Position numbers and translations under genes: made by a program | Part shown: piece by piece, positions 1 through 64,000 of the stretch | Layout: every line of letters starts with the position of its first letter | Position numbering within the stretch: position 1 is the stretch's first letter | NCBI GenBank assembly: GCA_902776765.1 | Contig: CACYRP010000010.1 | Location: 1-64,000 of the forward strand | DNA: 64,000 nucleotides | Source of the DNA: Fibrobacter succinogenes | GTDB lineage: Bacteria > Fibrobacterota > Fibrobacteria > Fibrobacterales > Fibrobacteraceae | Direction: 5' to 3' | Notes under the pieces: model-generated | Told to the model about the DNA's origin: nothing | Seen by the model: only the letters and a program-made list of their open reading frames with translations | Databases searched by the model: none

Positions 1-43
1 GGCAGCCGATAAGAACGCAGAGTGGCTATAAGCCAGCCCCGAC

Positions 44-199
44 TTACTTCTTATAGATTTCGTCGCTAACGGTGAGGACCTTACGGCCCTTAGCACGGCG
101 ACGGCTCAAAACAGCACGACCCCAACGGTCTTCCATACGGGCCATAAAACCGTGCTTGTTAACGCGCTTACGATTGTGAGGCTGGAATGTTCTTTTCAT
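44..199 (-). CDS. rpmH: 50S ribosomal protein L34
   Basis: This 51-residue basic protein begins [18 protein letters not shown] and continues with the [20 protein letters not shown]-type core that defines L34, a small protein of the large ribosomal subunit. The length is normal for the family apart from a short C-terminal extension (VSDEIYKK). The ATG at 199 is preceded by an AAAGG-type ribosome binding site. In most bacteria rnpA follows rpmH, but only 43 bases remain before the window edge and no rnpA start could be recognised there. Confidence 0.97.
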
Positions 200-240
200 G
201 ATAAAACCTTTCTATGAAAACAGAATTTTTTTGAGACTCA

Positions 241-268
241 AATTTAGTAAAATGTTAGTATTTATCAA
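241..268 (-). promoter_or_regulatory. Candidate sigma-70 promoter of rpmH
   Basis: Reading the minus strand, TTGATA (268-263) and TAAATT (246-241) are separated by 16 bases and lie about 40 bases before the rpmH start. This fits a -35/-10 pair, but the region is AT-rich and the match could be accidental. Confidence 0.4.
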
Positions 269-379
269 GGGGTTACACCTCCCCTAAAGGTTAAAAAATT
301 ACCCCAAACGGGACCCAAACAGAAAGCATTCAACAAAAACACAATGTATTAACATGATGTAAACAGGTATTTTTCTGAG

Positions 380-482
380 GACGAATCGCGGCCACACGAT
401 TCCAGAACTTAGATCTTCGCCCGCTTCGCTCCTAGAACTTAGAAAACACCCCTAAGTTCTAAGTTCTACCAACTAAGTTCTA
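380..482. repeat. Cluster of AACTTAG direct and inverted repeats
   Basis: The 349-base gap between rpmH and the DivIVA-domain gene holds AGAACTTAG at 404-412 and 434-442, and the reverse complement CTAAGTTCT at 452-460, AAGTTCTA at 461-468 and CTAAGTTCTA at 473-482. A small hairpin (GAATCG/CGATTC, about 382-401) lies just upstream. The copies could fold against each other into a long hairpin just before the DivIVA-domain gene. It looks like a dispersed intergenic palindrome rather than a terminator because no T-tract follows. The remainder of the gap holds only the rpmH promoter and AT-rich DNA. Confidence 0.6.
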
Positions 483-548
483 TACAACCCCACCCCCTTT
501 TTATATCTTTTAATTACATAATAGATAATAGCGCAATAGTAGGATTTT

Positions 549-1058
549 ATGGAACTTACACCACTTGACATCAGAAACCAGACATTCCACAAGAAAAGCT
601 TTAGCGGCTACGATCCGGATGAAGTGAAGGCGTTTTTGGAGACGACCGCCACGGCATTCGAGAACATGTTCCGCGACCGCACGAACTTGACAGAACGTCT
701 GAAAGTTGCCGAAGAACGCGTAAACTACTACCGTCAAATCGAAAAGACAATCCAGGAAGCTGTTGTCACCATGCAGCGCACGATTAACGAAGTCAAGGCG
801 TCTGCCGAAAAAGAAGCCGAGATTATCGTTGCCGAAGCCAAGGCACGCGCCATGCGCGAAGTCGAAAGCATCAAGCGCGAAAGCGAAAACTTGCGTACTG
901 AAATCGAGCAGCTCCGCCAGCTCCGCACCAACTATTTCATCCGTTGCCGCGCGCTCATCCACAGCCAAGACGAACTGCTCTCTGCCATGGAAAACGACCA
1001 GCAGAAAGAATTCGAAGCCCCCGTGAGACCGAATAACGGCGGCATCGCGCTCACTTAA
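549..1058 (+). CDS. DivIVA-domain coiled-coil protein
   Basis: This 169-residue protein opens with MELTPLDIRNQTFHKKSFSGYDPDEVKAFL, the N-terminal signature of the DivIVA/GpsB fold (family knowledge: the membrane-binding hook followed by the YDxDEV segment). Residues about 35-150 are strongly charged and heptad-like, consistent with a long parallel coiled coil. In Gram-positives DivIVA marks curved membranes at poles and septa; in Gram-negatives outside that setting the role is usually unassigned. It is 8 bases from the next gene and likely co-transcribed with it. A polar or cell-shape scaffold role is inference only. Confidence 0.85.
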   Translation: MELTPLDIRNQTFHKKSFSGYDPDEVKAFLETTATAFENMFRDRTNLTERLKVAEERVNYYRQIEKTIQEAVVTMQRTINEVKASAEKEAEIIVAEAKARAMREVESIKRESENLRTEIEQLRQLRTNYFIRCRALIHSQDELLSAMENDQQKEFEAPVRPNNGGIALT

Positions 1059-1066
1059 CTTACGCC

Positions 1067-1291
1067 ATGAGAATAAACATCAAGGTACATGCGCGTAGCA
1101 AACGCGAAAGCATAACGCCGCTCCCGGACGGGAGCTACAAAGTCGATGTCAAGGCGCCACCGGTAGATGGCGCTGCAAACGAAGCCATCTGCGAACTCAT
1201 CGCAGATTATTTCCACGTTCACAAACGCGATGTTTCTGTAGTTGTAGGCTCCACGAACAACAAGAAAGTTATCGAAATCTTAGGTAAATAA
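1067..1291 (+). CDS. DUF167 (YggU-type) protein
   Basis: This 74-residue protein matches the DUF167/YggU family by its pattern: an IKVHARSKRESI start, the central VKAPPVDGAANEA segment that is the family hallmark, and the C-terminal VVVGSTNNKKVIEI strand. The family is small (70-100 residues) and widespread, and has no firmly assigned function. It follows the DivIVA-domain gene by 8 bases and probably shares its transcript. Confidence 0.88.
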   Translation: MRINIKVHARSKRESITPLPDGSYKVDVKAPPVDGAANEAICELIADYFHVHKRDVSVVVGSTNNKKVIEILGK

Positions 1292-1345
1292 ATACCGCAA
1301 AAATCGAGGGGCATCCAACACGCTATTTTCTTGAGTAAGTTGATT

Positions 1346-2953
1346 ATGAAAATTTCAATTCAGTCCAAAATTTTACTTCTTTCTTTATCTTGCACGCTTA
1401 TCAGCACGCTCTCGCTTGGCATTCTGAGTACCATATTCATAAGCCGGACGACGCAACGCAATTCCATGCAATACATGAACGACCAGGCTAGTGCCGAAGC
1501 CGCGAAGCTGAACTACATGTTCGAATCGCATGAGAAATACATGATGGCTGCAGCCGCCGGGGTTCTTTCGCAAATAAAAGAAGATTCCACATTTTTAACC
1601 GACGAGACAAAGCTTCACACCAACATCGAAGGTATCCAAGAACGACTTCATTCAACAATTTATAACCTTACAGGGACAAAAAGCGTCTACGTCAGATTCA
1701 GCCCGCAAATTGTAAATTCAAACGAAGGCATTTTCCTCGTTAGAGAGAGCCCCGACGGCCAATTCAAACCATACAAATTAACAAACATTTCGCAGTTTAG
1801 CCCAACAGATCTAGAACACGTCGGTTGGTATTACAAGCCCATTCTATCGGGCAGCCCCATCTGGCTCCCTCCCTATTACAACAAGAACTACAATTCCTAC
1901 ATCATTTCTTACGTCATCCCCATGTTCCTGAACAACAAGGAAATAGGCGTTGCAGGTATAGATATCGACTTTGAATTATTGAGCAAGCAACTTTCGCAAG
2001 TCCGCATCATGACATCGGGATTTGCATTCCTAGAAGACAACGAAGGGCTTGTTGTTTACCACCCCACCCTCCCCGCAGGGCTCACGTTCAAACCCGAAGA
2101 CGATCAAGTTAAATTGACGTACCCGCTCCAAAACGGCATGAAGCTCATCATGGTCGTGCCAACGGTCGAAATCAACGCCCAACGCGACAAGCACATCAAA
2201 CAAAGTATCATCTTTATTCTACTCCTTTTATGCTTCACAACAGCCATTTCGATATTCTTTTCGAGAAGCATTACAAAATCGCTTAAGAAGCTCACCGCAG
2301 AAGCAAAAAAGATGATTACCGGCGACATGAATGCCGATTTCAATATCAATCAAAACGACGAAATCGGCGATCTCGCCAAAAGTTTTACTGCCGCTAAATT
2401 CCACATCACTCAATACATGAAGCAAATGCAGGGCCTAGCTTTCCAGGATTCGCTCACGGGCGTTCGCAACAAGATGGCCTACGACAATTACCTGAGCGAT
2501 TTGGACCAGCGCATACAAACAAACGATATAAAATCTTATGCCATCGTCGTTTTTGACCTGAACAACCTTAAGGAAATTAACGACACCTACGGTCACGAAA
2601 ACGGGAACGAATACCTAATCAATTCGTGCAAGTTAATTTGTCAGGTGTTTACGCATAGTCCAATCTTTAGAATTGGCGGCGACGAATTCATTGCCATTCT
2701 GACTGGAGAAGATTTAAAACAATCCCACAACCTTCTAAAGAAACTCAGGGAAGGCATGGTGGCAACCAAGAACGCGGCGTTCCCGTGGAAACACATTTCC
2801 ATTGCATACGGCATTGAAATCGCCCAATCTGCCAAAGACACAACTATCGCGGAAACGTTCAACAAGGCCGACAAGAACATGTACAAGAACAAGCGCGCCA
2901 TCAAGCTTGCAGAGCAGGGGCAACCTGTAGAAGAAAAAAAGCCACAAAGCTAA
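1346..2953 (+). CDS. Membrane sensor diguanylate cyclase (Cache-HAMP-GGDEF)
   Basis: The protein has an N-terminal membrane segment, an extracytoplasmic sensor of about 250 residues with Cache-like features (WYYKPILSGSPIWLPPYYN, then IPMFLNNKEIGVAGIDIDF), a second membrane segment near residues 290-310, a HAMP linker and a C-terminal GGDEF domain. The catalytic IGGDEF motif is intact (GGDEF at residues 444-448 from this start), so synthesis of cyclic di-GMP is expected; there is no EAL domain. A TTG at 1331 would add five residues, but the GAG before the ATG at 1346 has better spacing. The ligand is unknown. The gene ends 10 bases from the convergent AraC-type regulator. Confidence 0.92.
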   Translation: MKISIQSKILLLSLSCTLISTLSLGILSTIFISRTTQRNSMQYMNDQASAEAAKLNYMFESHEKYMMAAAAGVLSQIKEDSTFLTDETKLHTNIEGIQERLHSTIYNLTGTKSVYVRFSPQIVNSNEGIFLVRESPDGQFKPYKLTNISQFSPTDLEHVGWYYKPILSGSPIWLPPYYNKNYNSYIISYVIPMFLNNKEIGVAGIDIDFELLSKQLSQVRIMTSGFAFLEDNEGLVVYHPTLPAGLTFKPEDDQVKLTYPLQNGMKLIMVVPTVEINAQRDKHIKQSIIFILLLLCFTTAISIFFSRSITKSLKKLTAEAKKMITGDMNADFNINQNDEIGDLAKSFTAAKFHITQYMKQMQGLAFQDSLTGVRNKMAYDNYLSDLDQRIQTNDIKSYAIVVFDLNNLKEINDTYGHENGNEYLINSCKLICQVFTHSPIFRIGGDEFIAILTGEDLKQSHNLLKKLREGMVATKNAAFPWKHISIAYGIEIAQSAKDTTIAETFNKADKNMYKNKRAIKLAEQGQPVEEKKPQS

Positions 2954-2963
2954 AGCAAACGGA

Positions 2964-3905
2964 TTACGCCTTGTTCCGGAATTCCTTGGGAGATTGCCCT
3001 GTAAATTCCTTGAACGCCTGAGCGAACTTGCTGGAATTGGTATAGCCCACACGGCCCGCAATTTCGGCAATATTCAATTTTCCATCCAGCAAAAGCTGGG
3101 TGGCTTTTTTCATGCGATACGTTTTGAGGTACGAATAAATAGAATCGCCATACGCTAGCTTGAAATACTTTTTCATTTGCGTCGGGCTCATTTCGATTTG
3201 CTTAGAGAGCTGTTCGAGCGTCAGATGGTCCTCGATGTTTTCGCGAAGAATTTCGCGCAAGAGTTCCATTTTGCCTTTGTATTGGCCTGGGATTTTGGCA
3301 GCAGTTTCGTATTTGGCTTCGGAATCGAGGCGGCTCAAGAAAAGAATCAGTTCCAGCACTTTAATCTTGAAGTACGGCAAGCGGATGTTTTTAGGGAGCC
3401 TGTACAGTTCCGAAAAGATATGGCTTACATGTTCGCTCGACGGGAGTTTTAACGGGAGCGTTAGCGGCTGGATTTTTTGAATGAGGGCCGCAAAGTCCAC
3501 GCCGACCGCCTTAAACATGTTCATGAGTTCGCTCTGGCAGCGATCCATCGAGAATATCACTGCGATACCGTGATAGCAATGCACGGGGAATTGGTATGTT
3601 CTGCTAGCCGGCATTTGATCCAAAAGCAACAAGCCGTTTTCTTCCATGGAGCGCGGCGAAGAATTCGAATCGAGCCATTCCGAACTGCCGTTATGGCAGT
3701 GCAAGACAATCAGGCTTTTCCCTTGATTTTCAAAGTTAAACGTAAATTCCTTGAGATGGAAATTGCTGTAAAAGACCTGAAGCCCTGGCAAAACATTATA
3801 CACTAGAAGATGTCCGGTTCCCGTTTTATTTTGAAGCATATAATGAGAAAAGAAATCTGTATTCTGTATTTGAATCAGATTTCTATCGGGAACAGGCCTT
3901 ATCAT
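2964..3905 (-). CDS. AraC-family regulator, PchR/YbtA-like
   Basis: This 313-residue protein has a divergent N-terminal effector domain (about 1-210) and a C-terminal AraC/XylS DNA-binding domain (about 215-313) with two helix-turn-helix units: LTLEQLSKQIEMSPTQMKKYFK and NIAEIAGRVGYTNSSKFAQAFKEFTGQSPKEFR. Its size and arrangement match the siderophore-responsive regulators PchR (pyochelin) and YbtA (yersiniabactin), which bind the ferric siderophore and activate transport and synthesis genes. It lies next to the tonB operon and close to the NRPS operon. I infer that it recognises the 20-bp-phased repeats found upstream of those operons. The N-terminal domain has no motif that identifies the ligand. 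Confidence 0.9.
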   Translation of the reverse strand: MIRPVPDRNLIQIQNTDFFSHYMLQNKTGTGHLLVYNVLPGLQVFYSNFHLKEFTFNFENQGKSLIVLHCHNGSSEWLDSNSSPRSMEENGLLLLDQMPASRTYQFPVHCYHGIAVIFSMDRCQSELMNMFKAVGVDFAALIQKIQPLTLPLKLPSSEHVSHIFSELYRLPKNIRLPYFKIKVLELILFLSRLDSEAKYETAAKIPGQYKGKMELLREILRENIEDHLTLEQLSKQIEMSPTQMKKYFKLAYGDSIYSYLKTYRMKKATQLLLDGKLNIAEIAGRVGYTNSSKFAQAFKEFTGQSPKEFRNKA

Positions 3906-3925
3906 AATTTACACTCTCTTAAAAA

Positions 3926-3958
3926 TTAGATTAAACCAAGTATTTTAGACTTAACCAA
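3926..3958. promoter_or_regulatory. Direct repeat upstream of the AraC-type regulator
   Basis: TTAGATTAAACCAA (3926-3939) and TTAGACTTAACCAA (3945-3958) are repeated with a 19-base offset just upstream of the regulator start at 3905. A third similar copy, TTAGATTTAACTAA, is at 46617-46630, overlapping the end of the operator triplet upstream of the second ABC pair. The position fits an autoregulatory site, but the DNA here is very AT-rich and also contains TTAATTAAATTAG palindromes, so the assignment is tentative. Confidence 0.4.
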
Positions 3959-4033
3959 TTTAATTAGCTTTGATTAATTAAATTAGTTTTATCTAAATTT
4001 AGGCAATTTTCAAGAAAGCGTCAAGGAGTTTAT

Positions 4034-5254
4034 CTAGAAGAAATACTTACCTTTTACCCATATTTGTGTATTTTTCTTGTAAGTTTTGAACGTTCCGCGC
4101 CTCCCTCCAAGCCAATCGGCGCCTAAAGAGAGCGTAATTTGGTCACTCAGCAGGTAATCGGCGGCAGGGCGCACATAAAAACCGACATTATCGACATCGA
4201 ACATTCCGTAAACGGAAAACTTGAGCGTATTGTTCAAGACTTCCTTGGAAATTCGCGCCGTAATCATGGATGTATTTTGCTCCGTTCCCAACACATCACG
4301 ATAATCCATAATGACTTTATGCATGTATTGCGCCATGACTGTCCAATTGTTACCCGCATACCAATCGATACCGATTAAGCCATTGAACGATTTTCTGAAC
4401 CAGTAATCCATTGAATTTTTCAACGCAATGGGCTCACCGAAATACACCGCCACTTCGCCACGAATCACAAGTTCACCTGCCGGGATCGAAACATCGCCAC
4501 CGACAACGTTCATCGGTTCGTAAACGCCCTTAATCACGGCAGATTTCGCCTCTGGATCAAAGCTTGCAATCGTAACAGGCGACTTGTTGAAAGTGCGCAG
4601 CGCCGTAAGCGAAAAATCCAGATTTTCGAGGAAGAATCGGAAACGACCGCCGACTTCGCTATTCTTGATGTGTTTTGCAGGCGTACCGCTCAAGTCCATG
4701 CGCATTCCGTCAGGCACAGGCATTTGCCACGGATTGTCATCGCTTGTCGGAATCACGAAATAATCAGGAACAGGCACAAAGACGACTTCGGCAGAAAAGC
4801 TTTCGCCCGGAAACTTGAGGTTAATCGCATTTACCGGAACGCGGATATCGTCATAATCGTTCGCCATGAATTCGGTGTAGTCCATAGGCGAAATAAGGTC
4901 GGTAATGCGGAGTCCATCGGCAACGCCCCACGTGACGATTTGGCGACCGGCCTTGACTTCGAGGTATTTGCCGGCATAGTCGAAATACGCCTCGCGGAGA
5001 AATGCTCCCGTCTGTTTTTCAATAATGCCATTGTAAGCGAGATTCACACTCGAAAAGAGCGAAGCCTCGCCGTAATCGGCGCGCATTTCAAGGCGGAGGC
5101 GAGTCCGCGAAGACATAATCTTGTGCGGGCTTTGCAACTGCAATGCGTGATAAGAATCCACAAAGCCATTCAACTGTAGCGAAAGCTCATCCTGGGCATG
5201 TGCGGACAACGCGAACACTACGAACGACAAAGCGAGACTCAATTTTTTTATCAT
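4034..5254 (-). CDS. Outer-membrane beta-barrel protein, DUF1302-like
   Basis: The 406-residue product has a signal peptide (MIKKLSLALSFVVFALSAHAQ) and then alternating beta-strand sequence ending in an aromatic residue (GKYFF), typical of outer-membrane barrels. The REAYFDYAGKYLEVKAGRQIVTWG segment resembles DUF1302-type porin-like proteins. The ATG at 5254 is chosen over an upstream start because AAGGAG sits seven bases before it. It is the last gene of the tonB operon, behind an RND transporter and a LolA-like periplasmic protein; such trios are found together in other Gram-negatives. A role as the outer-membrane partner in envelope transport is inferred. The substrate is unknown. Confidence 0.72.
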   Translation of the reverse strand: MIKKLSLALSFVVFALSAHAQDELSLQLNGFVDSYHALQLQSPHKIMSSRTRLRLEMRADYGEASLFSSVNLAYNGIIEKQTGAFLREAYFDYAGKYLEVKAGRQIVTWGVADGLRITDLISPMDYTEFMANDYDDIRVPVNAINLKFPGESFSAEVVFVPVPDYFVIPTSDDNPWQMPVPDGMRMDLSGTPAKHIKNSEVGGRFRFFLENLDFSLTALRTFNKSPVTIASFDPEAKSAVIKGVYEPMNVVGGDVSIPAGELVIRGEVAVYFGEPIALKNSMDYWFRKSFNGLIGIDWYAGNNWTVMAQYMHKVIMDYRDVLGTEQNTSMITARISKEVLNNTLKFSVYGMFDVDNVGFYVRPAADYLLSDQITLSLGADWLGGRRGTFKTYKKNTQIWVKGKYFF

Positions 5255-5274
5255 ATTTTTCTCCTTAATGGGAG

Positions 5275-5343
5275 ATGCCCGCTCAGTAGCGGGCATGACA
5301 TTCAAGACTTAACTGGATCCTTCGTCCCTACGGTCCTCAGGAT
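5275..5343. repeat. Two intergenic palindromes (REP-like) inside the operon
   Basis: ATGCCCGCT (5275-5283) pairs perfectly with AGCGGGCAT (5288-5296) across a four-base loop. A second palindrome with ATCCT/AGGAT arms follows at about 5318-5343 and ends in GATGACG, like the elements near 60112-60175. They separate the LolA-like gene from the barrel gene. They may act as mRNA-stabilising hairpins or be remnants of a dispersed element; neither has a T-tract. Confidence 0.55.
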
Positions 5344-5372
5344 GACGTAGAATGCGTCCCCCCCCCTAATAA

Positions 5373-6146
5373 CTACAGCCCTCTTTCCAGTTTGTTCACC
5401 GTAAAGATCTTGGAATCGAGCTGGATGTTGTATTTCGGATCGAGGAAAAGAAGTTCCGTCGAGTGACCTGTTTGAACATTCTTCATTTCCATCTTGCCGA
5501 CGGTCCAGAAGCCATCCACCTTCTTGATGTCCGAAGAAACCATTTGACGATGGAGCTTGCCGAGCTTGTCGTAGAATTCGACTTTCTCGACCACATCGCA
5601 ATCCTTGCGGATCCAAATGAGTTTCTTTGAGAAGATTTCGCCACTCTTTTTCGGAGTCGATTCGATAACCCAATAGTCATGACCGTTTGCGTTTTCTTCA
5701 CGAACAAGCTTATGCGTATCTTCATCGACATTGCGTTTGCCGATATCATCATACGTGAAGTCGGAACCCATGAAGTAATCGGTCTTGGAGCTTTTTCCGC
5801 TGATGCGGCGAGTCTTTTTCAAAGCGGGCAAGTAAAGCCACTTGTCGTCTTCTTTGTTGACATCGTCATAATTCACGGTCAAGAATCCCGTACCCTTCAC
5901 GTCGTTCGGGTAAAGGAAGAACATGATAGTCTTGGTATCGGCACCGACATCCATTGCATACGAAGTAATCTTGCGGACGCGGGTGTTTCCGCTCTTGTTC
6001 ACGAGCTTCATTTCCATTGATGAAGAGCGCGTATCGCCATCGGGACGGTCCTTGACCTTGATCATGATATCGCGGGCACTCGGTTGTGCCACAGACATTG
6101 TGCAGAGCGCAACAACGAGCATCGCAGCGGTTTTTGCAATTTTCAT
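5373..6146 (-). CDS. Periplasmic LolA-like outer-membrane lipoprotein-sorting family protein
   Basis: The 257-residue protein has a cleavable signal peptide ([22 protein letters not shown]). It shows the layout of the outer-membrane lipoprotein-sorting (LolA-like) family: [22 protein letters not shown], then [35 protein letters not shown], then an antiparallel strand pattern to the C-terminus. The conserved WLYLP...R+I and GSDF segments are characteristic. Family members are periplasmic, hydrophobic-cavity proteins often encoded with MMPL-type RND pumps, as here (10 bases downstream of one). A periplasmic carrier for a lipidic or hydrophobic cargo is inferred. Confidence 0.82.
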
Positions 6147-6155
6147 AAAATCCTC

Positions 6156-8531
6156 CTATTTTCCAAAGATTTTGAATTTCTTGATTAAAAGCGGTGTGAC
6201 AAACAGGTCAGCAAGCAAAGCCGAGACAAGTCCCACAAACACCACAAAGCCGAAGTTGAACATCTGCGTTGCAGCCGAGGTGGTAAAGCCCGCAAAGGTT
6301 GCCACCATGATAATCGTCGTCATCACAAGCGCAGGGCCTGCCAAGCGGAACACACGGAGAATGGCTTCGCGATAATTCCTGTTGCGATCAAATTCCACAT
6401 GGCCATGGTTGATAAAGTGAATCGTATCATCGACGGAAAGGCCGATAATCATCGGGATAAGCGTTGCCGTCATCATGTCAAGCGGGATGTTGCAAAGTCC
6501 AAGATAGCCACCCACGAAAATGCCCGGCGCGATGTTCGGAATCATGCCGATAAGCCCCGTGCGCACAGAGCCAAAGACAATCATCAAAAGCACCGCCACA
6601 ATCACAACTGAGATGAGGAACGATGTCATCTGTCCCACTTCCAAGTATTGCTGCATAGCAGTAAACTGCGGCAAGTTACCCACAGCCGTTACCTTTGCAT
6701 CCTTGAAAAGTTCACGGGCGAAGCTCTGCAAATCCTCGATTTCCTTCTGGAGTTCATTGGAGTTGTAGCTCGAAATTTCCACCATCAAGCGGAGCTTCTT
6801 GTAATCGTAATCCATCCAGTAGCTTGCTTCGGAACCACCGGCATTCTCGTACAGCAAGAGCAGCTGCGCCACCTGTTCTCCGGTTTCGGGGATGGCGTAC
6901 TTTTCTTGGCGGTTTTCATTCAAGGTGCGATCAAGATCCTTGAGAATGTCAAGAATGGAGGTAGAACGCTTCGTGAGCGGATACTTTTGCGCATGTTCCT
7001 GTAACTGCTCCAACTTCTTGAGATTTTCGACTTCTTTCGCCTTGTCGTTTGTACCAAAGTCAATGACCAAATCGTAAGAATAGAAACTCCCAATTTCGGA
7101 TTCGGCAACGTAGAGCATCTTGTTCACGTATTCCACCTTGCGGCCCATGGTGCGTTCCACATCAAAGGCGGGTTCCATTTTGGTAACGCCGTAAATGGAA
7201 ATGACGGTAATAACGGCAAACACAACAGCAATCGGCTTTCCATGAGTAAGAACAAATTCACCAACCTTGTTCAGGATAACGCCCATACGGGTATCACCGC
7301 GTTCGAGTACTTTGGCGTTTGGCTTTTTGTCCTTGCCAAAGCTCAAAAGAATCGGTGAAACCGTGAGCGCCACCAGGAGAATAAACGCAACCGCAATGGA
7401 CGAAAGGATACCCACGGAGCGGATAGGCTTGAGCATCACCGAAAGGAACGAGAGGAGTGCCACAATTGTCGTAAGGCCCGAGAAAAGCACAGACCAGCCG
7501 GTTTCTTTCATGGCATAAAGCACAGATTCCTTGCGCTTACCCGTGAGCATCATATTTTTGCGGAAGAACGAATTGATGTGAATGTTATACGCAATAGAAA
7601 CGGCGAATGCCAAGATGACAGGCACCATGATGTTGGTCGCATCCATGTAAAGCCCGAGATAGCCAACAAGTCCAAACGTCATGATGACGCCAGCAAACGT
7701 GGTAATCAACGGAGAAACGATTCCACGGAGCGAACGCGTCACTAGGAACATCACGACAATAGCACAGAGAATCGTAATGACAAAGATGCGGCTCATTTCT
7801 TCACCAATGAACTTCAATTTTTGATGACTCAGGTAGGGCATACCTGTTGCACGCGGGTGGAGCGGTGCATATTTTGCCTTGTGAATGATTTCATCGGTTT
7901 CGCGGCCAGTCTTCATGTCCGGTGCTTCTGCCTTCACGCCTTTAGCTTCGCCTTCGGCCTTCCACACTGAATCTTCTGGGAAGGGGCGGAGCTTGATATT
8001 GATGAAGGATTGCTTGCGGTCGCTCGAAATGAGCTTTTTCGCAAGTTCCGGCTTTGCGGCTAGACGCTTTTCAATTTCGGCAAGGCCCGCTGCACCTGTC
8101 GGGATTTCTTCGGGGACAATCTGCGTGATTTCCATGCCCTCATCGGTACCGAGCATGTATTCCAAATCAGTAATCGATGTCGCCTTGCCATCGGAATACG
8201 AAAGGCTATCACGCAACTCGTTCGACAGTTCGCGCAACAGTTTCAAATTATCGGGGCTGATGATGGAATGGTCACTTTCAACAAGGACGCCCACAAAATA
8301 GTCATTACCGAAAGTTTCCTTAAACTTGTCCGTTTCGATAAGCATCGGGTCGCCTTCGATAAAGTAACTATCCCATGAAGCTTCGACATAAATCTTTTTC
8401 ATGCCCACGATAGAAATTGCAAGTAGCGCAACAAAGGCGACGAGCAAAAGAGCTCGGTGGGCAATCAGAAACTTCGCGAAGTTTTCAAACTTTTCGTTTA
8501 CTTTTTCGATATTAATTCGAATCTTAGACAT
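6156..8531 (-). CDS. RND superfamily (MMPL-type) exporter
   Basis: This protein of about 791 residues has the duplicated RND architecture: one N-terminal membrane helix, a periplasmic domain, a five-helix bundle, and then the same again. Internal repeats are visible as MVPVILAFAVSIAYNIHI in the first half and LIPMIIGLSVDDTIHFINH in the second, the latter with the D-D pair usual in MMPL/HpnN-type proton-driven pumps. The ATG at 8531 is preferred to a GTG at 8537 because GAAGGAG is spaced correctly; it starts two bases after exbD stops. Members move lipids and hydrophobic molecules toward the outer membrane. Linkage to tonB, and to an acyl-ligase-containing NRPS cluster on the other strand, makes metallophore export a candidate role. 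Confidence 0.88.
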   Translation of the reverse strand: MSKIRINIEKVNEKFENFAKFLIAHRALLLVAFVALLAISIVGMKKIYVEASWDSYFIEGDPMLIETDKFKETFGNDYFVGVLVESDHSIISPDNLKLLRELSNELRDSLSYSDGKATSITDLEYMLGTDEGMEITQIVPEEIPTGAAGLAEIEKRLAAKPELAKKLISSDRKQSFINIKLRPFPEDSVWKAEGEAKGVKAEAPDMKTGRETDEIIHKAKYAPLHPRATGMPYLSHQKLKFIGEEMSRIFVITILCAIVVMFLVTRSLRGIVSPLITTFAGVIMTFGLVGYLGLYMDATNIMVPVILAFAVSIAYNIHINSFFRKNMMLTGKRKESVLYAMKETGWSVLFSGLTTIVALLSFLSVMLKPIRSVGILSSIAVAFILLVALTVSPILLSFGKDKKPNAKVLERGDTRMGVILNKVGEFVLTHGKPIAVVFAVITVISIYGVTKMEPAFDVERTMGRKVEYVNKMLYVAESEIGSFYSYDLVIDFGTNDKAKEVENLKKLEQLQEHAQKYPLTKRSTSILDILKDLDRTLNENRQEKYAIPETGEQVAQLLLLYENAGGSEASYWMDYDYKKLRLMVEISSYNSNELQKEIEDLQSFARELFKDAKVTAVGNLPQFTAMQQYLEVGQMTSFLISVVIVAVLLMIVFGSVRTGLIGMIPNIAPGIFVGGYLGLCNIPLDMMTATLIPMIIGLSVDDTIHFINHGHVEFDRNRNYREAILRVFRLAGPALVMTTIIMVATFAGFTTSAATQMFNFGFVVFVGLVSALLADLFVTPLLIKKFKIFGK

Positions 8532-8533
8532 AC

Positions 8534-8926
8534 TCACTCCTTCTTTAGTTCATTGACAAACTGTATGTTGTAGATTTTTTCCAGCTGGAGGACGTCCAAA
8601 ACTTCAGCGACTTTTTCGTAGGGCGTTTTTTTGTCGATTTTCAAGGCAACCGGAGCCTTTTTATTTTGCACCGCAGCGCTCTTGTTCTTCAAGATTTCAA
8701 CCGATGCAATTTCACCATTGATGGCGATTTCCGTTTCCGAGAGTTCAATAAAGAATCCTTCGGAAACTTCTTGCTTGACTTCGCTCGATGTCTCGGGCAA
8801 GAGAAGTTTAAGGACAGACTTGTCCTGCTTAAAGACTGATGTCACCAGGAAGAATACAAGCAACAAAAAGACACAGTCAATAAGCGGTGTCATGTCCAAG
8901 GAGATTCGATGACGTCTTTTTGCCAT
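8534..8926 (-). CDS. exbD: Biopolymer transport protein ExbD
   Basis: The 130-residue protein has a short basic N-terminus, one membrane helix (about residues 15-37) and a periplasmic domain, as in ExbD/TolR. The helix begins LDMTPLIDCVFLLLVFF with the conserved proton-pathway aspartate at residue 17. The start at 8926 is chosen because AAAAGG precedes it and it lies one base beyond the exbB stop. With ExbB and TonB it would use the proton-motive force to energise the two TonB-dependent receptors in this locus. Confidence 0.93.
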   Translation of the reverse strand: MAKRRHRISLDMTPLIDCVFLLLVFFLVTSVFKQDKSVLKLLLPETSSEVKQEVSEGFFIELSETEIAINGEIASVEILKNKSAAVQNKKAPVALKIDKKTPYEKVAEVLDVLQLEKIYNIQFVNELKKE

Positions 8927-8927
8927 T

Positions 8928-9506
8928 TTAAACCTTTTCACTTCTGCGAGAGTCGCCAAAATGACGAGCATCGCGTTCTTGCAAAGTTTTGCCCAAGTGC
9001 AAAAGCACCTGGTTTTCGACTTCGTCCTGTTCTTGCTCCATGCGAGCGTTCAGGTAGTTGAATGCAAGTACGTGCGGGATAGCGACCACAAGTCCAAGGA
9101 CCGTTGTCACGAGGGCAAACTTAATGCCCGTCGCAAAAGCGGATGGATCATCAAGACCTGAAGCCGCTATCACCGTAAATGCGTTGAAAATCCCCACGAC
9201 AGTACCTAAAAGACCAAGCATCGGAGAAATAGATGCAATGTTTTCGACGGTCGTGAGGCCCTTCGTGAGAGGAGAAAAAGCAAGGCCAATTTCGGTGCGG
9301 ATACTTTCCGTAATGATGTGATGATCTGTATTGCAAGTTACCACGCGGTGAATTACCTTATCTGTCAAACGCGGTTGCACAGTCTTATTAAAGACAATTA
9401 ACGAAATCACCTTCCAAATGATAATCGCATAACCAATAAAGTTCATGGCAACTAGGATATAGCCAATAAAACCGCCCTGCTTTACAAATTCGAGAATGAA
9501 ATTCAT
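8928..9506 (-). CDS. exbB: MotA/TolQ/ExbB proton channel protein
   Basis: The 192-residue protein has three membrane helices (about 12-36, 90-115 and 130-150) and the family signature IASISPMLGLLGTVVGIFNAF, followed by GIKFALVTTVLGLVVAIP. It is the channel subunit of the TonB energising complex. Its start overlaps the tonB stop (TAATG), implying coupled translation, and GGGAG serves as the ribosome binding site. Confidence 0.94.
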   Translation of the reverse strand: MNFILEFVKQGGFIGYILVAMNFIGYAIIIWKVISLIVFNKTVQPRLTDKVIHRVVTCNTDHHIITESIRTEIGLAFSPLTKGLTTVENIASISPMLGLLGTVVGIFNAFTVIAASGLDDPSAFATGIKFALVTTVLGLVVAIPHVLAFNYLNARMEQEQDEVENQVLLHLGKTLQERDARHFGDSRRSEKV

Positions 9507-10216
9507 TACGATCTCCCTGCATTAAGTTTATACTGGATAGGAATTTCAATCCTCCAGCGTTCTTTTTCTAAAATTTTTGGAATGGGATGAAACTTTTCCA
9601 TTTTTGCAACCGCATCCATCGCGCTATTATCCAAAGATGAATAGCGGCTCGATTCCGAGACTTCAACCTGTTCTATCTTGCCATCGGCAAGGATGGTGAA
9701 CCTCACACGTACTATGCCCTCCTGCTTCAAGCGTTTCGCCGTGGCAGGATAATCCTTGATCTGTTCCAACTGTTTTTTGAGCGAGCGCAAGTATGTGCGG
9801 GTCACCATTTTTACAGAATCAGCCGAAGGCCTGGGCGGTTCCTTTACTACAGGTGGCGCGGGCGGAGCCGGTGGAGCTTCGACTATGGGCTCTGCAGCCG
9901 CAACAGGAGCTGTTTCTACAATTGGTTCTGGCTCCGGTTCCGGGACTTTTTCTTCAATCGGCTTTTCAACAACCTTCGGGATTATTTTTGCGCGAACCAC
10001 CTTTTTTACGACAGGAGGCGCTTCGGGCGGAGGCGGAGGCGCAATATACACACGTTCGGCATGAATCACGGGAGAATCCGGACGATTGACCGGAATTTCT
10101 TTTTTTTGGAAATATGGATTCAAAAAGACCGCAACATGGATAAAAATTGCAACAACAAGCCCAAAATAAAAGGCCCTGTTGAACGAAAGTGCTGAATAAA
10201 TCCGTTTTTGCGTCAT
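9506..10216 (-). CDS. tonB: Energy transducer TonB
   Basis: The 236-residue protein has an N-terminal membrane anchor (about 14-32), a Pro/Glu/Val-rich periplasmic spacer (PPPPEAPPVV, PEPEPEPIVE, APPAPPAPPVV; about 55-130) and a C-terminal TonB domain (about 145-236). That domain carries YPATAKRLKQEGIVRVRFTI and VEVSESSRYSSLDNSAMDAV, the usual receptor-contacting fold. It heads the minus-strand operon tonB-exbB-exbD-RND-LolA-like-barrel. An upstream 20-bp-phased operator (10279-10309) suggests it is induced together with siderophore genes. Confidence 0.94.
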   Translation of the reverse strand: MTQKRIYSALSFNRAFYFGLVVAIFIHVAVFLNPYFQKKEIPVNRPDSPVIHAERVYIAPPPPPEAPPVVKKVVRAKIIPKVVEKPIEEKVPEPEPEPIVETAPVAAAEPIVEAPPAPPAPPVVKEPPRPSADSVKMVTRTYLRSLKKQLEQIKDYPATAKRLKQEGIVRVRFTILADGKIEQVEVSESSRYSSLDNSAMDAVAKMEKFHPIPKILEKERWRIEIPIQYKLNAGRS

Positions 10217-10278
10217 TTTTACATTTCTTTCTTCACAAAGACGCTAAAAAATAAATCTAAACGAGCCTTTTTTTCTAC

Positions 10279-10309
10279 TCTAAAAAGTCTTTAATCGGCC
10301 CAATTAGAC
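10279..10309. promoter_or_regulatory. Operator A upstream of tonB
   Basis: TCTAAAAAGTC (10279-10289) and CCCAATTAGAC (10299-10309) fit the half-site YCYAAWWAGWC and are exactly 20 bp apart. The surrounding 47 bases (10272-10318) align without gaps to 40438-40484 upstream of receptor 1: the left 14 bases are identical and the right 19 have two differences. It lies 63 bases before the tonB start. It is probably an AraC-type regulator site. Confidence 0.75.
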
Positions 10310-10361
10310 GAAGGTAACATTTTTTAAATAACTGGCAATTTTACACAAAATTCGGCCACAA

Positions 10362-10392
10362 TCCAAAAAGTTTTGCAAAAATCCAATCCGTC
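10362..10392. promoter_or_regulatory. Operator C upstream of the NRPS operon
   Basis: TCCAAAAAGTT (10362-10372) and TCCAATCCGTC (10382-10392) are again 20 bp apart. The first half-site plus the preceding A is identical to 46567-46578 upstream of the second ABC pair. It lies about 90 bases before the ABC1 start, so it is placed to activate the plus-strand biosynthetic operon. No clear -10/-35 pair could be chosen in the very AT-rich DNA between it and the gene. Confidence 0.7.
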
Positions 10393-10478
10393 TTTTTTTT
10401 GAGAAAAATCCACAAAAAAACATTCATCTGTTCTAAATTTTGTTAGCCAAATCTATCTTTTTCAGGAATTTCACAGCC

Positions 10479-12233
10479 ATGGTTACAGACAACACTCAAA
10501 AAAATTCATTCAAATTACTTTGGATGTACGCAGGGAATCAAAAAACAAAACTCGCCAAAGCCTCTTTTTTAGCAATCATTGGCGTTTTTTGCGGAATTGT
10601 TCCTTATTTTTGCGCAGCAAAATTGCTTTCTGTTTTTTATAATAAAATAGTAACGCTAAATGACATTCTCATTTATGGATTAACAGCAATTGCAGCCTTT
10701 GCCTTAAAAGCATATTTTTCGACAATTTCAACAATGACTTCGCACGAAGCAGCTTTTTCCATTTTAAAAACATTGCGTACAGCAATCACCAAAAAAATGG
10801 AACACATTCCCATGGGCGTAATGCTAGATAAAGCCTCGGGTTCATACAAAATGTTAGTCGTCGATACCGTTGAACGCATCGAAAAGCCTTTTGCGCACAT
10901 GGTGCCAGAAATGACGGCAAACATCGTGACCCCTTTAACGATAATCGTTGTTTTATTCGTGATGGATTGGCGCATGGCACTTGGCGCAATCGCAACAATT
11001 CCCGTGGGATTTTTGGTAACCATGGGGCAAATGATTGGCTACAAGGAAAAATCTGCACGCTATTACAAAGCCAATGCCGACATGAACGACGCCATTGTGG
11101 AATATGTAAACGGGATTGAAGTTATCAAGGCATTCAACCAAAGTGCTTCTTCTTTCGGAAAGTTCACAAACGCTTGCAAATACTACCGCGATACAACTCT
11201 TGAATGGTGGCGCAGTTGCTGGTTTTTCTCGGCAGCAGGTCTCAATACACTTTCTTCGACATTGCTTGTGACGCTTCCGCTCGGTACTTACTTGTTCATG
11301 AACGGAAAGATTGAATTTGCCACATTCCTCACTTGTGCGGTTCTCAGCATGGGCATTTCTGGGCCGATTCTTGCATCCATGAATTATGCCGAAATGTTCG
11401 CCTCCGTATTCCAGTCCTTCAAGCAAGTCAATGATTTTCTTGAAGAAAAAGATCAAATCCGACCGACCGAAAATGTGCAATTCAACGGCTCATCTTTTGA
11501 ATTCAAAAATGTTTCTTTTGGCTACAAAGACAAGAACGTTCTGAACAACATTTCATTTAAAACCGCAGAAAAAGGCGTTACCGCAATTGTCGGGCATTCG
11601 GGCAGCGGAAAATCGACTATTGCAAAATTGATGGCCGGATTTTGGGATGTCGGCAAAGGGGATATTTTACTTGGCGGCGTAAGCCTTTCCAAAATTCCGT
11701 TCAAGCAGCAAATGCAAAAAATCAGCTATGTGGCACAAGACAACTACTTGTTCAACACTTCTATTATGGAAAATATCCGCATGGGCCGCCCAGAAGCCAG
11801 TGATGAAGAAGTTTACGAGGCAGCAAAAGCCGCCGGATGCCACGAATTTATTAGTGCACTTGAAAACGGCTACGACACCATGGCAGGCGATGCCGGCAAC
11901 AGGCTTTCAGGAGGCGAACGCCAACGCATTACGATTGCGCGCGCCATTTTGAAAAATGCAGACGTCATCATCTTAGATGAAGCTACAGCTTATGCGGATC
12001 CCGAAAATGAAGCAGAGATTCAAAAGGCTCTTTCGAGACTCATTCACGATAAAGTTCTCATTGTCATCGCGCACAGACTTTCGACCATCAAGAACGCAGA
12101 AAAGATTCTCGTCATTGAAAACGGCGAAGTTGCCGACAGCGGCACCCATGATGAACTGATGAGCAAAAGCGCACTTTACAAGTCGATGTGGGAACGACAC
12201 ATGGCAAGTTCTGATTCCAAGGAGGTCGCATAA
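10479..12233 (+). CDS. ABC transporter permease/ATPase, YbtP/IrtA-like (first of pair)
   Basis: The 584-residue half-transporter has a six-helix type IV exporter-fold membrane domain (about 1-320) fused to an ATPase. The ATPase has Walker A GHSGSGKST, signature LSGGERQR and Walker B followed by LDEATAYADPENE. The ADPENE variant after Walker B is typical of the YbtP/YbtQ and IrtA/IrtB siderophore-uptake group as I remember it. The ATG at 10479 is chosen over an upstream TTG because of an AGGAA site. It is the first gene of the biosynthetic operon and overlaps the next by one base (TAATG), so the two probably form a heterodimer. Import of the ferric metallophore is likely, but export cannot be excluded. 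Confidence 0.9.
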   Translation: MVTDNTQKNSFKLLWMYAGNQKTKLAKASFLAIIGVFCGIVPYFCAAKLLSVFYNKIVTLNDILIYGLTAIAAFALKAYFSTISTMTSHEAAFSILKTLRTAITKKMEHIPMGVMLDKASGSYKMLVVDTVERIEKPFAHMVPEMTANIVTPLTIIVVLFVMDWRMALGAIATIPVGFLVTMGQMIGYKEKSARYYKANADMNDAIVEYVNGIEVIKAFNQSASSFGKFTNACKYYRDTTLEWWRSCWFFSAAGLNTLSSTLLVTLPLGTYLFMNGKIEFATFLTCAVLSMGISGPILASMNYAEMFASVFQSFKQVNDFLEEKDQIRPTENVQFNGSSFEFKNVSFGYKDKNVLNNISFKTAEKGVTAIVGHSGSGKSTIAKLMAGFWDVGKGDILLGGVSLSKIPFKQQMQKISYVAQDNYLFNTSIMENIRMGRPEASDEEVYEAAKAAGCHEFISALENGYDTMAGDAGNRLSGGERQRITIARAILKNADVIILDEATAYADPENEAEIQKALSRLIHDKVLIVIAHRLSTIKNAEKILVIENGEVADSGTHDELMSKSALYKSMWERHMASSDSKEVA

Positions 12234-13951
12234 TGCTTAAGACATTGAAGCGCATCATCAAGCTTTCGGGCAAATACAAGAACCGCGTTTATTGGGGACT
12301 TGTCTGTAGCGTTTTAAATTCCATTTTCAATAGCTGTTCTGTACTCGCCATTCTTTGGGTATTACTGCACATAGAAAAGCTCAATATGGATGTCATTTGG
12401 CAGACAGTCGGCATTCTGGCAGCAGGTCTTATCGGCAAAACGATTCTAAAATTTTTGACGAACATATTCATGCTGGCATCTGGGTACAACATTTTCACGG
12501 ACAAAAGACTTGAACTCGGTGACAAGCTGAAAAGCGCTCCCATGGGTTATTTTTCCAAGAAAACGCTCGGACGCATCAACAATACTATTACAACCAACAT
12601 GGCAACGCTCGAAAACTTTACCATGATGGCCGTCGATAATGTGGTAGGCGGCATCTTGCAAGGATTCGGCGTTTCCATATTCTTGATGATTTTCGATTGG
12701 AGAATTGGTCTCGTTGCTATTCTTGGAATTCTGCTTTCCATTATTTCACTTTCTACGATTCAAAAGAAATCAGGCTCACTTTCGCTAAAGCGCTACAATG
12801 CCGTTGAACGGGTCACCAACGATGTCATCGAATACATCCGCGGCATTGCAGTCATCCGCTCATTCGGTCGCGGAAACGCTTCAAAGCTTGACGAATGCTT
12901 TGACGAATTTGAAAAGACAAGCATCACGATGGAAAAAGCAATCCTTGTGCCGCACGGCTTTTTCAGGGCAACGCTGGAAGTTTTCAGCGGCATTATTATC
13001 ACGACAGCCGCATTGATGACATTCTATGGAGCGATGGATTTTACATACGGCATGATGTTTCTTGTTTCTGGATTCATTATTTATGGTCAAATGGAACTGC
13101 TCGCCAATGGAGCATTCATCATGGAACAAATCGAAACAGCAATGGACCAGATGGATGAAACTTACAATGTTCCAAAACTTACAGGAAATCAATCCGTCAG
13201 CGAAAATAGCACAGATATCGAAATCAAGAACGTTACATTCGGTTACGATTCACGCATTGTATTGAACAAAATAAATGCAAAAATTCCCGCAAAATCGAAA
13301 TGCGCTATTGTCGGCTATTCAGGCAGTGGTAAAACAACATTGTGCAACTTGATTGTCCGTTTTTGGGATGTAAATTCCGGATCGATTACTTTTGGCGGCA
13401 AAGACATCAGAAGTTATGCGCCCGATGAATTACTCTCGCACTTTTCCATGGTATTCCAGAACGTATTCCTGTTCAACGATACTGTAGAAAACAATATCAA
13501 GTTTGGTTGCCCTAGCGCTACGCATGAGCAAATTGTCGAAGTCGCAAAGCGCGCTCGTTGCCACGAATTCATCGAAGCGTTGCCGAATGGATATAACACC
13601 ATCATCGGTGAAAACGGCAGCAGTCTTTCTGGCGGCGAAAAGCAGCGCATTTCCATTGCACGCGCTCTTTTGAAAGACGCCCCGGTTGTCATTCTCGACG
13701 AAGCCACTTCTTCTGTGGATCCTGAAAATGAATCAGAACTGATGGAAGCTATTGCAGAACTCACTAAAGGCAAGACCGTGATTTCTATTGCACACCGCTT
13801 GAACACCGTCAAAAATGCCGATCAAATTCTTGTGATTGACCACGGAAACATTGTGCAACGCGGAACCCATCAAGAGCTCTGCAACGTCGATGGAGTCTAC
13901 AAGAAATTTTTGGATATAAGGCAGTCTTCTGCAGGCTGGAGCATTACCTAA
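12233..13951 (+). CDS. ABC transporter permease/ATPase, YbtQ/IrtB-like (second of pair)
   Basis: The 572-residue half-transporter is organised like its neighbour, with an N-terminal membrane domain and a C-terminal ATPase: Walker A GYSGSGKTT, signature LSGGEKQR and LDEATSSVDPENE. An AAGGAGG ribosome binding site lies inside the end of the preceding gene and the start overlaps its stop, as expected for equimolar subunits. The pair parallels YbtP/YbtQ at the head of yersiniabactin-type loci. Confidence 0.9.
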   Translation: MLKTLKRIIKLSGKYKNRVYWGLVCSVLNSIFNSCSVLAILWVLLHIEKLNMDVIWQTVGILAAGLIGKTILKFLTNIFMLASGYNIFTDKRLELGDKLKSAPMGYFSKKTLGRINNTITTNMATLENFTMMAVDNVVGGILQGFGVSIFLMIFDWRIGLVAILGILLSIISLSTIQKKSGSLSLKRYNAVERVTNDVIEYIRGIAVIRSFGRGNASKLDECFDEFEKTSITMEKAILVPHGFFRATLEVFSGIIITTAALMTFYGAMDFTYGMMFLVSGFIIYGQMELLANGAFIMEQIETAMDQMDETYNVPKLTGNQSVSENSTDIEIKNVTFGYDSRIVLNKINAKIPAKSKCAIVGYSGSGKTTLCNLIVRFWDVNSGSITFGGKDIRSYAPDELLSHFSMVFQNVFLFNDTVENNIKFGCPSATHEQIVEVAKRARCHEFIEALPNGYNTIIGENGSSLSGGEKQRISIARALLKDAPVVILDEATSSVDPENESELMEAIAELTKGKTVISIAHRLNTVKNADQILVIDHGNIVQRGTHQELCNVDGVYKKFLDIRQSSAGWSIT

Positions 13952-13969
13952 ACAAGGGAAACGACAAAA

Positions 13970-14713
13970 ATGGAAAAAACTCTTGAGGAACGTTGGTTCC
14001 CCTTTACCACTTATTGTCTTAACGATACCGAACACAAAAAAATTTTCTGTTTCCACCACGCCGGTGGTAGCGCAAGCGTTTACCGCAAATGGACTCTTGA
14101 AAAGAAGAATATGAATTTCGTTTGCGTTGAATTGCCAGGCAAAGGAACACGCCGCCGCGAGCCATTTGTAGGCGATTTCACAAAACTTCTTGAACCACTT
14201 TGTCAAAGCATTATCAAGGTCACACACGGCAAGCCATTTATTCTATTCGGTCACAGCATGGGCGCTGCCATGGCATTCTATGTCGCTGAATATTTGCAAA
14301 GCAAGTACAATGTCAAGCCAGAAAAATTGATTGCAGCAGGCCGCCAAGCCCCGCAAGATGAAGATCCCAGCGAATTTAAGACTTGGATGGATGATGACGC
14401 CCTCATCCGTGAACTGAAAAAATACAATGCGACACCTAAGGAAATTCTTGAAAATCAAGAATTACTCCATTTCGTTCTACCAGAAGTCCGCAAGGATTAC
14501 ACATTGAATGAAAGCTTGATTTATCACGGAGAGCGCATCGATACACCGATTTACATCAATTGCGGCTCCAAGGACTTTGGCGCGACCGCTTCAATTATGC
14601 AACGCTGGCAATCAGTGACTACAAAAGAATTTAAAGAAAAAGAATTCGAAGGCGATCACTTTTTCGTTTTGAATTCTGAACAGTATCCCGAATACCTCGC
14701 TACCGCAGGCTAA
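13970..14713 (+). CDS. Type II (editing) thioesterase, YbtT/PchC-like
   Basis: The 247-residue alpha/beta hydrolase starts with the FCFHHAGGSASVYRKW segment typical of external NRPS thioesterases. Its nucleophile elbow is GHSMG (Ser96), with a likely Asp at 202 in GSKDFGA and His at 230 in EGDHFFV. Such enzymes remove misloaded groups from carrier domains. Its place between the transporter genes and the first NRPS gene matches the YbtT and PchC context. Confidence 0.92.
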   Translation: MEKTLEERWFPFTTYCLNDTEHKKIFCFHHAGGSASVYRKWTLEKKNMNFVCVELPGKGTRRREPFVGDFTKLLEPLCQSIIKVTHGKPFILFGHSMGAAMAFYVAEYLQSKYNVKPEKLIAAGRQAPQDEDPSEFKTWMDDDALIRELKKYNATPKEILENQELLHFVLPEVRKDYTLNESLIYHGERIDTPIYINCGSKDFGATASIMQRWQSVTTKEFKEKEFEGDHFFVLNSEQYPEYLATAG

Positions 14714-14719
14714 AAAAAT

Positions 14720-17449
14720 ATGTTCACCAATAATCTCGAATGCATCCATTCTGCCGTTTTTGCAAAGGCGAAAGAAACACCAAACGCAACAGCACTCGTT
14801 TCGCGAAATGCAAATGGCAGCTACAACCAAACAACTTACGCAGAACTTTCTGAAAACGCTTTGAAAATTGCAACAGCGCTTAAAAAGACGGGTATAAAAG
14901 CGAAAGATTTTGTCGCCATCGTTCTCCCCAAAGGCATGGAACAAGTGTTCTGCACGCTAGGCATTCAGGCCGTTGGAGCGGCCTATATTCCCGTTGGCAT
15001 CCACCAGCCCATCGAAAGAATGCACAAGATTTTTGATGCCGCAAAGATTTCGGGAATCATCACAGACACAGCTCATGCAGAACAAATTCGCAAAGAAAAT
15101 CCAGCTTGGAAAGTGATTGAAATTGACAACGCACTGCAAAACGAGCCTTTGCCTATTGACGAAATCATCGAAGACCCAACAAGCCTAGCCTACGTCATTT
15201 TCACATCAGGCACAACAGGCGTTCCCAAGGGCGTCATGATTTCACATCGTGGTGCAAGCAATACCATTCGCGACATCAACGAACGCTACAACATATCGGC
15301 CAATGACGCCTGCATGGCCATTTCAGAATTGGACTTTGATCTTTCCGTCTATGACATTTTCGGCATGCTATCCACCGGCGGCAAGGTCATTGTCCTCTCT
15401 GAAGAAACCAAAAAAGAAGCAAACGTCTGGAAACAAATCGCAGCAGAGCAAAATGTGACATTGTGGAATTCTGTCCCAGCCCTTTTTGAAATGTTCACAA
15501 TTGTTCTCGGCAAGAGCGCAGAAGGAATTAACCTAAAGACAATTTTACTTTCGGGCGATTGGATTCCACTTTCACTTTTCGAAACGACCAAAAAACTTTG
15601 GCCGAATTGCCGATTTATTTCTTTGGGAGGTGCAACCGAAGCTTCCATTTGGTCGGTCTATTACGAAGTCAACGCCCTTTCTGCCGACTGGAAATCCATT
15701 CCTTACGGCAAGGGATTAAAGAACCAAAAGATTCGCATTGTTAGCGAAAACGGTATCGAGTGCGCGCAAGGCGAAGCTGGTGAACTATGGATTGGAGGCA
15801 TCAGTGTTGCCGAAGGTTACTTGAATCAGCCAGAACTTACTAAAGATCGATTCCCTATAATATACGGAGAACGTTGGTACAAAACGGGAGACAAAGCCCG
15901 CATAATGCCGAACGGCAACTCCGAATTTTTAGGACGCCTCGATACGCAAATCAAGCTTGGCGGCTACCGCATAGAACTTGGCGAAATCGAAAATGTCATC
16001 AAGAAAAACACACGAATCATAAATGCCGCTGCTGTTGTTGTCGAAAACGGAGCAAAAAAAGAAATTGCAGCAGCGATCATCCCTGCACTCGCCAACGATA
16101 GAATTGCGAAATACGATTACAAATTCATCGACAATTACGCCGATGAAACATTACACGACCGCACCAACGCTGTGGCCGCGCTTATCCACACCATCCGTTC
16201 CAACATCAAAGCTATTCCTGAAAAAACAAAGAACGCTTTTGCGTTATGGGGCCATTGGCTTTTCCAAAACGGCTTTGAAAGCATACGGCCTACGGTTGAA
16301 TCTGATTTTTCAAAAAAACTGAACAGTAACGAAAACATCGAACTGCTACAAAATGTACTTCTCGGAAAACGCCCAGAAGCGGACCTGTTAACAAATGAAT
16401 TTTTCGCTCCCGAAAAATTGCTCTGCGAAAGTGCCCCTTTCAAGACGTTTATCAATAAAGTTGTATCTCACGCCGCAACTACCGAAGCAAAGAAAATCGC
16501 ATTCCTCAACGCACGTTCTGGAATTGGCGCCAGTGAATTTTTGAAGGAATACGAAAAGAACGGTATGGAAGTTACGCTATTCGATGAATCTACCGGCATG
16601 CTTGATGCCGCAAGAGATTCGTTAACCGCATGGAAAAATCGCGTTAAATTCAAGCAGCTCGATTTAAGCGCAGGCGTAAAGGACTTAGACACATTCGACC
16701 TTGTGATTGACGCAGGTTTCTTGCACACATACAACAACCCCGCCAACGCACTTGCTTTCGCCTACATGATTCTCAAGAAAGGCGGAACATTCATGGCACT
16801 TGATTTCGAAAACTTTGACCCCGTAGCCATCGTAAGCTCAGCGGTCCTCGAAAATGGCTTTGAAAAATACACACGTTTGCGCCGTTTCACATCACTTTTA
16901 TCCGACGAAGAATGGGAATCCATTTTTAGAGAATTGCCATTCGATACAATTTCGCTCGAAAATAATTCGCACTTTGTACAGACGATCATTGCACAAAAGG
17001 CAATGGATGCCAAGGAAATTCTCGGCGAAGCATTCAATGCGTACTTGAAAGAAAATCTCGTACCCTACATGATTCCAGCCAGGACTGAAGTTTTCGTCAA
17101 GTTTCCGCTCACAAACAACGCTAAAGTTGACCGCAAAGCCATTACGGAACTGCTGAAGAAAGCCGCAGACAACGAAAACATTGATGAAAATTACCAAGGG
17201 CGTGAAGCTGACCTTGCCGTAATTTGGAAGCAACTTTTGTCTTTAGAAAAAATCGACCGTCATGCAAGTTTCTTTGAAATCGGTGGAGACAGTTTGCTCG
17301 CCACGCGATTCCTCGAAAAAGTCCACACGCAATATGGTGTTGAAATTTCGCTCAGGGAAATTTTTGAAAACGCAGAGCTCAACAATCTTGCCAAGATTTT
17401 TGATGAACGCATTAACGCCTTAGGCGATATCGAAGAGGGGGAAATATGA
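14720..17449 (+). CDS. NRPS: A (Cys)-pseudo-methyltransferase-PCP, no condensation domain
   Basis: The 909-residue protein begins directly with an adenylation domain (about 10-450): A3 FTSGTTGVPKG (161-171), FDLSVYD (206-212), WNSVP (249-253) and GGATEASIW (303-311). The pocket residues read D-L-Y-N-L-S-L-I-W, the cysteine code known from pyochelin/yersiniabactin synthetases. Between A8 (YRIELGEIE) and A10 (NNAKVDRKA, about 799-807) is a methyltransferase-like insertion of about 330 residues whose SAM motif I is eroded (LNARSGIGAS instead of an E-x-G-x-G-x-G core). It may act as a PchE-type epimerase or be inert. A PCP follows with Ser858 in GGDSL. There is no C or Cy domain, so a partner must supply it; the stand-alone Cy protein at 26495 is the obvious candidate. 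Confidence 0.9.
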   Translation: MFTNNLECIHSAVFAKAKETPNATALVSRNANGSYNQTTYAELSENALKIATALKKTGIKAKDFVAIVLPKGMEQVFCTLGIQAVGAAYIPVGIHQPIERMHKIFDAAKISGIITDTAHAEQIRKENPAWKVIEIDNALQNEPLPIDEIIEDPTSLAYVIFTSGTTGVPKGVMISHRGASNTIRDINERYNISANDACMAISELDFDLSVYDIFGMLSTGGKVIVLSEETKKEANVWKQIAAEQNVTLWNSVPALFEMFTIVLGKSAEGINLKTILLSGDWIPLSLFETTKKLWPNCRFISLGGATEASIWSVYYEVNALSADWKSIPYGKGLKNQKIRIVSENGIECAQGEAGELWIGGISVAEGYLNQPELTKDRFPIIYGERWYKTGDKARIMPNGNSEFLGRLDTQIKLGGYRIELGEIENVIKKNTRIINAAAVVVENGAKKEIAAAIIPALANDRIAKYDYKFIDNYADETLHDRTNAVAALIHTIRSNIKAIPEKTKNAFALWGHWLFQNGFESIRPTVESDFSKKLNSNENIELLQNVLLGKRPEADLLTNEFFAPEKLLCESAPFKTFINKVVSHAATTEAKKIAFLNARSGIGASEFLKEYEKNGMEVTLFDESTGMLDAARDSLTAWKNRVKFKQLDLSAGVKDLDTFDLVIDAGFLHTYNNPANALAFAYMILKKGGTFMALDFENFDPVAIVSSAVLENGFEKYTRLRRFTSLLSDEEWESIFRELPFDTISLENNSHFVQTIIAQKAMDAKEILGEAFNAYLKENLVPYMIPARTEVFVKFPLTNNAKVDRKAITELLKKAADNENIDENYQGREADLAVIWKQLLSLEKIDRHASFFEIGGDSLLATRFLEKVHTQYGVEISLREIFENAELNNLAKIFDERINALGDIEEGEI

Positions 17450-18525
17450 TAGGAATTTTGGGCGCTTACGGAGCTACAGGCATCTGGGCAACTCGTTTTA
17501 TCAAAAATAATTCAAATAATAGTCTTCGCATCGGTGGACGCAACATCGACAAAGTTCCACAAGAATTACGCGAAGAATGGAAAGATGCCGAATGGGTTAA
17601 AGTAAACGTTTCTGACAAAGAAAGCATCGAAAAGTTTATAAACGGATGCGAGACGATTCTTGACTGCGCCAAGCTTTCGGTAGAACAAACTAGACTCATG
17701 GACGAGATAGCCGAAGCAAAAGGAGTCTCTGTTTTGCATCTTGGAATTGCAGGATTCGAGCGCCAAGAATCGAAAGTTCCCATATTCTACGGAACGGGAG
17801 CCATTCCAGGACTTTCTGGATTGATTCCACAATATCTGTCTAAAAAATTCGATCATGTAACATCGCTTGAATTTTATTATGGCGGGTTAGGAGCATTTTC
17901 GTACACTGCAGCAAATGATTTCATCGACAGTCTCCATAATGACGACAATCGCACCATGGTCTATTGGAAAAACGGTGAAATTCTCCCATTCGAGCCATCA
18001 GCAAACGATTATTCCGAAGATTTAAAATCGGTTATTCCCATCAATAAAATGTTTCCATTTTTCGATGGCGAAGCCGAGGCCATAACGCGCAAACTGAATA
18101 TAGATGAAGCACGATTCCACATGTGCCTCAGCGGCAAGCGCATGATTGAAATAATGAACTCCGCAAGGCATCAATACAAACAAAATCCTGACGAGACAAT
18201 TAAAAAACTTTGCACCGCAAGCAAACTCGATACGTTCGGAATCAAAGAGAACACATTCTATTTGTGCATTATGGAAGGCGTCAAAGATAACGCCCCCGCA
18301 AAATTCAAGATGACCGTTTCTGGGCTCGGTCCCTCGCCATTGACAGGCGTTAGCGCTGGGGCAGCAACACTTTGCCTTACTAAAGATGCAAAAAATTGCA
18401 AAACAATATTGCTTGGCGAAAGCGATTTAGCAACACCCATCATCGATTCACTCATAGCAAACGAACCTGATTTTTCTTGCGAAATCAAGGATATGAACGC
18501 AATAGAAATCGAGGGAGAAATTTAA
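17446..18525 (+). CDS. Saccharopine dehydrogenase-like NAD(P)-dependent reductase
   Basis: The 359-residue protein starts with a Rossmann fingerprint (IGILGAYGATGIWATRFI) and has the general plan of saccharopine dehydrogenase-like NADP-binding proteins, with a C-terminal segment SGLGPSPLTGVSAGAATLCL. It overlaps the NRPS stop by four bases (ATGA) and is followed two bases later by an Irp3/YbtU-like reductase. Proteins of this kind occur in some pyochelin-type clusters (enantio-pyochelin PchK is the case I recall) as an alternative thiazoline reductase. A role in reducing a thiazoline or another imine in the assembly line is inferred. Confidence 0.72.
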   Translation: MIGILGAYGATGIWATRFIKNNSNNSLRIGGRNIDKVPQELREEWKDAEWVKVNVSDKESIEKFINGCETILDCAKLSVEQTRLMDEIAEAKGVSVLHLGIAGFERQESKVPIFYGTGAIPGLSGLIPQYLSKKFDHVTSLEFYYGGLGAFSYTAANDFIDSLHNDDNRTMVYWKNGEILPFEPSANDYSEDLKSVIPINKMFPFFDGEAEAITRKLNIDEARFHMCLSGKRMIEIMNSARHQYKQNPDETIKKLCTASKLDTFGIKENTFYLCIMEGVKDNAPAKFKMTVSGLGPSPLTGVSAGAATLCLTKDAKNCKTILLGESDLATPIIDSLIANEPDFSCEIKDMNAIEIEGEI

Positions 18526-18527
18526 AA

Positions 18528-19601
18528 ATGAAAAAAAGAGTTATTGTCTGCGGAAGTACTTTTGGGCAATTTTATATCAATGCATTGCAGCAACTTTTAA
18601 GTGATGAATTTGAGCTCGTCGGACTTTATGGAAAAGGCAGCGAACGATCCAAGAAATGTGCCGAAACATACGGCATTCCACTTTTCACTGAATTCGAACA
18701 AATTCCACAAGTAGATTTTGCATGCGTTGTGATTAGCTCTGGAACTGTCGGCGGTATCGGCACAGAACTCGCTTGCAAGTTCATGGAAAATAAAATTCAT
18801 GTACTCCAGGAACAGCCCATCCATCCGCGAGATCTTACAGAAACCTACCGCGTTGCAAAAAAGAATGGCGTTTACTTCAAGACTTGCGACCTTTACCCCA
18901 AACTCCCCGAAGTGGCACGTTTTATACGCGTTGCAAAGGAATTGAATAAACACGAGAAACCGCTTTACATCAAGGCCGCCTTCGGCCCGCAAGTTTCATT
19001 TCCGGCGATAGACATTCTTTCGCAAATTCTCCCTTCCATTTACAATCTGAGCGTAGAACACATTACGGAATGTGTTGGCCCGTTCGATATTCTTACAGGA
19101 AAACTAGGCGACACGCCCATCACCATCGAATACAACAATCAGGTAAATACGGATGACCGCGACAACCACGCGCATCTCTTGCATAATTTCGCCATCGTTT
19201 ACGAAACAGGCCGTTTGATTCTCGAAGATACATTCGGCCCCGTACTTTGGAAGCCGCGCATGTACGTTCCCAAGTATTTGTACAATCCCGAAAAACGCAA
19301 CGAAATCCCGCCTTACTTGAAGGAATTGACCATGGAAACTTTGGGCAATTACAAGGCAAAAGATTTTGTGCACGTTTTATTCGACGATTGGAAACAGGGA
19401 ATTGCAGACAACATCGTTGAATTTTCAAAAATGATTGATCAAAAAGTAAAACTCGCTCCTTATGCGCAACGTGAACTTCTGTGTTCACAAAAATGGTCCG
19501 AAATCACCAACATTTTCGGCTTTGCAAAGCTAATTCACCCCGAAAGCAACAGCGAATACATCCCGTCGGCAGAAATCCATAAATATAGCGAAGAGGTTTA
19601 A
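18528..19601 (+). CDS. Thiazolinyl imide reductase, Irp3/YbtU/PchG-like
   Basis: From the ATG at 18528 the protein has about 357 residues. It carries an N-terminal Rossmann segment (RVIVCGSTFGQFYINAL) and the Gfo/Idh-like pattern seen in YbtU and PchG, including VLQEQPIHPRDL, where the conserved EQP follows the nucleotide site, and a long C-terminal domain. The start is chosen for the GAGGGAG site and its position two bases after the previous stop. Such enzymes reduce a carrier-bound thiazoline to a thiazolidine with NADPH. This implies that at least one ring of the product is reduced. Confidence 0.88.
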   Translation: MKKRVIVCGSTFGQFYINALQQLLSDEFELVGLYGKGSERSKKCAETYGIPLFTEFEQIPQVDFACVVISSGTVGGIGTELACKFMENKIHVLQEQPIHPRDLTETYRVAKKNGVYFKTCDLYPKLPEVARFIRVAKELNKHEKPLYIKAAFGPQVSFPAIDILSQILPSIYNLSVEHITECVGPFDILTGKLGDTPITIEYNNQVNTDDRDNHAHLLHNFAIVYETGRLILEDTFGPVLWKPRMYVPKYLYNPEKRNEIPPYLKELTMETLGNYKAKDFVHVLFDDWKQGIADNIVEFSKMIDQKVKLAPYAQRELLCSQKWSEITNIFGFAKLIHPESNSEYIPSAEIHKYSEEV

Positions 19602-19607
19602 AATACA

Positions 19608-22600
19608 ATGGACAAGAACATGAAAGAATTGGTCAATCGTTTTGAAAATAAAGGAATCCATCTTTGGGTTGATGGTGGAAAAATAAAGTATAAAGCATCA
19701 AAGGAACTGATGACACCCGAAGTTCTTGCGGAACTCAAAGCAAATAAAAATGCATTGATTGATTATCTGAGTTCAACACAAGACAAAAGTTCCGTCGCTA
19801 TCGTCATCGACCGCACCAACCGTTTTGAGCCATTCCCACTGACTGACGTACAATCCGCTTATTTGCTCGGTCGCAGCAAGACATTCGAATACGGTGGAGT
19901 TGCTTGCCATGTGTATTTAGAAATCCGTTACGCGGAACTCGAAACATCTAAAGTCCGCAACATTTGGAATGCCATCACACGCAAATACGACATGCTTCAC
20001 GCATTGATTAACGAGGCTGGGTATCAGCAAGTAATGAAGGAAGTTCCAGAGCTTGACATTCCGGAATGGGATTTGGTAAAGAACCCCGAAAAAGCAAACG
20101 ATTTTGAAAAGTTCCGCAAAGAAATGGGCAACCGCGCCTACACTGTCGGGAAATGGCCCATGTTCGGTCTTGCCGTAAGCCGCAATAACGAAAGCGCCAT
20201 TCTTCATTTTTCGATTGAATTTTTGCTCGCCGACTGGACAAGCATTTGGAAACTCGTTGCAGAATTTGAAGCCGCTTATTTTGACGGGATCGCCGTCACG
20301 GGTGAAGAAGAACTTTCTTTCCGAGATTACTTGATTGCAGAAAAAAAACTCAAGGCAACACCACAATACGAAAAAGAAAAGAAGTATTGGATGGAGCGCA
20401 TTGCAAATCTCCCCGATGCACCTGAATTGCCGAAGCTCCCTGCATCAGAAGCGAAGGATTCTTTTGGTCGAAAATTTTTGAGAATTCCAGTCGAATCATG
20501 GAATCGCATAAAGGAGCGCGCAAAGCAATACGGATTGACGCCAACCGTTCCGATCCTTTCGTGCTATGCCGATGTGCTTGCTAAATGGAGTCGCAATAAA
20601 CGATTCTGCATCAACATGACCGTTTTGAACAGACTCCCGCTCCATGAAAAAGTCATGGACATCGTAGGCGATTTTACATCGCTCAGTTTACTCGAAACCG
20701 ATTGTTCTTCAAAAGAAAATTTCCTTGCTCGCAGCCGGAAAATTAACGGTCAACTTTTTGCAGACTTGGACAATCGCCTTTTCAGTGGCGTCGAAGTCAT
20801 GCGTGAAATCTCTAGACAAAGTAAAAAAACAGGGCTTTCGATGCCAATCGTTTACACCAGTGCGATTGGCCTTGCCGATTCGGGGGCACCATTACGCGGA
20901 GACTTTGTCGGAGGAATTTCCCAGACGCCGCAAACATTTATCGACTGTCAAGTGATGGATGGAACGTTCGGATTGCAAGTCAACTGGGACTATCGCGAAG
21001 GCGTATTCCCAGAAGGCGTTTTGGATTCCATGTTCGAAGCTTTCGAAAAACGCTTGATTACGCTCGCTGAAGAAAATACCAATTGGGAAGATGTTGCAGA
21101 AATCGCCCTCCCCAACCGCGACGCCGCAGAACGCAAGGCTGCGAATGACACGCGAAAAGATTGGAACGTGCGAATGTTGCAAGACGACTTTATCGAAAGT
21201 GTCAAGCGCACGCCGAAAAAAATTGCCATTGACGATGGCAAAGTCAAATTCACATTCGAAGAACTTGACGCACGCGCTAAAGTCCTTGCCGACCAGCTCA
21301 TCACCTGCGGCGTAAAGGCTCAGGATTGCGTCCCGGTCTTGATGGAAAAATCATCATGGCAAGTTGTAGCCGTATTCGGCATCCTGTATGCAGGCGCAAT
21401 TTACGTTCCAATCGCAGCGAACAAAGCAAAAGGCCGTGCCGAAAAAATCGTCAAGAAGACAGGTGCGAAAGTCGCCATTGGAATTTCTTCTGACGAAGCA
21501 ATTCTCGAAGGCGAACTCACAACAATTAACGTCGACTCGCTTAATGCCAATATCTTTGCCGTAGACTGCTCAAGATTTCCCAAGCGCACTCCCGACGATA
21601 TCGCCTACATCATCTACACCAGCGGAAGTACGGGTGAACCCAAGGGCGTCGTGATTACGCACAACGGAGCCATGAACACGATTGATGACATGAACAGTCG
21701 ATTCGGAATCACGGCAAATGATGCGGTTCTTGGACTTTCGCAGTTAAACTTCGACCTTTCTGTCTATGATATTTTCGGAGTACTCGCTTGTGGCGGAACC
21801 GTTATTTACCCCACCGCCGAAGATTACATGAATCCCGAAATTTGGGAATCTCTCATTCACAAGAATCACATTACGGTGTGGAATACCGTTCCCGCATTAA
21901 TGAAGATGCTTTTAAACTTTATCGAAAGCAAGCCCAATGCAGAGCCGCTCCCGCTTCGTGAAGTATTCCTCTCGGGCGATTGGATTCCTGTTGACATGCC
22001 CGAAAGAATCCGCAAAGCAGCTCCCGGCGTTGATGTGATTTGCCTTGGCGGTGCAACAGAAGCATCCATTTGGTCGAACTACCACCGTTACGATCCGAAT
22101 GATGGTCTCAAAATTTTGCCGTACGGTCGCCCGCTTGCAAATCAGACAATGCACATTCTCGATGAGAATTTACAACCCTGCCCGACAATGGTCGCAGGGC
22201 AAATTGCGCTCGGTGGCGACGGCGTTGCACTCGGCTATTATCTTGATGCAGAACGCACAGCCGCTCAATTCGTAACACTACCACAAACAGGCGAACATGT
22301 TTACTTAACAGGCGACATGGGCCGTTATTTACCGGGCGGTGAAATCGAATTTCTTGGCCGCGAAGACACACAAGTTAAAATTCGTGGGCATCGCATTGAA
22401 CTTGGTGAAATTGAAAACATCTTGAAAGACTTCCCCGCCATCAAGGAAGCCGCTGCCGTCGTAAGCGAAGACAAGCGCGAAATCTATTCCGCCATTGTCG
22501 CTGAAAATGCTACACCTGACGCCATTAACGCAAAAAAGCAAAAGTTTGTCGAACGCGAAAATGCTGTCGAAAAATTCATGCAAGAAAGCATTGGCGAAAT

Positions 22601-25600
22601 AAACGTCAATGAAGTTAACGCTGGCTATAAAGCCGAAGAAAAAGCAAGTACTTACAGTATTTTACTCGCTCTTCAAAAGATGGGTGTTTTCCAAAAAGAT
22701 AAAACCTACACCATCGAAAAAATCAAGGCTCCAGTCATTTCCAAATACCATTATCTTGTCACACAATGGCTCGGTTATCTACTTGCAGAAAAGTTTATCG
22801 AACAGCAAGGTGATTCCTACGTTTGTCGTATTGATGCCACCGAGCAAGAAAAAGAGAAACTTTGGAATGACGCCTATGAAGTTTGGAACGGCGAATACAT
22901 TGCAAAAGATTTCCTTGAATATGTCAAGCTCAATGGCGACAATCTTGCAGAAATTGCGCAAGGTAAAGTCGATCCAGGTAAATTCTTGTATGCAGAAGAA
23001 GGCGACAAATATCGTTATACCGATTCGCTTTATGTCAAAAATAAAATCATGCAGATTGCATTCAAGACTTTAGCGGAATACCTAAAGCAAATCTTGGCCG
23101 AAAATCCTGAACGCACAATCCGTATTCTCGAAGTTGGCGCAGGAACAGGCTCTGCAACAAGGTATTTATTACCCGCATTAAAGGGTCATAAATTTGAATA
23201 CTACTTCACGGATTATCTAAAGCACTTTTTCCCGACCGCACAGGAAATGTTCAAGGATTATCCGGAACTTGTATTTAAGCAGTTGGACTTGAATGAAGAT
23301 TTCCACAAGCAAGGTTTAAAATCCAATTCATTCGATATTGTCTTTGGCGGTTACGTCATGGATAACGCTATTGATTTCGAAAAGACATTGGAACAGATTG
23401 AAGATGTCATCGTTCCTGGCGGACATTTCATGTTCCTAGAATCTTATGAACTTTCGGCATGGATTACAATTACACAGGCGCTTTTGATGGATGTTCCGTC
23501 CGACGATTTGGAACGTCAAAGAGAAATTTTTGAACAGCTAAAAACGCCTCGTCACAAGTGGGCAGAAAAACTCCAGCATGGTGAAAAAGACGCTAGCATA
23601 AGTTCGTTCCCAGCAAACGACAATGCGCTCGATCTTTTGCACGTGCTATTCTTTGTCAAGCAAGTCAAATGCAACAAGCAAGTTATCGACAGCGAAAAGC
23701 TCAAGGAACACCTTGATAAATACCTTTTGCATTACATGCACCCTGGTTACATTCAGGAATTCAACGCTTTGCCGCTTTCTGCAAATGGCAAAATCGACCG
23801 CAAGAAGATTCTCAAGTTCTTCGAAGAATCAAAGGCCAAAACGGGTGCGTTAAACCTTACGCAAGTCGAAGAAGCGCTTGTCAGCAGCCTACCGATTGAA
23901 AAAGCAACCGCTTTCTTGGGCAGCAATAAGGACAACCTCATCATTGCAGTGGAACCGCGCCAAAAGCAGGGCAAGCAAATCGAAGCCGCAGAAAGTTCTT
24001 TTGCACAAATCACCGCTCAGGTCAGCGAGGAAGTCGATAAACAGTTGGCCGATTGCGATTGGGAAAAAATCAAAGTCAGTTCGAAAACACAAGAAGATGC
24101 CGCAGCGGATTCTATTCTTCTCGGACTTTTGAAAACAAACATTCTCGTATTCGGGAAAGACTTTACCAAGCAAGAATTGGAACAGGCTTTGCCTGAAAAA
24201 TATCAATTCCATGCCCAAGAATGGATTAACGCTCTCGTAAACAATGGAAAGATCGCCGCCTGCGAAAATGGTTACAAGATTTTGGAAGAAACCACTCCTG
24301 AAAAGAACGAAAAGAAGTGGGAAGAGGCCATTCAAAAGCTTGACAGCCATATCGCAAAGCCGGAATACCTCCTTTACCTCAAGGATAACGGAACTCACTT
24401 TGGCGAAATATTAAAAGGGACTGTCAATCCAGAAGAATTTGTTTACAAGAACTATACCGGTAGCAAAGACAAGAATGCACTAGAAAACTGGACTGATATC
24501 ATGCAAGCCCAGAATACAAACAAGAGCATCAACAAGTATCTTGTCGCATTCTTGGAAAAGACCATGATGAAGGATTCCAAGAAAACTTGGAGAATTCTTG
24601 AACTTGGCGCTGGCACAGGTGTAATCACCAAACAGGTTTTCGATTATCTCAAGAAATCGGGAATTCCGTTCATTTACAATTTCACGGATAAGTTCACCCA
24701 ATTCTTCGCAACAGCCTCGGAATACACTCATAAAGATCCTGCCATGATCTTTACACAATTGGATTTCAATGAGGATTTCGAAAATCAGGGCATTGCAGAA
24801 AACAGTGTCGATATTGTCCTATGCGGTGGCGTAATGGCCAATTCCGTCGATTTGAACTACACGCTAGAACAAATCAAAAAAGTCTTGGTCCCTGGCGGAT
24901 ACCTCTATATCGGAGAAGCGGTCGATAACATGGCATCCGTATCTGTCTCGCAGGCGTTAATGATGGACAAGCCTACCGACAAGATTAGAGAACAAAATAT
25001 GTTCTTGTCGAAGGACGAATGGATTCATTTCATTTGCAGTAAAGATGGGCTCAACAACATTGCCACATTCCCGCAAGACGACGCCAAGGCTCAAATGTTG
25101 GGCGGTCACTTGTATGTCAAGCAAATGAAGTACGACAAGGATGAAGTTGCTGAATCTTCTGTGAAGTTGATTCTGAATGACCTCTGCCCTGAAAAGAACA
25201 CATCCATCCATATCCTTGACAAATTGCCCTTGACCGCAGGCGGAAACGTTGACCAGCGTGCGCTCAAGCACTACGCAGATGCATTCGAAGCCTCTCAAGG
25301 TAAAGACCAGTCCATCGAAAAACGCCTTATCGAAATCGCCATCAAAGCTTTAAACATAGATTCTATCGGCAAAGACGACAATTTCTACGATTTTGGAGCC
25401 GATTCCTTGCTCATGGCGCAAATGGCTACAACGATTCGCAACGAACTCGCGCCAAACAAGACATTCGATGCAATATTAAAGCAGATGCTCGATTTTCCAA
25501 CAGTCAACGACGTTGCGAGATTCTTGAAAGATGAAATCGAAGAAAGCGCAACCCATTCTGGAGAACTGATTCAACTTCAGCGACACGGCAAAGCCAAAAA

Positions 25601-26495
25601 CGATTGCGCAAGAATTCTTCTTCCGACCGTTCTTTGGAACGATGAAATATTCCATGAAATTATTCCGCTCATGGAAAAACAAGACGAAGGTGAAATTTAC
25701 ACATTCAAGCTTTTGAATACGCAACAATTCTTTGAACTTAAAGAAGACGAAGTCGCAAGCGTCTTAGCCAAGGAATTTGCAGATAAAATCATTGCTGCCC
25801 ACGTGACAAAAGTTCAAATTATCGGATACAGTTTCAACGGAAAACTTTCGCTTGAACTTGCCGAACGTCTAGAAAATGCAGGAATCGAAGTCATAGACCT
25901 TGCTATTGTCGAAGGCGCACGTTTACCATTCGAGCTCAAGCAAACAAACATGAAAGACTTCTTCTTCGCGACATTGATTGGCGTTGCTCCAGAAAAAGTC
26001 GGATTCAAATTTGAAGACATCACTTATTTAATGGTCCAATACCTCGAAGAAACAAAGAAGAAAATCATTGATGAAACCGATTTTGAAAAAATAATCAGCA
26101 GTTCTTCTGATGCGGCAGCCATCAGAGCGTTCAACGCATTATCGGCCAACGAACGTTTTGCAAAAATCAAGGAATATTCCGGAGCATTTGCCAAAACAAC
26201 AACAGACGAAGCGTTTACTCGAATCAAGAAAACATTCGATCAAAATTTCAACGTCATGATTCATTATAATCCAACTCCGTACTTTGGCGATTTACGCTAT
26301 TTAAAGGCGAATAACGGCAACAGCATCTTCAAAAATGCAGACAAAATGTTATTCCAAAAATGGGATGATCTTTGCATTGGCGAAATCAAGTACGAAGAAC
26401 TCAAAGGCGATCACTTTACTGCGTTCACTTCAAAAGATTACGCCGTAGATTTAGCAGAAAAACTTTCATTGAATAAGCTAGAGGAACTTGCCTAA
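19608..26495 (+). CDS. NRPS: TubC docking-Cy-A(Cys) with two inserted methyltransferases-PCP-TE
   Basis: The 2295-residue termination protein has, in order: a TubC-type docking domain (about 1-58); a Cy domain (about 72-500) whose usual D-x4-D-x2-S motif reads E204-x4-D209-x2-S212; an A domain (about 515-960; TSGSTGEPKG 671-680, pocket D-L-Y-N-F-S-L-I-W, cysteine-type); methyltransferase 1 (motif I EVGAGTGS, about 1175-1182); an A10 segment NGKIDRKK (1393-1400); methyltransferase 2 (ELGAGTGV, 1665-1672); a second degenerate A10-like segment GGNVDQRAL (1878-1886); PCP (Ser1933 in GADSLL); and TE (GYSFNG, Ser2075; GDH at 2267-2269). Both methyltransferases keep motif I. The TE lacks the usual final glycine of GxSxG and has Glu where the catalytic Asp is expected (VEGA). 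Release by this TE makes it the last module. Confidence 0.92.
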   Translation: MDKNMKELVNRFENKGIHLWVDGGKIKYKASKELMTPEVLAELKANKNALIDYLSSTQDKSSVAIVIDRTNRFEPFPLTDVQSAYLLGRSKTFEYGGVACHVYLEIRYAELETSKVRNIWNAITRKYDMLHALINEAGYQQVMKEVPELDIPEWDLVKNPEKANDFEKFRKEMGNRAYTVGKWPMFGLAVSRNNESAILHFSIEFLLADWTSIWKLVAEFEAAYFDGIAVTGEEELSFRDYLIAEKKLKATPQYEKEKKYWMERIANLPDAPELPKLPASEAKDSFGRKFLRIPVESWNRIKERAKQYGLTPTVPILSCYADVLAKWSRNKRFCINMTVLNRLPLHEKVMDIVGDFTSLSLLETDCSSKENFLARSRKINGQLFADLDNRLFSGVEVMREISRQSKKTGLSMPIVYTSAIGLADSGAPLRGDFVGGISQTPQTFIDCQVMDGTFGLQVNWDYREGVFPEGVLDSMFEAFEKRLITLAEENTNWEDVAEIALPNRDAAERKAANDTRKDWNVRMLQDDFIESVKRTPKKIAIDDGKVKFTFEELDARAKVLADQLITCGVKAQDCVPVLMEKSSWQVVAVFGILYAGAIYVPIAANKAKGRAEKIVKKTGAKVAIGISSDEAILEGELTTINVDSLNANIFAVDCSRFPKRTPDDIAYIIYTSGSTGEPKGVVITHNGAMNTIDDMNSRFGITANDAVLGLSQLNFDLSVYDIFGVLACGGTVIYPTAEDYMNPEIWESLIHKNHITVWNTVPALMKMLLNFIESKPNAEPLPLREVFLSGDWIPVDMPERIRKAAPGVDVICLGGATEASIWSNYHRYDPNDGLKILPYGRPLANQTMHILDENLQPCPTMVAGQIALGGDGVALGYYLDAERTAAQFVTLPQTGEHVYLTGDMGRYLPGGEIEFLGREDTQVKIRGHRIELGEIENILKDFPAIKEAAAVVSEDKREIYSAIVAENATPDAINAKKQKFVERENAVEKFMQESIGEINVNEVNAGYKAEEKASTYSILLALQKMGVFQKDKTYTIEKIKAPVISKYHYLVTQWLGYLLAEKFIEQQGDSYVCRIDATEQEKEKLWNDAYEVWNGEYIAKDFLEYVKLNGDNLAEIAQGKVDPGKFLYAEEGDKYRYTDSLYVKNKIMQIAFKTLAEYLKQILAENPERTIRILEVGAGTGSATRYLLPALKGHKFEYYFTDYLKHFFPTAQEMFKDYPELVFKQLDLNEDFHKQGLKSNSFDIVFGGYVMDNAIDFEKTLEQIEDVIVPGGHFMFLESYELSAWITITQALLMDVPSDDLERQREIFEQLKTPRHKWAEKLQHGEKDASISSFPANDNALDLLHVLFFVKQVKCNKQVIDSEKLKEHLDKYLLHYMHPGYIQEFNALPLSANGKIDRKKILKFFEESKAKTGALNLTQVEEALVSSLPIEKATAFLGSNKDNLIIAVEPRQKQGKQIEAAESSFAQITAQVSEEVDKQLADCDWEKIKVSSKTQEDAAADSILLGLLKTNILVFGKDFTKQELEQALPEKYQFHAQEWINALVNNGKIAACENGYKILEETTPEKNEKKWEEAIQKLDSHIAKPEYLLYLKDNGTHFGEILKGTVNPEEFVYKNYTGSKDKNALENWTDIMQAQNTNKSINKYLVAFLEKTMMKDSKKTWRILELGAGTGVITKQVFDYLKKSGIPFIYNFTDKFTQFFATASEYTHKDPAMIFTQLDFNEDFENQGIAENSVDIVLCGGVMANSVDLNYTLEQIKKVLVPGGYLYIGEAVDNMASVSVSQALMMDKPTDKIREQNMFLSKDEWIHFICSKDGLNNIATFPQDDAKAQMLGGHLYVKQMKYDKDEVAESSVKLILNDLCPEKNTSIHILDKLPLTAGGNVDQRALKHYADAFEASQGKDQSIEKRLIEIAIKALNIDSIGKDDNFYDFGADSLLMAQMATTIRNELAPNKTFDAILKQMLDFPTVNDVARFLKDEIEESATHSGELIQLQRHGKAKNDCARILLPTVLWNDEIFHEIIPLMEKQDEGEIYTFKLLNTQQFFELKEDEVASVLAKEFADKIIAAHVTKVQIIGYSFNGKLSLELAERLENAGIEVIDLAIVEGARLPFELKQTNMKDFFFATLIGVAPEKVGFKFEDITYLMVQYLEETKKKIIDETDFEKIISSSSDAAAIRAFNALSANERFAKIKEYSGAFAKTTTDEAFTRIKKTFDQNFNVMIHYNPTPYFGDLRYLKANNGNSIFKNADKMLFQKWDDLCIGEIKYEELKGDHFTAFTSKDYAVDLAEKLSLNKLEELA

Positions 26496-27949
26496 TGGAT
26501 TATCAAAAAATTAGCGAGCTTATCGACAGCTTCGCTCATCGAGGCGTTACGCTCTGGCTCGAAGAAGGAAAGCTCAAGTTCCGCGCAACAAGCGGGGCAC
26601 TTTCCGCAATCGACAAAGAATGCCTCAAAGCGAATAAAGCCGACATTATCGCATTCCTCGAAAAGAAGGACGAAGACGAAAAAGACTCCTTTCCGCTTTC
26701 GCCCATTCAAAAATCGTATCTCGTCGGACGCGATCCCATTTACGATCTTGGCGGGATTAACACCCATTACTATATGGAATTGGAGCTTGATGAATCTCTA
26801 GACGTAGAACGTTTGCAGAACGCATGGAACGAAGTCATCGTCCACGATGATGCACTTCGCCTTGTCATTTCATCAGCGGGAACGCAACGTGTTCTTGAAA
26901 CTGCGCCATCCTATTCCATTGAAATTGTGGAGCTAGAATCTCCTGAACAGCGACTTGAAAAACGCAAGGAATGGAGCCATCACATTTATCCGTTGAATCA
27001 ATGGCCGTTCTTTACGATGCGTGTTTCCCGCGTTCCGAACACAAAAGATGTTCTGCATTTCGATTTCGACTGCATGATTATGGACGCCTGGAGCGCAAAG
27101 ATTGCTTTGTCGCAAATGTTCAAGTTCTATCGCCACGAAAATGTGCAATGGGTGGACTACAGTTTCAAGGATTACTGCACAGACCTTGTCGCCTACGAAA
27201 AACAGCAAGATTATTCACAGGCAGAAGCATTCTGGAAATCGAAGGTAAATGAATTAGTTTGCGAGCCTGACTTGCCCTACGCAAAACCACTTTCTGAAAT
27301 CCACAACCATCGTTTTTCAAGAATTTCGGGCGAATTGTCCATCGAAGAATTTGCGCTGTTCCAGCAGAGATGCCGAGAATACCGCACGACGCCCGCTGCG
27401 GTCATCAGCACCGCGTATCTTAAAGCGCTCCTTGGCTTTAGCAAAAACGATTCGCTGACTATCAATTCGACATTATTCAACCGCCTTCCGCTCCATAAAA
27501 ACATCAACTCGGTTGTCGGAGACTTTACAAACATCGCATTCATCACGCTCTCCAAAAAGTGCAAAAACTTTTTGGAATGTGTTCAGTCCGTACAAAAGGA
27601 TATGTGGCAACTCGTGCGATTCCACACATTTGATGGCACAAAAATTCTCAAGTTCAAGGAAGGACTTTCGCCCATGCGCGCGCAGATGCCCATCGTCATC
27701 ACCTGCGTTCTAGAAAACGGACAAAAATCCAACAGCGAAATGCCCAAAGGACTGCACCAGATTTACGCCCTCAGCAAAACACCGCAAGTCGTGTTGGATT
27801 ACCAAGTAACCAATTTCGACGGGAAACTGTCCGTCAACTGGGACTATGCAGAGCCAGCATTTACTCCAAATACGTTAAAGCAAATGTTCGCCGCGAATGT
27901 CGGTTTGCTCAAGCGATTACTGACCGAAAAATGGGAAGAGGTTCTGTAA
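26495..27949 (+). CDS. Stand-alone TubC docking plus cyclization (Cy) domain protein
   Basis: This 484-residue protein consists only of a TubC-type docking domain (about 1-55; HRGVTLWLEEGKLKFRA) and a condensation/cyclization domain with the canonical D192-x4-D197-x2-S200 motif, plus the Cy-like segments FPLSPIQKSYLVGR and VVGDFTN. It has no A or carrier domain. Since the protein at 14720 has A and PCP but no Cy, the two can together make one complete cysteine module acting in trans. The start overlaps the previous stop (TAATG). Confidence 0.9.
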   Translation: MDYQKISELIDSFAHRGVTLWLEEGKLKFRATSGALSAIDKECLKANKADIIAFLEKKDEDEKDSFPLSPIQKSYLVGRDPIYDLGGINTHYYMELELDESLDVERLQNAWNEVIVHDDALRLVISSAGTQRVLETAPSYSIEIVELESPEQRLEKRKEWSHHIYPLNQWPFFTMRVSRVPNTKDVLHFDFDCMIMDAWSAKIALSQMFKFYRHENVQWVDYSFKDYCTDLVAYEKQQDYSQAEAFWKSKVNELVCEPDLPYAKPLSEIHNHRFSRISGELSIEEFALFQQRCREYRTTPAAVISTAYLKALLGFSKNDSLTINSTLFNRLPLHKNINSVVGDFTNIAFITLSKKCKNFLECVQSVQKDMWQLVRFHTFDGTKILKFKEGLSPMRAQMPIVITCVLENGQKSNSEMPKGLHQIYALSKTPQVVLDYQVTNFDGKLSVNWDYAEPAFTPNTLKQMFAANVGLLKRLLTEKWEEVL

Positions 27950-28626
27950 TGCTCTACATTTTTTCAGAAACAGAATCATTCACTGAATGCGACTTGGCGG
28001 GGCTATGGCCCCTGCTGAGCGAACAGCGCGCAAAACGCGTCGACAAGTACCGCTATTTCAAGGATCGCAAACTTTCCGCACTCGCTTACATTCTTTTGCG
28101 ATATGCCTTGATCGAAGAAAAAGGCATTGATGAAAAAGTAGAATTTGAATTCGGTCCTTACGGAAAGCCGTTCATCAAAGGCTTACCCGAACTACAGTTT
28201 AACTTATCCCATACCGCGGGAGGAGTCGTTTGCGGACTTTCAAATACCCCCATCGGTGTTGACATTGCCGATGTAACCGCCAGTAATTTAGACTGTATCA
28301 AAACAGCAATGCACCCTGCCGAACAAAAGATAATAGCGCTTTCAAATGACAAAGCACGCACTTTCGCACGTTTCTGGTCGATGAAAGAAAGTTATCTCAA
28401 ATACACCGGTACAGGAATCGGCGAAAATATTTACAGCATAAATTTTTCAGATTTCAATGAAAATTTATTTGACTATAAAAATGGGAAAATGCAGGTCATT
28501 GAATGCGAAAAAACAGTCGTCAGTGCATTTTGCGCCGAAGCCCTAGCCATCAAGCATCTCACCAAAATAGATCTATTTGAATTTTTAATCGGAGAACCCC
28601 AATATGGAAAACTTGCCTACGCTTAA
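27949..28626 (+). CDS. Sfp-type 4'-phosphopantetheinyl transferase
   Basis: The 225-residue enzyme shows the family motifs FNLSHT (84-89), GVDIADV (103-109, magnesium-binding Asp) and WSMKESYLK (143-151). It transfers phosphopantetheine from CoA to the conserved serine of carrier domains, here the five carriers of this NRPS system. The start at 27949 overlaps the previous stop (TAATG) and has an AAGAGG site; an in-frame ATG at 27931 lies inside the previous gene. It overlaps the next gene by 23 bases. Confidence 0.93.
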   Translation: MLYIFSETESFTECDLAGLWPLLSEQRAKRVDKYRYFKDRKLSALAYILLRYALIEEKGIDEKVEFEFGPYGKPFIKGLPELQFNLSHTAGGVVCGLSNTPIGVDIADVTASNLDCIKTAMHPAEQKIIALSNDKARTFARFWSMKESYLKYTGTGIGENIYSINFSDFNENLFDYKNGKMQVIECEKTVVSAFCAEALAIKHLTKIDLFEFLIGEPQYGKLAYA

Positions 28627-30220
28627 TCAAAAATTAAAAGAATATCTCGAATGCGATTCTCGAATTCTACTTTGGAAGAACGGGATTGCAACGCCATTTT
28701 CTAAAGCGGAGCTTAAACAACGTATTCTCTATGCGCGACATACTTTCCAAAACGCAGGACTCAAGCAAGGTGATTTAGTCATTTTCCAAATCAACGGGGC
28801 TTTCAAAAAAGCATTCATGGGAAATTTCTTTGCGCTTATCAGCATGGGTGTCGCGCCAGTATTATTAACAGCAGCACGTAGCAAAGACCATGTGACACGA
28901 CTGATTCGCGTTGCAAATGACAATCCCAAAGCTGCAATTATCGCAGACCCCGAAACCGCAGAATTTATCAAGTTTTTTTGGAAAGAATGTGATGCAAGCC
29001 GCCTCATCATAGTTCCTGAAGAAATCACGGAAATTCCAGCAGGCATGCCAAAAGAAATCGAATATGTCAACGCTGACCCCAAAGCCCTTGCACTAGTACT
29101 GTATTCATCCGGCAGCACATCGGACCCCAAGGGCGTCATGATGTCTAACGAACGATTCCTTTTGATGCTCAAGAACCTGAACATCGCATTAAAGACAAGT
29201 TCTAAAGATACATGGCTGCAATGGCTTCCGCTCGAACACGCCTTCGGCATCGTAACCCTTATAACGATTCCTATGTATTACAAGACTGGCGCGGTTCATA
29301 TGGATGCAGCAGAATTTATCCAGAATCCCAAATCCTGGTTTGACGCCGTCAGTGCAACACGAGCCACAAAAACCGCCGCACCGAATTTCGCCTACCCACT
29401 TTTGCTCAAAGCAATGGACGGCAACGAGAAATGGGATTTAACCTGCATCGACTTCATTTTGAACGGCGGCGAACCTCTTTCTAAAAAAGTATTCAACGAT
29501 TTCGTCAACAAGATGGGCGAATTTGGAATGCACAAGGACGCTATCGTTCCGCTTTACGGGCTTACCGAAGCATTGGGTGCCGTAACATTCAACATGGATC
29601 ACGAATATCCTGAACTTGACATGAACAAGGTTACTTCGGGCATCGATTTCGACATGAAGGGGCTCCGCGAAAACGCAAAAGACATCGTATGCCAAGGACG
29701 CCCAATCCCCGAAATGCAAATTCGCATTTGCGATGACGACAACAAGTCCCTCCCTGACAACACCGTCGGCTCAATCCAAGTCACAAGCGACTACATCTGT
29801 ACCGGATACTTGAACAAGGACTCATCGGACATGTTTATTGATGGTTGGCTTGATACCGGCGATCTCGGCTTTTTAAGCAACGGTCTCCTCTATGTTGTCG
29901 GTCGCAAAAAAGACATGTTCTTTATCCATGGCAAAAATATTTACTTGCGCGATATCGAGCAAGTCGTCACTTCAAAATTCGGCTACCGCTGTGCAGCCTG
30001 CGGCGTCAATGATTCCGCAGCCTCTACCAATTACATTTATCTCTTTGTTGAATACGGCGAACCCGAAAAAGTAAATATCAAATCGCTCAAAGACCATGTT
30101 TTTTCAGAAATGGGATTCGGTCTCAAAGAGGTCATTCCGCTCAAATCGCTTGTACTTACAGGCACCGGAAAAATCGCCAAAGAAAAACTGTACGCGGCTT
30201 ATAAAGAAGGTAAAATTTAA
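28604..30220 (+). CDS. Acyl-AMP ligase, FAAL-like starter-unit enzyme
   Basis: The 538-residue adenylate-forming enzyme has the P-loop YSSGSTSDPKGVMMS and segments that match fatty-acyl-AMP ligases rather than aryl-acid ligases: WLPLEHAFGIVTLI (compare WLPLxHDMGL), RATKTAAPNFAYPLLLK and FILNGGEPL. A full C-terminal subdomain is present (GRKKDMFFIHGKNIYLRD). FAALs activate a fatty or carboxylic acid as AMP ester and pass it to a carrier protein. The next gene, 9 bases downstream, begins with such a carrier. The chain length is unknown. A specialised aryl-acid ligase is less likely because the salicylate-type pocket motifs are not seen and no salicylate synthase is present. Confidence 0.82.
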   Translation: MENLPTLNQKLKEYLECDSRILLWKNGIATPFSKAELKQRILYARHTFQNAGLKQGDLVIFQINGAFKKAFMGNFFALISMGVAPVLLTAARSKDHVTRLIRVANDNPKAAIIADPETAEFIKFFWKECDASRLIIVPEEITEIPAGMPKEIEYVNADPKALALVLYSSGSTSDPKGVMMSNERFLLMLKNLNIALKTSSKDTWLQWLPLEHAFGIVTLITIPMYYKTGAVHMDAAEFIQNPKSWFDAVSATRATKTAAPNFAYPLLLKAMDGNEKWDLTCIDFILNGGEPLSKKVFNDFVNKMGEFGMHKDAIVPLYGLTEALGAVTFNMDHEYPELDMNKVTSGIDFDMKGLRENAKDIVCQGRPIPEMQIRICDDDNKSLPDNTVGSIQVTSDYICTGYLNKDSSDMFIDGWLDTGDLGFLSNGLLYVVGRKKDMFFIHGKNIYLRDIEQVVTSKFGYRCAACGVNDSAASTNYIYLFVEYGEPEKVNIKSLKDHVFSEMGFGLKEVIPLKSLVLTGTGKIAKEKLYAAYKEGKI

Positions 30221-30229
30221 GGAGTATCC

Positions 30230-33200
30230 ATGTCGCAATTTTCGCAAAACGAAATTCTCGAAATCGTCAATCAAATTCTAAAGCAAAACACACAAACAGA
30301 CACTTCACTTTACGAAGTATTCGAAGATTCCATCCAAATGTTCCGCTTTCTCGGAGAAATCAAGGAAAGGCTAGAAATAGAATTTGGAATGCTTGATTTA
30401 GTTAAAGCCGAAACTATAGGAGATTTGGTCGACAAGATTCAGGAAAAAATCGGCAAAGCAGCCGATGTCGAAAAAAAAATCCCCTTGACGCCCATGCAAC
30501 AGTCGTACCGTCTAGGGCGTGAACAAAATTTCCATGGTTCTGTAAATTCCACGCATATTTATTTTGAAGTGGAGCACACCCTAGACATCGACAAGGCCGA
30601 AACCTGCATCCGCAAGCTCATTGAAACGCACGAAGCATTGCGTGCATTTGTCCATAATGAAGATCAATACATTTTATCAAAGGATATTTCTAAGAATTTC
30701 CGCATTGCGCGCGAAATAATTAGCGAAGAATCCTTGAATGCGAATCTGGAGCAAAAGCGATTTAAAGCACAAACAGAAATGCGTGATTTCGGCAAATGGC
30801 CGCTCTTTAGCATTGCAAACATCACGACCGAGAATCGCTCCATCGCCTGCATCGATTTAGAGCTCATGTTCATCGATGGTCTCAGCGCTCAAGGCCTAGC
30901 CGCCGAATTTTTCTCGCTTTATCATGATGGAACTTTGCCCACATTCGACTTTGAAAATAATCCGCAGTACATCGAATGGATTAAGTCTCGAAAAGATTCC
31001 GCAAAGCACGATGCCGACGCTGAATTTTGGCACAAGCTCGAAGAATCTATCCCCGCAGCACCGAAGCTTCCGACTGTAAGCACCCGCAATAGCGAACCCA
31101 ATATTTGCAAGAGCGTTCAAAGAACATTCGACAAAACGACTATGAAATCACTCGAAATCAACTCCCGCAAAAACGGGGTGACTTCAAGCGTTGTCTTGTT
31201 CTACCAGTACTTAAAAACTCTTGCCCGTTTTAGCGAAAGCAACGAATTGTCCGTAAACATTACGATGCTCAATCGCCCTTACGGGATCGAAGGTATGGAC
31301 CACATCATCGGAGATTACACCAGCAATGTCATCTTCGATTTTGCAAATTCTAAAATTGCGCAGTTGCCGTTAAAAGAGGCGCTCCAGCAAATCCGCGATC
31401 AAATGTACGAACGCATTGACCACAGCGCTTACGAGGGTGTCGAAGTCATCCGCGACTTGATTCGCCAAAAGAAAATCGACAACGAAAATCCGATGCCCAT
31501 CGTTTTCACAAGCATGTTATTCGGAAGACTTCCCGAAGCAAAGGGTGTAAAAGTCATCTACAAGCAATCGCAAACATCTCAAGTCAGCATCGATAACCAA
31601 ATTTGCAAAACACACGATGGAGGTCTTCTCATTTCGTGGGATTACCTCGAAAAGATTTTCCCAGGGAACACCATCGAAGAAATGTTCCGCTACTATACCG
31701 AAAGCATTGAAGCTTTCGCAAAAATGGGTGAAAGTTCTACTGAAGATTTGCAATTCGAAAAAGACGTTTTTGCATACAACAAAACAGAAAAAACATTCGA
31801 CATCGAGCACCCCATCACACGCTTGCAACGATCCTTCGAGAAATTCCGTGACCGCACTGCTTTACGCAATGGTGTCATGACGGCCATGACTTACGGAGAA
31901 CTCGAAGATTCCGTTCGCAAAGCCATGTACGGGCTCAAAATGCAAGGCGTTGCTTGCGGTGATTCCGTTGCCATCCTCTCGCAAAAGAATTTTTCAACCG
32001 TCATTGCGATTCTTGCCACAATGGGGCTTGGTGCAACATACATCCCCGTCGATTCCAAATGGCCCGAAGACCGCAAAAAATACATTCTCGAAAATTCTTC
32101 GTGCAAACTTTTGGTTGATCCGCAAAAACTCGTTGAATTGCAAACTCGCGAACGCAGCGATTTTGCACCGAACACAAATCTCGACGCCACCGCTTATGTC
32201 ATTTACACTTCGGGCAGTACAGGCGTACCCAAGGGAGTTTTGATTTCGTACAAAGGCATGATGAACACCATCATCGACATCAACGAACGTATGGGCATCA
32301 ACGAGAACACCTCCATTCTCGGGCTTTCGTCTTACTGTTTCGACCTCTCCGTCTATGACCTTTTCGGCTCACTCATCGCAGGCGCAGAACTCGACATTGC
32401 CAAGGATATTCGCGAAACCGACGAAATCAGGCACTTCATGGACCATTCCAAAAACATCCTCTGGAACTCAGTCCCTGCCGGCATGGAGCTTTTCATCGAC
32501 AGTCTCGAAGAATCCTACGTCAATCACGAGCTCAAATCCGTGCTACTCAGCGGCGACTGGATTTCCGTTTCGCTACCGGCCCGCATCGCAAAGCACTTCC
32601 CCGAAGCCAAAATCTACAGTTTAGGCGGCGCAACCGAAGCCTCCATTTGGTCCATCATCTTCCCGATTGAACATGTCGAAGATTCTTGGCAAAGCATTCC
32701 TTACGGCTATCCGCTTGCAAACCAGACGATTTATGTGCTGAATGAATCTCTCGAAATTTGCCCGCCCGAAGTTCAGGGAGAAATCTACATCGGTGGCGCA
32801 GGCGTTGCCCAAGGTTACGCCAACAGCGAAGAAAAAACGAAGGCTGCATTTATCGACCATCCAAAATTCGGACGCATCTACAAGACCGGAGATTTTGGGC
32901 GTTTTTCAAGCAACGGCTATGTAGTATTCCTCGGACGCAAAGACAGCCAAGTCAAAGTCGGCGGTTACCGCATTGAGCTCGGCGAAATCGAGCAGCGCAT
33001 GAATACCCTCGACAATGTCGATAGCGCCGTCGCTCTCCTTGACGCAAACAAACAAATCATCGCATTCTACACAGGCATACAAACAGAAAAGGACATTTTC
33101 AAAGCTGCACTCGCAAAGTTCTTGCCCTCATACATGATTCCGCATCGATTTGTACATCTCGACGCGATGCCGCTATCTTCGAATGGCAAACTAGATCGTA

Positions 33201-36200
33201 AAGCTCTTTTACAAAGTCTTGAAAAGAATGCAATCGTCGAAGCGTCTCGCAAACAAGAAACACTCACATCGACCCAATCGCAAATTCTGGATATTTGGAA
33301 ACTCGTGCTCGACCTCAAGGAAATCGATAGCAGCCTCGACTTCTTTGAACTCGGCGGCGATTCCATCAAGGCACAGCGAATTGCTCAACGCATCGATCAA
33401 AAGTACGGCATTCGCGTTCCCTTCGTTTCCGTACTCAACGCCAGAAGTGCAAGAGAATTCGCAGAATCCGTCGAAGACATGATTGTTCCAAAAACAGAAA
33501 CTGCAATAGTGCCATCCAGCGAAAGCGGCGAATCTGGCAACGGCGGCGAATTTCCGACAACAGGCGTTCAGCTGGCCTACTTGAACGGGCGAAACGACCA
33601 CTTTGAACTCGGCAAATACAATGCGCATTACTATTTCGAAATCGAATCGCAATACACCGCCGAAGAAATCGAAAACGCCATCCGCAAAGTCGTCAAAAAG
33701 CATGACGCCTTCCGCGCCATATTCCTCCCCAACGGAATGCAAAAAGTCTTGACGGATGTGCCGGATTATAAAGTCGAGGTCATCCATTGCACTCCCGAAA
33801 ATCGCGAAAGCGAGATTCTAAAAATCCGCAACGACCTTTCGCACCACATTTACAAGCATGATCAATGGCCGCTTTTCACATTCAAAGCTGTTGACTATGG
33901 CGAAGCCAATCGAATGATTTTCGTAAGTTTCGATTTGATGGTATGCGACGGCGACAGCATGCAAATCTTTTTCTCGGACTTAGGGAAAATTCTCCGCAAG
34001 CAGCCTTTTGAAGAACGCATCGGTTATTCTTACGAACGCTATGTACGCGATTTGTCGCAATCCCGCAACGAAAAACGCTACGAAGAAGATAAAGCCTATT
34101 GGATGGAACGCATCCCCAATTTCCCGGAATACCCGCATGTGCCTCTTGCGCAAAAAGTTTCAGATTGCACCGAATACACCATCGTCCGCAAGCAGGATGT
34201 CATTTGCAAAAAGACCTGGGCGAAATTCAAGGAAGTCGCAAAAGCACATCGCATTTCGCCATCATCATTACTTTGTACTATCTACGCCAAGGTTCTTGCA
34301 CGTTGGAGCAACCAACAAGACCTGGTTTTGAACCTTACCGCTTTTGAGCGCAAACCATTCCACAAGGATGTTGAAAAAATCATCGGTGACTTCACCAAGC
34401 TTTTACCTCTCGCACTTTCGATGAACGAAAATGATTTGTGGAAACAGGCATCCGATGTGCAAACACGCATCATGGACGGACTGGAACACTTGTCGTTTGA
34501 CGGCACCGAAATCATGCGTGAACTCGCAAAGTCCAAAGGGCAATTCGGCAAAGCCATTTTACCAGTCGTGTTCACATGCGTTCTTTTCGATGCCCCCGAA
34601 AACTACTTTGAAGTTCTCGGTAAACTGAATTACGCCATTTCGCAGACTCCGCAAATTTTTATTGACAACCAAATTTCCGAAATGGGCAAAAAGCTCTATG
34701 TGACATGGGATGTCGTTAAAGAATTATTCGATCCCGAAATCATCGACAAGATTTTCCACGACTTTGTCGAAAACATCCGCTACATCGCAAACGGAGAAAT
34801 AAAAACAAACTTCCCCGAAATCGAAAGCATTTGGAACCGCTACAATCCTGCAGTAAAGCCTGTCCCTAAAAAGACATTGCACGGACTTGTCGCAAATGCC
34901 ATGGCGAAATTCCAAAACAACACTGCCATTGTCGGGAAAAGCAGTTCCTTGACCTACGCAGAACTGGACTCCTTTTCAAACCGTATCGCAAATTTCTTGC
35001 ACGAAAAAGGCATTATTCGCGGTGACCGCGTCGCCGTTTTGGGAGAACGCATTCCCGAAACCATTGCAAGCATTTTCGGCATTCTCAAAGCCGGTGCCGT
35101 TTATGTTCCCATCGATGTTTCTTACCCCAAGGAACGCGTAGATTTTATCTTGCAAGACGGGAACTGTAAATGCCTTCTGCAAAAGTCCTATCTTGAATCC
35201 AACGGAATCCAGAACTATAGCGACAAGCCGCTCCCCGCAATCAACCATTTTGAAGACGAAGCATACATCATCTACACTTCGGGCAGTACAGGCAAGCCCA
35301 AGGGCGTCATCATGCAGCATGGCGCAACGGCAAACACCATTATCGATGTCAACGAGCGTTTGTCCTTAAACGAAAGCGATACACTGATCGGGATTTCGTC
35401 CATCTGTTTCGACCTTTCTGTTTACGACATTTTCGGAGCCCTCAGCAGTGGTGCAAAACTCGCCCTCGTCAGCGACGCCCGCGATATGAGTGAAATTTGC
35501 AGGACACTCGTTGAGCAAAACGTGACCGTTTGGAACTCCGTGCCCGTACTTTTCGACATGGCCATGAAGCACCGCATTTCTACAAATGACTCAAGCAAGC
35601 TTTCGCTCCGCAAAGTACTCCTTTCGGGCGACCGCATTCCGCTTGACATCTGTGAAACAGCAAAGAACGCAGGCAGCAACGCAGACCTCATCAGCCTCGG
35701 TGGAGCAACCGAAGCGGCCATTTGGTCCATCATCTACCCATTCATCGAAGTACGCCCTGAATGGGATTGCGTTCCATACGGATATCCGATGAAAAATCAG
35801 ACATTCTATGTTCTTGATTCCAATTTGAACCTCTGCCCACCAGAAGTTCAAGGAGATCTTTTCATCGGCGGCGTAGGCCTCGCAAAAGGATACAACAACG
35901 ATCCCGAAAAAACGAACAAAGCATTCATCAAGCACCCCTTACTCGGTCGCATTTACCGCACCGGCGATTTGGGCAAGCTCAAGACAGAAGGCTTTATCGA
36001 ATTCTTAGGACGTTCCGATACACAAATCAAGCTCAACGGCTTCCGCATTGAACTCGGCGAAATCGAATCAGCTATTATGCATACAGGGCTTACCACACGT
36101 GCTGTCGCAGCACTCAAGGATGTTCCTGGCAGCGGAAAGCAAATCATTGCCTATGTTCTTGCGGCAAATGCTGACGCCGAAAATCTCGAAAGCGAAATCA

Positions 36201-36580
36201 AGGAAGAAATTTCCAAGACGCTTACGGGCTACATGATTCCAGCGCGCATCATCACGCTCGAAACATTCCCGCTTTCCGCAAACGGCAAAGTCGACAAAAA
36301 ACAGCTCCCGATTCCTGAAATAGCGGCGCAACCCATCGAAAAGGCCATAACAACAAACGCAGACTTATCGCCAGAAGAAAGGGAAGTTCTCGGGATTTGG
36401 CAGCAAGTATTCGAGAATCCAAACATCACCATCGAAGACGACTTTTACTCCATCGGCGGCGATTCCATTACCTTGATGAAACTTGTCGATAAATTAGCGC
36501 TCGACTTAAAGAAAACCGCATCAATTGACCAAGTTTTGCAAGCGAAAAGCATCAAGGAGTTCATAGATCTTATCCACTAA
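30230..36580 (+). CDS. NRPS: ACP-Cy-A(Cys)-PCP-Cy-A(Cys)-PCP, loading and first two extensions
   Basis: The 2116-residue protein begins with a carrier domain (about 5-75; Ser34 in EDSIQM) suited to accept the starter from the upstream FAAL. It then has two full modules. Cy1 (about 84-510) has E211-x4-D216-x2-S219; A1 (about 530-990) has TSGSTGVPKG (660-669) and pocket D-L-Y-N-L-S-L-I-W; PCP1 carries Ser1045. Cy2 (about 1108-1525) has canonical D1235-x4-D1240-x2-S1243; A2 (about 1550-2025) has TSGSTGKPKG and the same pocket; PCP2 carries Ser2079. Neither A domain has a methyltransferase insertion and there is no TE, so the chain must pass to another protein. GGAG precedes the ATG. Confidence 0.92.
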   Translation: MSQFSQNEILEIVNQILKQNTQTDTSLYEVFEDSIQMFRFLGEIKERLEIEFGMLDLVKAETIGDLVDKIQEKIGKAADVEKKIPLTPMQQSYRLGREQNFHGSVNSTHIYFEVEHTLDIDKAETCIRKLIETHEALRAFVHNEDQYILSKDISKNFRIAREIISEESLNANLEQKRFKAQTEMRDFGKWPLFSIANITTENRSIACIDLELMFIDGLSAQGLAAEFFSLYHDGTLPTFDFENNPQYIEWIKSRKDSAKHDADAEFWHKLEESIPAAPKLPTVSTRNSEPNICKSVQRTFDKTTMKSLEINSRKNGVTSSVVLFYQYLKTLARFSESNELSVNITMLNRPYGIEGMDHIIGDYTSNVIFDFANSKIAQLPLKEALQQIRDQMYERIDHSAYEGVEVIRDLIRQKKIDNENPMPIVFTSMLFGRLPEAKGVKVIYKQSQTSQVSIDNQICKTHDGGLLISWDYLEKIFPGNTIEEMFRYYTESIEAFAKMGESSTEDLQFEKDVFAYNKTEKTFDIEHPITRLQRSFEKFRDRTALRNGVMTAMTYGELEDSVRKAMYGLKMQGVACGDSVAILSQKNFSTVIAILATMGLGATYIPVDSKWPEDRKKYILENSSCKLLVDPQKLVELQTRERSDFAPNTNLDATAYVIYTSGSTGVPKGVLISYKGMMNTIIDINERMGINENTSILGLSSYCFDLSVYDLFGSLIAGAELDIAKDIRETDEIRHFMDHSKNILWNSVPAGMELFIDSLEESYVNHELKSVLLSGDWISVSLPARIAKHFPEAKIYSLGGATEASIWSIIFPIEHVEDSWQSIPYGYPLANQTIYVLNESLEICPPEVQGEIYIGGAGVAQGYANSEEKTKAAFIDHPKFGRIYKTGDFGRFSSNGYVVFLGRKDSQVKVGGYRIELGEIEQRMNTLDNVDSAVALLDANKQIIAFYTGIQTEKDIFKAALAKFLPSYMIPHRFVHLDAMPLSSNGKLDRKALLQSLEKNAIVEASRKQETLTSTQSQILDIWKLVLDLKEIDSSLDFFELGGDSIKAQRIAQRIDQKYGIRVPFVSVLNARSAREFAESVEDMIVPKTETAIVPSSESGESGNGGEFPTTGVQLAYLNGRNDHFELGKYNAHYYFEIESQYTAEEIENAIRKVVKKHDAFRAIFLPNGMQKVLTDVPDYKVEVIHCTPENRESEILKIRNDLSHHIYKHDQWPLFTFKAVDYGEANRMIFVSFDLMVCDGDSMQIFFSDLGKILRKQPFEERIGYSYERYVRDLSQSRNEKRYEEDKAYWMERIPNFPEYPHVPLAQKVSDCTEYTIVRKQDVICKKTWAKFKEVAKAHRISPSSLLCTIYAKVLARWSNQQDLVLNLTAFERKPFHKDVEKIIGDFTKLLPLALSMNENDLWKQASDVQTRIMDGLEHLSFDGTEIMRELAKSKGQFGKAILPVVFTCVLFDAPENYFEVLGKLNYAISQTPQIFIDNQISEMGKKLYVTWDVVKELFDPEIIDKIFHDFVENIRYIANGEIKTNFPEIESIWNRYNPAVKPVPKKTLHGLVANAMAKFQNNTAIVGKSSSLTYAELDSFSNRIANFLHEKGIIRGDRVAVLGERIPETIASIFGILKAGAVYVPIDVSYPKERVDFILQDGNCKCLLQKSYLESNGIQNYSDKPLPAINHFEDEAYIIYTSGSTGKPKGVIMQHGATANTIIDVNERLSLNESDTLIGISSICFDLSVYDIFGALSSGAKLALVSDARDMSEICRTLVEQNVTVWNSVPVLFDMAMKHRISTNDSSKLSLRKVLLSGDRIPLDICETAKNAGSNADLISLGGATEAAIWSIIYPFIEVRPEWDCVPYGYPMKNQTFYVLDSNLNLCPPEVQGDLFIGGVGLAKGYNNDPEKTNKAFIKHPLLGRIYRTGDLGKLKTEGFIEFLGRSDTQIKLNGFRIELGEIESAIMHTGLTTRAVAALKDVPGSGKQIIAYVLAANADAENLESEIKEEISKTLTGYMIPARIITLETFPLSANGKVDKKQLPIPEIAAQPIEKAITTNADLSPEEREVLGIWQQVFENPNITIEDDFYSIGGDSITLMKLVDKLALDLKKTASIDQVLQAKSIKEFIDLIH

Positions 36581-36602
36581 CATCTCTCCTTAGCACATCC
36601 AC

Positions 36603-36633
36603 AGCGTCGGGCATAAATGTCCGGCGCTTTTTT
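36603..36633 (+). terminator. Rho-independent terminator of the NRPS operon
   Basis: AGCGTCGGGC (36603-36612) pairs with GTCCGGCGCT (36619-36628) over ten base pairs including two G-U wobbles, with loop ATAAAT, followed by a run of T. It lies 23 bases after the last NRPS stop. Confidence 0.85.
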
Positions 36634-36709
36634 ATTACTAATGTCCCCCTCATTCGGTCATGAAAAGAATAATGGATCGATCCCCTTACAGCTCCAAAAT
36701 GACAATTCT

Positions 36710-36777
36710 AAAAAAATATGGCACACCTTTCGGCATGCCATACTTTTTTCTTCTATGGGAGTCTGGGATTATAGAAG
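36710..36777 (-). terminator. Terminator module, copy 1 (3' of lipoprotein 1)
   Basis: TATGGCA (36717-36723) pairs with TGCCATA (36736-36742), flanked by an A-run (36710-36716) and a T-run, so it can terminate in both directions. A second hairpin, CTTCTAT/ATAGAAG (36750-36756 and 36771-36777), has AGTCTGGG in its loop. The whole module is repeated at 40492-40557. Confidence 0.75.
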
Positions 36778-36803
36778 ATGAGGAGTCTAGATTTTAATCA
36801 ACG

Positions 36804-38039
36804 CTAGTCATCAAGCGGAACGATATAATAAGCAGTTCCTGTCGTTACATCCATTTCCTTCGTGACCTTTCCAGATGCAATGTCATAGCGGTACACGGCA
36901 CCACCCTTCTTATCGGCATGGCCCAAAAGAACGCTCTTGCCATCGGCATCCAAATGAATGGACGGAGCAAACCACGGAATTGTCGGAGAAAGGCCTTCAA
37001 TCTTTTCAATAGTCTTTTTCTTCAAATCAATGACAACAAATTCCCATTCGTAATTGTTATAGTTGCTCGGATCTTCGAAGTTACCGAAGAAGCCAAGGAA
37101 CTTGCCCTTACCCAAATAAGCACCACCACTCATCAAATAATTGTTATTGCTTTTTTTGCCAGCGTAAGCGGCATCATGCAAATGGAAAACCCAATCCTTA
37201 TCAAATTCAGTTTTGCCCTTCTTAAGACGAACAAAGCCTTCTTTATAACCATCCATCCAACCCATTGCGGCATTGGAATAGTAGTAGATATCGCCATCTT
37301 CATCAACGAAAGACATGGTATTGTTCATATCGTCAATAACGCCAACGGCAGCTGTAAGGTTTTCCGTAATAACCTTTTCAACCTTATCCGTCTTGACATC
37401 AATAACAGCAACAGACCCCTGAGCACCGGTAATCATGCTATTAAGATCCACCATCTGTGAAAGGGCAACGAACATTTTGCCATCGCGAATCACCGCAGAA
37501 TTCGGGACCGTAGTCACAGCGCCATTCTTTTCGTCAATATATTTGGAAAGGTCAATTGTAGCCTTTTCCTTAAGGGTAATCGGATCAAGTGCTGTAATGG
37601 CATCACCCAAAGTCTGTTCAACATACATTTTGTCCTTATCGACAAATTTCATCATGAGAGCATGTGTGCCCTTGAATTTAGCCGTAGCAGCCGGCTTATC
37701 GGACATATTGTTATCCTTGTCCAGTTCATAGCGTACAAGCGTGCTATTCATATCTTCGACATAGAGCGCATAGAGCGAGCCATTAAAATATTGGAAACTG
37801 CCCTTATTGGGGATTTCAACAAAGTCATCCACCACTTTTTTCTGATCCGCAGAAATTGACGCTGTTCCAATGAACTGGGAATTTTCCACCATGAAAGAAA
37901 ATCCGTACTTCTTTCCGCTTTCATTGGAATCGTCGGATGCATTGGAGTTCGAATCGCTACAAGCGGCAAGTCCAAAAACGAGACTGGAAACAGCGAGACC
38001 TTTAAAAAGGCTCGGAATGATTTTGTATGTCTTTTTCAT
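36804..38039 (-). CDS. Surface-type lipoprotein, beta-propeller-like (lipoprotein 1)
   Basis: The 411-residue protein has a lipoprotein signal ending in the lipobox LAAC (GLAVSSLVFGLAAC), then a Ser/Asn/Asp-rich linker. The body is made of repeated blade-like units (for example YFNGSLYALYVED, VIRDGKMFVALSQM and VIDVKTDKVEKVI) suggesting a beta-propeller. It is clearly paralogous to the lipoprotein at 45317-46516: both have TALDPITLKEKATIDLSKY-like and IDVK.DKV-like segments. It follows a TonB-dependent receptor gene by 77 bases. The pairing recalls XusB, the siderophore-binding lipoprotein partner of the receptor XusA in Bacteroides. Capture of the ferric metallophore at the cell surface is inferred. 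Confidence 0.8.
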   Translation of the reverse strand: MKKTYKIIPSLFKGLAVSSLVFGLAACSDSNSNASDDSNESGKKYGFSFMVENSQFIGTASISADQKKVVDDFVEIPNKGSFQYFNGSLYALYVEDMNSTLVRYELDKDNNMSDKPAATAKFKGTHALMMKFVDKDKMYVEQTLGDAITALDPITLKEKATIDLSKYIDEKNGAVTTVPNSAVIRDGKMFVALSQMVDLNSMITGAQGSVAVIDVKTDKVEKVITENLTAAVGVIDDMNNTMSFVDEDGDIYYYSNAAMGWMDGYKEGFVRLKKGKTEFDKDWVFHLHDAAYAGKKSNNNYLMSGGAYLGKGKFLGFFGNFEDPSNYNNYEWEFVVIDLKKKTIEKIEGLSPTIPWFAPSIHLDADGKSVLLGHADKKGGAVYRYDIASGKVTKEMDVTTGTAYYIVPLDD

Positions 38040-38116
38040 ATTATTCCTTTTTGTTGTTTAAATTTTCCGTCACAATGTCATCCTAAAGTCCGAAGAGCAA
38101 TAGGAGCCATCATTTT

Positions 38117-40357
38117 TCAAATCGAAAATTTCACCTTCGTCGCAAAAGCCCTGCCCGGTTTTGATTCACCGTACTTATCGTAAACACGTTCATCCGTTAA
38201 ATTATGAACTTCAAAACTCCATGAAAGTTTATTCGCAAAAATTGAATATTCCACGCCCAAATCTTGCGTAAACGAACTTGGAATCGTACGATCCTGCTTT
38301 TTAGAAACCTTCCAGGTGTAGTAATAATCATCCGTATAATTTGCAAACCAGTAAAGTTTTAAAAAATCTTCGTTGAAAAAAAGATCACCACTATGAAATT
38401 CTGCACCAAAATTCATATAGAATGTCGGCATATTCGGCACAACCAAATCCTTTGCAATGCCATAAGAAAAATCAGCTTCGCGGCTCTTGGCATCCTGTTT
38501 TGTCAGGTTAAACGAAAGCGCTATATATTCATTCACATCAACGCCCAAGTCTATTTCAAAGCCACTCGTTTTTGTACCAACGCTGTTATAATACGGGCGC
38601 GGCACAGCAACATAGCTGTTCCAATAAATCCGGTCATCCATCAAAAGGTAGAACCAGTTGAATTCAAGATGAAGCTTTAACAAAAGCGGAATCTTATCTA
38701 AATCAAGTTCTGCACCCGCCGTAAAGTTATCGGAATGTTCCGGTTTTAAATTTGGAGAGCAAGCCACATAAATTCCGTCGCCAAAAATTTCTTCACGAGT
38801 CGGGAATCTCAAGCTGTGCTGATACCCAGCCTTGACCGCCAACGCTTCCATCAACTTCACCCGCAAATTTTCGCTAAAGCCAAAATCTTTCTGCGAATAC
38901 TCATCATTAATCAATTGCTGCACTCTATTTTCGCCGTCATTATCGGCTTCGATATTGTAAAAGTATCCCTTGATTCCAGCCACATTCTGGATTCTTTTAT
39001 TCCAAAAGTTATTTTCAAGAGATAACCCCGTTATAAGCGAATAAGCGTGTCCTGGAAAACCAGCATTATTCAGCTTTTTATTTTTCACAGACAATTTATC
39101 TTTCGAATCCTGAGATTCATAACGGAACAATCCGCTCCACGTCAGGTTATGATTTTCAGAAAATTCATAATTAACATTCCAAGGGACAAGCAATGAATAA
39201 TTTTTATATTCATAAAACGAAGGAGAGCCGAGAGTAATTTCGCCTAGTGAAACTTCACTTTCTTTATAGTCCGACTTATCCCAACCATAATAATACACAT
39301 GAGTCGTGTCAACAACACTTTCTTCACCATAATTAAAGCCTATAGAAATAGCAGCGGAAAGTCCATCCACAAACAAGTTCGTTTTTTCCAATGATAATGA
39401 AACTCCGTAGCCGAAGGCATCAGCAGAAGCATGTTCTACACGATGCGCTGTCGATTGGATTTCTTTATCACTTGCACCAAAGCTTGCTCCAATGCTGATT
39501 TTATCAAAGTAGAAGTTATTCAAGTTGACAAATGGGGAAATATTATAACTGTAATAACGGCCATAATCTCGCGTCACCACCGTATCCATATACGGAGTGG
39601 TAAATTCGTAATCATTATCGGAATAGTTATAATATGCAGAGAGCCCCGTTTCAACAGCACGTCTTTTCAGCGAGTCCGTCACCCACACGTATTTTGCATC
39701 AAGCGATGCCTTATGTGTATTGAAACTTCCGAACGAATAAGAACCTGTAACGGAACTTTCGAACAAGTTCTTCGTCACAACATTGATAACGCCGCCCATG
39801 CCATCTGTTGCAAAACGTTCCGGCACATAACTCTTGTAAACTTCAATGCGATCAATTTTATCGATAGGAATATCGTTAATTGAAAGGCTACCATTTCCAT
39901 TATCCACAGGAACGCCATCCACAAGGACTTTGACGTTCTTGCCTTCCATGCCGCGAATATTGATTTTACTTTCGCCGCCGAGACCGCCCGATTGACGGAC
40001 TTTCACGCCCGATGAACGGTTTGTCGCTTCGGCAATTGTCGCACTGGAACCTTGCAATTCCTTTGTATCCAAGACCTTGACGGATTCAGCCTTTATTTTT
40101 GCATCAATGGGAGCCGTTTCCGCTTCAGTTTCATCTTCAACAGATAGCCCTTCAAGAACCGTAACATCCGAAGGCTTTGCGGAACGTTCAGAATTCGGAG
40201 ATGTACTTACTGCAGATTCATTAGATGGCGCAGCACTAGCCGCATCTGTAATAGTCGCAGGCTCATCGAAAAATGCGTCATCATAGCTCGTGACTTCTTC
40301 GTTCTGTGCAAATACGCAAATCGAAGAAAGAGCAATAGAAGCAAAAACTTTTTTCAT
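38117..40357 (-). CDS. TonB-dependent outer-membrane receptor 1
   Basis: From the ATG at 40357 the receptor has about 746 residues. It has a signal peptide (MKKVFASIALSSICVFAQ), an acidic, Ser/Ala-rich N-terminal stretch, a plug domain (VKVLDTKELQGSSATIAEA, then KINIRGMEGKNVKVLVDGVPV and GGVINVVTK) and a beta-barrel ending in TKVKFSI. The upstream TTG at 40396 is less likely as start. It is paralogous to the receptor at 42847-45099. It heads an operon with lipoprotein 1 and sits below operator B. The substrate is probably the locus's own ferric metallophore, or a related xenosiderophore. Confidence 0.93.
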   Translation of the reverse strand: MKKVFASIALSSICVFAQNEEVTSYDDAFFDEPATITDAASAAPSNESAVSTSPNSERSAKPSDVTVLEGLSVEDETEAETAPIDAKIKAESVKVLDTKELQGSSATIAEATNRSSGVKVRQSGGLGGESKINIRGMEGKNVKVLVDGVPVDNGNGSLSINDIPIDKIDRIEVYKSYVPERFATDGMGGVINVVTKNLFESSVTGSYSFGSFNTHKASLDAKYVWVTDSLKRRAVETGLSAYYNYSDNDYEFTTPYMDTVVTRDYGRYYSYNISPFVNLNNFYFDKISIGASFGASDKEIQSTAHRVEHASADAFGYGVSLSLEKTNLFVDGLSAAISIGFNYGEESVVDTTHVYYYGWDKSDYKESEVSLGEITLGSPSFYEYKNYSLLVPWNVNYEFSENHNLTWSGLFRYESQDSKDKLSVKNKKLNNAGFPGHAYSLITGLSLENNFWNKRIQNVAGIKGYFYNIEADNDGENRVQQLINDEYSQKDFGFSENLRVKLMEALAVKAGYQHSLRFPTREEIFGDGIYVACSPNLKPEHSDNFTAGAELDLDKIPLLLKLHLEFNWFYLLMDDRIYWNSYVAVPRPYYNSVGTKTSGFEIDLGVDVNEYIALSFNLTKQDAKSREADFSYGIAKDLVVPNMPTFYMNFGAEFHSGDLFFNEDFLKLYWFANYTDDYYYTWKVSKKQDRTIPSSFTQDLGVEYSIFANKLSWSFEVHNLTDERVYDKYGESKPGRAFATKVKFSI

Positions 40358-40444
40358 CTTTGTAATCTCATCCACCCATTTACTTTTAATTTTCAATCAC
40401 AAATTGTCGAGTAAAAATAAATTCAAAACACCACCATTTTCTAC

Positions 40445-40475
40445 TCTAAAATGTTTGACTACAATCCAATTAGAC
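40445..40475. promoter_or_regulatory. Operator B upstream of receptor 1
   Basis: TCTAAAATGTT (40445-40455) and TCCAATTAGAC (40465-40475) are 20 bp apart. They lie in a 47-base block that aligns without gaps to the tonB operator at 10272-10318. The site is about 90 bases before the receptor start, between it and the feoB terminator. Confidence 0.75.
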
Positions 40476-40491
40476 GAGGATAACTTTTTAC

Positions 40492-40557
40492 AAAAAAAAG
40501 TATGGCGCACCGTTCGGCACGCCATACCCTCTTCTATTGTAGTCTGGGTTTTAGAAG
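40492..40557 (-). terminator. Terminator module, copy 2 (3' of feoB)
   Basis: GTATGGCG (40500-40507) pairs with CGCCATAC (40520-40527), with an A-run at 40492-40499 that is the T-tract on the minus strand. A second hairpin, CTTCTA/TAGAAG (40531-40536 and 40552-40557), carries the same AGTCTGGG loop as copy 1. One stem pair differs from copy 1 in a compensatory way (G-C here, A-T there). Confidence 0.8.
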
Positions 40558-40562
40558 AAATC

Positions 40563-42617
40563 CTAAAGCACCCACAGAGCAACGTGGTAAACTATAAACG
40601 CCAAGCCGAGTGAAATAGCAAAGTAGTAGCCAGCAATGGCAGCGGTCCATTTCACGGAATGCGTTTCGCGATATGTTGTACCCATCGTAAGCACGCAAGG
40701 CACGTTAAACATGGATGCAAAAATAAACGCAAGCGCTTCGGGGATCGTCACCACAGCACGCATCATTTCACCAAGATTTGCACCAGCCGCGTTACGCGAC
40801 ACAAGTGAGAACGCATCGTTTGTACTCGAGAACACGACACTCATCACGCCAAGCGAAGCTTCCTTGCTAAAGACGCCACCCAGGTAAGAGATAAACAGTT
40901 GCCAACGCATACCAAAAATTTGCGTGAACGGTTCAATCACGCCGCCAATGCGATACAAAAGGCTATGCGTCACCAAACCATCGCTCGAATAAGATACCGC
41001 CCAGAAAACAAACGAAACAAACCAAATAACAATAATTGCTTTTTTGAATACACTCCAAACATTGCGACCAACAGTCTTAATCAAGTTTTTCCAATGCGGT
41101 TTATGGTACGGCGGAAGTTCCATAATCATCCCGACTCGTTCATTAACAGGGACAAGCTTGTTGCCAAAAAGCTTTGCCGAAAGCCAGAACGACGCAAAAA
41201 TCAATGCCACATAGATTAGCCCAAACAATGGCGCGGCAGAGCCAAAGAACACCGAGGCCAAGAACAGCACCACGGAAACTTTAGCACCGCAAGGAATCGA
41301 CCACAAAAGAGTCATCGCAAACAAGCGCTGTCCACGAGTATCCAGGACTCGCGTACCACACACAGCGCCACCCGTACAAGCAAGGCCCGAAACAAGCGGC
41401 ATAAACGCCTTGCCATGCAAGCCAAGTCGCGAAAGCCAAGAATCAAACACGAACGACGATCTTGCCAAATACCCCGTATCTTCCATCAATCCAAAAGTCA
41501 CGAGAATCGAGAATACAAAAGCCATCATTGCAATTGTTACTGCAAGTCCATCAACAACAACGCCATTGATGAACGATGCAACAGAAGGCCATAAGCCAAG
41601 CGATGCGCAAAATTCATTCACATGCGGAACGGCAGCTCCCTGAGCAGCAAAACATCCCATAATTACCGGCATTGCAATCATCATGCTTACGGCAAGCGTA
41701 ATCACCAGAATGAAGAACGCCACAAGCTTGCCCCAAATGCGGTGCGTCGCTATTCTATCAAATTTCGAAAGCGGTTTGACATTTTCATTTTCCAAAGATA
41801 TTCCGCGAAGCACTTCTGAGATAAAGTGGTATTTCGCCTCGCCCGTCACAAGGCCACCTTCTTCATCCAAAATTTTCTTGATTTTCGTCCAGCGTTCGGG
41901 AACAACGGACAAAACAACTTCGGAGGTAACTAGCGAATCATTTTCCAACAGTTTTGAAGCAATCCAAAAGCTATTGCGTTTACCAAAATCTATTCCATCG
42001 AGCAGTCGCCCTATTTTCTCAATCAATGAAACTCCGCGACCTTCTGCGGCACCATTTGCGGCACTCTCGGTAACAGCAGTACTTTCCTTTAGCACAGCAC
42101 AGATTTTTTCCGAAGAAATCATTGCCGTCTTTTTCATAGCCCGTTCAAGAGTTTCAAAAAAGCGCGGATAGCATCCCGTTTCAGCAGCAACAAAGCCAAG
42201 CACAGGAATATTCAAAAGACGCTCTAGCTTTTCGACATCTATTTTTTTGCCCTTTTGCTCAGCAACATCCATCATGTTGAGCACCAGCATCACAGGGATT
42301 TTGATTCCCGCAAAATCCGCAAGCATGTAGAGGCTGCGTTCCAATTGCGAAGCATCTACGATAATGCATACAAGGTCAGGATTACCATGTTCAATAAAAT
42401 CGCGCGTCACAATTTCTTCGGCTGAGTTTGCCGTAAGCCCATAACTGCCAGGCAAATCAATAACGCGATAAACATCTTCACCCTGCGAGAAAAATCCCTC
42501 CGCTTTTTCCACCGTTTTTCCTGGCCAGTTGCCCACATGTTGGCGAGAGCCTGTCAATGCGTTAAAAAGTGTAGATTTCCCTGAATTCGGTTGTCCCAAG
42601 AGAGCGATTGTTCTCAT
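40563..42617 (-). CDS. feoB: Ferrous iron transporter FeoB
   Basis: The 684-residue protein has an N-terminal GTPase with G1 GQPNSGKST (8-16), G3 DLPG (54-57) and G4 NMMD (114-117), then a helical linker and a polytopic membrane domain with the two FeoB gate segments (for example LACTGGAVCGTRVLDTRGQR and SYLGGVFSKEASLGVMSVVF). It imports Fe2+ across the inner membrane. It is translationally coupled to feoA and lies in the same run of genes as lipoprotein 2 and receptor 2. This suggests that iron delivered by those proteins is reduced in the periplasm before uptake. Confidence 0.96.
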   Translation of the reverse strand: MRTIALLGQPNSGKSTLFNALTGSRQHVGNWPGKTVEKAEGFFSQGEDVYRVIDLPGSYGLTANSAEEIVTRDFIEHGNPDLVCIIVDASQLERSLYMLADFAGIKIPVMLVLNMMDVAEQKGKKIDVEKLERLLNIPVLGFVAAETGCYPRFFETLERAMKKTAMISSEKICAVLKESTAVTESAANGAAEGRGVSLIEKIGRLLDGIDFGKRNSFWIASKLLENDSLVTSEVVLSVVPERWTKIKKILDEEGGLVTGEAKYHFISEVLRGISLENENVKPLSKFDRIATHRIWGKLVAFFILVITLAVSMMIAMPVIMGCFAAQGAAVPHVNEFCASLGLWPSVASFINGVVVDGLAVTIAMMAFVFSILVTFGLMEDTGYLARSSFVFDSWLSRLGLHGKAFMPLVSGLACTGGAVCGTRVLDTRGQRLFAMTLLWSIPCGAKVSVVLFLASVFFGSAAPLFGLIYVALIFASFWLSAKLFGNKLVPVNERVGMIMELPPYHKPHWKNLIKTVGRNVWSVFKKAIIVIWFVSFVFWAVSYSSDGLVTHSLLYRIGGVIEPFTQIFGMRWQLFISYLGGVFSKEASLGVMSVVFSSTNDAFSLVSRNAAGANLGEMMRAVVTIPEALAFIFASMFNVPCVLTMGTTYRETHSVKWTAAIAGYYFAISLGLAFIVYHVALWVL

Positions 42618-42835
42618 ACAAACACCACCTCAATCTGAGCACATTCTTTGCGGTTTATTGCAATCATCGTATCGTGCGAATACAAAAGCACCGGTGAACG
42701 GCCATCATTTTGCAACACCAAAAACGGGCTGCTTGGCGGGAGTCCCATAGATACGACACGAGAAATAAAACGGGAATCCCCGTTGATATGCCGAATCAGA
42801 CCATGCTGATTTTCTTTCATTTCTGACAAAAACAT
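42614..42835 (-). CDS. feoA: FeoA domain protein
   Basis: The 73-residue SH3-like protein has the FeoA pattern SRFISRVVSMGLPPSSPFLVL, the usual glycine turn after a basic strand, and a C-terminal IAINRKECAQIEV segment. It overlaps feoB by four bases (ATGA). The start at 42835 has an AAGGGG site. It probably assists FeoB. No feoC is visible. Confidence 0.88.
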   Translation of the reverse strand: MFLSEMKENQHGLIRHINGDSRFISRVVSMGLPPSSPFLVLQNDGRSPVLLYSHDTMIAINRKECAQIEVVFV

Positions 42836-42846
42836 TTAAGCCCCTT

Positions 42847-45099
42847 CTATCTAAAACTGTAGCGAATCTTTGTTGCAAAACTTCTACCCGGCTTGCTTTC
42901 GCCAAACTTGTCATACGAGCGAGCATCAGCCAAGTTATCAACTTCAAAGCTCCAGCCCAATTTATTATCCCACAAGGAATATTCGACGCCAATATCTTGC
43001 GTGAACGAGGATTTAATTTTACGGCTCTGGCGGGAGCTAATTTTCCAGCCATAGAAATATTCATCCGTATAATTTGCAGACCACCAGACTTTCAAAAAAT
43101 CTTCCTTGCTAAACAAGTCGCCAATATGGAACTCTGCAAGATAGTTCATAAAGAATCGTGGAATATTCGGAACGATTGCATCCTTGGGAATGCCCTGTTT
43201 TGCATTATATTTTACATTGCGTAAATCTTGGAAAGTCCAGTTCGTTCCTAATAAAATCCACTCATTTACATCCAACTTTACATCACCTTCATAGCCCCAG
43301 CTACGGATCGGATTCATGTTAAAGTAAGGCGTTGACATCTGTGCCGAGTTCATGTAATGGATTCGATTCTTGTAGTACGAATAAAATACATCACCGTCAA
43401 AGCGGAGTCTTGTTACAAGCGGCAATTCCTGCAAATCCACAGAAATTCCAAAATTGAAATTATCCGTTTCTTCAGGCTTGAGTTTTATCGCAGCACTCAC
43501 GCGAAGGCCGTCACCAAACAGTTCTTCGGGAGACGGCAGACGCACCGCATGTTGATACGAAGCCTTCACAGAAAGCGGTTTTGCAATTTTGAACATCAAA
43601 TTTTCATCATAACTGAAATCCGTGTAGTCATTCGATTCTACCGCAGGTTCAATCAGAAGGCTCGTCGGCATATTCGAAATTTTGGCATTCAAGTAGTGGA
43701 ATTTGAAGCCTGCGAGATTTTGGATTCGAGAATTCCAGAAACGATTTTCAAGCGAAATGCCAGTAGTCACAGAAAACATTTCACCTGGAAGCCCTGCCGT
43801 ATTGAAACCCATCTTTTCCGAACCAAGATCATCTTCAGGATTTTCCTTATGATATCTGAGAAGCGTATTCAAATAAACAAACTGATCTTTTACATATTGA
43901 TAATCAAGATTCAATAAATTATTAAAATCGTAAATTTCAACAGTACGAAGTTTCGGGAGCCCCATTGATGTAAGCTCTCCCACATTTTTCTTTGCGACAT
44001 CGCAGCTAAACCAATTGCGGCAATGAACGCGGCTTGTATCGATTATTTTGTTTTCTGCAAAACCAAATGAAAAATAGTCGCCAAAATTCAAATTCTTGGC
44101 AATAAAGTTTTTCTTGTCAAGACCAAATGAAACACCGAAATTGTAGCCTTCGGATGTTGTTTCCTTAATACGATATTCGATGCCCTGAATTTCCTTGTCA
44201 AACGCACCGAAACTAGCACCAAGCGAAAATTTATCAAACCAGGCATTCATCAAATTTGCGAAAGCCTGCACATTGTAGGATGTATAATGGTCGTGATCGC
44301 GAACGACACTCGTATCCTTGCCCGTAGAACTTTTCATATACGGCGAAGTGAATTCATAATCGTTATCGGAATGGTTAAAATATCCCGATACACCAATTTC
44401 AAGGCTTGTCGCACCCGCAATGCTGTCTATCAAATGGCTTGCACTGACCGACGCTTTGTGTGTATTAAAGCTCGAAAAACTGTAAGATGCGTCCACAGAA
44501 TTTGCCGGGCGTTTCTTTGTCACAACGTTAATGGCACCGCCCGCGCCGTCTGTCGCAAAACGTGCAGGAATATAGCCTTTATAAACCTCGATATCCGCAA
44601 TTTGGTCAATGGGAATATCGTCAAGCCCCAAATTTCCCTGCGTTTCGACAGGAACGCCATTGACAAGCACCTTGATGTTCTTGCCTTCCATGCCGCGAAT
44701 GTTTATTTTACCTTCGCTGCCCATTCCGCCAGACTTGCGAACTTTCACGCCAGATGCGGAATTAATCGCCTTGGAAATGCTCTTGCTCGTATTCTGCAAT
44801 TCGGCGGCATCAATCGTAGAAACCGTTTCGACCTGTTTCGCAATTGCAGCCTGCTCAGCTTCCGATTCCGTCTCGACCGAAAGCAAATCCAATCGCGTGA
44901 CATCTTCCGAATTTGCAGAGGAGTTCGTAGCTGCGGCACCATTCGCCGAGACATTCGCAGCATCCGTGCTAATCGCCGGACTTTCATTTTCATCCGCAAA
45001 ATCATCGAATTGCGTCACTTCATCATCTTGCGCAAAAACAGCCACAGTCAAAACTGCGGCACAAGCAAGCACAAATCTCATTCTTTTATAGATATTCAT
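42847..45099 (-). CDS. TonB-dependent outer-membrane receptor 2
   Basis: The receptor of about 750 residues has a signal peptide (MRFVLACAAVLTVAVFAQ within its first 25 residues), a linker similar to that of receptor 1, a plug (KINIRGMEGKNIKVLVNGVPV, GGAINVVTKK) and a barrel ending in TKIRYSFR. The reading frame is open further upstream to 45243, but that part (LTPTASAASLGYAGLQAARRN-like) lies in an unusual GC-rich intergenic block and has no ribosome binding site, so the ATG at 45099 is used. It precedes feoA by 11 bases and follows lipoprotein 2. Confidence 0.92.
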   Translation of the reverse strand: MNIYKRMRFVLACAAVLTVAVFAQDDEVTQFDDFADENESPAISTDAANVSANGAAATNSSANSEDVTRLDLLSVETESEAEQAAIAKQVETVSTIDAAELQNTSKSISKAINSASGVKVRKSGGMGSEGKINIRGMEGKNIKVLVNGVPVETQGNLGLDDIPIDQIADIEVYKGYIPARFATDGAGGAINVVTKKRPANSVDASYSFSSFNTHKASVSASHLIDSIAGATSLEIGVSGYFNHSDNDYEFTSPYMKSSTGKDTSVVRDHDHYTSYNVQAFANLMNAWFDKFSLGASFGAFDKEIQGIEYRIKETTSEGYNFGVSFGLDKKNFIAKNLNFGDYFSFGFAENKIIDTSRVHCRNWFSCDVAKKNVGELTSMGLPKLRTVEIYDFNNLLNLDYQYVKDQFVYLNTLLRYHKENPEDDLGSEKMGFNTAGLPGEMFSVTTGISLENRFWNSRIQNLAGFKFHYLNAKISNMPTSLLIEPAVESNDYTDFSYDENLMFKIAKPLSVKASYQHAVRLPSPEELFGDGLRVSAAIKLKPEETDNFNFGISVDLQELPLVTRLRFDGDVFYSYYKNRIHYMNSAQMSTPYFNMNPIRSWGYEGDVKLDVNEWILLGTNWTFQDLRNVKYNAKQGIPKDAIVPNIPRFFMNYLAEFHIGDLFSKEDFLKVWWSANYTDEYFYGWKISSRQSRKIKSSFTQDIGVEYSLWDNKLGWSFEVDNLADARSYDKFGESKPGRSFATKIRYSFR

Positions 45100-45119
45100 T
45101 ATCAAAAAATTTTCTAAAG

Positions 45120-45310
45120 TGAAAAAAGCGTCGGCCAAGGTATTTTCTTCGCAGTAGCGCGCAAAACGAGTGTTGCGACGGGCTGCTTGCAGACCGGCAT
45201 AACCGAGTGAAGCCGCTGACGCCGTAGGCGTCAAAAGCATCAAAGGCGAATGCTGCGGTTCCGAGCTGGGGCCCCGCCCGCATGATTTTTTCGCTTAGCC
45301 GTTAGGCCTC
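45120..45310. other. GC-rich intergenic block between lipoprotein 2 and receptor 2
   Basis: About 190 bases of distinctly GC-richer DNA lie inside an otherwise AT-rich operon gap. It contains a hairpin, TGACGCC-GTA-GGCGTCA, near 45217-45233, and GGGGCCCCGCCC near 45269-45280. It keeps an open frame into receptor 2 but no plausible start. It may be a dispersed element or a structured leader for receptor 2. No function is assigned. Confidence 0.45.
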
Positions 45311-45316
45311 ATAATC

Positions 45317-46516
45317 TTACTTCAGCGGAACCATCCACATCGGGATTTGTTCGGCCTTGGCAATCTTCTTGGCTTTATCCGTTTTCGGATCATAGCGGAA
45401 GTAGGCGTTGCCATCTTTTTCCGTAGAAACCGCAAAGATCACCTTGCCATCTTCCTCGACATACTTACCGTAACTAGCCCAGCTCGAAGTATAATCAATC
45501 GGCAAAGCCTTCATCTTTTTCTTTGCAAGGTCAATCTGCACCGGCTTGCAAGTGGGATTGTGGTAACTTTCCGCATCAAGCCAACCCTTTTCCAGATCCT
45601 TCATCACGTTCAAGAAAGAGTAAACGTAACCATCGCTCGGATGTGTTGACGGCGCGAGATATTTGAAAACACCTTTCTTGGTGATACCGTCAATGGCAAC
45701 ATCCTTGCTCACAAACCAAGCGTAATCCTTGTCAAACTTGGTTTCGCCCACCTTGATACGGAGGAAACCATCAACCTGGCCGGGAGCGTAGCCCCAAGAA
45801 GCATTACTGTAGCAATAAATATAACCATCAAGTACCGTAAACGACTGATTTTCCGAGTCGTCTAGAGAACCCACTGCAGCGACGCGGTCATCCGTAGCAA
45901 CGGCAATGACTTCGTCCTTCTTAACATCGATAATGGCAACTTCAGCTTGATTACCTGTGCGGTACTCATCTTGGTTCTGGATGAGACCTACATAAAGGCG
46001 ATCATCGACAATCACGCCCGTACCAGGGGTTACCACATAAGCATTCTTACTCTTGTACTTGGAAAGATCAATAGCACCTGTTATCTTCATTGTTTTCGGG
46101 TTGATGATGAGTAGGGAATCCATCAAGCCACCGACATATGCTTTTTCTTTGTTTACAAAGTAGATATGGTCCGACCATTTTCCTGGAAGGGAAAGTACAG
46201 CCTCTTTTTTGCCAAGCTTATTATTTTCGGCCAAGCTGTAACGGGAAATAGAGCCGACATCCAAATCAGCGATAAACAAGGCATTATCATAATACACAAC
46301 GCCTGCACGCGTGCCAACTTCAACAAAGTCCTTGCCCAAATCATCCGTGTGGTCTAAAGACATCGTGCCGATAAACATCGTTTCGCCCGTCGAAATGGAT
46401 GTTGCAAATTCGCGTTTGTAATCATCATCGCCGTTTGAAGAAGTCGAAGAATCGTTACCGCAAGCAGCCAAAACACTTGCCGCAACAAAAGAGAGTGCTA
46501 AAAGTTTTTTATTCAT
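45317..46516 (-). CDS. Surface-type lipoprotein, beta-propeller-like (lipoprotein 2)
   Basis: The 399-residue protein has a lipoprotein signal ending at LAAC (MNKKLLALSFVAASVLAAC), a Ser/Asn/Asp-rich linker and repeated blade-like units (VVYYDNALFIADLDVG, LLIINPKTMKITGAIDLSKY, VAIIDVKKDEVIAV). It is a paralog of lipoprotein 1 (36804-38039). It is the first gene of a minus-strand operon with receptor 2 and feoAB, and its promoter region holds the operator triplet D. A substrate-capturing partner of receptor 2, as XusB is for XusA, is the preferred inference. Confidence 0.8.
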   Translation of the reverse strand: MNKKLLALSFVAASVLAACGNDSSTSSNGDDDYKREFATSISTGETMFIGTMSLDHTDDLGKDFVEVGTRAGVVYYDNALFIADLDVGSISRYSLAENNKLGKKEAVLSLPGKWSDHIYFVNKEKAYVGGLMDSLLIINPKTMKITGAIDLSKYKSKNAYVVTPGTGVIVDDRLYVGLIQNQDEYRTGNQAEVAIIDVKKDEVIAVATDDRVAAVGSLDDSENQSFTVLDGYIYCYSNASWGYAPGQVDGFLRIKVGETKFDKDYAWFVSKDVAIDGITKKGVFKYLAPSTHPSDGYVYSFLNVMKDLEKGWLDAESYHNPTCKPVQIDLAKKKMKALPIDYTSSWASYGKYVEEDGKVIFAVSTEKDGNAYFRYDPKTDKAKKIAKAEQIPMWMVPLK

Positions 46517-46567
46517 ACAGGACTCCTAGTTTTATACACCTTTTTAAGTTCGACCGCATTTTAGAAA

Positions 46568-46618
46568 TCCAAAAAGTTCGCCTCAACTCCAAATAGACTC
46601 GGAACAATCCGAAAAGTT
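46568..46618. promoter_or_regulatory. Operator D, three half-sites at 20-bp period
   Basis: TCCAAAAAGTT (46568-46578), TCCAAATAGAC (46588-46598) and TCCGAAAAGTT (46608-46618) repeat with an exact 20-bp period between the divergent lipoprotein 2 and ABC3 genes. The triplet could serve both promoters. It is immediately followed by TTAGATTTAACTAA, which resembles the repeats upstream of the AraC-type regulator. Confidence 0.75.
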
Positions 46619-46694
46619 AGATTTAACTAATTAAGTCTTTAAAAGAATTCATTAAAAAATTAAAATTGGGGCGAAAACAAAAAGAAGGTCCAAC

Positions 46695-48485
46695 ATGAGT
46701 GTTTTTAAAAGATTAACACATTATATGCAATCAAGGAAAATTTTATTTCCGTTTGCACTTTTATTTTCTGCACTAAGCGCCATCGCTGGGATGATACCAT
46801 TTATATATGTATGGTTCATTGTCCGCGAACTATTCACCGCGACCGGGAATATTTCATACGATATGGTCAAGCATTATGCGATAATCGCCGTTATTTTCTC
46901 GGCGGCAAGCGTTCTCCTTTACTTTGCGGCACTCGTCTGTTCGCACTTGGTCGCGTTCCGCGTCGAAGGCAACATCCGCCGATTCACAATCAAGAAACTT
47001 CTCATGCTTCCGCTCGGATTTTTCGACAGAAATCCATCCGGTCGCATCCGCAAAATTCTTGACGACAACGCTACAGTCACTCATACTTTTATTGCGCATG
47101 AGCTTCCGGACTTATCGGGAACCCTTATCATCCCTATCGCGGCACTCGTTCTTTTATTCGTTTTCGATTGGCGTTTGGGCATTGCCTCTATCGTCCCCAT
47201 CGCATACGCTATCGTGACTCTTGGAACCAAGATGAACAAAAGCAAGGACTTTATGCAAAAATACATGAAGTCGCTCGAAGATATGAACACCGAAGCCGTC
47301 GAATATGTGCGCGGCATCCCCGTCGTTAAAGTTTTCCAACAAACTATTTACTCCTTCAAAAACTTTTACAACACCATCGAAGATTACCACAAGATGGTTG
47401 TTGCCTATTCCAGTAGCTGGAAGTTCATCATGTGTTCCTACACAACGCTTATCAACGGTGTTGCGCTTTTGCTCGTTCCTACGGCAATCCTCATCATCAC
47501 GAATTCTGGGAACATCGCAGCAACAATCATCGACTTGATGCTTTACATTCTCGTGACTCCCGTTTTCTCGCAAAATATCATGCGCAGCATGTACTTGAGC
47601 CAAGCCCTCAACAATGCAAGCATCGCCATCAACAGCATCGAATCCTTGACAAACTATCCAAATCTTGCGGAACCTACTAATCCGCAGCAAATCAAGAATT
47701 TCGATATCGAATTCAAGAATGTCGATTTTACATACCCCGGCACAGAAAATCAGGTGCTTAAGGGAATTTCGTTCAGCATCAAAGAAGGCCAAACCGTTGC
47801 ACTCGTAGGTGCATCGGGCGGTGGCAAGAGCACTATCGCAAAACTCGTCCCACGATTCTTCGACGTGACAGGCGGCGAAATCCTCATCGGAGGCGCCCCA
47901 ATCAAGGAAATACCCAAAGAAGTCCTCATGAAAAAAACATCATTCGTTTTCCAGAATACTCGACTTTTCAAGAAGAGTATTTTGGAGAACGTCCGTTACG
48001 GAACTCCTGAGGCTTCCATCGAAAGCGTGAACAAAGCGTTAGACCTCGCGCAATGCCGCGAAATCATCGACCGCTTGCCAGATGGCATCAACACTGTCAT
48101 CGGTACCAAGGGCACATACCTTTCCGGTGGCGAACAGCAGCGAATCGTACTTGCACGAGCCATCCTCAAGAACGCCCCCATCGTCGTTCTCGACGAAGCA
48201 ACCGCATTTGCCGACCCCGAAAACGAACACCTCATTCAAAAGGCTTTACAGACACTTTCCAAAGGCAAGACAGTCTTGATGATTGCACATAGACTCACAA
48301 GCATCGTCAATGCAGACCAAATTCTCGTTGTACAAGGCGGCGAAATCGTAGAACGCGGCACGCACAAGGAACTCGTCGAAAAGGGCGGCATATTCGCCAA
48401 GATGTGGAAAGATTACCAGCAATCCGTCACATGGACCATTGGCGCAAACGCAGGCAGCAACAATAACGGAGGCGAAAATGTATAA
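46695..48485 (+). CDS. ABC transporter permease/ATPase, YbtP/IrtA-like (second locus, first subunit)
   Basis: The 596-residue half-transporter has an N-terminal six-helix domain and an ATPase with Walker A GASGGGKST, signature LSGGEQQR and LDEATAFADPENE, the variant shared with ABC1 and the YbtPQ/IrtAB group. AGAAGG precedes the ATG. It overlaps the next gene by eight bases, consistent with a heterodimer. Two such pairs in one locus suggest either separate import and export roles or uptake of two related complexes. Confidence 0.9.
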   Translation: MSVFKRLTHYMQSRKILFPFALLFSALSAIAGMIPFIYVWFIVRELFTATGNISYDMVKHYAIIAVIFSAASVLLYFAALVCSHLVAFRVEGNIRRFTIKKLLMLPLGFFDRNPSGRIRKILDDNATVTHTFIAHELPDLSGTLIIPIAALVLLFVFDWRLGIASIVPIAYAIVTLGTKMNKSKDFMQKYMKSLEDMNTEAVEYVRGIPVVKVFQQTIYSFKNFYNTIEDYHKMVVAYSSSWKFIMCSYTTLINGVALLLVPTAILIITNSGNIAATIIDLMLYILVTPVFSQNIMRSMYLSQALNNASIAINSIESLTNYPNLAEPTNPQQIKNFDIEFKNVDFTYPGTENQVLKGISFSIKEGQTVALVGASGGGKSTIAKLVPRFFDVTGGEILIGGAPIKEIPKEVLMKKTSFVFQNTRLFKKSILENVRYGTPEASIESVNKALDLAQCREIIDRLPDGINTVIGTKGTYLSGGEQQRIVLARAILKNAPIVVLDEATAFADPENEHLIQKALQTLSKGKTVLMIAHRLTSIVNADQILVVQGGEIVERGTHKELVEKGGIFAKMWKDYQQSVTWTIGANAGSNNNGGENV

Positions 48486-50205
48486 CTGGATAAAAAAACG
48501 TTTTGCCCTTTCTGACGAAGGCACAAAGACATTTATCAAAGGCGTATTTTGGACAACATGGCATTACCTCTCGCTCATGTTCCCACTTTCCTTTGTATTT
48601 CTATTTTTGAAAGAATACATGGCAAAGATGGAAAACCCGTCCGCAGAACCGCACAACATTTTCATCTATTTGATTATAGCAGTTGTCATTTTTGTCGTGA
48701 TGTACGGTCTTTACGCGCTTTCGTACAGCAGTACTTACGATTCCGTTTATCTAGAATGCAAAAAACGACGCATCACGCTTGCTGAAAAACTCCGCAAGCT
48801 TCCGCTCGCATTCTTCGGCAAAAAAGATCTTTCCGACTTGACATCCACCATCATGGCCGACGTCAATTCACTCGAAATGATTTTTTCACACGCCGTTCCA
48901 GAAATCTTTGCCGTCGGTGCAATGCTCGTCCTCTGCGCTATTGCACTCTTCATTTACAACCCCCTGATGGCAACAGCGCTCTTGTGGGTCGTGCCGTTTG
49001 CCGGTTTACTCATTTTCATCTCGCGCAAGATGCAGTTCAAAAACTACAAACACACATACGATTCTGGGCGAGTCATTTCCGAAGACATTCAGGAATGCCT
49101 TGAAAACATCCAGGAAATCAAGGCTTACTGCGAAGAAGAAAGCATTTGCAAAGCCATGGATGAGCATTCCAGGAATCACGAAAATAGCCAAATCAAGGGC
49201 GAATTTTCAACCGGTGTCATTCTGAATGGCGCACAAGTTTTCTTAAAATTCGGCCTTGCATCCGTCTTGATTTTCGGTTCCATTCTCCTGGCACAAAACA
49301 AGCTCAGCATTTTCGATTACCTTGTGTACATCGTTTGCGCTTCGACAATTTACAGTCCCATCTATCTTGTTCTCAACAACATGTCAGAACTGTTCTTCTT
49401 GGATGTGCGCCTCAACCGCTTCAAGGAAATGGACAATATGGAAGTGCAGCGCGGTACTACAAAATTTACGCCCAAGAATTTTGATATCGAATTCAAGGAC
49501 GTGAGCTTCTTCTACAACGAAGACAAACAAGTTTTGAAGAATGTATCGTTCACCGCAAAGCAAGGCGAAATCACCGCACTCGTCGGGCCATCCGGCAGCG
49601 GAAAGACAACCGCAGCAAAGCTCGCCGCCCGCTTCTGGGACATCCAAGGCGGAACAATCACGCTCGGCGGCGAAGACATTTCAAGAATCGATCCCGAAAC
49701 GCTCCTCAAGAACTTCTCCATCGTCTTCCAGGATGTCGTACTGTTCAACGCCTCCATCCGCGACAACATCCGCATCGGTAAACGCGACGCCACCGACGAA
49801 GAAATCCTCCGCGCCGCAAAACTCGCCAACTGCGACGAGTTTGTCCAAAAACTTCCGCAAGGCTACGACACCGTCATCGGCGAAAACGGCGACACGCTCT
49901 CCGGTGGTGAACGCCAGCGCATCTCGATTGCACGCGCCATCCTCAAGGACGCCCCCATCGTGCTCCTCGACGAAGCCACCGCAAGCCTCGATGTCGAAAA
50001 CGAATCCAAGATTCAAGAGAGCATTTCGAAACTCGTGCAAAACAAGACCGTCATCATCATCGCCCACCGCATGCGTACCATCGCCAATGCAGACAAGGTT
50101 GTGGTCCTGCAAAACGGTCAAGTCGCCGAAATCGGCTCCCCCGCCGAACTCAAGCAAAAAGGCGGACTCTTCTGCAAGATGCTCAAGCTCCAGGAAGTGA
50201 ATTAA
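48478..50205 (+). CDS. ABC transporter permease/ATPase, YbtQ/IrtB-like (second locus, second subunit)
   Basis: From the ATG at 48478 (GGAGG site) the protein has about 575 residues, with a membrane domain and an ATPase showing GPSGSGKTT, LSGGERQR and LDEATASLDVENE. The DVENE ending departs from the ADPENE of its partner. An upstream in-frame ATG at 48439 lies inside the previous gene and lacks a binding site. A terminator follows. Confidence 0.9.
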   Translation: MYNWIKKRFALSDEGTKTFIKGVFWTTWHYLSLMFPLSFVFLFLKEYMAKMENPSAEPHNIFIYLIIAVVIFVVMYGLYALSYSSTYDSVYLECKKRRITLAEKLRKLPLAFFGKKDLSDLTSTIMADVNSLEMIFSHAVPEIFAVGAMLVLCAIALFIYNPLMATALLWVVPFAGLLIFISRKMQFKNYKHTYDSGRVISEDIQECLENIQEIKAYCEEESICKAMDEHSRNHENSQIKGEFSTGVILNGAQVFLKFGLASVLIFGSILLAQNKLSIFDYLVYIVCASTIYSPIYLVLNNMSELFFLDVRLNRFKEMDNMEVQRGTTKFTPKNFDIEFKDVSFFYNEDKQVLKNVSFTAKQGEITALVGPSGSGKTTAAKLAARFWDIQGGTITLGGEDISRIDPETLLKNFSIVFQDVVLFNASIRDNIRIGKRDATDEEILRAAKLANCDEFVQKLPQGYDTVIGENGDTLSGGERQRISIARAILKDAPIVLLDEATASLDVENESKIQESISKLVQNKTVIIIAHRMRTIANADKVVVLQNGQVAEIGSPAELKQKGGLFCKMLKLQEVN

Positions 50206-50230
50206 GACTCATTCTATATACCACCTACAA

Positions 50231-50262
50231 AATTGCCCCAGAGAAATCCGGGGCAATTTTCC
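50231..50262 (+). terminator. Rho-independent terminator after the second ABC pair
   Basis: AATTGCCCC (50231-50239) pairs perfectly with GGGGCAATT (50250-50258), followed by TT and CC. It lies 26 bases after the ABC4 stop. The flanking A/T pairs could allow weak termination in the other direction. Confidence 0.8.
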
Positions 50263-50313
50263 TATTTAACGCCTAAAAAATCTTTCAGCAAATCCTTACA
50301 AAGCAAAATGGCT

Positions 50314-50339
50314 AAATTCCGCTAAATTCGCCATTTTTA
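50314..50339. repeat. 26-bp direct repeat, left copy
   Basis: The sequence beginning AAATTCCGCTAAATTCGCC matches 53962-53987 at 24 of 26 positions on the same strand. The left copy also forms the centre of a hairpin with AAAATGGC/GCCATTTT arms (50305-50312 and 50330-50337). The two copies flank the five genes from the AAA ATPase to the DUF4417 protein. Confidence 0.6.
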
Positions 50340-50345
50340 CACTTT

Positions 50346-50429
50346 TTCGGTCGAAAAAGTGCACTGTATCAGCACTAATTCGGTTGAAAAAGTGCAGTAA
50401 AACATTGACAATTCGGTTGGAAAAGTGTA
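50346..50429. repeat. Three 33-bp-phased repeats upstream of the AAA ATPase
   Basis: TTCGGTCGAAAAAGTGCA (50346-50363), TTCGGTTGAAAAAGTGCA (50379-50396) and TTCGGTTGGAAAAGTGTA (50412-50429) recur with an exact 33-bp period and 15-base unlike spacers. The array ends 10 bases before the ATPase start. This looks like a multimeric protein-binding site controlling the gene. Confidence 0.7.
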
Positions 50430-50439
50430 GTTTTAGGAC

Positions 50440-51777
50440 ATGTTCAAGCGAAAAATCCTTAAAGAATTTGAAAACTGGAAGACCTCGGGGGGCAAAAAGA
50501 AGGCCCTGGTCGTTAAGGGTATGCGCCAAATTGGCAAGACGTCCAGCGTCCTGGAATTTGCCCACGCCAACTACGAGAACGTCGTCTATATCAACTTTAA
50601 GGAAAACGAAAACGCAAAGCGAGTCTTTGACAGCGACCTGAACGTGGGCAGGATTACCATAGATCTTTCGGCACTCTTTCCCAACGCGCATTTTGTCGAA
50701 AACAAGACAGTCATCATCTTCGATGAAATTCAGGAATGTGCGAACGCCCGCGCCAGCATAAAACCATTTATGGAAGATGGCCGCTACGATGTCATCTGTA
50801 CCGGTTCTCTGCTTGGTATTAAAGGATACAACCGTAAAAAAGCGAAAGGCGTTCCGACCGGTTTTGAAAGCATAATTTATATGAAACCCATGGATTTCGA
50901 GGAATTTCTGTGGGCGAAGGGTATCGGCGAAAACGTCATCGCATACCTGAAGGATTGCTACGAGAAAAAGGAACCCGTAAGCGAGGCGACACACAACGCC
51001 ATGCTCCGCTATTTCAAGGAATACCTTTGTGTAGGCGGCCTCCCTTATGTCGTTTCACGATTTGTCGAAACCAGCGACATGAATGTCGTTTGGCAAGAAC
51101 AGCAGGACATTCTCGAAGAATACAAGGACGATTTCGGCAAACACCTTGACGAGAATGAAAACGAGGAAATCGACCGAACGCTTCTCGGACGCATCAATCG
51201 CGTATTCGATTCCATACCAGCCCAACTTGCAAAGGAAAACAATAAATTCGTTTATTCACAACTCGAAAAGAAAGGCCGTTCCGAAAATTACCAAACGGCA
51301 ATCCAATGGCTCTACGACTGTGGCATAATCAACATTTGCCACAACCTGACCAACATCGCAGAACCCCTTGAAGGCTACAAAATCGAGAATACGTTTAAGA
51401 TTTATGTGCAGGATTCCGGCCTGTTCGTCGCCATGCTGGAGCGCGGCACCGCAGCCAAGATTCTGAGCGGGGATCTGGGTTTCTACAAAGGCGCCATCTA
51501 CGAGAACATCATCGCAGATTGTTTCTCCAAGCAGGGCCGTAAGCTTTTCTACTTCCGCAAAGATTCTGGGCTAGAAATTGACTTTGTAGAAAACATCGGC
51601 GGCGAACTCGCCATTATTGAAGTCAAGGCGACATCGGGACGTTCCAAGTCGGCAAAGACCGTTTTGAATAACGATAACTACGCAGCCAAGGTTTGTTACA
51701 AACTTTCCGAAAACAACATCGGTGTTGCAGGCAAAATGGTTACCCTGCCGTATTACATGGCAATGTTTTTGGAGTAA
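50440..51777 (+). CDS. AAA-family ATPase with DUF4143 C-terminal domain
   Basis: The 445-residue protein has Walker A GMRQIGKTS (27-35) and Walker B TVIIFDEIQE (90-99), the pattern of the AAA_14/DUF4143 family. Its C-terminal domain carries a PD-(D/E)xK-like nuclease pattern (DSGLEIDFVENIGGELAIIEVKA). Such genes are numerous in gut anaerobes and their role is unproven; links to mobile DNA or toxin-like systems are suspected. Its 3' end overlaps the convergent kptA by 38 bases. Confidence 0.9.
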   Translation: MFKRKILKEFENWKTSGGKKKALVVKGMRQIGKTSSVLEFAHANYENVVYINFKENENAKRVFDSDLNVGRITIDLSALFPNAHFVENKTVIIFDEIQECANARASIKPFMEDGRYDVICTGSLLGIKGYNRKKAKGVPTGFESIIYMKPMDFEEFLWAKGIGENVIAYLKDCYEKKEPVSEATHNAMLRYFKEYLCVGGLPYVVSRFVETSDMNVVWQEQQDILEEYKDDFGKHLDENENEEIDRTLLGRINRVFDSIPAQLAKENNKFVYSQLEKKGRSENYQTAIQWLYDCGIINICHNLTNIAEPLEGYKIENTFKIYVQDSGLFVAMLERGTAAKILSGDLGFYKGAIYENIIADCFSKQGRKLFYFRKDSGLEIDFVENIGGELAIIEVKATSGRSKSAKTVLNNDNYAAKVCYKLSENNIGVAGKMVTLPYYMAMFLE

Positions 51778-52315
51778 AAATCGAAAGAAAATCTTTCGGC
51801 ATTTCTCTGCAAAGCCAAACCTTGTCATTGCCGATGAAAAACTGGATGCCCGCTTTTTGTGCGGCTTCCGTATCTATTTTCAAGATGACCGGATTACCAT
51901 CGCGGCGTTTACCAACACGAGTAGCAGTGTCAACATCAGCAGAAAGATGAACATATTGTCGTTGCATCGGCTTTAAGCCATCATGAAGAATCTGCGATAA
52001 AGCCTTGTGCGTTGTTCCGTGGTATAGAACGGCAGGGGGAATCCCTGGTTCCTTCTTTATAATTTGAGGGACAGAGTGACCATAAAGTGCCCGAATTTTG
52101 TCCCCAACAATTTCGTGGCGTTTCTTTTCGGAAGTTGCGATAATCTGCTCCAAATCCGCTTGAACGATTTCCCGATCGTAGCCGTTTGACTCGTTCAATG
52201 CATGCAGTAGTTGTGCAATCGGGACAAATCCCTTCTCGTCAAGTTCCAACTCGTATTCCCACGGAGCGTGCCGAAGTGCATAGGAAATTTCTTTGGAAAG
52301 GTCAACTAGATTCAT
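51740..52315 (-). CDS. kptA: RNA 2'-phosphotransferase (KptA/Tpt1)
   Basis: The 191-residue protein matches KptA/Tpt1: LSKEISYALRHAP (R15, H16), KRHEI, YHGTT (98-102) and QYVHLSADVDTA, which carry the conserved R-H-R-R active-site set. The enzyme removes a 2'-phosphate from RNA using NAD+, giving ADP-ribose 1'',2''-cyclic phosphate. In bacteria without tRNA splicing its substrate is unclear. It overlaps the upstream gene by four bases (ATGA) as the last of a tightly coupled gene set. Confidence 0.93.
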   Translation of the reverse strand: MNLVDLSKEISYALRHAPWEYELELDEKGFVPIAQLLHALNESNGYDREIVQADLEQIIATSEKKRHEIVGDKIRALYGHSVPQIIKKEPGIPPAVLYHGTTHKALSQILHDGLKPMQRQYVHLSADVDTATRVGKRRDGNPVILKIDTEAAQKAGIQFFIGNDKVWLCREMPKDFLSIFTPKTLPCNTAG

Positions 52316-52707
52316 TTTGCCAGCTCCACTTTTTCTAGATCGTCGTCAAAGTACATACAGGTAGATCTTCTGTCAGGATATTCTACGTAGTAATAAAAAC
52401 ATTCTCGTTTGTAGTGCCAACATAGGCAATAAATAACCCCTTGCTTGTTCTTATTCTTGACTTTGACTTTATCGCCAATAACATAGGTTGGTGAACCGAT
52501 AAAACCGAATCCTTCCGGTTTTATTTTTATTGTTGGGTAACCCTTTTCATAATTAATCGACTTAAGCGTCAATTCGTCAGGCTGTTCTTTGACAACAATA
52601 AAGCCGCCGTACCACCAACCCGACATTTTTAAATCAACATCCTCTGGAATTGGAGGAATAACGTCGTCATGATTGGCTATTTTTCCGTACGAATTAAGGA
52701 ATTTCAT
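52312..52707 (-). CDS. Unknown 131-residue protein
   Basis: I do not recognise this family. The protein is rich in aromatic and charged residues, with SGWWYGGFIVVKEQ, an SH3-like stretch (YVIGDKVKVKNKNKQGVIYCL) and WHYKRECFYYYVEYPDRRST. No signal peptide or membrane segment is seen. The start at 52707 is preferred to 52719 because GGAGG lies eight bases before it. It overlaps the previous gene by ATGA and the next by ATGA. An immunity or adaptor role next to the toxin-like gene is only a possibility. Confidence 0.75.
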   Translation of the reverse strand: MKFLNSYGKIANHDDVIPPIPEDVDLKMSGWWYGGFIVVKEQPDELTLKSINYEKGYPTIKIKPEGFGFIGSPTYVIGDKVKVKNKNKQGVIYCLCWHYKRECFYYYVEYPDRRSTCMYFDDDLEKVELAK

Positions 52708-53204
52708 TTTTTCCTCCATTTAGATTTGCGACTAAACACTTGCTTTGGCAAAGAAGATAGTATTTTTTCAACTTCTTCAATCGATTTTTCGTTAGGTTTG
52801 TAATGACCACTATCTGTATCAGCATTGAAAATTTTTCCATTTCTAATGTCAAGCATCCCTGCACAACGAACTTTTGGATTTTTGCCTCCAATGAGCATTG
52901 GATGTGGTGAACGAGTTTGCATTGGATCCGGATTATTTCGTTTCCCAAAAATGAGATTTCCATTCTCGTCAATAACATAAGTGTATTTACCATTTGCTTT
53001 TTTGCCCTCATAATACACAGTGTTGTTTTGTATGCAATCAGCTAGATTTTTTGCACTTGGATTCTTCGCATAACCAATTTTATCGTTGTAAATGCCTATT
53101 TTTAAATCATGTTCCTTCATGTCAAGCATAACCTCATACGTCGGTGCATAAGGTTGTGAACCTCCTCGCGTTCCCGAATATAAGCCTTTATTTCCGCTAC
53201 CCAT
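52704..53204 (-). CDS. Small protein resembling a polymorphic-toxin C-terminal domain
   Basis: From the ATG at 53204 (AAAGGGGG site, eight-base overlap with the upstream gene) the protein has 166 residues. The start MGSGNKGLYSGTRGGSQPY and the later HPMLIGGKNPKVRCAGML, then GKIFNADTDSGHYKPNEKS, resemble C-terminal domains at the ends of polymorphic toxins. Here the domain stands alone without a delivery region or signal. The activity is not known. The neighbouring genes are coupled by overlapping starts and stops. Confidence 0.65.
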   Translation of the reverse strand: MGSGNKGLYSGTRGGSQPYAPTYEVMLDMKEHDLKIGIYNDKIGYAKNPSAKNLADCIQNNTVYYEGKKANGKYTYVIDENGNLIFGKRNNPDPMQTRSPHPMLIGGKNPKVRCAGMLDIRNGKIFNADTDSGHYKPNEKSIEEVEKILSSLPKQVFSRKSKWRKK

Positions 53205-53886
53205 GTCGGCCCCCTTTCTTGCGCGTAATCCAGTCGGGATAGTTATGGAACTCCGCATATTTCAAATACGGTCCAAAGACTTTTTCTGGCATGGCTCCAT
53301 GAACTAGAACTACGCGGGGCGTGAGCGTTCGTAGGCATGCATCAAGCCCGGCTTCAAAATGATATTTGTCATCTTTTGTTTTTATGCATCCGTAGGTGCT
53401 GACGGCTATAATACTGTCATGGGGGATTCCCGCAAATGCAATCGGTTCGGATAGAACGTCTGTCGTATAAGTGTCGCGGCTGCCCCAGCGAACAAGAGGA
53501 ATCATACCCACGCCCATGCTTTGCCAATAGTGAGTTACGGCGTTCTTCTTGTAAACATTCGCAATTTGCACGGTCAAGGGGGCGTCCCTGTAAAGCGAAC
53601 AATCGGGCGAAATAACCGCAGGAAATTTCTTGAGTTCTTCAACATAGGCTTGAGGGTTTCTCAGGACATCGGCAAACATCGGGTCCATTTCAAAGAATCC
53701 GATAGCCTCATTTTCCGTCGGAGCCTCGTTTCTGCGGCTAAACGGCGTAATTCCATCAGGAATGAAGACTCTTTTGGGCTTGTCAATGACAGGGATCTCG
53801 AAAACGCCCTCAAAACGGGCATTTTTAACCAGCTCCGGCTGAAAACCGTCATCGATAGTAGCTTTGAACTTATTGTTTTTGGGCAA
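53197..53886 (-). CDS. DUF4417 protein
   Basis: The 229-residue protein fits DUF4417 by the pattern VFIPDGITPFSRR, VISPDCSLYRDAPL, IPLVRWGSRDTY and AVSTYGCIKTKDD, then a C-terminal VVLVHGAMPEKVFGPY. The family is found in phages, plasmids and accessory regions, and I know of no assigned function. It is the first gene of the coupled set DUF4417/toxin-like/unknown/kptA. The right copy of the 26-bp repeat lies about 75 bases upstream of its start. Confidence 0.8.
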   Translation of the reverse strand: MPKNNKFKATIDDGFQPELVKNARFEGVFEIPVIDKPKRVFIPDGITPFSRRNEAPTENEAIGFFEMDPMFADVLRNPQAYVEELKKFPAVISPDCSLYRDAPLTVQIANVYKKNAVTHYWQSMGVGMIPLVRWGSRDTYTTDVLSEPIAFAGIPHDSIIAVSTYGCIKTKDDKYHFEAGLDACLRTLTPRVVLVHGAMPEKVFGPYLKYAEFHNYPDWITRKKGGRHG

Positions 53887-53961
53887 ATCTGTCTCCTTGT
53901 TAATTGTTCAGAGACAAATCTGTTTTTTGAGGTGCGAAAATGCTTTTCGCAGCGCGAAAGG

Positions 53962-53987
53962 AAATTCCGCTAAAATCGCCACTTTTA
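53962..53987. repeat. 26-bp direct repeat, right copy
   Basis: The sequence beginning AAATTCCGCTAAAATCGCC differs from 50314-50339 at two of 26 positions. It sits between the HTH gene and the DUF4417 gene. The nearby gap also holds GCGAAA-rich inverted sequences (TGCGAAAA/TTTTCGCA near 53932-53950). Confidence 0.6.
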
Positions 53988-54015
53988 GAAAAGAGGAATA
54001 GCGAAAACGTTGTTT

Positions 54016-54525
54016 TTAAGCTGTTTTTGGCAAACCATTTTTTCGCGGTGCGAAATTTTTATTTTTGTAAATATACCTGTCGCTAATGGCTTCAAAACCT
54101 TTTTTTATTAGAAATGCGTTGGCTTCGTCTATGTCAAATCGTTCATAGTGAGTCAGTATGAATTTGTAACAGCGATCTCTTTTTGAGTTTGTTAAGGAAT
54201 AGCCACAGTGATTTAGGATTTCAATCGAAAAATCAAGCGGAATTTGCAAGCCTACACAAATGGCAACGACACTTTGCAAGGAGGGAAACGCGTCATCCTT
54301 ATAGGATTTATTCTTGATTTTAGAGAAAATCGTTTGGCTCAATCCTGTAATTTCGCAAAAACGTACTGCATTCCATTTTCGTAGCTTGAAGCAAATCATA
54401 AATGCATCAAAAGCATCTGTACCCCTTATTTTTTGTAATTCTTCGGCTTCGGCACATTCCTTCAACCACAGGTCTTGTAAGGCCAGCTCTTGGTCGGGTT
54501 TATGTGTCGTTTCCTTCTGCTGCAT
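54016..54525 (-). CDS. Helix-turn-helix (XRE-like) protein
   Basis: The 169-residue protein has a helix-turn-helix region at about residues 45-105 (WNAVRFCEITGLSQTIFSKIKNKSY, then FPSLQSVVAICVGLQIPLDFSIEIL), as in XRE/Cro-type DNA-binding proteins. The rest is helical and lacks a known ligand domain. It lies upstream of the DUF4417/kptA set in the same direction, so it may regulate it. Confidence 0.75.
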   Translation of the reverse strand: MQQKETTHKPDQELALQDLWLKECAEAEELQKIRGTDAFDAFMICFKLRKWNAVRFCEITGLSQTIFSKIKNKSYKDDAFPSLQSVVAICVGLQIPLDFSIEILNHCGYSLTNSKRDRCYKFILTHYERFDIDEANAFLIKKGFEAISDRYIYKNKNFAPRKNGLPKTA

Positions 54526-54615
54526 CCTATATTATTTAGTCATCTAAATTCCAAAAAGTCGAAAAAAGGCACAAGTTTTTTTTACTCTGGATAGTTTCGG
54601 GGATTTTTCAAAAAC

Positions 54616-54697
54616 AAAAAAAAAGCGTGGTGTCGAATGCACATACACTACTGAGGCTCTGGTAAACCTATCCACAATATGTGCAAACGACCCACGC
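54616..54697 (-). terminator. Hairpin element X, terminator downstream of res
   Basis: The 5' arm at 54625-54645 (GCGTGG, one-base bulge, GTCG, 2-nt mismatch, TGCACATA) pairs with 54678-54697 over 18 base pairs. The A-run at 54616-54624 is a nine-base T-tract on the minus strand, so it acts after the minus-strand R-M genes. A homologous element is at 59892-59976. The rest of the 54526-54867 gap is AT-rich and I see no gene in it. Confidence 0.75.
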
Positions 54698-54867
54698 CCA
54701 ATTTGAGCGAAGATTCTTTTTCATTGTGGATATTCTTGATTCGCCTAAAGCAAACGACCAGATTTTCAGTAGTGGAATCAGAAATCTTTTCAGTCTATGT
54801 CAAATACAATTATCTAAAGTGTTGAAAGTCTCCTTAAATTTTTTAATCACGTGAGCCTCAATAATTC

Positions 54868-57825
54868 CTACAGCCCCTCTACAATAGCCTTTAAATTGTC
54901 CTGTTTGAGCTGTTTCTTAAAGTAAACGTTCACGCCTTCGTTTTCCAAATTTTCAAAGAACACTTTGGCAGATTCTATCTTGAGCTTCTCGCCACCGCGT
55001 AGATCCTTGTCGGCATTCTCAACATCCTTGCATTCTACAATGAGATTCAGTTCGTTTTTGTCTTTTCGACGAACGATATACATAAAGTCGGGACTGTAAG
55101 TTTCTCCCAAAATAGTTGGAATGCGTAAGGTACTTTTGGGGATTTTCCCGAAGACTTCAACGCCTTCCACATCGTTTAAGATGTCGTCCTTCTCTAACGG
55201 AGAATCATAAGCGATACTATCGTAGAGATATTTTTCAGGAACTTTGCCAGCATCCACAAACTTGCCAACAAGTCCTTGCGTTATAAAATCCTCAGCGCCA
55301 CCATCAACCTTATTTAGGCTCGTCTTTTTGAAATGAGCACGATCTATCTTCTGGTAACTAAAACGCCCAACAAGCGATTTAATTTTCCAATCATGAATAA
55401 CCTTGCAAATATTCGCAAGACTACGTTCATTAAACATCGGCTTACCACCGCCTTGCACAAATTCGCAAATAGCCTTATGCATCAAAAATACAGGTACAGA
55501 TTCTTTTTGCTGTATTCGTTGCAAGAATTTTCCGTAATCAATCGGTCGTTCCACCTCGAAACTTTTTCCACTATTATCGTGAAGAGCTGCAACACCATTT
55601 TCAGTTGAAACTTGCTGACGTGAACTTTGCAAAATACTCTTCGCAAACAATTCCTGTTTAATCAAACTAGGCAAAGATTTTTCCAATTCAGTATTTAAAT
55701 TACCGTCAAAAGTAAGCAAATAATGCTCGTTCATTTTGAGCCAGAGCGACTTTAATTGATCGTAACGGTCGCTACGGATTTTAATTTTGTCTCCGTTCTT
55801 TTTCTTGTTACGATCAATAATTCGGCGAGCTGTATCGCGACCTTTGAAAAGCTCTGGATATTCATTCGAAAAATCCGACATAGCATCCTGATTTACAGGA
55901 TAGCCCGGCATACCAGCATCTTGCATCGATATATAATTTTTCGACAAGAGTTCAACAAGAACAGCGTTTGCGTTTTTACCGCATTTTTCGGCATACGATT
56001 TCAACTGTTCGCTAGTAATGTATTTCAGCTCTTCTCGGTCGCCATTGATTTCATTGACAAGCTTTTCAGCGAATTCGGCTTCCGTATAATCAACAATATA
56101 ATTGAGCGTAAAATCTTCGTCCGTAATTCGTTTGCCATATTCATTCACAGGAAGTCTGAGCCCTCGCCCCACTTCTTGCAACTTGCTAATTTCAGAACCG
56201 CTACTGCGAAGTTTCGCTATCGTAAATACGTTAGGATTATCCCAGCCTTCTTTAAGTGTCCATTTAGAGAAAATAAATCGTCGAGGATTATCCATAGCGA
56301 GAAGCGTTTTCTTATCATGCAAAATTTCAGAGACCTGTTTTGCAACTTCTTCATCGCTACTAGAATTATCCTCGCTAAAATACCCTCCATGAGTCAATGA
56401 TACATTTTCCAAAGTCTTCTGCAAATACGCACGATATTCGTCTGTTTCCGCCAAGTTTTCAATCTTTTTCGTAATCTCATCTTTCAGGATTTTTTCAAAG
56501 GATCGGCGTAAATAGCCATTTTCGTTACGATAAGCGGCAATATCATCAATAAAGAACAAAGCAAGTGTTTTGATTTTGTCTTCGCGTCTATAGTTAAATT
56601 CTTCCGTTTCGATATGTCGCTGCACAGCCATCCGCATCATCGCTTCTTGATACGGTGTCGCATACATATCGGGATGCAACGAATCTCCTTCTTTTAGAAC
56701 AAGACCGTTAGACAACGTAATTCGTGTTTTCTTTTTATCGAAATCTTCAATAAATAAGTTTCCAAAGCTTTCATGAATTTCAGAAAACACCATCCTCGTA
56801 GAAAGAGTTTTCTGATGAGATTTGCCAAGTGCATCTTTCCACAGGAATCTGACAGTTTCATCTTCTTTGTTGATTTCTGCAACCTTAACGCTAATATTTT
56901 CGGCTTTTTCTAGCGGTTTTATATGCTCTTTGGCAACGCCCTTGATTAAATTCTGATTAAACGATTCATAAGCATCTAGATTATAGACAAGATTTTTATA
57001 ATCCTTAACTTTCTTTTTCGCTTTTCCCTTACCCACTTTTATTTCTGGGAACGTTGCCCCAAAGCGGATTAATATTTGCGGACAAAGCCTATTCATGATA
57101 GCGTCCATTGCCTTATTATCATCAGCAAAACGATGAGGTTCGTCAATAATAACGACAGGACGCATAGCCTTGAGTGCGTCTAGCGGACAATAAAAGTTAT
57201 CGATGCCATAATCAAAATCATCATTCTTATAATTAGAATTTGTCAACAGCGCACTATTTAAAAGCAATACAGAAATATAGCGTTCGGATTCACCGGGATT
57301 TTGATAGAATCCCGATACCGCTGACGGGAAAAGTTTCTTTTTCTTGTTGCCCTTTTGCTCAGTTCCTTCAAACAGACGAATTTCTGCGCCATACCCGCAT
57401 GTGTCGCGAAAGTGCCTGCGCACATCGGGATCTTCAATGAAGTTTTTTGCGCCCGCCTTGATTGCCTTTCCAGGAACAATTAAAACAAACTTCGTAATCC
57501 CCTTTTGCCGATGCAGTTCATGCATCGTTTCAGTATAGACGTAAGTCTTTCCCGTTCCCGTTTCCATCTTGACATCGATATAAAGACACGGATTTTCAGC
57601 AATTCCCGACTTCATTTCAGCAGAGACAAAATTATCTCTCATGCTCGACTGAAAATCCGTTTGAAGACTATCGAGAGCGGCTTTTATTTTGGAATCTTTC
57701 GGATGAATTTCGCAGTTTGCAAAATGATTCAACGAACGATCGGTCCAAAGAGTTTCAGTAATCTTGAGAATACTCTCAACCGCATGACGTTGGTGCGACA
57801 AGTCTTTTTCAAATTGCAGTTCCAT
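54868..57825 (-). CDS. Type III restriction enzyme, Res subunit
   Basis: The 985-residue protein is a superfamily 2 helicase/translocase with Walker A METGTGKT (87-94), a DEPHRF box, later helicase motifs (KWTLKEGWDNPNVF, EVGRGLRLPV) and a C-terminal PD-(D/E)xK nuclease region (SPDFMYIVRRKD, LIVECKD). Together with Mod, 13 bases upstream, it would cleave DNA with unmethylated head-to-head sites after ATP-driven movement. The length is normal and there is no frameshift. Confidence 0.94.
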   Translation of the reverse strand: MELQFEKDLSHQRHAVESILKITETLWTDRSLNHFANCEIHPKDSKIKAALDSLQTDFQSSMRDNFVSAEMKSGIAENPCLYIDVKMETGTGKTYVYTETMHELHRQKGITKFVLIVPGKAIKAGAKNFIEDPDVRRHFRDTCGYGAEIRLFEGTEQKGNKKKKLFPSAVSGFYQNPGESERYISVLLLNSALLTNSNYKNDDFDYGIDNFYCPLDALKAMRPVVIIDEPHRFADDNKAMDAIMNRLCPQILIRFGATFPEIKVGKGKAKKKVKDYKNLVYNLDAYESFNQNLIKGVAKEHIKPLEKAENISVKVAEINKEDETVRFLWKDALGKSHQKTLSTRMVFSEIHESFGNLFIEDFDKKKTRITLSNGLVLKEGDSLHPDMYATPYQEAMMRMAVQRHIETEEFNYRREDKIKTLALFFIDDIAAYRNENGYLRRSFEKILKDEITKKIENLAETDEYRAYLQKTLENVSLTHGGYFSEDNSSSDEEVAKQVSEILHDKKTLLAMDNPRRFIFSKWTLKEGWDNPNVFTIAKLRSSGSEISKLQEVGRGLRLPVNEYGKRITDEDFTLNYIVDYTEAEFAEKLVNEINGDREELKYITSEQLKSYAEKCGKNANAVLVELLSKNYISMQDAGMPGYPVNQDAMSDFSNEYPELFKGRDTARRIIDRNKKKNGDKIKIRSDRYDQLKSLWLKMNEHYLLTFDGNLNTELEKSLPSLIKQELFAKSILQSSRQQVSTENGVAALHDNSGKSFEVERPIDYGKFLQRIQQKESVPVFLMHKAICEFVQGGGKPMFNERSLANICKVIHDWKIKSLVGRFSYQKIDRAHFKKTSLNKVDGGAEDFITQGLVGKFVDAGKVPEKYLYDSIAYDSPLEKDDILNDVEGVEVFGKIPKSTLRIPTILGETYSPDFMYIVRRKDKNELNLIVECKDVENADKDLRGGEKLKIESAKVFFENLENEGVNVYFKKQLKQDNLKAIVEGL

Positions 57826-57838
57826 TTAACGCTCCCTA

Positions 57839-59830
57839 TCAATAACGCATTTCCGTATGGATGTCAATGCCATCGACATTTTTGGCATTCGTCTTCAACG
57901 TATCAAGCGTTGTCATGCCGAAGCTATAGCCGAACAAAACAAGATGCTTGGGCTTGAAGTTTTTATCTTCGTCGTATTTTTTGAACAAAGATTTGATATG
58001 TTTGTCTTCTATTCCGCCATTGATGAGATAGAGATAATCGTTCACCTTGTAAGCTGTATAGCCGTTCAAGTCGATTTCTTCGACATTCGCGTTGAACGTA
58101 TGGCCATCATCGACCATCCAAGTGGTAAGAACAGTTTTGGCGCCGAATTGTTTCAAGATGGTTGATTCACCTAAGCTTGGATTTGGTACAAATTTTTTGA
58201 TGGTATCAAGTGACTTTTCGGCAGGTTTTTGAATTGTGTAGTGCTTGAACCCGAAATCGCATGTGCTGTCGGGATGTTCTTCCTTGATTTTGGCGGCGGC
58301 GCGGCGAATGCGTTCCATGCCGATTTGATCTAAAGTATGGGGTTTTTCGATGGAATCAAGGAATTTAATTGCATTTTTTGTAGTATCGTTAGGTTTCTTT
58401 ATTTCATCAAGGTTCACAGGCAATTGAACCGCGATAAATCTTCGGTCATCATTTTTCTTTACGTTCAGTTTCATTACTGCTTCAGCTGTTGACCCAGAAC
58501 CCGAAAAAAAGTCTAGAATGATAGATCTTTGTTCTGTTGTGAAGTCAAATAATCTAGAAAGAATGTCTGTTGATTTTGGATGATCGAAAACACCTTTCGA
58601 CAAAAGCGTATCCAACATCTTTGTCGCGGCTCGTCCATCTTCATAAATCACAGATTTCAACAACTCCTTTGCATCATCAAGTCTCTTTTTGGGCTTGATT
58701 AAAACTGTTTCATTTTCGCCAAAAAGAATATCGTTTTCTCTTATCATGGTTCTCATTGTGTCTTCAGCAAAACGATACCCTTTTTCCGGAATTTTACAAG
58801 GCTTTCCTGTTATGGGATGAATAACTTCGTATCTATATCCACCCATTTTTGTATTTGCAACATCACCATCGTGGAACACACCCTTTTCATCCACATTGTC
58901 ATAATGGGTCACTTGCTCTAATTCATCTTTATGTTCTTTAATCCATTTTCTTAATTCAGATTGAATTTGATCTATTGATATGTTTTTTGCTTTTAGTTTT
59001 TCATATTGCTTCTTTATTTTTTCCGCATTCTCGTTTTTTCTTATCCAAACATTCTGCCAAAAGATGTCTTTTACATAGCAGAGCATATATTCGTGTTCAG
59101 TGCTGATTTGTCGAGCGTTATTGTCGGTTGCAGTTTGAATAATCAACTGTCCGCAAAAATTTTCTTCTCCAAAAATTTCATCGCATAAAATCTTCAGATT
59201 CGCTTGTTCATTATCGTCAATGGAAATGAAGATAACTCCGTCATCCTTCAGCAAATCACGAGCCAGTTTCAAACGCGGATACATAAATGTGAGCCAGGCG
59301 GCATGGGAGCGTGAGCCACGCTTACGCATGTTCATGATTTTTTCTACTTGGGCATCGTCGTCTAAACCGAGTTTTTCCTTCAGGTCTTTTTCGGTAAAGT
59401 CAAAGGAGTCGTTATAGACAAAATCGTCCGAACCCGTATTGTATGGAGGATCGATGTAGATGCACTTGACTTCGCCTTCGTAAGAACGGCGTAAATGCTT
59501 GAGAACTTCAAGATTGTCCCCTGAAAGGTAAAGGTTTTCGCTATTCTTGTTTTCTGATTTGGAGTTGTTTTCTTTGTCGGGAGTAATGACCGTTTCCGTA
59601 TCCAATGCGTAAAGCAGCCGAGCATAATCCTTACCCAAGAAGTTGAATGTCTCGCGTTCTTCCGTCACGAGCCGAGAATCTCCTGTGGCGCGTTCAGCCC
59701 AGTAGCGGATGGCATCGGCATCAATGGAGCCGTCTTTCGCAATGACTCCCGGTATCAGGGACTTTAGCTTTTTCAGAAGGTCCGCATTTGGGTTAACCTT
59801 TTCGTTCCTCTCAATAATGTCGCGCACCAT
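57839..59830 (-). CDS. Type III DNA methyltransferase, Mod subunit
   Basis: The protein of about 663 residues is an adenine N6-methyltransferase of the beta class: catalytic DPPY at residues 127-130 (IDPPYNTGSDDF) comes before the SAM motif (DFFSGSGSTAEAV), with the specificity region between. The ATG at 59830 has AAGGAG before it; an upstream in-frame ATG at 59851 does not. Mod gives the sequence specificity and protects host DNA. No simple-sequence tract of the kind used for phase variation is seen in the gene. Confidence 0.94.
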   Translation of the reverse strand: MVRDIIERNEKVNPNADLLKKLKSLIPGVIAKDGSIDADAIRYWAERATGDSRLVTEERETFNFLGKDYARLLYALDTETVITPDKENNSKSENKNSENLYLSGDNLEVLKHLRRSYEGEVKCIYIDPPYNTGSDDFVYNDSFDFTEKDLKEKLGLDDDAQVEKIMNMRKRGSRSHAAWLTFMYPRLKLARDLLKDDGVIFISIDDNEQANLKILCDEIFGEENFCGQLIIQTATDNNARQISTEHEYMLCYVKDIFWQNVWIRKNENAEKIKKQYEKLKAKNISIDQIQSELRKWIKEHKDELEQVTHYDNVDEKGVFHDGDVANTKMGGYRYEVIHPITGKPCKIPEKGYRFAEDTMRTMIRENDILFGENETVLIKPKKRLDDAKELLKSVIYEDGRAATKMLDTLLSKGVFDHPKSTDILSRLFDFTTEQRSIILDFFSGSGSTAEAVMKLNVKKNDDRRFIAVQLPVNLDEIKKPNDTTKNAIKFLDSIEKPHTLDQIGMERIRRAAAKIKEEHPDSTCDFGFKHYTIQKPAEKSLDTIKKFVPNPSLGESTILKQFGAKTVLTTWMVDDGHTFNANVEEIDLNGYTAYKVNDYLYLINGGIEDKHIKSLFKKYDEDKNFKPKHLVLFGYSFGMTTLDTLKTNAKNVDGIDIHTEMRY

Positions 59831-59891
59831 AACGGCTCCTTGAATAAACATTCACGAATCCGCTCTATTCTGTGCCACGATGTCCGCAAAT

Positions 59892-59976
59892 AAAAAAGGC
59901 GTGGAGTCGTAGGCACTTACTGACGCAGTGGGTCACCACAACCCAGTCAACAAATAAGCACAAAACGACCCACGCC
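59892..59976 (-). terminator. Hairpin element Y, terminator-like, upstream of mod
   Basis: GGCGTGG-A-GTCG (59898-59909) pairs with CGACCCACGCC (59966-59976). GCACTTA (59913-59919) pairs with TAAGCAC (59955-59961) only on the minus strand, where G-U wobbles are allowed. An inner TGAC/GTCA plus TGGGT/ACCCA hairpin fills the loop. The A-run at 59892-59897 is the T-tract on the minus strand. It is homologous to element X. Confidence 0.7.
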
Positions 59977-60111
59977 CCAGATGGGACGTGTTTGAAGTGG
60001 TGAATTTCTGCGTCAAAGAATAAGAGACGAATCTCAAAAATTCCGGTCGCTCCGCACCATTCGGTACAGAGCTATGTCATAAGGAAATATAACATAAATA
60101 TGCTGGCTAGA

Positions 60112-60175
60112 GATTGCTTCGGCCCCTTACAGGGCCTCGCAATGACGTTTGAAAGCTGGATTCCGGGTCAAGCCC
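60112..60175. repeat. Pair of REP-like palindromes
   Basis: In the 59977-60260 gap, ATTGC...GCAAT (60112-60142, with GGCCC/GGGCC inside) and TTCCGGG...CCCGAA (about 60160-60177) are each followed by ATGACGT and TGAAA. They resemble the palindrome that ends in GATGACG near 5343. The rest of the gap shows no gene. Confidence 0.55.
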
Positions 60176-60260
60176 GAAATGACGTATGAAAAATAGATTG
60201 CCACGAGTTCTACGAACCCCTGCAATAACAAAATTATCAAGAGCCAGCAAAAAGATTAAT

Positions 60261-60566
60261 TTAGTCTAATACCCGCAAGTAATCCATCCGACTATTCAAA
60301 ATGCGGACGACAAGCACCCTCTTGACTTCAATTCGATAGAAGACCAAACAACCGGATACAGATAAACTTCTATACCGTGCAAGGGAATCGATTTTACCTT
60401 TTAAAGATGGACCAATTTCAGGAAAGACCGAAAGATTTTCGATGGCATCAAGTATCTCAAGAACTTTTTCATTCGCCGCTTTGGGACTTCCCAATTCAGA
60501 CTCTATGTAGGCCTTGATTTCGTCCAAATCCGCAGCGGCTTTTGGCGAAAATACGACAGCAAGCAT
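60261..60566 (-). CDS. RelE/ParE-family toxin
   Basis: The 101-residue protein fits the ParE/RelE fold: FSPKAAADLDEIKAYIESELGS, LSVFPEIGPSL, SVSGCLVFYRIEVKRVLVVRIL and a C-terminal RMDY segment. Its ATG directly follows the antitoxin stop. ParE types inhibit gyrase and RelE types cut mRNA; the sequence does not decide between them. Confidence 0.88.
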   Translation of the reverse strand: MLAVVFSPKAAADLDEIKAYIESELGSPKAANEKVLEILDAIENLSVFPEIGPSLKGKIDSLARYRSLSVSGCLVFYRIEVKRVLVVRILNSRMDYLRVLD

Positions 60567-60812
60567 TTATACCTCGTATTTCTTTCGCACATCAGCAGCA
60601 GAAAGCCAGCCGCCCTGTTCGGCAGAACGCTCTCCATCGGCAAGCGCCTTCTGGAGTTTCAAAGCAGCAACCATCCGCTCGTATTCCTTAATGTCGATGA
60701 CAACATAGCATCCACGACCGTTCTTAGTCAGAAATACAGGAGATTCCTCAGACACATTTTGAAGAACCTCATTATAATTACGCAAATCTGAAACAGGCAA
60801 GATACAGGGCAT
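60567..60812 (-). CDS. Phd/YefM-family antitoxin
   Basis: The 81-residue protein begins MPCILPVSDLRNYNEVLQ, the typical Phd/YefM start, with VFLTKNGRGCYVVIDIKEYERM as the dimer-forming strand region and a C-terminal toxin-binding tail. The ATG at 60812 is used because GGAGG precedes it. It probably neutralises the toxin and represses its own promoter. Confidence 0.9.
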   Translation of the reverse strand: MPCILPVSDLRNYNEVLQNVSEESPVFLTKNGRGCYVVIDIKEYERMVAALKLQKALADGERSAEQGGWLSAADVRKKYEV

Positions 60813-60865
60813 AGAATCCTCCGTTTTCAAAATACATAATTTTAAGTAAAATTTCAAGTAAAATT

Positions 60866-61471
60866 TTAAGAATGATTACTTTTACATTCCACGTACGCCA
60901 AATCAATTCGGCCCTTGAGTACATAGCTCATCTCAATCGTCCAGCCATTCGCTTTCAAAAAAGACTTGTATTCGTCTTCCGTCCACTCGTGCGCAAAACG
61001 GACACCGACAAGGCTCAAAATCCGTTGCCACAAGTTTCTTTTGCCACCCGCTTTAAAGATAAAGTTCGGGGCAATCAGTACGCCGTCATCTTTCAAGACG
61101 CGCCGGATTTCTGCAAGCGCCTTTTCAGGATTGGGGATAATGTGAAGCGCATTTGCGATCACGACCACATCAAAAGATTTATCCACAAATCGAAGCGACG
61201 TCGCATCTGCCACTTCAAAGCGCACGTTTTCAGGATTCTTCGCCTTGCGAGCCGTCTCAATCATTTTCGGCGCAAAATCAGTTGCAACCACATGATTCGC
61301 ATGCGGAGCAATATGCCGCGCAATCATCCCCGAGCCAGTCGCTAGTTCAAGTACATCCTTTCCCCGCACTACCTCCCCAATCCGCTCATACATATAATCA
61401 TAAATGTTCTTCTGCGAACGCATCGTGAATTCATAAACCGGCGCAAAAATATCCCAAATATTTTTACTCAT
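60866..61471 (-). CDS. Class I SAM-dependent methyltransferase
   Basis: The 201-residue protein has motif I VLELATGSGMIARHI, a motif II-like VVATDFAPKMIE, DATSLRFVDKSFDVVVIANALHIIPNPEKAL and VLKDDGVLIAPNFI, the pattern of the methyltransferase 11 / UbiE-like group. The substrate cannot be told from sequence. It lies upstream of the toxin-antitoxin pair in the same direction. It is a free-standing enzyme, unlike the methyltransferase domains in the NRPS. Confidence 0.88.
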   Translation of the reverse strand: MSKNIWDIFAPVYEFTMRSQKNIYDYMYERIGEVVRGKDVLELATGSGMIARHIAPHANHVVATDFAPKMIETARKAKNPENVRFEVADATSLRFVDKSFDVVVIANALHIIPNPEKALAEIRRVLKDDGVLIAPNFIFKAGGKRNLWQRILSLVGVRFAHEWTEDEYKSFLKANGWTIEMSYVLKGRIDLAYVECKSNHS

Positions 61472-61544
61472 AATTATCTCCTAAAAAACGCACTCCCCTC
61501 ATGACAAGGAAAGTGCGCTAACCGATTAAAACAAAATTTAATTA

Positions 61545-62726
61545 TTAAAAATTCTGTGCAACGACAATCTGTTTCCGCAGAACGGCACCATCCAAAAATT
61601 CAAACATCGTGCGGTAAGCGTTATCGCGAACATCCTTGCGCGAAAGGAACAAGTCATGCATGCCATCCTCAATCGTTACGGTCGTGACATCCGATCCCAA
61701 TTTCGGTGCCCATTTTTCAAGGAGATTCACATCGAGCATGCAGTCGCAGCGCATGTAGTCTTCATCCCACTTGACCGTGTTCACGGTGCAGCCACTGCGC
61801 ATCATAAGAACAGGTGCCTTGATCTGCATTCCCGCATGGATCCACTTGATGCCGCGTGTTGTCGCACGGAGGTAGCCAAAATACTGTTGCGGCAATTCAT
61901 CGCTTTTCAATTCACGATTGAATTCCCACTCCCCCTTTTCACTTTTCAAAAGAGATATGTTGTACTTAGGGGCTTCCTGTTTCGGGGCAGGGACATCGGG
62001 CAACAACAGCGCAATGTCCGAGAACACAGGGAAAGCCACATTGCGGACAAACCAGCTATTTTTATAATCTAGGAACGGGCTGTTCAAAACGAGAGCCGCA
62101 AAATCTTCGCTATTGCGTTCATTCAGGTAATTCGGAGTAATCAGCCCACCCTGCGAATGGCCGAGAATGACAAACGGCAATTTCGTCTCCGAGCCTTTGG
62201 CCGCAATTTTCTTGCTAAGCGCTACAGCCGCATCAAGCTCCGCATAGTATTCCTTGACGCTACGCATATCAGAACGCGGCTCGCCTTCGCTATACGAACG
62301 ACCGTTATAATGCAAGTCTATTGCAAAGAAAGCATACCCCGCAGAATCCGATTTTTCCGCAAGTTCTTCCTGGAAAAAGTAATCATTGTAGCCATGCACG
62401 TATAAAATAATCCCACGCGGATTCGGTTCATGCGCCACAGCACGCGGAGAACTTCCGTAAGGATATTCAATCAACGTTGCATGAAAATCCTTATCATACG
62501 GTTTTACGTCAATCGGGTAAACCTGATAAGGTTCGCCAAGTTCCGGGTCCACCGACTTCTGCGGCAAGGAAGAATCAATGATGGACTGCAACGTAGCAGC
62601 CGTAAGAGGCTTACTGTACGCCTCGTCGCGTTTCTTTTCCTTGCAAGCGGCAAGGCATGCATTTGCAGAAGTCGTAAAACAGAATACGGCAACAACAGTA
62701 ACGAGAAATATTTTTGTTCTATTCAT
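61545..62726 (-). CDS. Alpha/beta-hydrolase lipoprotein (lysophospholipase-like)
   Basis: From the ATG at 62726 the protein has 393 residues, a hydrophobic signal and a lipobox LAAC (25-28). The hydrolase core shows ILYVHGYNDYF, the nucleophile elbow GHSQGG (Ser191) and a C-terminal DGMHDLF with the probable catalytic His. The fold resembles monoacylglycerol lipase or serine aminopeptidase-like hydrolases. A copy of the metallophore operator (62763-62793) lies 37 bases upstream. This raises the possibility that it acts on the metallophore or its acyl group in the envelope, but a lipase role is as likely. Confidence 0.8.
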   Translation of the reverse strand: MNRTKIFLVTVVAVFCFTTSANACLAACKEKKRDEAYSKPLTAATLQSIIDSSLPQKSVDPELGEPYQVYPIDVKPYDKDFHATLIEYPYGSSPRAVAHEPNPRGIILYVHGYNDYFFQEELAEKSDSAGYAFFAIDLHYNGRSYSEGEPRSDMRSVKEYYAELDAAVALSKKIAAKGSETKLPFVILGHSQGGLITPNYLNERNSEDFAALVLNSPFLDYKNSWFVRNVAFPVFSDIALLLPDVPAPKQEAPKYNISLLKSEKGEWEFNRELKSDELPQQYFGYLRATTRGIKWIHAGMQIKAPVLMMRSGCTVNTVKWDEDYMRCDCMLDVNLLEKWAPKLGSDVTTVTIEDGMHDLFLSRKDVRDNAYRTMFEFLDGAVLRKQIVVAQNF

Positions 62727-62762
62727 GCCCACATGATAATAAAACATTTATACTAAAGCTAC

Positions 62763-62793
62763 TCCAATTAGGCTATAAAAAATCCATTTGAGA
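62763..62793. promoter_or_regulatory. Candidate operator E upstream of the hydrolase
   Basis: TCCAATTAGGC (62763-62773) matches the half-site at 10 of 11 positions. TCCATTTGAGA, with a conserved TCCA, begins exactly 20 bases later (62783). It lies between the divergent hydrolase and DMT permease genes and could serve either. Confidence 0.45.
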
Positions 62794-62869
62794 CTTGCAT
62801 ATTGTTAGATTCATCTAATTTCAAAATTAAAGCCACCACAACATCCCCACGAAAAGCTATATTTAAACC

Positions 62870-63910
62870 ATGAACAAAAATGTCATCGCGATTATCTACG
62901 CTATCGCAGCAGCAGCATTTTACGCATTGAATGTCCCCTGTTCCAAAATGCTGCTTGCACAAATTTCACCCATTTTTCTGGCAGGATTACTTTATATCGG
63001 AGCAGGACTCGGCATCGGCATGCTTTATTTACTCCACTTCAAGCACGAGCCTCAATCAGAAAGACTCGGCAAGAAAGATTTGCCCTACACCTTGGGAATG
63101 ATTCTACTCGATATCATCGCCCCCATTTTACTCATGTTCGGCGTAAAATACGGAACATCGGGCAACGCATCTCTACTAGGGAATTTCGAAATTGTCGCAA
63201 CAACACTAATAGCTCTTTTCATCTTTAAAGAAAAAGTTTCTCTGCGCTTATGGTTTGCTATTTTATTTATAACGATATCTAGTTTCATTCTCTCTTTTGA
63301 AAATGATGAAGGTTTCAAATTTTCAGTAGGTTCCATCTTCGTTCTCGGAGCAACAATCTGTTGGGGTCTAGAAAACAACTGCACCCGAAAAATTTCAGAC
63401 AAAAGCACATATCAAATTGTAACCATAAAAGGACTTTGTTCAGGAATCGGTTCAATAATCGTTTCCATAGCAACAAACGAAACCAACGTTGTTGCCAAGT
63501 ACATTCCATTGGCGCTATTGCTTGGTTTCATAGCCTACGGCTTGAGCATTTTCACATACATCCGGGCACAAAAATATTTGGGAGCGGCAAAAACTAGCGC
63601 ATTTTATGCCATAGCACCATTTATCGGCGTCCTATTTTCCATAGTTCTTTTGAACGAAGAAATCACAACGCAATACATCGTAGCGCTATTGATTATGATT
63701 GCAGGAACCGCCTTCGTCATTTACGACACGTTAATTCGCAAGCATTCACACTTGCACAAGCATATTTTCACGCACACGCACAATGGGATATCCCATACGC
63801 ACACCATTGAGCACTCTCACTTGCATAGCCACATTTTTTCAGACACAAAACACGGCCATCATCACAACGTCAAAGATTTAGAGAAACTCGCAAACGATTT
63901 ACACGCATAA
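62870..63910 (+). CDS. DMT-superfamily (EamA) permease with His-rich C-terminal tail
   Basis: The 346-residue protein has about ten membrane helices arranged as two EamA repeats (AAAFYALNVPCSKMLLAQISPIFLAGLLYI in the first half, AKTSAFYAIAPFIGVLFSIVLLNEEI in the second). A tail of about 55 residues follows, with 16 histidines in alternating H-x-H runs (HSHLHKH, THTH, HTH, HSHLHSH, HGHHH). Such tails bind Zn2+, Ni2+ or Co2+ in other transporters. The next gene starts as a ZIP transporter, so a role in metal handling is likely. Confidence 0.88.
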   Translation: MNKNVIAIIYAIAAAAFYALNVPCSKMLLAQISPIFLAGLLYIGAGLGIGMLYLLHFKHEPQSERLGKKDLPYTLGMILLDIIAPILLMFGVKYGTSGNASLLGNFEIVATTLIALFIFKEKVSLRLWFAILFITISSFILSFENDEGFKFSVGSIFVLGATICWGLENNCTRKISDKSTYQIVTIKGLCSGIGSIIVSIATNETNVVAKYIPLALLLGFIAYGLSIFTYIRAQKYLGAAKTSAFYAIAPFIGVLFSIVLLNEEITTQYIVALLIMIAGTAFVIYDTLIRKHSHLHKHIFTHTHNGISHTHTIEHSHLHSHIFSDTKHGHHHNVKDLEKLANDLHA

Positions 63911-63926
63911 TATTATCTTTTAACGC

Positions 63927-64000
63927 ATGAACCAAGCAATTATTCCGATTATCCAGGGGCTCGCCATTCCGTTTTTAGGGACGGTTCTCGGCGCCGCATG
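63927..64000 (+). CDS. ZIP-family metal transporter, N-terminus only (cut by window end)
   Basis: The ATG at 63927 opens a frame reading MNQAIIPIIQGLAIPFLGTVLGAA to the window edge without a stop. The PxxQGLxIPFLGTxLGAA pattern is the first helix of ZIP (ZupT-like) transporters, which import Zn2+ and other divalent metals. It begins 16 bases after the His-tailed permease and probably shares its transcript. Confidence 0.7.
   Translation, partial: MNQAIIPIIQGLAIPFLGTVLGAA

Follow-up and report, generated by a model that had tools for sequence, protein, structure and literature searches.

Siderophores are recycled in M. tuberculosis through import by IrtAB and secretion by MmpL4/5 (PMC9042941), so that an MMPL-type pump and an ABC importer serve one iron cycle. 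In Bacteroides, the Xus system combines XusA and XusB with the reductase XusC, and the study that describes it leaves the ferrous importer unnamed (PMC13142918). Operons with the order TetR-ABC-ABC-MMPL-LolA-like-hypothetical rise 13- to 136-fold at low iron in P. gingivalis (PG1175-PG1181) and 40- to 223-fold in P. intermedia (PMC10434189). The AmeABCD system of Castellaniella defragrans, for which outward export is proposed, consists of an HAE3 RND pump, a DUF1302 protein, a LolA-superfamily (DUF1329) protein and a fourth, periplasmic protein, AmeC; it confers monoterpene tolerance and has no TonB or iron genes (PMC6394551). The locus analysed here shares parts with each of these systems.

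The stretch analysed, here called the window, comprises bases 1-64000 of contig 10 of the 3.9-Mb draft genome of a Fibrobacter-like gut bacterium. As an earlier note on this DNA had described, six minus-strand genes at 4034-10216 form a tight operon in the order tonB-exbB-exbD-MMPL(RND)-LolA_like-DUF1302 barrel (Table 1), with one-base overlaps (as between exbB and tonB) or short spacings throughout, except for 118 bases 5' of the barrel gene; the note's word 'fused' is to be understood as one operon, not a single protein. All three domains of a TonB-ExbB-ExbD complex score above their cut-offs in overlapping or near-abutting genes, and the TonB of the operon is the top-scoring of the 14 TonB_C matches within its own genome. 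Reading of the sequence puts the start of exbD at ATG 8926 and that of the barrel gene at ATG 5254, preceded by AAGGAG; for the pump, ATG 8531 with GGAG 5' of it is the better predicted start than GTG 8537.

Table 1 Features of the operon and of the flanking iron-uptake island, with positions in the window
Feature	Position	Strand	Evidence and remarks
AraC-type regulator	2964..3905	-	Pfam HTH_18; downstream of operon, same strand, in type A loci
DUF1302 outer-membrane barrel	4034..5254	-	DUF1302 PF06980, E 2.5e-13, 50.3 bits (cut-off 23.2)
Gap	5255..5372	.	Dispersed genomic repeat and small hairpin without T-run
LolA_like periplasmic protein	5373..6146	-	PF17131, E 4.6e-65, 219.2 bits (cut-off 30)
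MMPL/HAE3-like RND pump	6156..8531	-	MMPL PF03176, E 5.6e-42, 144.3 bits (cut-off 20.5)
exbD	8534..8926	-	ExbD PF02472, E 2.4e-24, 86.3 bits (cut-off 25.4)
exbB (short, TolQ/ExbB type)	8928..9506	-	MotA_ExbB PF01618, E 5.1e-29, 101 bits (cut-off 22.9)
tonB	9506..10216	-	N-terminal membrane anchor, proline-rich linker, TonB_C; PF03544, E 1.2e-19, 70.9 bits (cut-off 24.6)
Upstream element GTTACCNNNGTCTAATTGG	10300..10318	-	19 bases, 5' of tonB; kept in 16 type A sequences
XusB-like (DUF4374-like) lipoprotein	36804..38039	-	Profile match to XusB 9hqe, 2.6e-15
TonB-dependent receptor 1 (XusA-like)	38117..40396	-	Plug domain; top PDB match 9gbc_A, E 6.6e-51; upstream element shared with tonB
feoB	40563..42617	-	TIGR00437, 383.3 bits (cut-off 315.65)
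TonB-dependent receptor 2	42847..45243	-	Plug and barrel domains; MxcH-like
Second XusB-like lipoprotein	45317..46516	-	34% identity to the 36804-38039 lipoprotein; XusB profile match
Exporter-fold ABC pair ABC3/ABC4, YbtPQ/IrtAB-like	46695..50205	+	PDB profile matches (ABC3); Bacteroidales counterparts adjoin trio

The pump, carrier and barrel genes (hereafter the trio) were compared with solved structures and curated families. The pump profile (A1) matches MmpL4 (9syt, 2.3e-23) and HpnN (6wu0, 3.4e-22), and the pump reaches 195 bits against HAE3 (TIGR00921) and 112.9 bits against the MMPL family RND subfamily (TIGR00833), both below the curated cut-offs (351.9 and 874.7, respectively); judged by sequence, it is a distant relative only of the MmpL siderophore exporters. 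Close solved relatives of the LolA_like protein are 9tp6 (1.3e-94), 3bk5 and 4z48. The barrel has no match to the TonB plug domain (Pfam Plug), and its AlphaFold2 model (pLDDT 88.5), which Occ/OpdK, MOMP and AlgE barrels match at Z about 22, suggests a fold like that of diffusion or export barrels. The domain set of the Ame cassette is present beside the MMPL pump, with PF07044 (DUF1329) at 60.8 bits and PF06980 and PF17131 likewise above cut-off; because the window has no extra gene between tonB and the barrel that could be AmeC, we describe the trio as working like the Ame cassette and do not file it as a member.

The 118 bases at 5372-5255, the sole real gap in the operon, hold the repeat GTCATCCTGAG...CGAAGGATC, which has 39 copies in the genome and none in a reversed control. 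Since the relative L060 has almost none of this gap and its barrel and LolA_like genes nearly abut, an insertion seems a better description of the 118 bases than an operon boundary; a terminator at the hairpin was rejected on the same ground and because there is neither a T-run nor a minus-strand terminator-like match at this place.

The earlier note had placed tonB under an 'operator A', probably the element GTTACCNNNGTCTAATTGG at 10318-10300, and had drawn on co-regulation of the trio with TonB; this co-regulation and the link to iron are supported here. At 40484-40466, 5' of the gene for receptor 1, the element recurs with a single mismatch. In relatives, 30 of 45 sites of a core motif, looser than the 19-base element, fall in the 400 bp that precede one of the island genes (tonB, TBDT1, X399, FeoB, LolA or MMPLp), with about 10 sites in all expected from a simple Markov model for part of the loci only. 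On the other side of the operon, the AraC-type gene adjoins the barrel gene in those type A loci whose contig extends that far.

That receptor gene belongs to an iron-uptake island in which, as in Xus, a XusB-type beta-propeller lipoprotein adjoins a TonB-dependent receptor. The partner chain of the best structural match of receptor 1 (9gbc_B) is a DUF4374 protein, and a model of the 36804-38039 lipoprotein superposes on ferrichrome-bound B. fragilis XusB (9hqk) with a TM score of 0.73-0.80. Thus, the receptors of the window resemble XusA and its X411 and X399 lipoproteins resemble XusB, whereas descriptions of Xus include the reductase XusC but not an RND trio, and the island has FeoB and an ABC pair alongside; no XusC-like PepSY-type reductase was found among the proteins scanned, a subset of the window's ORFs. 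The PDB matches of ABC3 include YbtP-type 6p6i (E 2.5e-105), IrtA (from 1.6e-88) and MsbA (about 1e-72). YbtP and IrtA are its closest single-subunit transporters, with two-domain P-glycoprotein-type chains scoring higher, and on this closeness among single-subunit transporters we regard ABC3/ABC4 as a siderophore-importer-like pair, with import as the predicted direction.

To place the operon within the genus, 80 genomes were searched for the pump (counted at 66% identity or more, fragments included), tonB and two NRPS markers, a thiazolinyl-imide-reductase-like gene and an FAAL-like gene. The same 41 genomes hold tonB and the pump together and the other 39 have neither, in a sample where genomes are related by shared ancestry, several are incomplete and counts are not independent events. 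Two gene orders occur: tonB-exbBD-MMPL-LolA-barrel in 17 genomes and a sister genus, and MMPL-LolA-barrel-tonB-exbB-exbD in 24 genomes, mostly with FeoB divergent from MMPL. That tonB-exbBD may stand first or last speaks in favour of a genuine link of the two halves of the operon. The window's order is found without NRPS in nine genomes, most of which have genes for a receptor, a lipoprotein, FeoB and ABC transporters facing the tonB side. In 4 of the 24 MMPL-first genomes and at a second locus of G068, an ABC pair, an AraC gene and a XusB-like gene lie between MMPL and LolA, and a receptor gene follows 3' of exbD wherever the contig reaches. Relatives that were fully read extend the island with a ZIP metal transporter (PF02535), a second MMPL gene, a flavodoxin, ABC4-ABC3, AraC, a XusB-like gene and a receptor, and around both orders FeoB, XusAB-like pairs and ABC3/ABC4 recur. 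Paralogous trios of types C and D have different surroundings, with isoprenoid-type genes (ispE, squalene-synthase-like) and other NRPS genes adjoining type D; the trio machinery as such is therefore not specific to iron.

Beyond the genus, a scan of named genomes recovered the pump from Bacteroidales (50-54% identity), Delongbacteria (about 50%), Desulfobulbus and Cloacimonadota (about 42%) and Treponema (33-36%). At most of these loci the pump gene is followed by, or lies close to, genes for a LolA_like protein and a barrel, often together with an ABC pair, genes for a receptor and a XusB-like protein, a ZIP transporter gene and in some cases FeoB; the Bacteroidales ABC pair beside the trio consists of gene-for-gene counterparts of ABC3 and ABC4 (43-61% identity). 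Because tonB-exbBD was absent from the trio operon at every locus read beyond this family, the joining of the trio with TonB looks family-specific. The PG1175-PG1181-type operons share with these loci an MMPL pump, an outer membrane lipoprotein-sorting protein and an ABC pair, a match by gene composition and not by sequence, and where they encode a hypothetical protein next, the related loci that we read encode the barrel; they differ in having TetR instead of AraC, no tonB-exbBD, and the ABC pair inside the operon. A literature search of limited scope found no functional study of the trio with siderophores.

As its genes accompany siderophore-import genes in many other bacteria, the trio looks like a component of iron acquisition in general. 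We propose, with moderate confidence, that the operon links two modules belonging to a single iron-acquisition island and that the trio is an iron-starvation efflux line, the outward pump of a siderophore-uptake island, a direction and a substrate that we infer. TonB-ExbB-ExbD would power the XusA-like receptors, which together with the XusB-like lipoproteins would bring in ferric siderophores, own or foreign, and the YbtPQ/IrtAB-like ABC pair and FeoB would move the iron (or the complex) inwards. The MMPL pump would pick up the siderophore once it is emptied, or some other amphiphilic carrier of iron, the LolA_like protein would carry this cargo over the periplasm and the barrel would release it outside, with the three proteins presumably in direct contact; the line may start at the inner membrane or in the periplasm. 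A more tentative extension, possible rather than probable, is that the trio sends iron-stripped siderophores, stolen ones included, back out in many Gram-negative anaerobes (Fibrobacter, Bacteroidales and Treponema), in Fibrobacter from the same operon as TonB-ExbBD. By analogy, such recycling may be the counterpart of the mycobacterial IrtAB-MmpL4/5 cycle, which likewise pairs an MMPL-type pump with an IrtAB-like importer, although the mycobacterial system handles its own mycobactins, works with MmpS and Rv0455c across a mycomembrane and is without a LolA_like protein or DUF1302 barrel (PMC9042941). An operon of like composition is present in P. gingivalis, which is described as making no use of siderophores (PMC13227078), so the cargo may instead be a porphyrin, a lipid or a different chelator.

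In an alternative interpretation, low iron switches the trio on for envelope remodelling, in which it would transport a lipid of the outer membrane or some other hydrophobic substance, its link to siderophore genes being regulatory only. Hopanoid transport by HAE3 relatives such as HpnN, the carriage of lipids by LolA-fold proteins, the monoterpene tolerance that comes with the Ame cassette and its DUF1302 and LolA-superfamily proteins (PMC6394551), and the position of the type D paralogues beside ispE and a squalene-synthase-like gene all fit such a cargo. Physical linkage of the trio to FeoB, XusAB-like pairs and ABC pairs of the siderophore-importer-like kind recurs across several phyla, however, and is more specific than shared regulation would require; we consider this interpretation doubtful.

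The earlier note had instead suggested that the trio may export the probably acylated product of the adjacent NRPS cluster, which as its main and dedicated role we now consider unlikely. The premise that this product may be acylated is supported by a fatty acyl-AMP ligase-like (FAAL-like) gene at 28604-30220, the MmpL4/5 siderophore exporters are among the top PDB profile matches of the pump, and all eight of the 80 genomes with the NRPS markers lie within the 41 and have the sextet divergently beside the NRPS. However, most genomes with the trio lack the NRPS (33 of the 41 within the genus), and a condensation domain is absent from 24 of the 27 trio genomes searched outside the genus, in phyla where the trio is common without the cluster. 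Such a distribution with unrelated neighbours was what the note had expected if its proposal were wrong, and the second part did not hold, the neighbours being siderophore-receptor, FeoB and importer-like ABC genes. As to INDEPENDENCE from the NRPS, 18 of the 41 trio genomes lack any condensation domain, near-complete ones such as G003, G040, G044 and G047 among them (G047 shares the window's gene order), and IucA/IucC was found in none of the 80 genomes; for these two routes we rejected the idea that NRPS-less trio genomes make another siderophore. Nor do NRPS-associated pumps form a special clade: mapping the NRPS label onto the pump tree takes 7 changes against a shuffled mean of 7.5 (195 of 500 shuffles as low), NRPS genomes hold both pump alleles of the locus (about 67% and about 93% identity to the window's pump), and near-identical pumps occur with and without NRPS (G055 and G070). 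The NRPS cluster also has an ABC pair of its own at 10440-13951. In the eight NRPS genomes the efflux line may carry the NRPS product as a secondary cargo, without having arisen for it.

Expulsion, in place of a siderophore, of something toxic that iron extraction leaves behind, for example a porphyrin from haem, is improbable to a slightly greater degree. It would suit the like-composed operon of P. gingivalis, where PG1178-1180 rise in an hmuS deletion (PMC13227078), but the receptors and lipoproteins of the window resemble the xenosiderophore proteins XusA and XusB, and no haem-uptake gene was recognised beside the operon among the scanned subset of ORFs. Direct driving of the trio by TonB-ExbBD, for instance through the barrel or the LolA_like protein, would explain why both modules stay in one operon despite the change of order, but is very unlikely given that the barrel lacks a plug domain and resembles ordinary porin-like channels, that trio operons outside the family are without tonB, and that one or more Plug matches in each of the 80 genomes indicate other receptors to power, which rules out trio genomes where TonB could serve the trio for want of a receptor.

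Read as the efflux line of a siderophore-uptake island, the trio bears on the fate of a stolen siderophore after iron removal in the xenosiderophore systems of gut anaerobes: the island offers the RND-LolA_like-barrel line as a candidate route for the emptied siderophore and, beside it, places FeoB as a candidate for the iron. The same reading would give a candidate function to the iron-induced operons of oral Bacteroidota, which have so far been named only automatically.

The NRPS cluster beside the tonB-exbB-exbD-pump-LolA_like-barrel operon is restricted to 8 of the 80 genomes of the genus and encodes a PPTase and a FAAL-like ligase, three methyltransferase regions, a thiazolinyl imide reductase that matches TIGR01761 above the cut-off, and its own YbtPQ-like ABC pair. 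The dispersed repeat, which falls in the gap between the LolA_like and barrel genes, is present in 39 copies in the genome and in a single copy in the window.

Features of the window and their coordinates
Feature	Positions	Remarks
Dispersed repeat	5316-5346	GTCATCCTGAG...CGAAGGATC
Pump gene	6156-8531	
NRPS cluster	10440-36580	TubC-type docking domains present
Two XusA/XusB-like receptor and lipoprotein pairs	36804-46516	with feoB
feoA-like short reading frame	42618-42846	read off the sequence
Type III restriction-modification gene pair	54868-59851	ResIII and EcoP15I-type methylase

Paralogous trios of the genus occur in other settings. Type C, an MMPLp-LolA-barrel trio without tonB (loci L076, L077 and L109), lies close to a long FeoB. 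Type D is a LolA-MMPL-barrel trio (loci L086, L087 and L111), with ispE-like genes close by in L087 and L111; roughly half the genomes carrying this type have a condensation-domain gene of ~1000 aa nearby.

In one relative, G070, the pump gene (L075:5234-7614) reads in two overlapping frames, owing to a frameshift or to a mistake in the assembly. Two pump alleles occupy the same locus in relatives, with ~67% versus ~93% identity to the window's pump, while tonB and exbBD remain 80-98% identical; this contrast suggests that the pump gene was swapped by gene replacement within the operon.

Follow-up and report, generated by a model that had tools for sequence, protein, structure and literature searches.

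Adenylation domains with inserted methyltransferases

Natural adenylation (A) domains bearing two methyltransferases (MTs) have been described for ColG of the columbamide pathway (A-Ms-Mb-A) and for LynB3/LynB5 of the lyngbyapeptin pathway (PMC11355689, PMC10127204), and the MT pair of ColG, reported to perform N,O-dimethylation, was termed a rare MT domain tandem in a 2025 paper (PMC12184294). A related kind of insertion is the epimerase of PchE, in which H1204, the His of the L-H motif, is essential (PMC8807600). It is rare for one A-domain region to hold two inserted MTs. The gene described here, located at 19608..26495 on the forward strand of a DNA stretch of 64,000 nucleotides (the window) from the gut bacterium Fibrobacter succinogenes, appears to have gained its two MTs by duplication of a mobile C-terminal A subdomain (Asub) with a stuffed MT, the adenylation role of one copy having then decayed. 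The literature search retrieved no publication on such a Fibrobacter enzyme, and published tandems other than those named here may have escaped it. In the plasmid collection, the best-scoring matches listed, among them every record with 80% or more coverage of the tandem query, extend over only about 1.4-1.7 kb at each place and correspond to single MTs.

Architecture of the terminal NRPS gene

The gene encodes a protein of 2295 aa with the layout TubC_N-Cy-A[MT1]-psiAsub[MT2]-PCP-TE, as assigned from Pfam layout and motifs, and all features in the window given below lie on the forward strand unless stated otherwise. The TubC_N docking domain (aa 6-55, 19623..19772; PF18563, E 7e-14) is followed by a condensation domain (aa 108-488, 19929..21071; PF00668), called heterocyclisation-type (Cy) from the cluster context, and by the A domain core (aa 530-925, 21195..22382; PF00501) with predicted cysteine-type specificity, its code motifs being common to pyochelin-type synthetases. 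The A8 side of the functional Asub (aa 926-965, 22383..22502) carries the RGHRIELGEIEN motif and strongly matches an Asub profile built from non-Fibrobacter A domains only (E 7e-13). MT1 (aa about 976-1350, 22533..23657), identified by Pfam, PDB matches and alignment, contains the SAM motif EVGAGTGS at 1175-1182, and behind it the A9/A10 side of the functional Asub (aa 1352-1405, 23661..23822) holds the invariant catalytic Lys in NGKIDRKK at 1393-1400.

The second half of the insertion begins with the psiAsub N half, a decayed A8-side copy (aa 1412-1452, 23841..23963), and continues with MT2 (aa about 1461-1835, 23988..25112), which bears the SAM motif ELGAGTGV at 1665-1672 and was assigned from Pfam, block alignment, AF2 and Foldseek. 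It closes with the psiAsub C half, a decayed A9/A10 copy (aa 1838-1891, 25119..25280) in which GGNVDQRAL at 1878-1886 has the Lys replaced. The PCP (25323..25526; PF00550) with its phosphopantetheine site DFGADSL and a thioesterase domain (25590..26477; motifs GYSFNG and GDH, PF00975 weak) complete the protein. The motifs quoted in the initial annotation were all located where it had placed them, and the anatomy of A core, Asub[MT1], psiAsub[MT2], PCP and TE is regarded as secure.

Tandem duplication of Asub with its methyltransferase

Alignment of the blocks 926-1405 and 1412-1891 demonstrated their homology, with 31% identity over 426 aa (E 6e-64), and their shared flanking motif reads QLDLNEDFHKQG at 1225-1236 and QLDFNEDFENQG at 1717-1728. 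The tandem duplication of MT plus C-terminal A subdomain that had been proposed from the sequence is borne out by this alignment, by the sister clades of the two MTs and by the Asub profile in both blocks, but the repeat is longer than proposed, as block 2 starts with the decayed A8-side half of Asub, TGALNLTQVEEALVSSLPIEKATAFLGSNKDNLIIAVEP from 1412, the register of which matches RGHRIELGEIENILKDFPAIKEAAAVVSEDKREIYSAIVA from 926.

This A8-side repeat alone gave no significant match in BLAST, and the Asub profile matched it weakly but in register (hhalign E 3.6e-4 in a single comparison, probability 37%); hmmsearch scored it with at most 1.8 bits in three tandem rows, the window's own protein being without a listed match. 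The A10 region of copy 2 was matched strongly (hhalign E 2e-11; hmmsearch 5e-8), and the A10 side of copy 1 was matched too. The AF2 model of block 2 (pLDDT 70, six-row alignment) contains a helix-strand-strand, the MT and a helix-strand-helix, a predicted secondary structure that fits an Asub with an insert. Foldseek on this model returned the MTs of CurJ, AprA and DszA as top matches, and PchE was aligned over 507 columns, approximately the whole of block 2, with a modest TM-score of 0.38. The AF2 model of the entire tandem (1060 aa, four-row alignment) was poor, with a pLDDT of 41, and was set aside.

MT1 sits between RGHRIELGEIE (926) and NGKIDRKK, as is typical of an interrupted (stuffed) A domain, whereas MT2 is located past the functional A10, within the decayed, Lys-less second Asub, which separates the arrangement from a di-interrupted domain of the ColG kind. 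Since block 2 opens with a decayed A8-side Asub half, MT2 does not count as another insertion into the working A domain; the initial observation is confirmed, with the correction that MT2 resides in a dead second Asub of its own. As the second block holds a complete decayed Asub copy plus an MT, the alignments and profiles identify the duplicated unit as [Asub::MT], with only MT1 interrupting the working A domain. An Asub already bearing a PchF-type stuffed MT would thus have been duplicated in tandem. The sequence shows that copy 1 (Asub::MT1) retains the A10 lysine and completes the A domain, and that copy 2 (psiAsub::MT2) has lost A8, A9 and the A10 lysine while keeping the Asub secondary-structure elements and an intact, conserved SAM-binding MT. 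The only present role of psiAsub may be that of a scaffold that positions MT2 between A domain and PCP.

Conservation of the tandem across genomes

The gene is present in 8 of 80 Fibrobacter genomes, six with the tandem and two (G001 and G004) uninterrupted, and the tandem also occurs in one genome of another genus (G158). Locus L022 is the same contig as G099 and was therefore counted once; the tandem set comprises seven genomes. Besides the window, the tandem is an open frame in five further Fibrobacter genomes and in the one of the other genus. The A10 lysine of copy 1 is K throughout the tandem set and in both uninterrupted orthologues, and the corresponding position of copy 2, which is also without A8 and A9, is N, T or S in 7/7 tandem genomes. 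The SAM motifs (E/D) of both MT1 and MT2 are kept in all seven.

Pairwise omega between tandem pairs (Nei-Gojobori) was 0.05-0.10 for MT1, 0.06-0.13 for MT2, 0.04-0.14 for the psiAsub N half and 0.04-0.10 for psiA10, saturated synonymous sites leaving some of these values rough, and the values of both MTs are of the same order as those of the A core, Cy and TE. MT1, MT2 and psiAsub are under purifying selection, which is strong for the MTs, and with so low an omega MT2 is not a freely drifting relic. In G095 (L037/L040), a frame break, or else an assembly error, divides the terminal NRPS gene within its Cy region.

Kinship of the two methyltransferases

In a tree of 28 MT domains, with long branches and modest sampling, the MT1 and MT2 sequences each formed one clade and together a clade with support of 100/99, which joined Burkholderia PchF homologues and an Anaerococcus reductase-MT fusion with support of 96/91, so that the resemblance to PchF noted initially extends to both MTs. 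MT1 and MT2 scored 178 bits against each other and at most 109 against any other MT, and the MT2 branch is longer than that of MT1 (1.38 vs 0.75). The S/T-Q-x-L/F-x-M motif and the loss of the L-H motif His are common to MT1, MT2, PchF and the Anaerococcus fusion. At E 0.01, neither McyA nor TioS was among the PDB matches of the MT part; the McyA chain 8jbr was matched in the A10 region only, and the closest solved folds are PKS C-methyltransferases of the CurJ/DszA type. The Anaerococcus fusion (L055:8909-11080), a thiazolinyl imine reductase joined to a PchF-type methyltransferase, is encoded on plasmid pAPRE01 of Anaerococcus prevotii and adjoins a Cy/NRPS siderophore-like cluster.

The surrounding gene cluster

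The genes on one flank of 19608-26495 code for ABC transporters, a type II thioesterase, two reductases and a protein of the layout A-[insert]-PCP, and those on the other for a TubC_N-Cy protein, a phosphopantetheinyl transferase, a protein resembling aryl-AMP ligases and a carrier-first two-module NRPS, with TonB receptors and FeoB after them. The motifs of Cys-type pyochelin synthetases occur in all four A domains, and the gene content marks the locus as a predicted cluster for a poly-thiazoline siderophore resembling pyochelin and yersiniabactin. The terminal gene would accordingly encode the final module of a polycysteine siderophore synthetase, pyochelin/yersiniabactin-like and salicyl/aryl-capped, an assignment that, taken jointly with the two-methyltransferase reading below, is given slightly better than even chances.

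The A-[insert]-PCP protein (14720..17449) carries an epimerase-like insert in which, by sequence comparison, the equivalent of PchE H1204 is kept and the SAM motif (GxGxG) is lost, and this insert is the candidate epimerase of the cluster. The protein has no condensation domain of its own, and the free-standing TubC_N-Cy protein (26495-27949) may be its split-module partner. The reductase genes comprise a putative thiazolinyl imine reductase (Irp3/PchG-like; 18477..19601; PF21390, PF01408) and a second putative reductase (17446..18525), which tblastn relates, at E 1e-12 to 2e-18, to genes annotated as saccharopine-dehydrogenase-like in pyochelin-type clusters; two different putative thiazoline reductases thus adjoin each other at 17446-19601. 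Further along, the gene at 36804-38039 on the reverse strand has no Pfam match and a translation opening with a lipoprotein-like signal; its relatives in G001 and G004 (51-53%) adjoin a TonB receptor, and it possibly encodes a siderophore-uptake surface protein.

A probable exchangeable tailoring half

The uninterrupted orthologues of G001 and G004, modules of 1427 aa with no MT, are 82-86% identical in Cy and A core and divergent after A8, with 63-66% identity in Asub, 54% in the PCP and about 37% in the TE; g359, at 50%, is divergent as well. Neighbouring genes are closer, at 79% (A-E-PCP), 85-87% (TubC-Cy) and 85-94% (ABC/TEII genes) identity, and the aryl-AMP ligase reaches 91% in G001 and 58% in G004. 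The Irp3-like reductase is 67% identical in these MT-less relatives, as against 76-94% for most other cluster genes, and 94-96% identical across the MT-bearing genomes (94% in G158).

Comparison of G158 (L077) with G064 (L036) revealed 96-98% identity from MT1 through MT2 and PCP to TE, and about 85% in Cy/A core, a pattern suggesting that the tailoring half of this gene has recently passed between two genera; the A-E-PCP of G158 stands at 55%. The MT1-MT2-PCP-TE half and the thiazoline reductase therefore look like an exchangeable cassette, and their travelling together is the strongest indirect sign that the MTs may act on a reduced (thiazolidine) intermediate. MT2 itself occurs in three types that are 64-72% identical, with flanks generally much closer (window; L022, L034-L037, L077), which suggests MT2-limited recombination.

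Predicted chemistry and alternative explanations

The position of the L-H motif His, a residue present in CurJ, is Asp1252 in MT1 and Ala1744 in MT2 in 7/7 tandem genomes, Asn in Burkholderia PchF and the Anaerococcus fusion, and His in eleven other MTs compared. The H1204 equivalent of PchE-type epimerases is therefore absent from MT1 and MT2 and present in the 14720-17449 insert, and the SAM motif, lost from PchE-type epimerases, is retained in MT2. N-methylation does not need the deprotonation of a carbon acid. With SAM motifs intact and the His of C-methyltransferases absent, both MTs agree with the PchF type of N-methyltransferase, so that two (N-)methylations are favoured over methylation plus epimerisation, and of the outcomes suggested in the initial annotation neither C- plus N-methylation nor a methylation combined with an epimerisation is favoured.

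The Cy domain would make the last thiazoline on the PCP, the adjacent reductase would convert it to a thiazolidine, MT1 and MT2 would each pass a SAM methyl to the PCP-bound chain, and the TE would then release the product. One methyl would most likely go to the last thiazolidine nitrogen, and the second may go to another reduced ring nitrogen, for which the second reductase gene is present. One assembly step thus probably carries two methyltransferases. The likeliest reading, with odds a little in its favour, is that both are active in methyl transfer and that one of them, MT1 or MT2, methylates the thiazolidine nitrogen; the fuller proposal of a dead-Asub scaffold with two working MTs, N-methylating a poly-thiazoline siderophore twice in succession and forming, in the MT1-MT2-PCP-TE half with the reductase, an intergeneric cassette, is put forward tentatively and somewhat below even chances. 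Against two methylations, a single pyochelin-like thiazolidine has only one secondary N, the His criterion is based on few characterised enzymes while some pyochelin-type MTs retain the His, and an engineered M-domain pair at a8/a9 gave no detectable methylation in one study (PMC11355689).

The alternative nearest to this is that MT1 alone N-methylates the last thiazolidine as in PchF, MT2 being a non-transferring relic or a structural/docking element. It agrees with the single N-methylation that pyochelin requires (PchF N-methylation: PMC11355689), with the longer MT2 branch and with the greater variability of MT2 between species, but is hard to reconcile with SAM motifs kept in seven genomes, with the low omega of MT2 and with MT2 types swapped as units, an exchange that suggests function, and it is considered unlikely, at perhaps one chance in a handful. 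Epimerisation or C-methylation of the alpha-carbon by MT2, with MT1 methylating, has precedent in the inserted MT-like epimerase of PchE (PMC8807600) and in PKS C-MTs as the closest solved structures. The His shared by PchE and CurJ is, however, replaced in every genome compared, by Asp in MT1 and by Ala in MT2, the cluster already holds an epimerase-like insert at 14720-17449, and the loss of the His together with the retained SAM motif, unlike in PchE-type epimerases, led to both roles for MT2 being rejected as improbable.

Two independent captures of different MTs, a side-chain plus a backbone enzyme, would correspond to the double-MT A domains known from ColG and LynB3 (PMC11355689, PMC10127204). 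MT1 and MT2 are mutually closest by bit score and form sister clades, and each occupies an Asub copy of its own, so this origin was rejected as very improbable. As for an assembly artefact or a decaying pseudogene, the assemblies are draft or metagenomic and G095 has its frame break in the Cy region, but the identical architecture in six other assemblies from two genera and omega far below 1 reduce this explanation to a negligible probability.

Comparison with known systems

Double MT insertion is already known, and the present locus would add the duplication of Asub::MT as a new route to it, the described pairs combining unrelated MTs. If this is true, duplication of the whole unit with a dead Asub as scaffold is a natural way to fit two working MTs into one NRPS module. 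As the engineered a8/a9 pair was reported inactive, a natural tandem with its own Asub scaffold for each MT offers a testable design rule, and the MT-less orthologues of G001 and G004 provide a natural control for the contribution of the MTs to the product.

The closest system is PchF, the pyochelin synthetase with the layout Cy-A[MT]-PCP-TE, which shares with the Fibrobacter gene the terminal Cys module, an MT of the N-MT type after A8, a thiazoline reductase in the cluster and release by a TE. The PchF homologues examined have a single Asub::MT, whereas Fibrobacter has two copies of the unit, the second with a dead Asub. The inserted epimerase of PchE/HMWP2 (A[E]-PCP) likewise places an MT-like fold in Asub between A8 and A9, but has kept the catalytic His and lost the SAM motif, the reverse of MT1 and MT2, and its counterpart in the cluster is the 14720-17449 gene. 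The PKS C-methyltransferases of the CurJ/DszA type, closest in solved fold, differ by their PKS location, the presence of the His and the lack of an Asub. ColG and LynB3/LynB5 resemble the present gene in bearing two MTs in a natural A-domain region, at a8/a9. The MTs of ColG and LynB3 belong to different families, a side-chain O-MT and a TioS-like backbone N-MT (PMC10127204), in contrast to the sister PchF-type paralogues of Fibrobacter with an Asub each, the distinction from ColG being drawn from its published description.

Follow-up and report, generated by a model that had tools for sequence, protein, structure and literature searches.

In the assembly of yersiniabactin and pyochelin (HMWP2, PchE/PchF) salicylate is made and loaded, and thiazoline siderophores are usually capped with salicylate. 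The aryl starter of micacocidin is built by an iterative PKS, and fischerazoles contain thiazoles. Micacocidin and massiliachelin represent a FAAL-started thiazoline siderophore type (excerpt of PMC6604713), and a table in PMC11837247 gives C6 for the micacocidin-type FAAL, which is fused to the iterative PKS, and includes fischerazoles among FAAL products. Other thiazoline metallophores in excerpts of PMC12210259 and PMC11877528 are fatuamide, which is accompanied by a salicylate synthase, and the lusichelins, considered by their authors to be akin to salicyl-thiazoline siderophores. The literature searches made here turned up no NRPS siderophore from Fibrobacter; the NRPS discussed in the excerpt of PMC8406330 is fungal rather than from Fibrobacter, and among the titles listed for mirabazole and thiangazole none pointed to a similar cluster.

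A thiazoline-type gene cluster in Fibrobacter

The window, by which we mean the whole 64,000-nucleotide stretch of DNA that was analysed, corresponds to contig C10 of G000, a Fibrobacter-family genome of 3.92 Mb in 117 contigs that is 93% complete; among named entries, its closest relatives in a contig scan are rumen MAGs assigned to Fibrobacter succinogenes. A one-directional run of genes on the forward strand (10440-36580) encodes two ABC exporter-type ATPase/permeases (10440-13951), a type II thioesterase identified by Pfam scan (13970-14713), an A(Cys)-MT-like-PCP protein (14720-17449), a saccharopine-dehydrogenase-like protein (17446-18525), a thiazolinyl imine reductase scoring over the TIGR01761 cut-off (18477-19601), an NRPS with the order TubC-Cy-A(Cys)-MT-MT-PCP-thioesterase-like (19608-26495), a stand-alone TubC-dock and Cy domain (26495-27949), a 4'-phosphopantetheinyl transferase (27931-28626), a stand-alone FAAL-type AMP ligase of 538 aa that is the proposed loading enzyme (P0001; 28604-30220) and a 2116-aa NRPS of the form carrier-Cy-A(Cys)-PCP-Cy-A(Cys)-PCP (30230-36580). 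Past this NRPS, the opposite strand carries, in order, a lipoprotein-like gene and a TonB-dependent receptor (together 36804-40396; the receptor is MxcH-like, below cut-off), FeoB (40563-42617), another receptor and another lipoprotein-like gene. The operon is completely syntenic in relatives, at protein identities of 50-97%, indicating that the arrangement of ligase and NRPS is more than chance.

Several features were noted along the run and beyond it. The MT-like insert of 14720-17449 has a degenerate glycine motif (ARSGIGAS); it may instead be an epimerase insert like that of PchE. The saccharopine-dehydrogenase-like protein matches 4ina weakly (E 0.0098), has no Pfam or NCBIfam match and is 49-55% identical between operon types, and thus varies with the NRPS variant. 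The position of FeoB between two TonB receptor genes is an unusual site for a ferrous iron transporter, and a gene pair at 54868-59851 resembles, as read by eye, a type III restriction-modification system.

The NRPS begins 9 bases after the ligase ORF and contains three PP-binding stretches (Pfam), the first of which forms an N-terminal carrier (30230-30454) with Ser34 (30329-30331) in FEDSIQMF. The ORFs and this motif bear out the original prediction of a carrier directly downstream of the ligase, although the end coordinate given there, 30320, lies 91 bases inside the NRPS gene. All four A domains of the cluster have codes that we take to specify cysteine (DLYNLSLIW in three, DLYNFSLIW in one). 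In two of the four Cy domains, Glu replaces the first Asp of DxxxxDxxS: LELMFIDGLS, in the first Cy of 30230-36580, is conserved as a Glu variant in 9/9 operons, and IEFLLADWTS, in the Cy of 19608-26495, belongs to a pattern matched in seven of nine operons and in neither G126 nor G132.

The locus thus combines Cy domains and cysteine-type A domains with a thiazolinyl imine reductase, which is the hallmark used here for yersiniabactin/pyochelin-type assembly. It further shares with those systems an N-terminal carrier that precedes Cy-A(Cys)-PCP, a phosphopantetheinyl transferase, a type II thioesterase, ABC exporters, a TonB receptor and an AraC-type regulator. Unlike them, it has four A(Cys) domains, lacks a PKS module and, in place of a salicylate synthase and salicylate-AMP ligase, has the FAAL-type ligase. 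With micacocidin and massiliachelin it has in common the FAAL start of a thiazoline siderophore type, but in the present locus the FAAL is a separate protein encoded next to a Cy NRPS, and the searches gave no type I PKS acyltransferase. The loading of an NRPS carrier by a FAAL is also seen in the iturin family (BamA, MycA, ItuA), whose acyl ligases are the nearest sequence relatives in plasmids (tblastn); these have a fatty-acid pocket (Asp235, Phe/Leu208) and are followed by KS and aminotransferase, where the present locus has Cy.

The combination of a FAAL with thiazoline-forming Cy domains had been called unusual, which holds only in part, since a contig scan returned 25 loci that include five from Fibrobacter and four from Lacrimispora/Hungatella (L066-L069), and the latter four likewise have a FAAL, a carrier and two cysteine-type Cy modules in the same order. 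A FAAL feeding Cys-Cy modules is therefore not unique. A viral scan found no relatives. In three of the four Lacrimispora/Hungatella loci FAAL-ACP-Cy-A-PCP-Cy-A-PCP-R is a single protein, in contrast to the stand-alone ligase of the window; in L066 the ligase, carrier and NRPS lie in broken frames and the terminal reductase was read by eye. The Lacrimispora/Hungatella line ends in a reductase and its ligase is only 25% identical to that of the window, but the fused proteins are collinear with the window NRPS from carrier residue 9-15 onwards, at 33-34% identity. Genes for a SagB-type dehydrogenase and a DAHP synthase adjoin the L066 cluster, a hint of an aromatic starter there. Another FAAL of 30% identity (in G039) was set aside as a relative, being part of a PKS in an unrelated context.

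The loading ligase is a FAAL-type enzyme

P0001 has an AMP-binding match (Pfam), and its best solved relatives by sequence are the keto-acid-selecting A domain 6ulx, McyG (4r0m) and the FAALs 3kxw and 3pbk, against all of which salicylate and DHB ligases score far lower (229 bits for 6ulx vs 53 for a salicylate-AMP ligase). In a fold comparison of the predicted structure (mean pLDDT 87), the top places likewise go to McyG, the keto-acid domain and FAALs. In a tree of 26 rows the P0001 family falls within the FAAL clade with support of 100/100, in a sub-clade (96/91) with iturin-type acyl ligases, the keto-acid domain and the Lacrimispora FAALs, and EntE, the single aryl-AMP ligase row and on a long branch, falls outside.

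The FAAL features described in an excerpt of PMC8460268 were compared with P0001 and are mostly present. By alignment, the FAAL-specific insertion lies at about residues 330-360 (29591-29683, forward strand); the enclosing span Y318-I368 has 51 residues, compared with 54-57 in LpFAAL, EcFAAL and the second Diaphorobacter FAAL and 28 in both EntE and a CoA-ligase-like protein. The FAAL-specific helix region, placed by sequence alignment alone, is AAEFIQNP (residues 235-242; 29306-29329, forward strand), which aligns gap-free with EcFAAL and LpFAAL and is deleted in EntE. The bulky blockers of the CoA pocket are W207, F214 (Phe for Met) and F262, corresponding to W224, M231 and F279 of EcFAAL, and, of the pantetheine-tunnel prolines, P209 (EcFAAL P226) is present and P107 of EcFAAL has no equivalent. 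The two FAAL-like segments reported originally were located at residues 207-215 (WLPLEHAFG) and 253-267 (RATKTAAPNFAYPLL). Taken together, the tree, the insertion, the helix region and the nearest solved relatives identify P0001 as a FAAL-type enzyme.

Proposed assembly and choice of starter acid

The reading that we consider probable is that this ligase loads a non-amino acid onto the carrier of the HMWP2-like NRPS to give a salicylate-free polythiazoline metallophore. The stand-alone ligase would adenylate a carboxylic acid without an alpha-amino group and pass the acyl-AMP to the N-terminal carrier, after which the two Cy modules of the same NRPS would add two cysteine-derived thiazolines and the free Cy with the A-PCP protein, together with the terminal Cy module, would add two further ones. 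Reduction, C-methylation and thioesterase release would complete the chain, and the product would leave by the ABC transporters and return via the TonB receptor under a shared operator. A siderophore context is suggested by the thiazolinyl imine reductase, the TonB receptor and the unique operator pair, which is kept in four relatives.

The acid itself is probably small, being branched, short or an arylpropanoid, as judged from pocket positions numbered by alignment rather than from a structure. Within WLPLEHAFG (29222-29248, forward strand), F214 replaces the FAAL Met and A213 occupies position 235, which is Asp in 8/8 other FAALs aligned, Ala in the window and G143, and Val in G064; elsewhere this position is Ile in the keto-acid domain, Val227 in McyG and Asn in EntE. 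Position 330 is Gly in P0001 vs Val, Leu or Ile in other FAALs. Trp204 (29213-29215, forward strand) aligns with Phe208 of ItuAL/BamA, a position that is Ser in the keto-acid domain and Thr in McyG. Phe208 is the pocket floor of iturin synthetase and sets chain length, and bigger side chains there shorten the chain or abolish production (excerpt of PMC11751314). Val227 of McyG is critical for hydrophobic substrates (excerpt of PMC11209926). With W204, a single residue, as its proposed floor, and with A213, F214 and G325, the pocket appears small, and it seems to depart from that of fatty-acid FAALs, resembling McyG and the keto-acid domain at position 235. The comparison with characterised FAALs that had been proposed thus supports the class of the enzyme through its insertion and helix and diverges at position 235, position 330 and the floor residue.

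These positions bear most directly on the alternative that an ordinary medium or long fatty acid is loaded, giving an amphiphilic lipo-polythiazoline. Membership in the FAAL clade, the insertion and helix region, and the iturin-type fatty-acid ligases as nearest high-scoring relatives all speak for a lipid starter, but Ala or Val for the Asp of position 235, Gly at position 330 and a floor Trp, at a site where bulkier residues cost iturin synthetase chain length or activity, speak against it. Because the pocket departs in these respects, a small branched or aryl acid is expected rather than a long fatty acid, and on pocket grounds a fatty-acid substrate is less likely than such an acid; we regard the lipid alternative as rather unlikely overall. 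FAALs are often promiscuous, and their pocket residues are poor predictors of chain length (section 4.2 of PMC11837247, seen as an excerpt).

A special case within the favoured reading is an arylpropanoid starter (cinnamate, p-coumarate or phenylpropionate), drawn from the diet or from the organism's own aromatic amino acid lyase. McyG, a phenylpropanoid-loading domain, is the best match in fold among solved structures and ranks second there as a kind of relative by sequence, and its V227 aligns with A213 of the window and with the Val of G064. McyG and 6ulx, the nearest solved structures and both without Asp at position 235, are domains of large modules, that of McyG leading into a PKS, rather than stand-alone ligases. 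An aromatic amino acid lyase is present in the genome in an aryl-polyene-like cluster (L010; C3:146000-164000), but no operator copy was found at that cluster, identity to McyG is only about 26%, and a visual reading of the alignment shows the remaining pocket columns to differ from those of McyG. An arylpropanoid starter is a doubtful specification of the small acid.

Salicylate supply, PKS supply and the operator

No salicylate or isochorismate synthase was found in G000, where the chorismate-binding domain occurs only in TrpE and PabB. The eight other ligase-bearing genomes each have one or two chorismate-binding proteins of TrpE/PabB size (in G129, a single one in three frame-broken pieces) and no salicylate synthase. 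Neither a type I nor a type III PKS was detected, consistent with the original statement that none is visible: Acyl_transf_1 is found in one protein of FabD size in each of nine genomes and in none of the scanned operon proteins, and no type III PKS was found in five of five genomes. Supply of the starter by an unlinked PKS was rejected on these grounds. The six ketosynthase matches in G000 lie at four places, namely C38, C3:125897, C33 (an 803-aa double KS adjoining FabD and FabG) and an aryl-polyene-like pair on C3. The L010 cluster, which contains the aromatic amino acid lyase, an AMP-binding enzyme, type II ketosynthases and a reductase, is unlinked to the NRPS operon.

A candidate bipartite operator, CTACTCTAAAA-N15-CAATTAGACGA, has two genomic copies and no more at up to three mismatches, both in the cluster: between TonB and the biosynthetic operon (10275-10311, forward strand) and upstream of the TonB-dependent receptor (40441-40477, forward strand), with both copies oriented alike relative to the TonB and receptor genes. 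No further copy was found in the genome at this threshold, including the C3 lyase cluster, and the reversed-motif control gave no matches. Consequently, no unlinked PKS or salicylate synthase gene carrying the operator was found genome-wide; the presence of such a gene had been named as contradicting FAAL-type loading. The pair is present with two or three mismatches in the fetched stretches of G064, G067, G131 and G129; the scanned stretch of G143, whose contig ends inside the operon, has no copy, and other pairs of intergenic stretches reach only 17-19 of 22 matches. The AraC-type regulator encoded at 2964-3905 likely binds this predicted operator.

Loading of an external aryl acid (salicylate or dihydroxybenzoate), which would give a normal phenolate siderophore, is highly improbable. 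The other thiazoline siderophore genes here all belong to the yersiniabactin/pyochelin kind and plant phenolics are common in the rumen, but the ligase lies outside the EntE clade, the Asn at position 235 that we take to be the signature of aryl-acid ligases is missing, and there is the lack of a detectable salicylate or isochorismate synthase. Assignment of P0001 as an EntE/PchD/YbtE-type ligase was rejected on its position outside the EntE group and on Ala213 where EntE has Asn, and salicylate loading on clade, position 235 and the missing synthase, making salicylate a very unlikely starter. The original prediction of FAAL-type loading in place of salicylate loading therefore stands as to enzyme class and salicylate supply, and is weakened as to a fatty acid. 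That the ligase is degenerate or unrelated and the chain starts another way is scarcely credible, given an intact P-loop and A10 Lys523 and a ligase 89-91% identical to that of the window in six same-genus genomes, compared with 75-83% for the neighbouring transferase and NRPS.

Exchange of the loading cassette

The ligase is found at an identity of at least 58% in nine of 167 Fibrobacterota genomes; with a looser E limit matches of some kind appear in 154 of the 167, the majority being to other AMP-binding enzymes with 24-40% identity. The operons of the nine genomes were compared. For G143, whose contig ends inside the A-MT-PCP gene, the genes upstream of that point were outside the comparison; in G126, G127 and G132 the stretches compared stopped within the lipoprotein genes and did not reach the receptor. 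The terminal NRPS lacks the two methyltransferases (1422 aa) in two of the nine operons, G064 and G131 (by a domain scan of the G064 protein); the 1912-aa NRPS of G126 was counted as methyltransferase-carrying.

A divergent ligase occurs only in G064. In window coordinates, DNA identity between G064 and G131 is 92.7% (1992/2149) left of 28652, 62.1% (1072/1727) within 28652-30379 (forward strand) and 89.5% (5560/6213) right of 30379, whereas the G131-G067 pair shows no such drop (86.9, 95.6 and 95.7% for left, inside and right). The replaced segment comprises the ligase from codon 17 and codons 1-50 of the carrier. The fall from about 90% outside to 62.1% inside indicates that the ligase and the first half of the carrier moved together, and G064 thus represents a natural swap of the loading cassette, ligase plus half of its partner carrier. 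This joint exchange, with the collinear fused Lacrimispora/Hungatella protein, argues that the ligase and the carrier are partners. They do not always travel together, as G143 shows: identity to the window is 81% for the ligase and only 57% for the carrier half.

The comparison of G064 with G131 also shows that starter type and methylation state are combined in more than one way in these genomes. We tentatively suggest that rumen Fibrobacter may change the primer of its metallophores between strains by recombining the ligase with the N-terminal half of the carrier, independently of methyltransferase loss, and that these metallophores are salicylate-free and start from a small acid of hydrophobic or arylpropanoid kind. 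The G064/G131 pair amounts to a natural experiment on exchanging the starter, and its breakpoint inside the carrier bears directly on ways of recombining loading ligases and carriers. A cap other than salicylate would change both the choice of metal and who can pirate the compound.

Follow-up and report, generated by a model that had tools for sequence, protein, structure and literature searches.

XusAB has been described as a means of iron piracy in the Bacteroidota, a phylum that is not known as a maker of siderophores (PMC13142918). In B. theta the iron is reduced by XusC, a PepSY-type protein, and Fe2+ is then taken up by an inner-membrane carrier that has not yet been identified (PMC13142918). 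B. fragilis XusB (BfXusB) is only 20% identical to its B. theta counterpart (BtXusB), and the hookless form of XusB tends toward hydroxamate and not catecholate ligands (PMC13142918). The yersiniabactin system (FyuA, YbtPQ, YbtA and YbtU/Irp3) uses a lone receptor, FyuA, together with YbtPQ, which works as an importer although its fold is that of an exporter (PMC10967856). In the literature, with subscription journals mostly outside our search, we found no paper on Fibrobacter siderophores or on XusB outside the Bacteroidota. Here we describe XusAB-type pairs in another phylum, the Fibrobacterota, located beside the cell's own siderophore genes and YbtPQ-like transporters. The locus lies on a 64,000-nucleotide stretch of Fibrobacter succinogenes DNA (GCA_902776765.1, CACYRP010000010.1:1-64000), which we refer to as the window. 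Unlike XusAB of Bacteroides, it holds two pairs and adjoins NRPS metallophore genes of its own.

Two XusAB-type pairs and a thiazoline metallophore operon

A preliminary description of this DNA proposed two paralogous lipoproteins, each encoded beside a paralogous TonB receptor, with the second pair continuing into feoA-feoB. We found both lipoprotein ORFs, LIPO1 at 36804..38039 and LIPO2 at 45317..46516 (both minus strand), and their products are 34% identical over 397 amino acids (E 3.5e-49). Each has a signal peptide and an LAAC lipobox (Cys27 in LIPO1, Cys19 in LIPO2), and no third copy was found in the same genome. The receptors of pair 1 (TBDR1, 38117..40357, minus strand) and pair 2 (TBDR2, 42847..45099, minus strand) are 47% identical over 757 amino acids, with starts corrected from reading the sequence: the TBDR1 ORF opens at 40396 with a likely ATG at 40357, and the TBDR2 ORF opens at 45243 with a likely ATG at 45099. 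TBDR2 is contiguous with feoA (42614..42835, minus strand; Pfam FeoA, PF04023, 37.7 bits with a cut-off of 23) and feoB (40563..42617, minus strand; TIGR00437, 383 bits with a cut-off of 316), the latter from a lineage with the atypical first gate motif GLACTGGAVCGTR. The spacing is tight, with a gap of 11 bp and then an overlap of 4 bp, and the description was borne out on each of these points.

The gap between feoB and TBDR1 contains a terminator-like hairpin and T-run (40492..40526, minus strand), in which the perfect 7-bp inverted repeat TATGGCG/CGCCATA is followed by CTTTTTTTT. The hairpin (40526-40501, with the T-run to 40492) was identified by eye, as its loop is too long for the terminator scan, and its position makes TBDR1-LIPO1 a separate unit. 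This unit ends 3′ of LIPO1 in a hairpin and T-run of the same type as that following feoB (36711..36742, minus strand; inverted repeat TATGGCA/TGCCATA). Between LIPO2 and TBDR2 lies a GC-rich interspersed repeat (45130-45290, minus strand) with 47 matching pieces in the same genome, some of them 97-99% identical and in a modular arrangement, which has the look of a small intergenic element, mobile or REP-like.

Both receptors resemble XusA along their full length. Among all solved chains, TBDR2 matched 9gbc_A (XusA) best (E 9e-61, 209 bits), followed by a ferric enterobactin receptor with 50 bits in the plug region. 9gbc_A was also the best PDB sequence for TBDR1 (E 6e-51, 177 bits), with BtuB second at 39 bits. 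The 9gbc accession appears in the XusAB paper (PMC13142918), and its chain B is a DUF4374 protein. The best NCBIfam match of both receptors was the myxochelin receptor family MxcH (NF038079), nearly full length, at 327 and 338 bits, which is far below the family cut-off of 925 bits. In the receptor tree, pair 1 and pair 2 form monophyletic clades with support of 1.0 and 0.94, respectively, indicating that the split between the pairs predates the species compared. The lipoprotein tree likewise has a monophyletic pair 1 (support 1.0), and its pair 2 is poorly supported.

Comparison of the predicted lipoprotein folds with XusB had been set beforehand as a test of the proposed XusA/XusB likeness, and the folds proved to be related. 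AF2 models of LIPO1 and LIPO2 (pLDDT 83 and 82) each had ferrichrome-bound BfXusB as the best PDB match (Foldseek E 3e-18 and 1e-14, respectively). The predicted structures aligned to BfXusB with Z 34.8 over 348 residues at 2.7 Å for LIPO1 and Z 30.8 over 345 residues for LIPO2, placing BfXusB 6-7 Z ahead of the next structural families (Z 24-28) in both cases and placing the two proteins nearest the hookless B. fragilis form. A profile built from 23 Fibrobacter lipoproteins also found BfXusB as the best PDB sequence (E 1.5e-6), with BtuG-type proteins and B. theta XusB next at E near 0.005. In a possible difference from XusAB, the lipoproteins fall under the Pfam DUF4374 threshold, as no window protein matched the model. 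The lipoprotein of a Prolixibacteraceae relative scored 22.6 bits with a cut-off of 25. The likeness claimed by the preliminary description is thus supported for the two receptors, by their match to 9gbc_A, and for the two lipoproteins, by their BfXusB fold.

BtuG proteins were the second structural neighbor of the lipoproteins (Z 24-27), and BtuB-BtuG of Bacteroides also combines a TonB-dependent receptor with a surface beta-propeller lipoprotein, raising the question of whether the pairs take up cobamides. The receptors, however, score 209 and 177 bits to XusA and only about 40 bits, confined to the plug, to BtuB, the lipoproteins match XusB better by the lead in Z given above, and the locus encodes a thiazoline metallophore with no sign of a cobamide function. 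Based on the receptor and fold scores we rejected cobamide uptake as very improbable.

In a weak profile alignment, the ligand-contacting residue W235 of BfXusB corresponds to Leu in the LIPO2 group and to Ile, Met or Tyr in the LIPO1 group. Provided that this alignment is correct, the replacements suggest ligands other than those of BfXusB. The lipid-anchor cysteine is followed by a Ser/Asp/Lys-rich tether, long in several orthologues, which may hint at a lipoprotein on the cell surface.

The NRPS operon for a thiazoline-type metallophore (13970..36580, plus strand; assigned by TIGR01761 and Pfam domains) lies between LIPO1 and ABC2, one of four ABC half-transporters considered below. It encodes a thioesterase, an NRPS, a thiazolinyl imine reductase (18522-19601; TIGR01761, 246 bits with a cut-off of 189), a PPTase and an AMP ligase, with Irp3-like_C, Condensation, AMP-binding and methyltransferase domains among its products. 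The reductase and the YbtP-like exporter-fold ABC halves are features shared with the yersiniabactin system, as is an AraC regulator between the receptor and ABC genes in many relatives. The locus differs from that system in having XusA/XusB-type proteins for the outer-membrane step in place of a lone FyuA and in having FeoAB in the receptor operon, and a salicylate synthase was not seen among the window ORFs that were read. The palindrome TTAGTTAAATCTAA occurs in the gap between LIPO2 and ABC3 (46617-46630), and sites of the same kind are found at 3983 and 62805. It is kept at about -114 in related loci, where the promoters compared come from close relatives, and could as a lead be considered a possible metal-regulator box.

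Candidate routes across the inner membrane

We considered two sets of genes at the locus as inner-membrane candidates, the YbtPQ-like ABC pairs and FeoAB. ABC3 (46695..48485, plus strand), a YbtP-like half of a type IV (exporter-fold) ABC transporter, is divergent from LIPO2 and is followed by its partner half ABC4 (48439..50205, plus strand). ABC1 (10440..12233, plus strand) is a YbtP-like half-transporter that heads the NRPS operon, with ABC2 (12233..13951, plus strand) as its partner. YbtP (6p6i_A) was the best half-transporter in the PDB for ABC3 (356 bits, with IrtA at about 300 and MsbA at about 250) and for ABC1 (319 bits, with IrtA at 261). ABC4 matched TM288 at 274 bits and then YbtQ at 255, and ABC2 matched MsbA and IrtA about equally (275 and 271 bits), such that neither partner has a clear YbtQ preference. 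Full P-glycoprotein-type chains outscore YbtP, but as two-half proteins they have the scores of both halves summed. An ABC1 homologue beside pair 1 in a genome that lacks the NRPS reductase (G033) also ranked YbtP (313 bits) above IrtA (274 bits).

The direction of transport cannot be assigned from sequence for exporter-fold ABC proteins. One explanation is that siderophore (or drugs) leaves the cell through the ABC pairs and that another carrier serves inner-membrane uptake, as would fit the exporter fold and the position of ABC1/2 as the first genes of the NRPS operon. Against this explanation, ABC3/4 flank LIPO2 in every locus with a contig long enough and are kept even where the NRPS reductase is absent, a setting that would leave an exporter of the cell's own product idle; ABC1/2 also persist without the NRPS reductase in two genomes (G006 and G019), and ABC1 and ABC3 rank YbtP and IrtA above MsbA. 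We therefore consider export improbable and, inferring import from the linkage and from the presence of the pairs without the NRPS reductase, regard the ABC pairs as the likelier route for the ferric siderophore. At 4034-8537 of the window, next to the genes for TonB-ExbBD, are genes for an RND/MmpL-like protein, a LolA-like/DUF1329 protein and a DUF1302 barrel, which are kept without NRPS genes in other genomes, making product-specific export by them unlikely. In another locus the module 1 ABC pair is followed by a 443-residue multi-pass membrane protein judged by eye to be MATE-like (L038:18020-19351).

It had been suggested that periplasmic reduction of the iron is followed by Fe2+ uptake through FeoB, in which case the siderophore would stay out of the cytoplasm. 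The link of TBDR2 to feoAB is conserved: the three genes adjoin one another, in the order TBDR2-feoA-feoB, in 12 genomes with one FeoB lineage and in two loci with a second, only about 60% identical to the first. Such conservation over two lineages hints that the role of FeoB may go beyond that of a parallel route. Reduction by XusC and uptake of Fe2+ in B. theta provide a precedent (PMC13142918). In addition, a third, usual-type FeoB and a DtxR-type iron-dependent repressor are found beside pair 1 in other loci, with the repressor between LIPO1 and feoB (L042:3745-4203 and L046:8710-9165). As a main route, however, the proposal was not supported. No PepSY_TM protein (PF03929, the XusC-type reductase) was found in the genome, which is 93% complete, in a search that matched the control genomes. 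Many loci have no FeoAB beside TBDR2; in contrast, the YbtPQ-like ABC3/4 pair is present wherever the contig is long enough, and each receptor-lipoprotein pair is linked to an ABC pair of this type, a connection that the preliminary description did not make. Because no PepSY reductase was found, unlike in XusABC, we class the Fibrobacter proteins as XusAB-type pairs and not as a XusABC system. We find it rather unlikely that FeoB is the main route.

The FeoB gate also bears on this question. The first gate motif reads GLACTGGA in the window FeoB and GIGCTAGA in the 60% lineage, compared with GFGCSVP and GFGCGVP in other Fibrobacter FeoB proteins; with the usual motif taken as GFGC[NSG]VP, the window FeoB does not fit. 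We read the change as that of a functional variant, for which the FeoB assignment by curated cut-off stands and the claim of Fe2+ carriage is lowered, and the altered motif means that the metal of the TBDR2-linked FeoB is not certain. The system could then serve mainly another metal, such as Zn, Cu, Ni or Mn, in keeping with the several metals bound by yersiniabactin-type molecules (PMC10967856) and with a P-type (E1-E2) metal ATPase that lies directly 3′ of TBDR2 in some genomes without linked FeoAB (L056:13922-16003, L037:3375-5456 and others). The FeoA/FeoB linkage, the XusA/XusB homology and the DtxR-type repressor beside pair 1 in relatives all point to iron instead, and we judge a main role in another metal to be distinctly unlikely. 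Another locus carries ECF-type transporter genes between FeoAB and LIPO1 (L047:7306-10166), with a Trep_Strep S component, a CbiQ-like domain and a double ABC ATPase, and two loci have an ABC match at the same place (L090 and L095); these genes are a third inner-membrane candidate.

We propose a model to which we assign a probability of roughly 0.6. The lipid-anchored beta-propeller would hold the metal-loaded siderophore and pass it to the XusA-like receptor, a predicted hand-over at the outer membrane as in XusAB. The receptor would be powered by the TonB-ExbB-ExbD set encoded at the far end of the island (8534..10216, minus strand; assigned by the TonB_C Pfam domain and synteny), which adjoins ABC1. 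A YbtPQ-like heterodimer, ABC3/4 for pair 2 and ABC1/2 for pair 1, would then carry the intact metal-siderophore across the inner membrane, with the metal probably set free in the cytoplasm; a SIP-type cytosolic reductase (PF08021) was looked for and not found. In the anoxic rumen, Fe2+ that is free or released by reduction would enter in parallel through FeoAB, and pair 1 would serve the cell's own siderophore and pair 2 a shared one.

Distribution and proposed division of labor between the pairs

We compared 61 Fibrobacter genomes, all of them MAGs or drafts. At least one of the lipoproteins is present in 30/61, and the thiazolinyl imine reductase of the NRPS operon is present in 6/61, all six among the lipoprotein carriers. 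Hence, most carriers would use the siderophore of others; "producer" is used here for a genome with the reductase gene and its NRPS neighbors and implies nothing more. The genes form two separable modules. Module 2 consists of LIPO2-TBDR2 facing ABC3-ABC4, often with the AraC regulator between them, and module 1 consists of TBDR1-LIPO1, which in most other loci faces a pair 40-44% identical to ABC1/ABC2. The window has both modules fused with feoAB in between. Its arrangement is kept across the genus and is therefore not due to chance. The same flanks occur with ABC1/2 and without the NRPS genes in G006 and G019, and without either in G068 and G070, which are both about 100% complete. In relatives that lack ABC1/2 and the NRPS genes, TonB-ExbB-ExbD directly adjoins LIPO1. 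Pair 1 without neighboring ABC1/2 was seen in G068, G070 and L088, pair 1 alone in G033, and pair 2 alone in G003, G005, G010, G012, G014 and G029, with module 2 and feoAB being all that remains in G014. Outside the genus, the Prolixibacteraceae contig L094 holds two similar units, TetR-receptor-lipoprotein, with 22-29% identity.

Pair 1 is present in 6/6 reductase-positive genomes. One of these, G001, lacks LIPO2 and about 600 amino acids of TBDR2 between intact ABC3/4 and feoA (L041:15614-16282, also L091), which, this being a MAG, could reflect a genuine loss of pair 2 or a fault of assembly. The genomes with the most different tailoring genes, G001 and G004 (reductase 66-67%, SDR about 50%), are those in which LIPO1 differs most as well (48-54%), with TBDR2 still 85-96% identical to the others. 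The mean tip distance is about 0.39 for pair 1 versus 0.24 for pair 2; pair 1 diverges faster overall and pair 2 is conserved. The dN/dS ratios did not demonstrate positive selection in LIPO1, as they are below 0.7, with synonymous sites near saturation in many comparisons. Pair 1 does not simply track the chemistry: LIPO1 of the producer G061 differs by about 40% from that of G076, and their reductases are 98% identical. LIPO1 of G061 is 99% identical to that of the non-producer G019 (dS 0.008), compared with dS 0.16-1.5 for other island genes, indicating recent exchange between a producer and a non-producer.

The preliminary description had the pairs capturing the locus's own metallophore. 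This part of the claim is supported in part: pair 1, with the NRPS genes next to it, is the better candidate of the two and probably serves the cell's own thiazoline siderophore, and most pair-bearing genomes lack the biosynthetic reductase. Pair 2 most likely serves a siderophore that is shared by many Fibrobacter or taken from others. It was further proposed that the duplication separates apo- from metal-loaded siderophore. We discarded this idea, as each type occurs singly in many genomes and the two are unlike in rate and partners, leaving such a split hardly credible.

Implications for iron acquisition in Fibrobacter

We raise the tentative possibility that XusAB-type capture is not piracy alone, with pair 1 recapturing the cell's own siderophore and pair 2 together with the gate-variant FeoAB forming a route for shared siderophore. 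If this is true, the inner-membrane iron carrier that is missing after XusAB could be FeoAB. With siderophore biosynthesis and two inner-membrane candidates at one locus, both open points of XusAB become testable by gene deletion, and one locus opens a cell's iron route to reading and testing from end to end. Fibrobacter is a main cellulose degrader of the rumen, and the proposed roles of the pairs, if true, would amount to a rumen iron economy of producers and cheaters built on surface-lipoprotein receptors. The pattern of presence and absence among its genomes makes Fibrobacter a natural model of siderophore producers and users.
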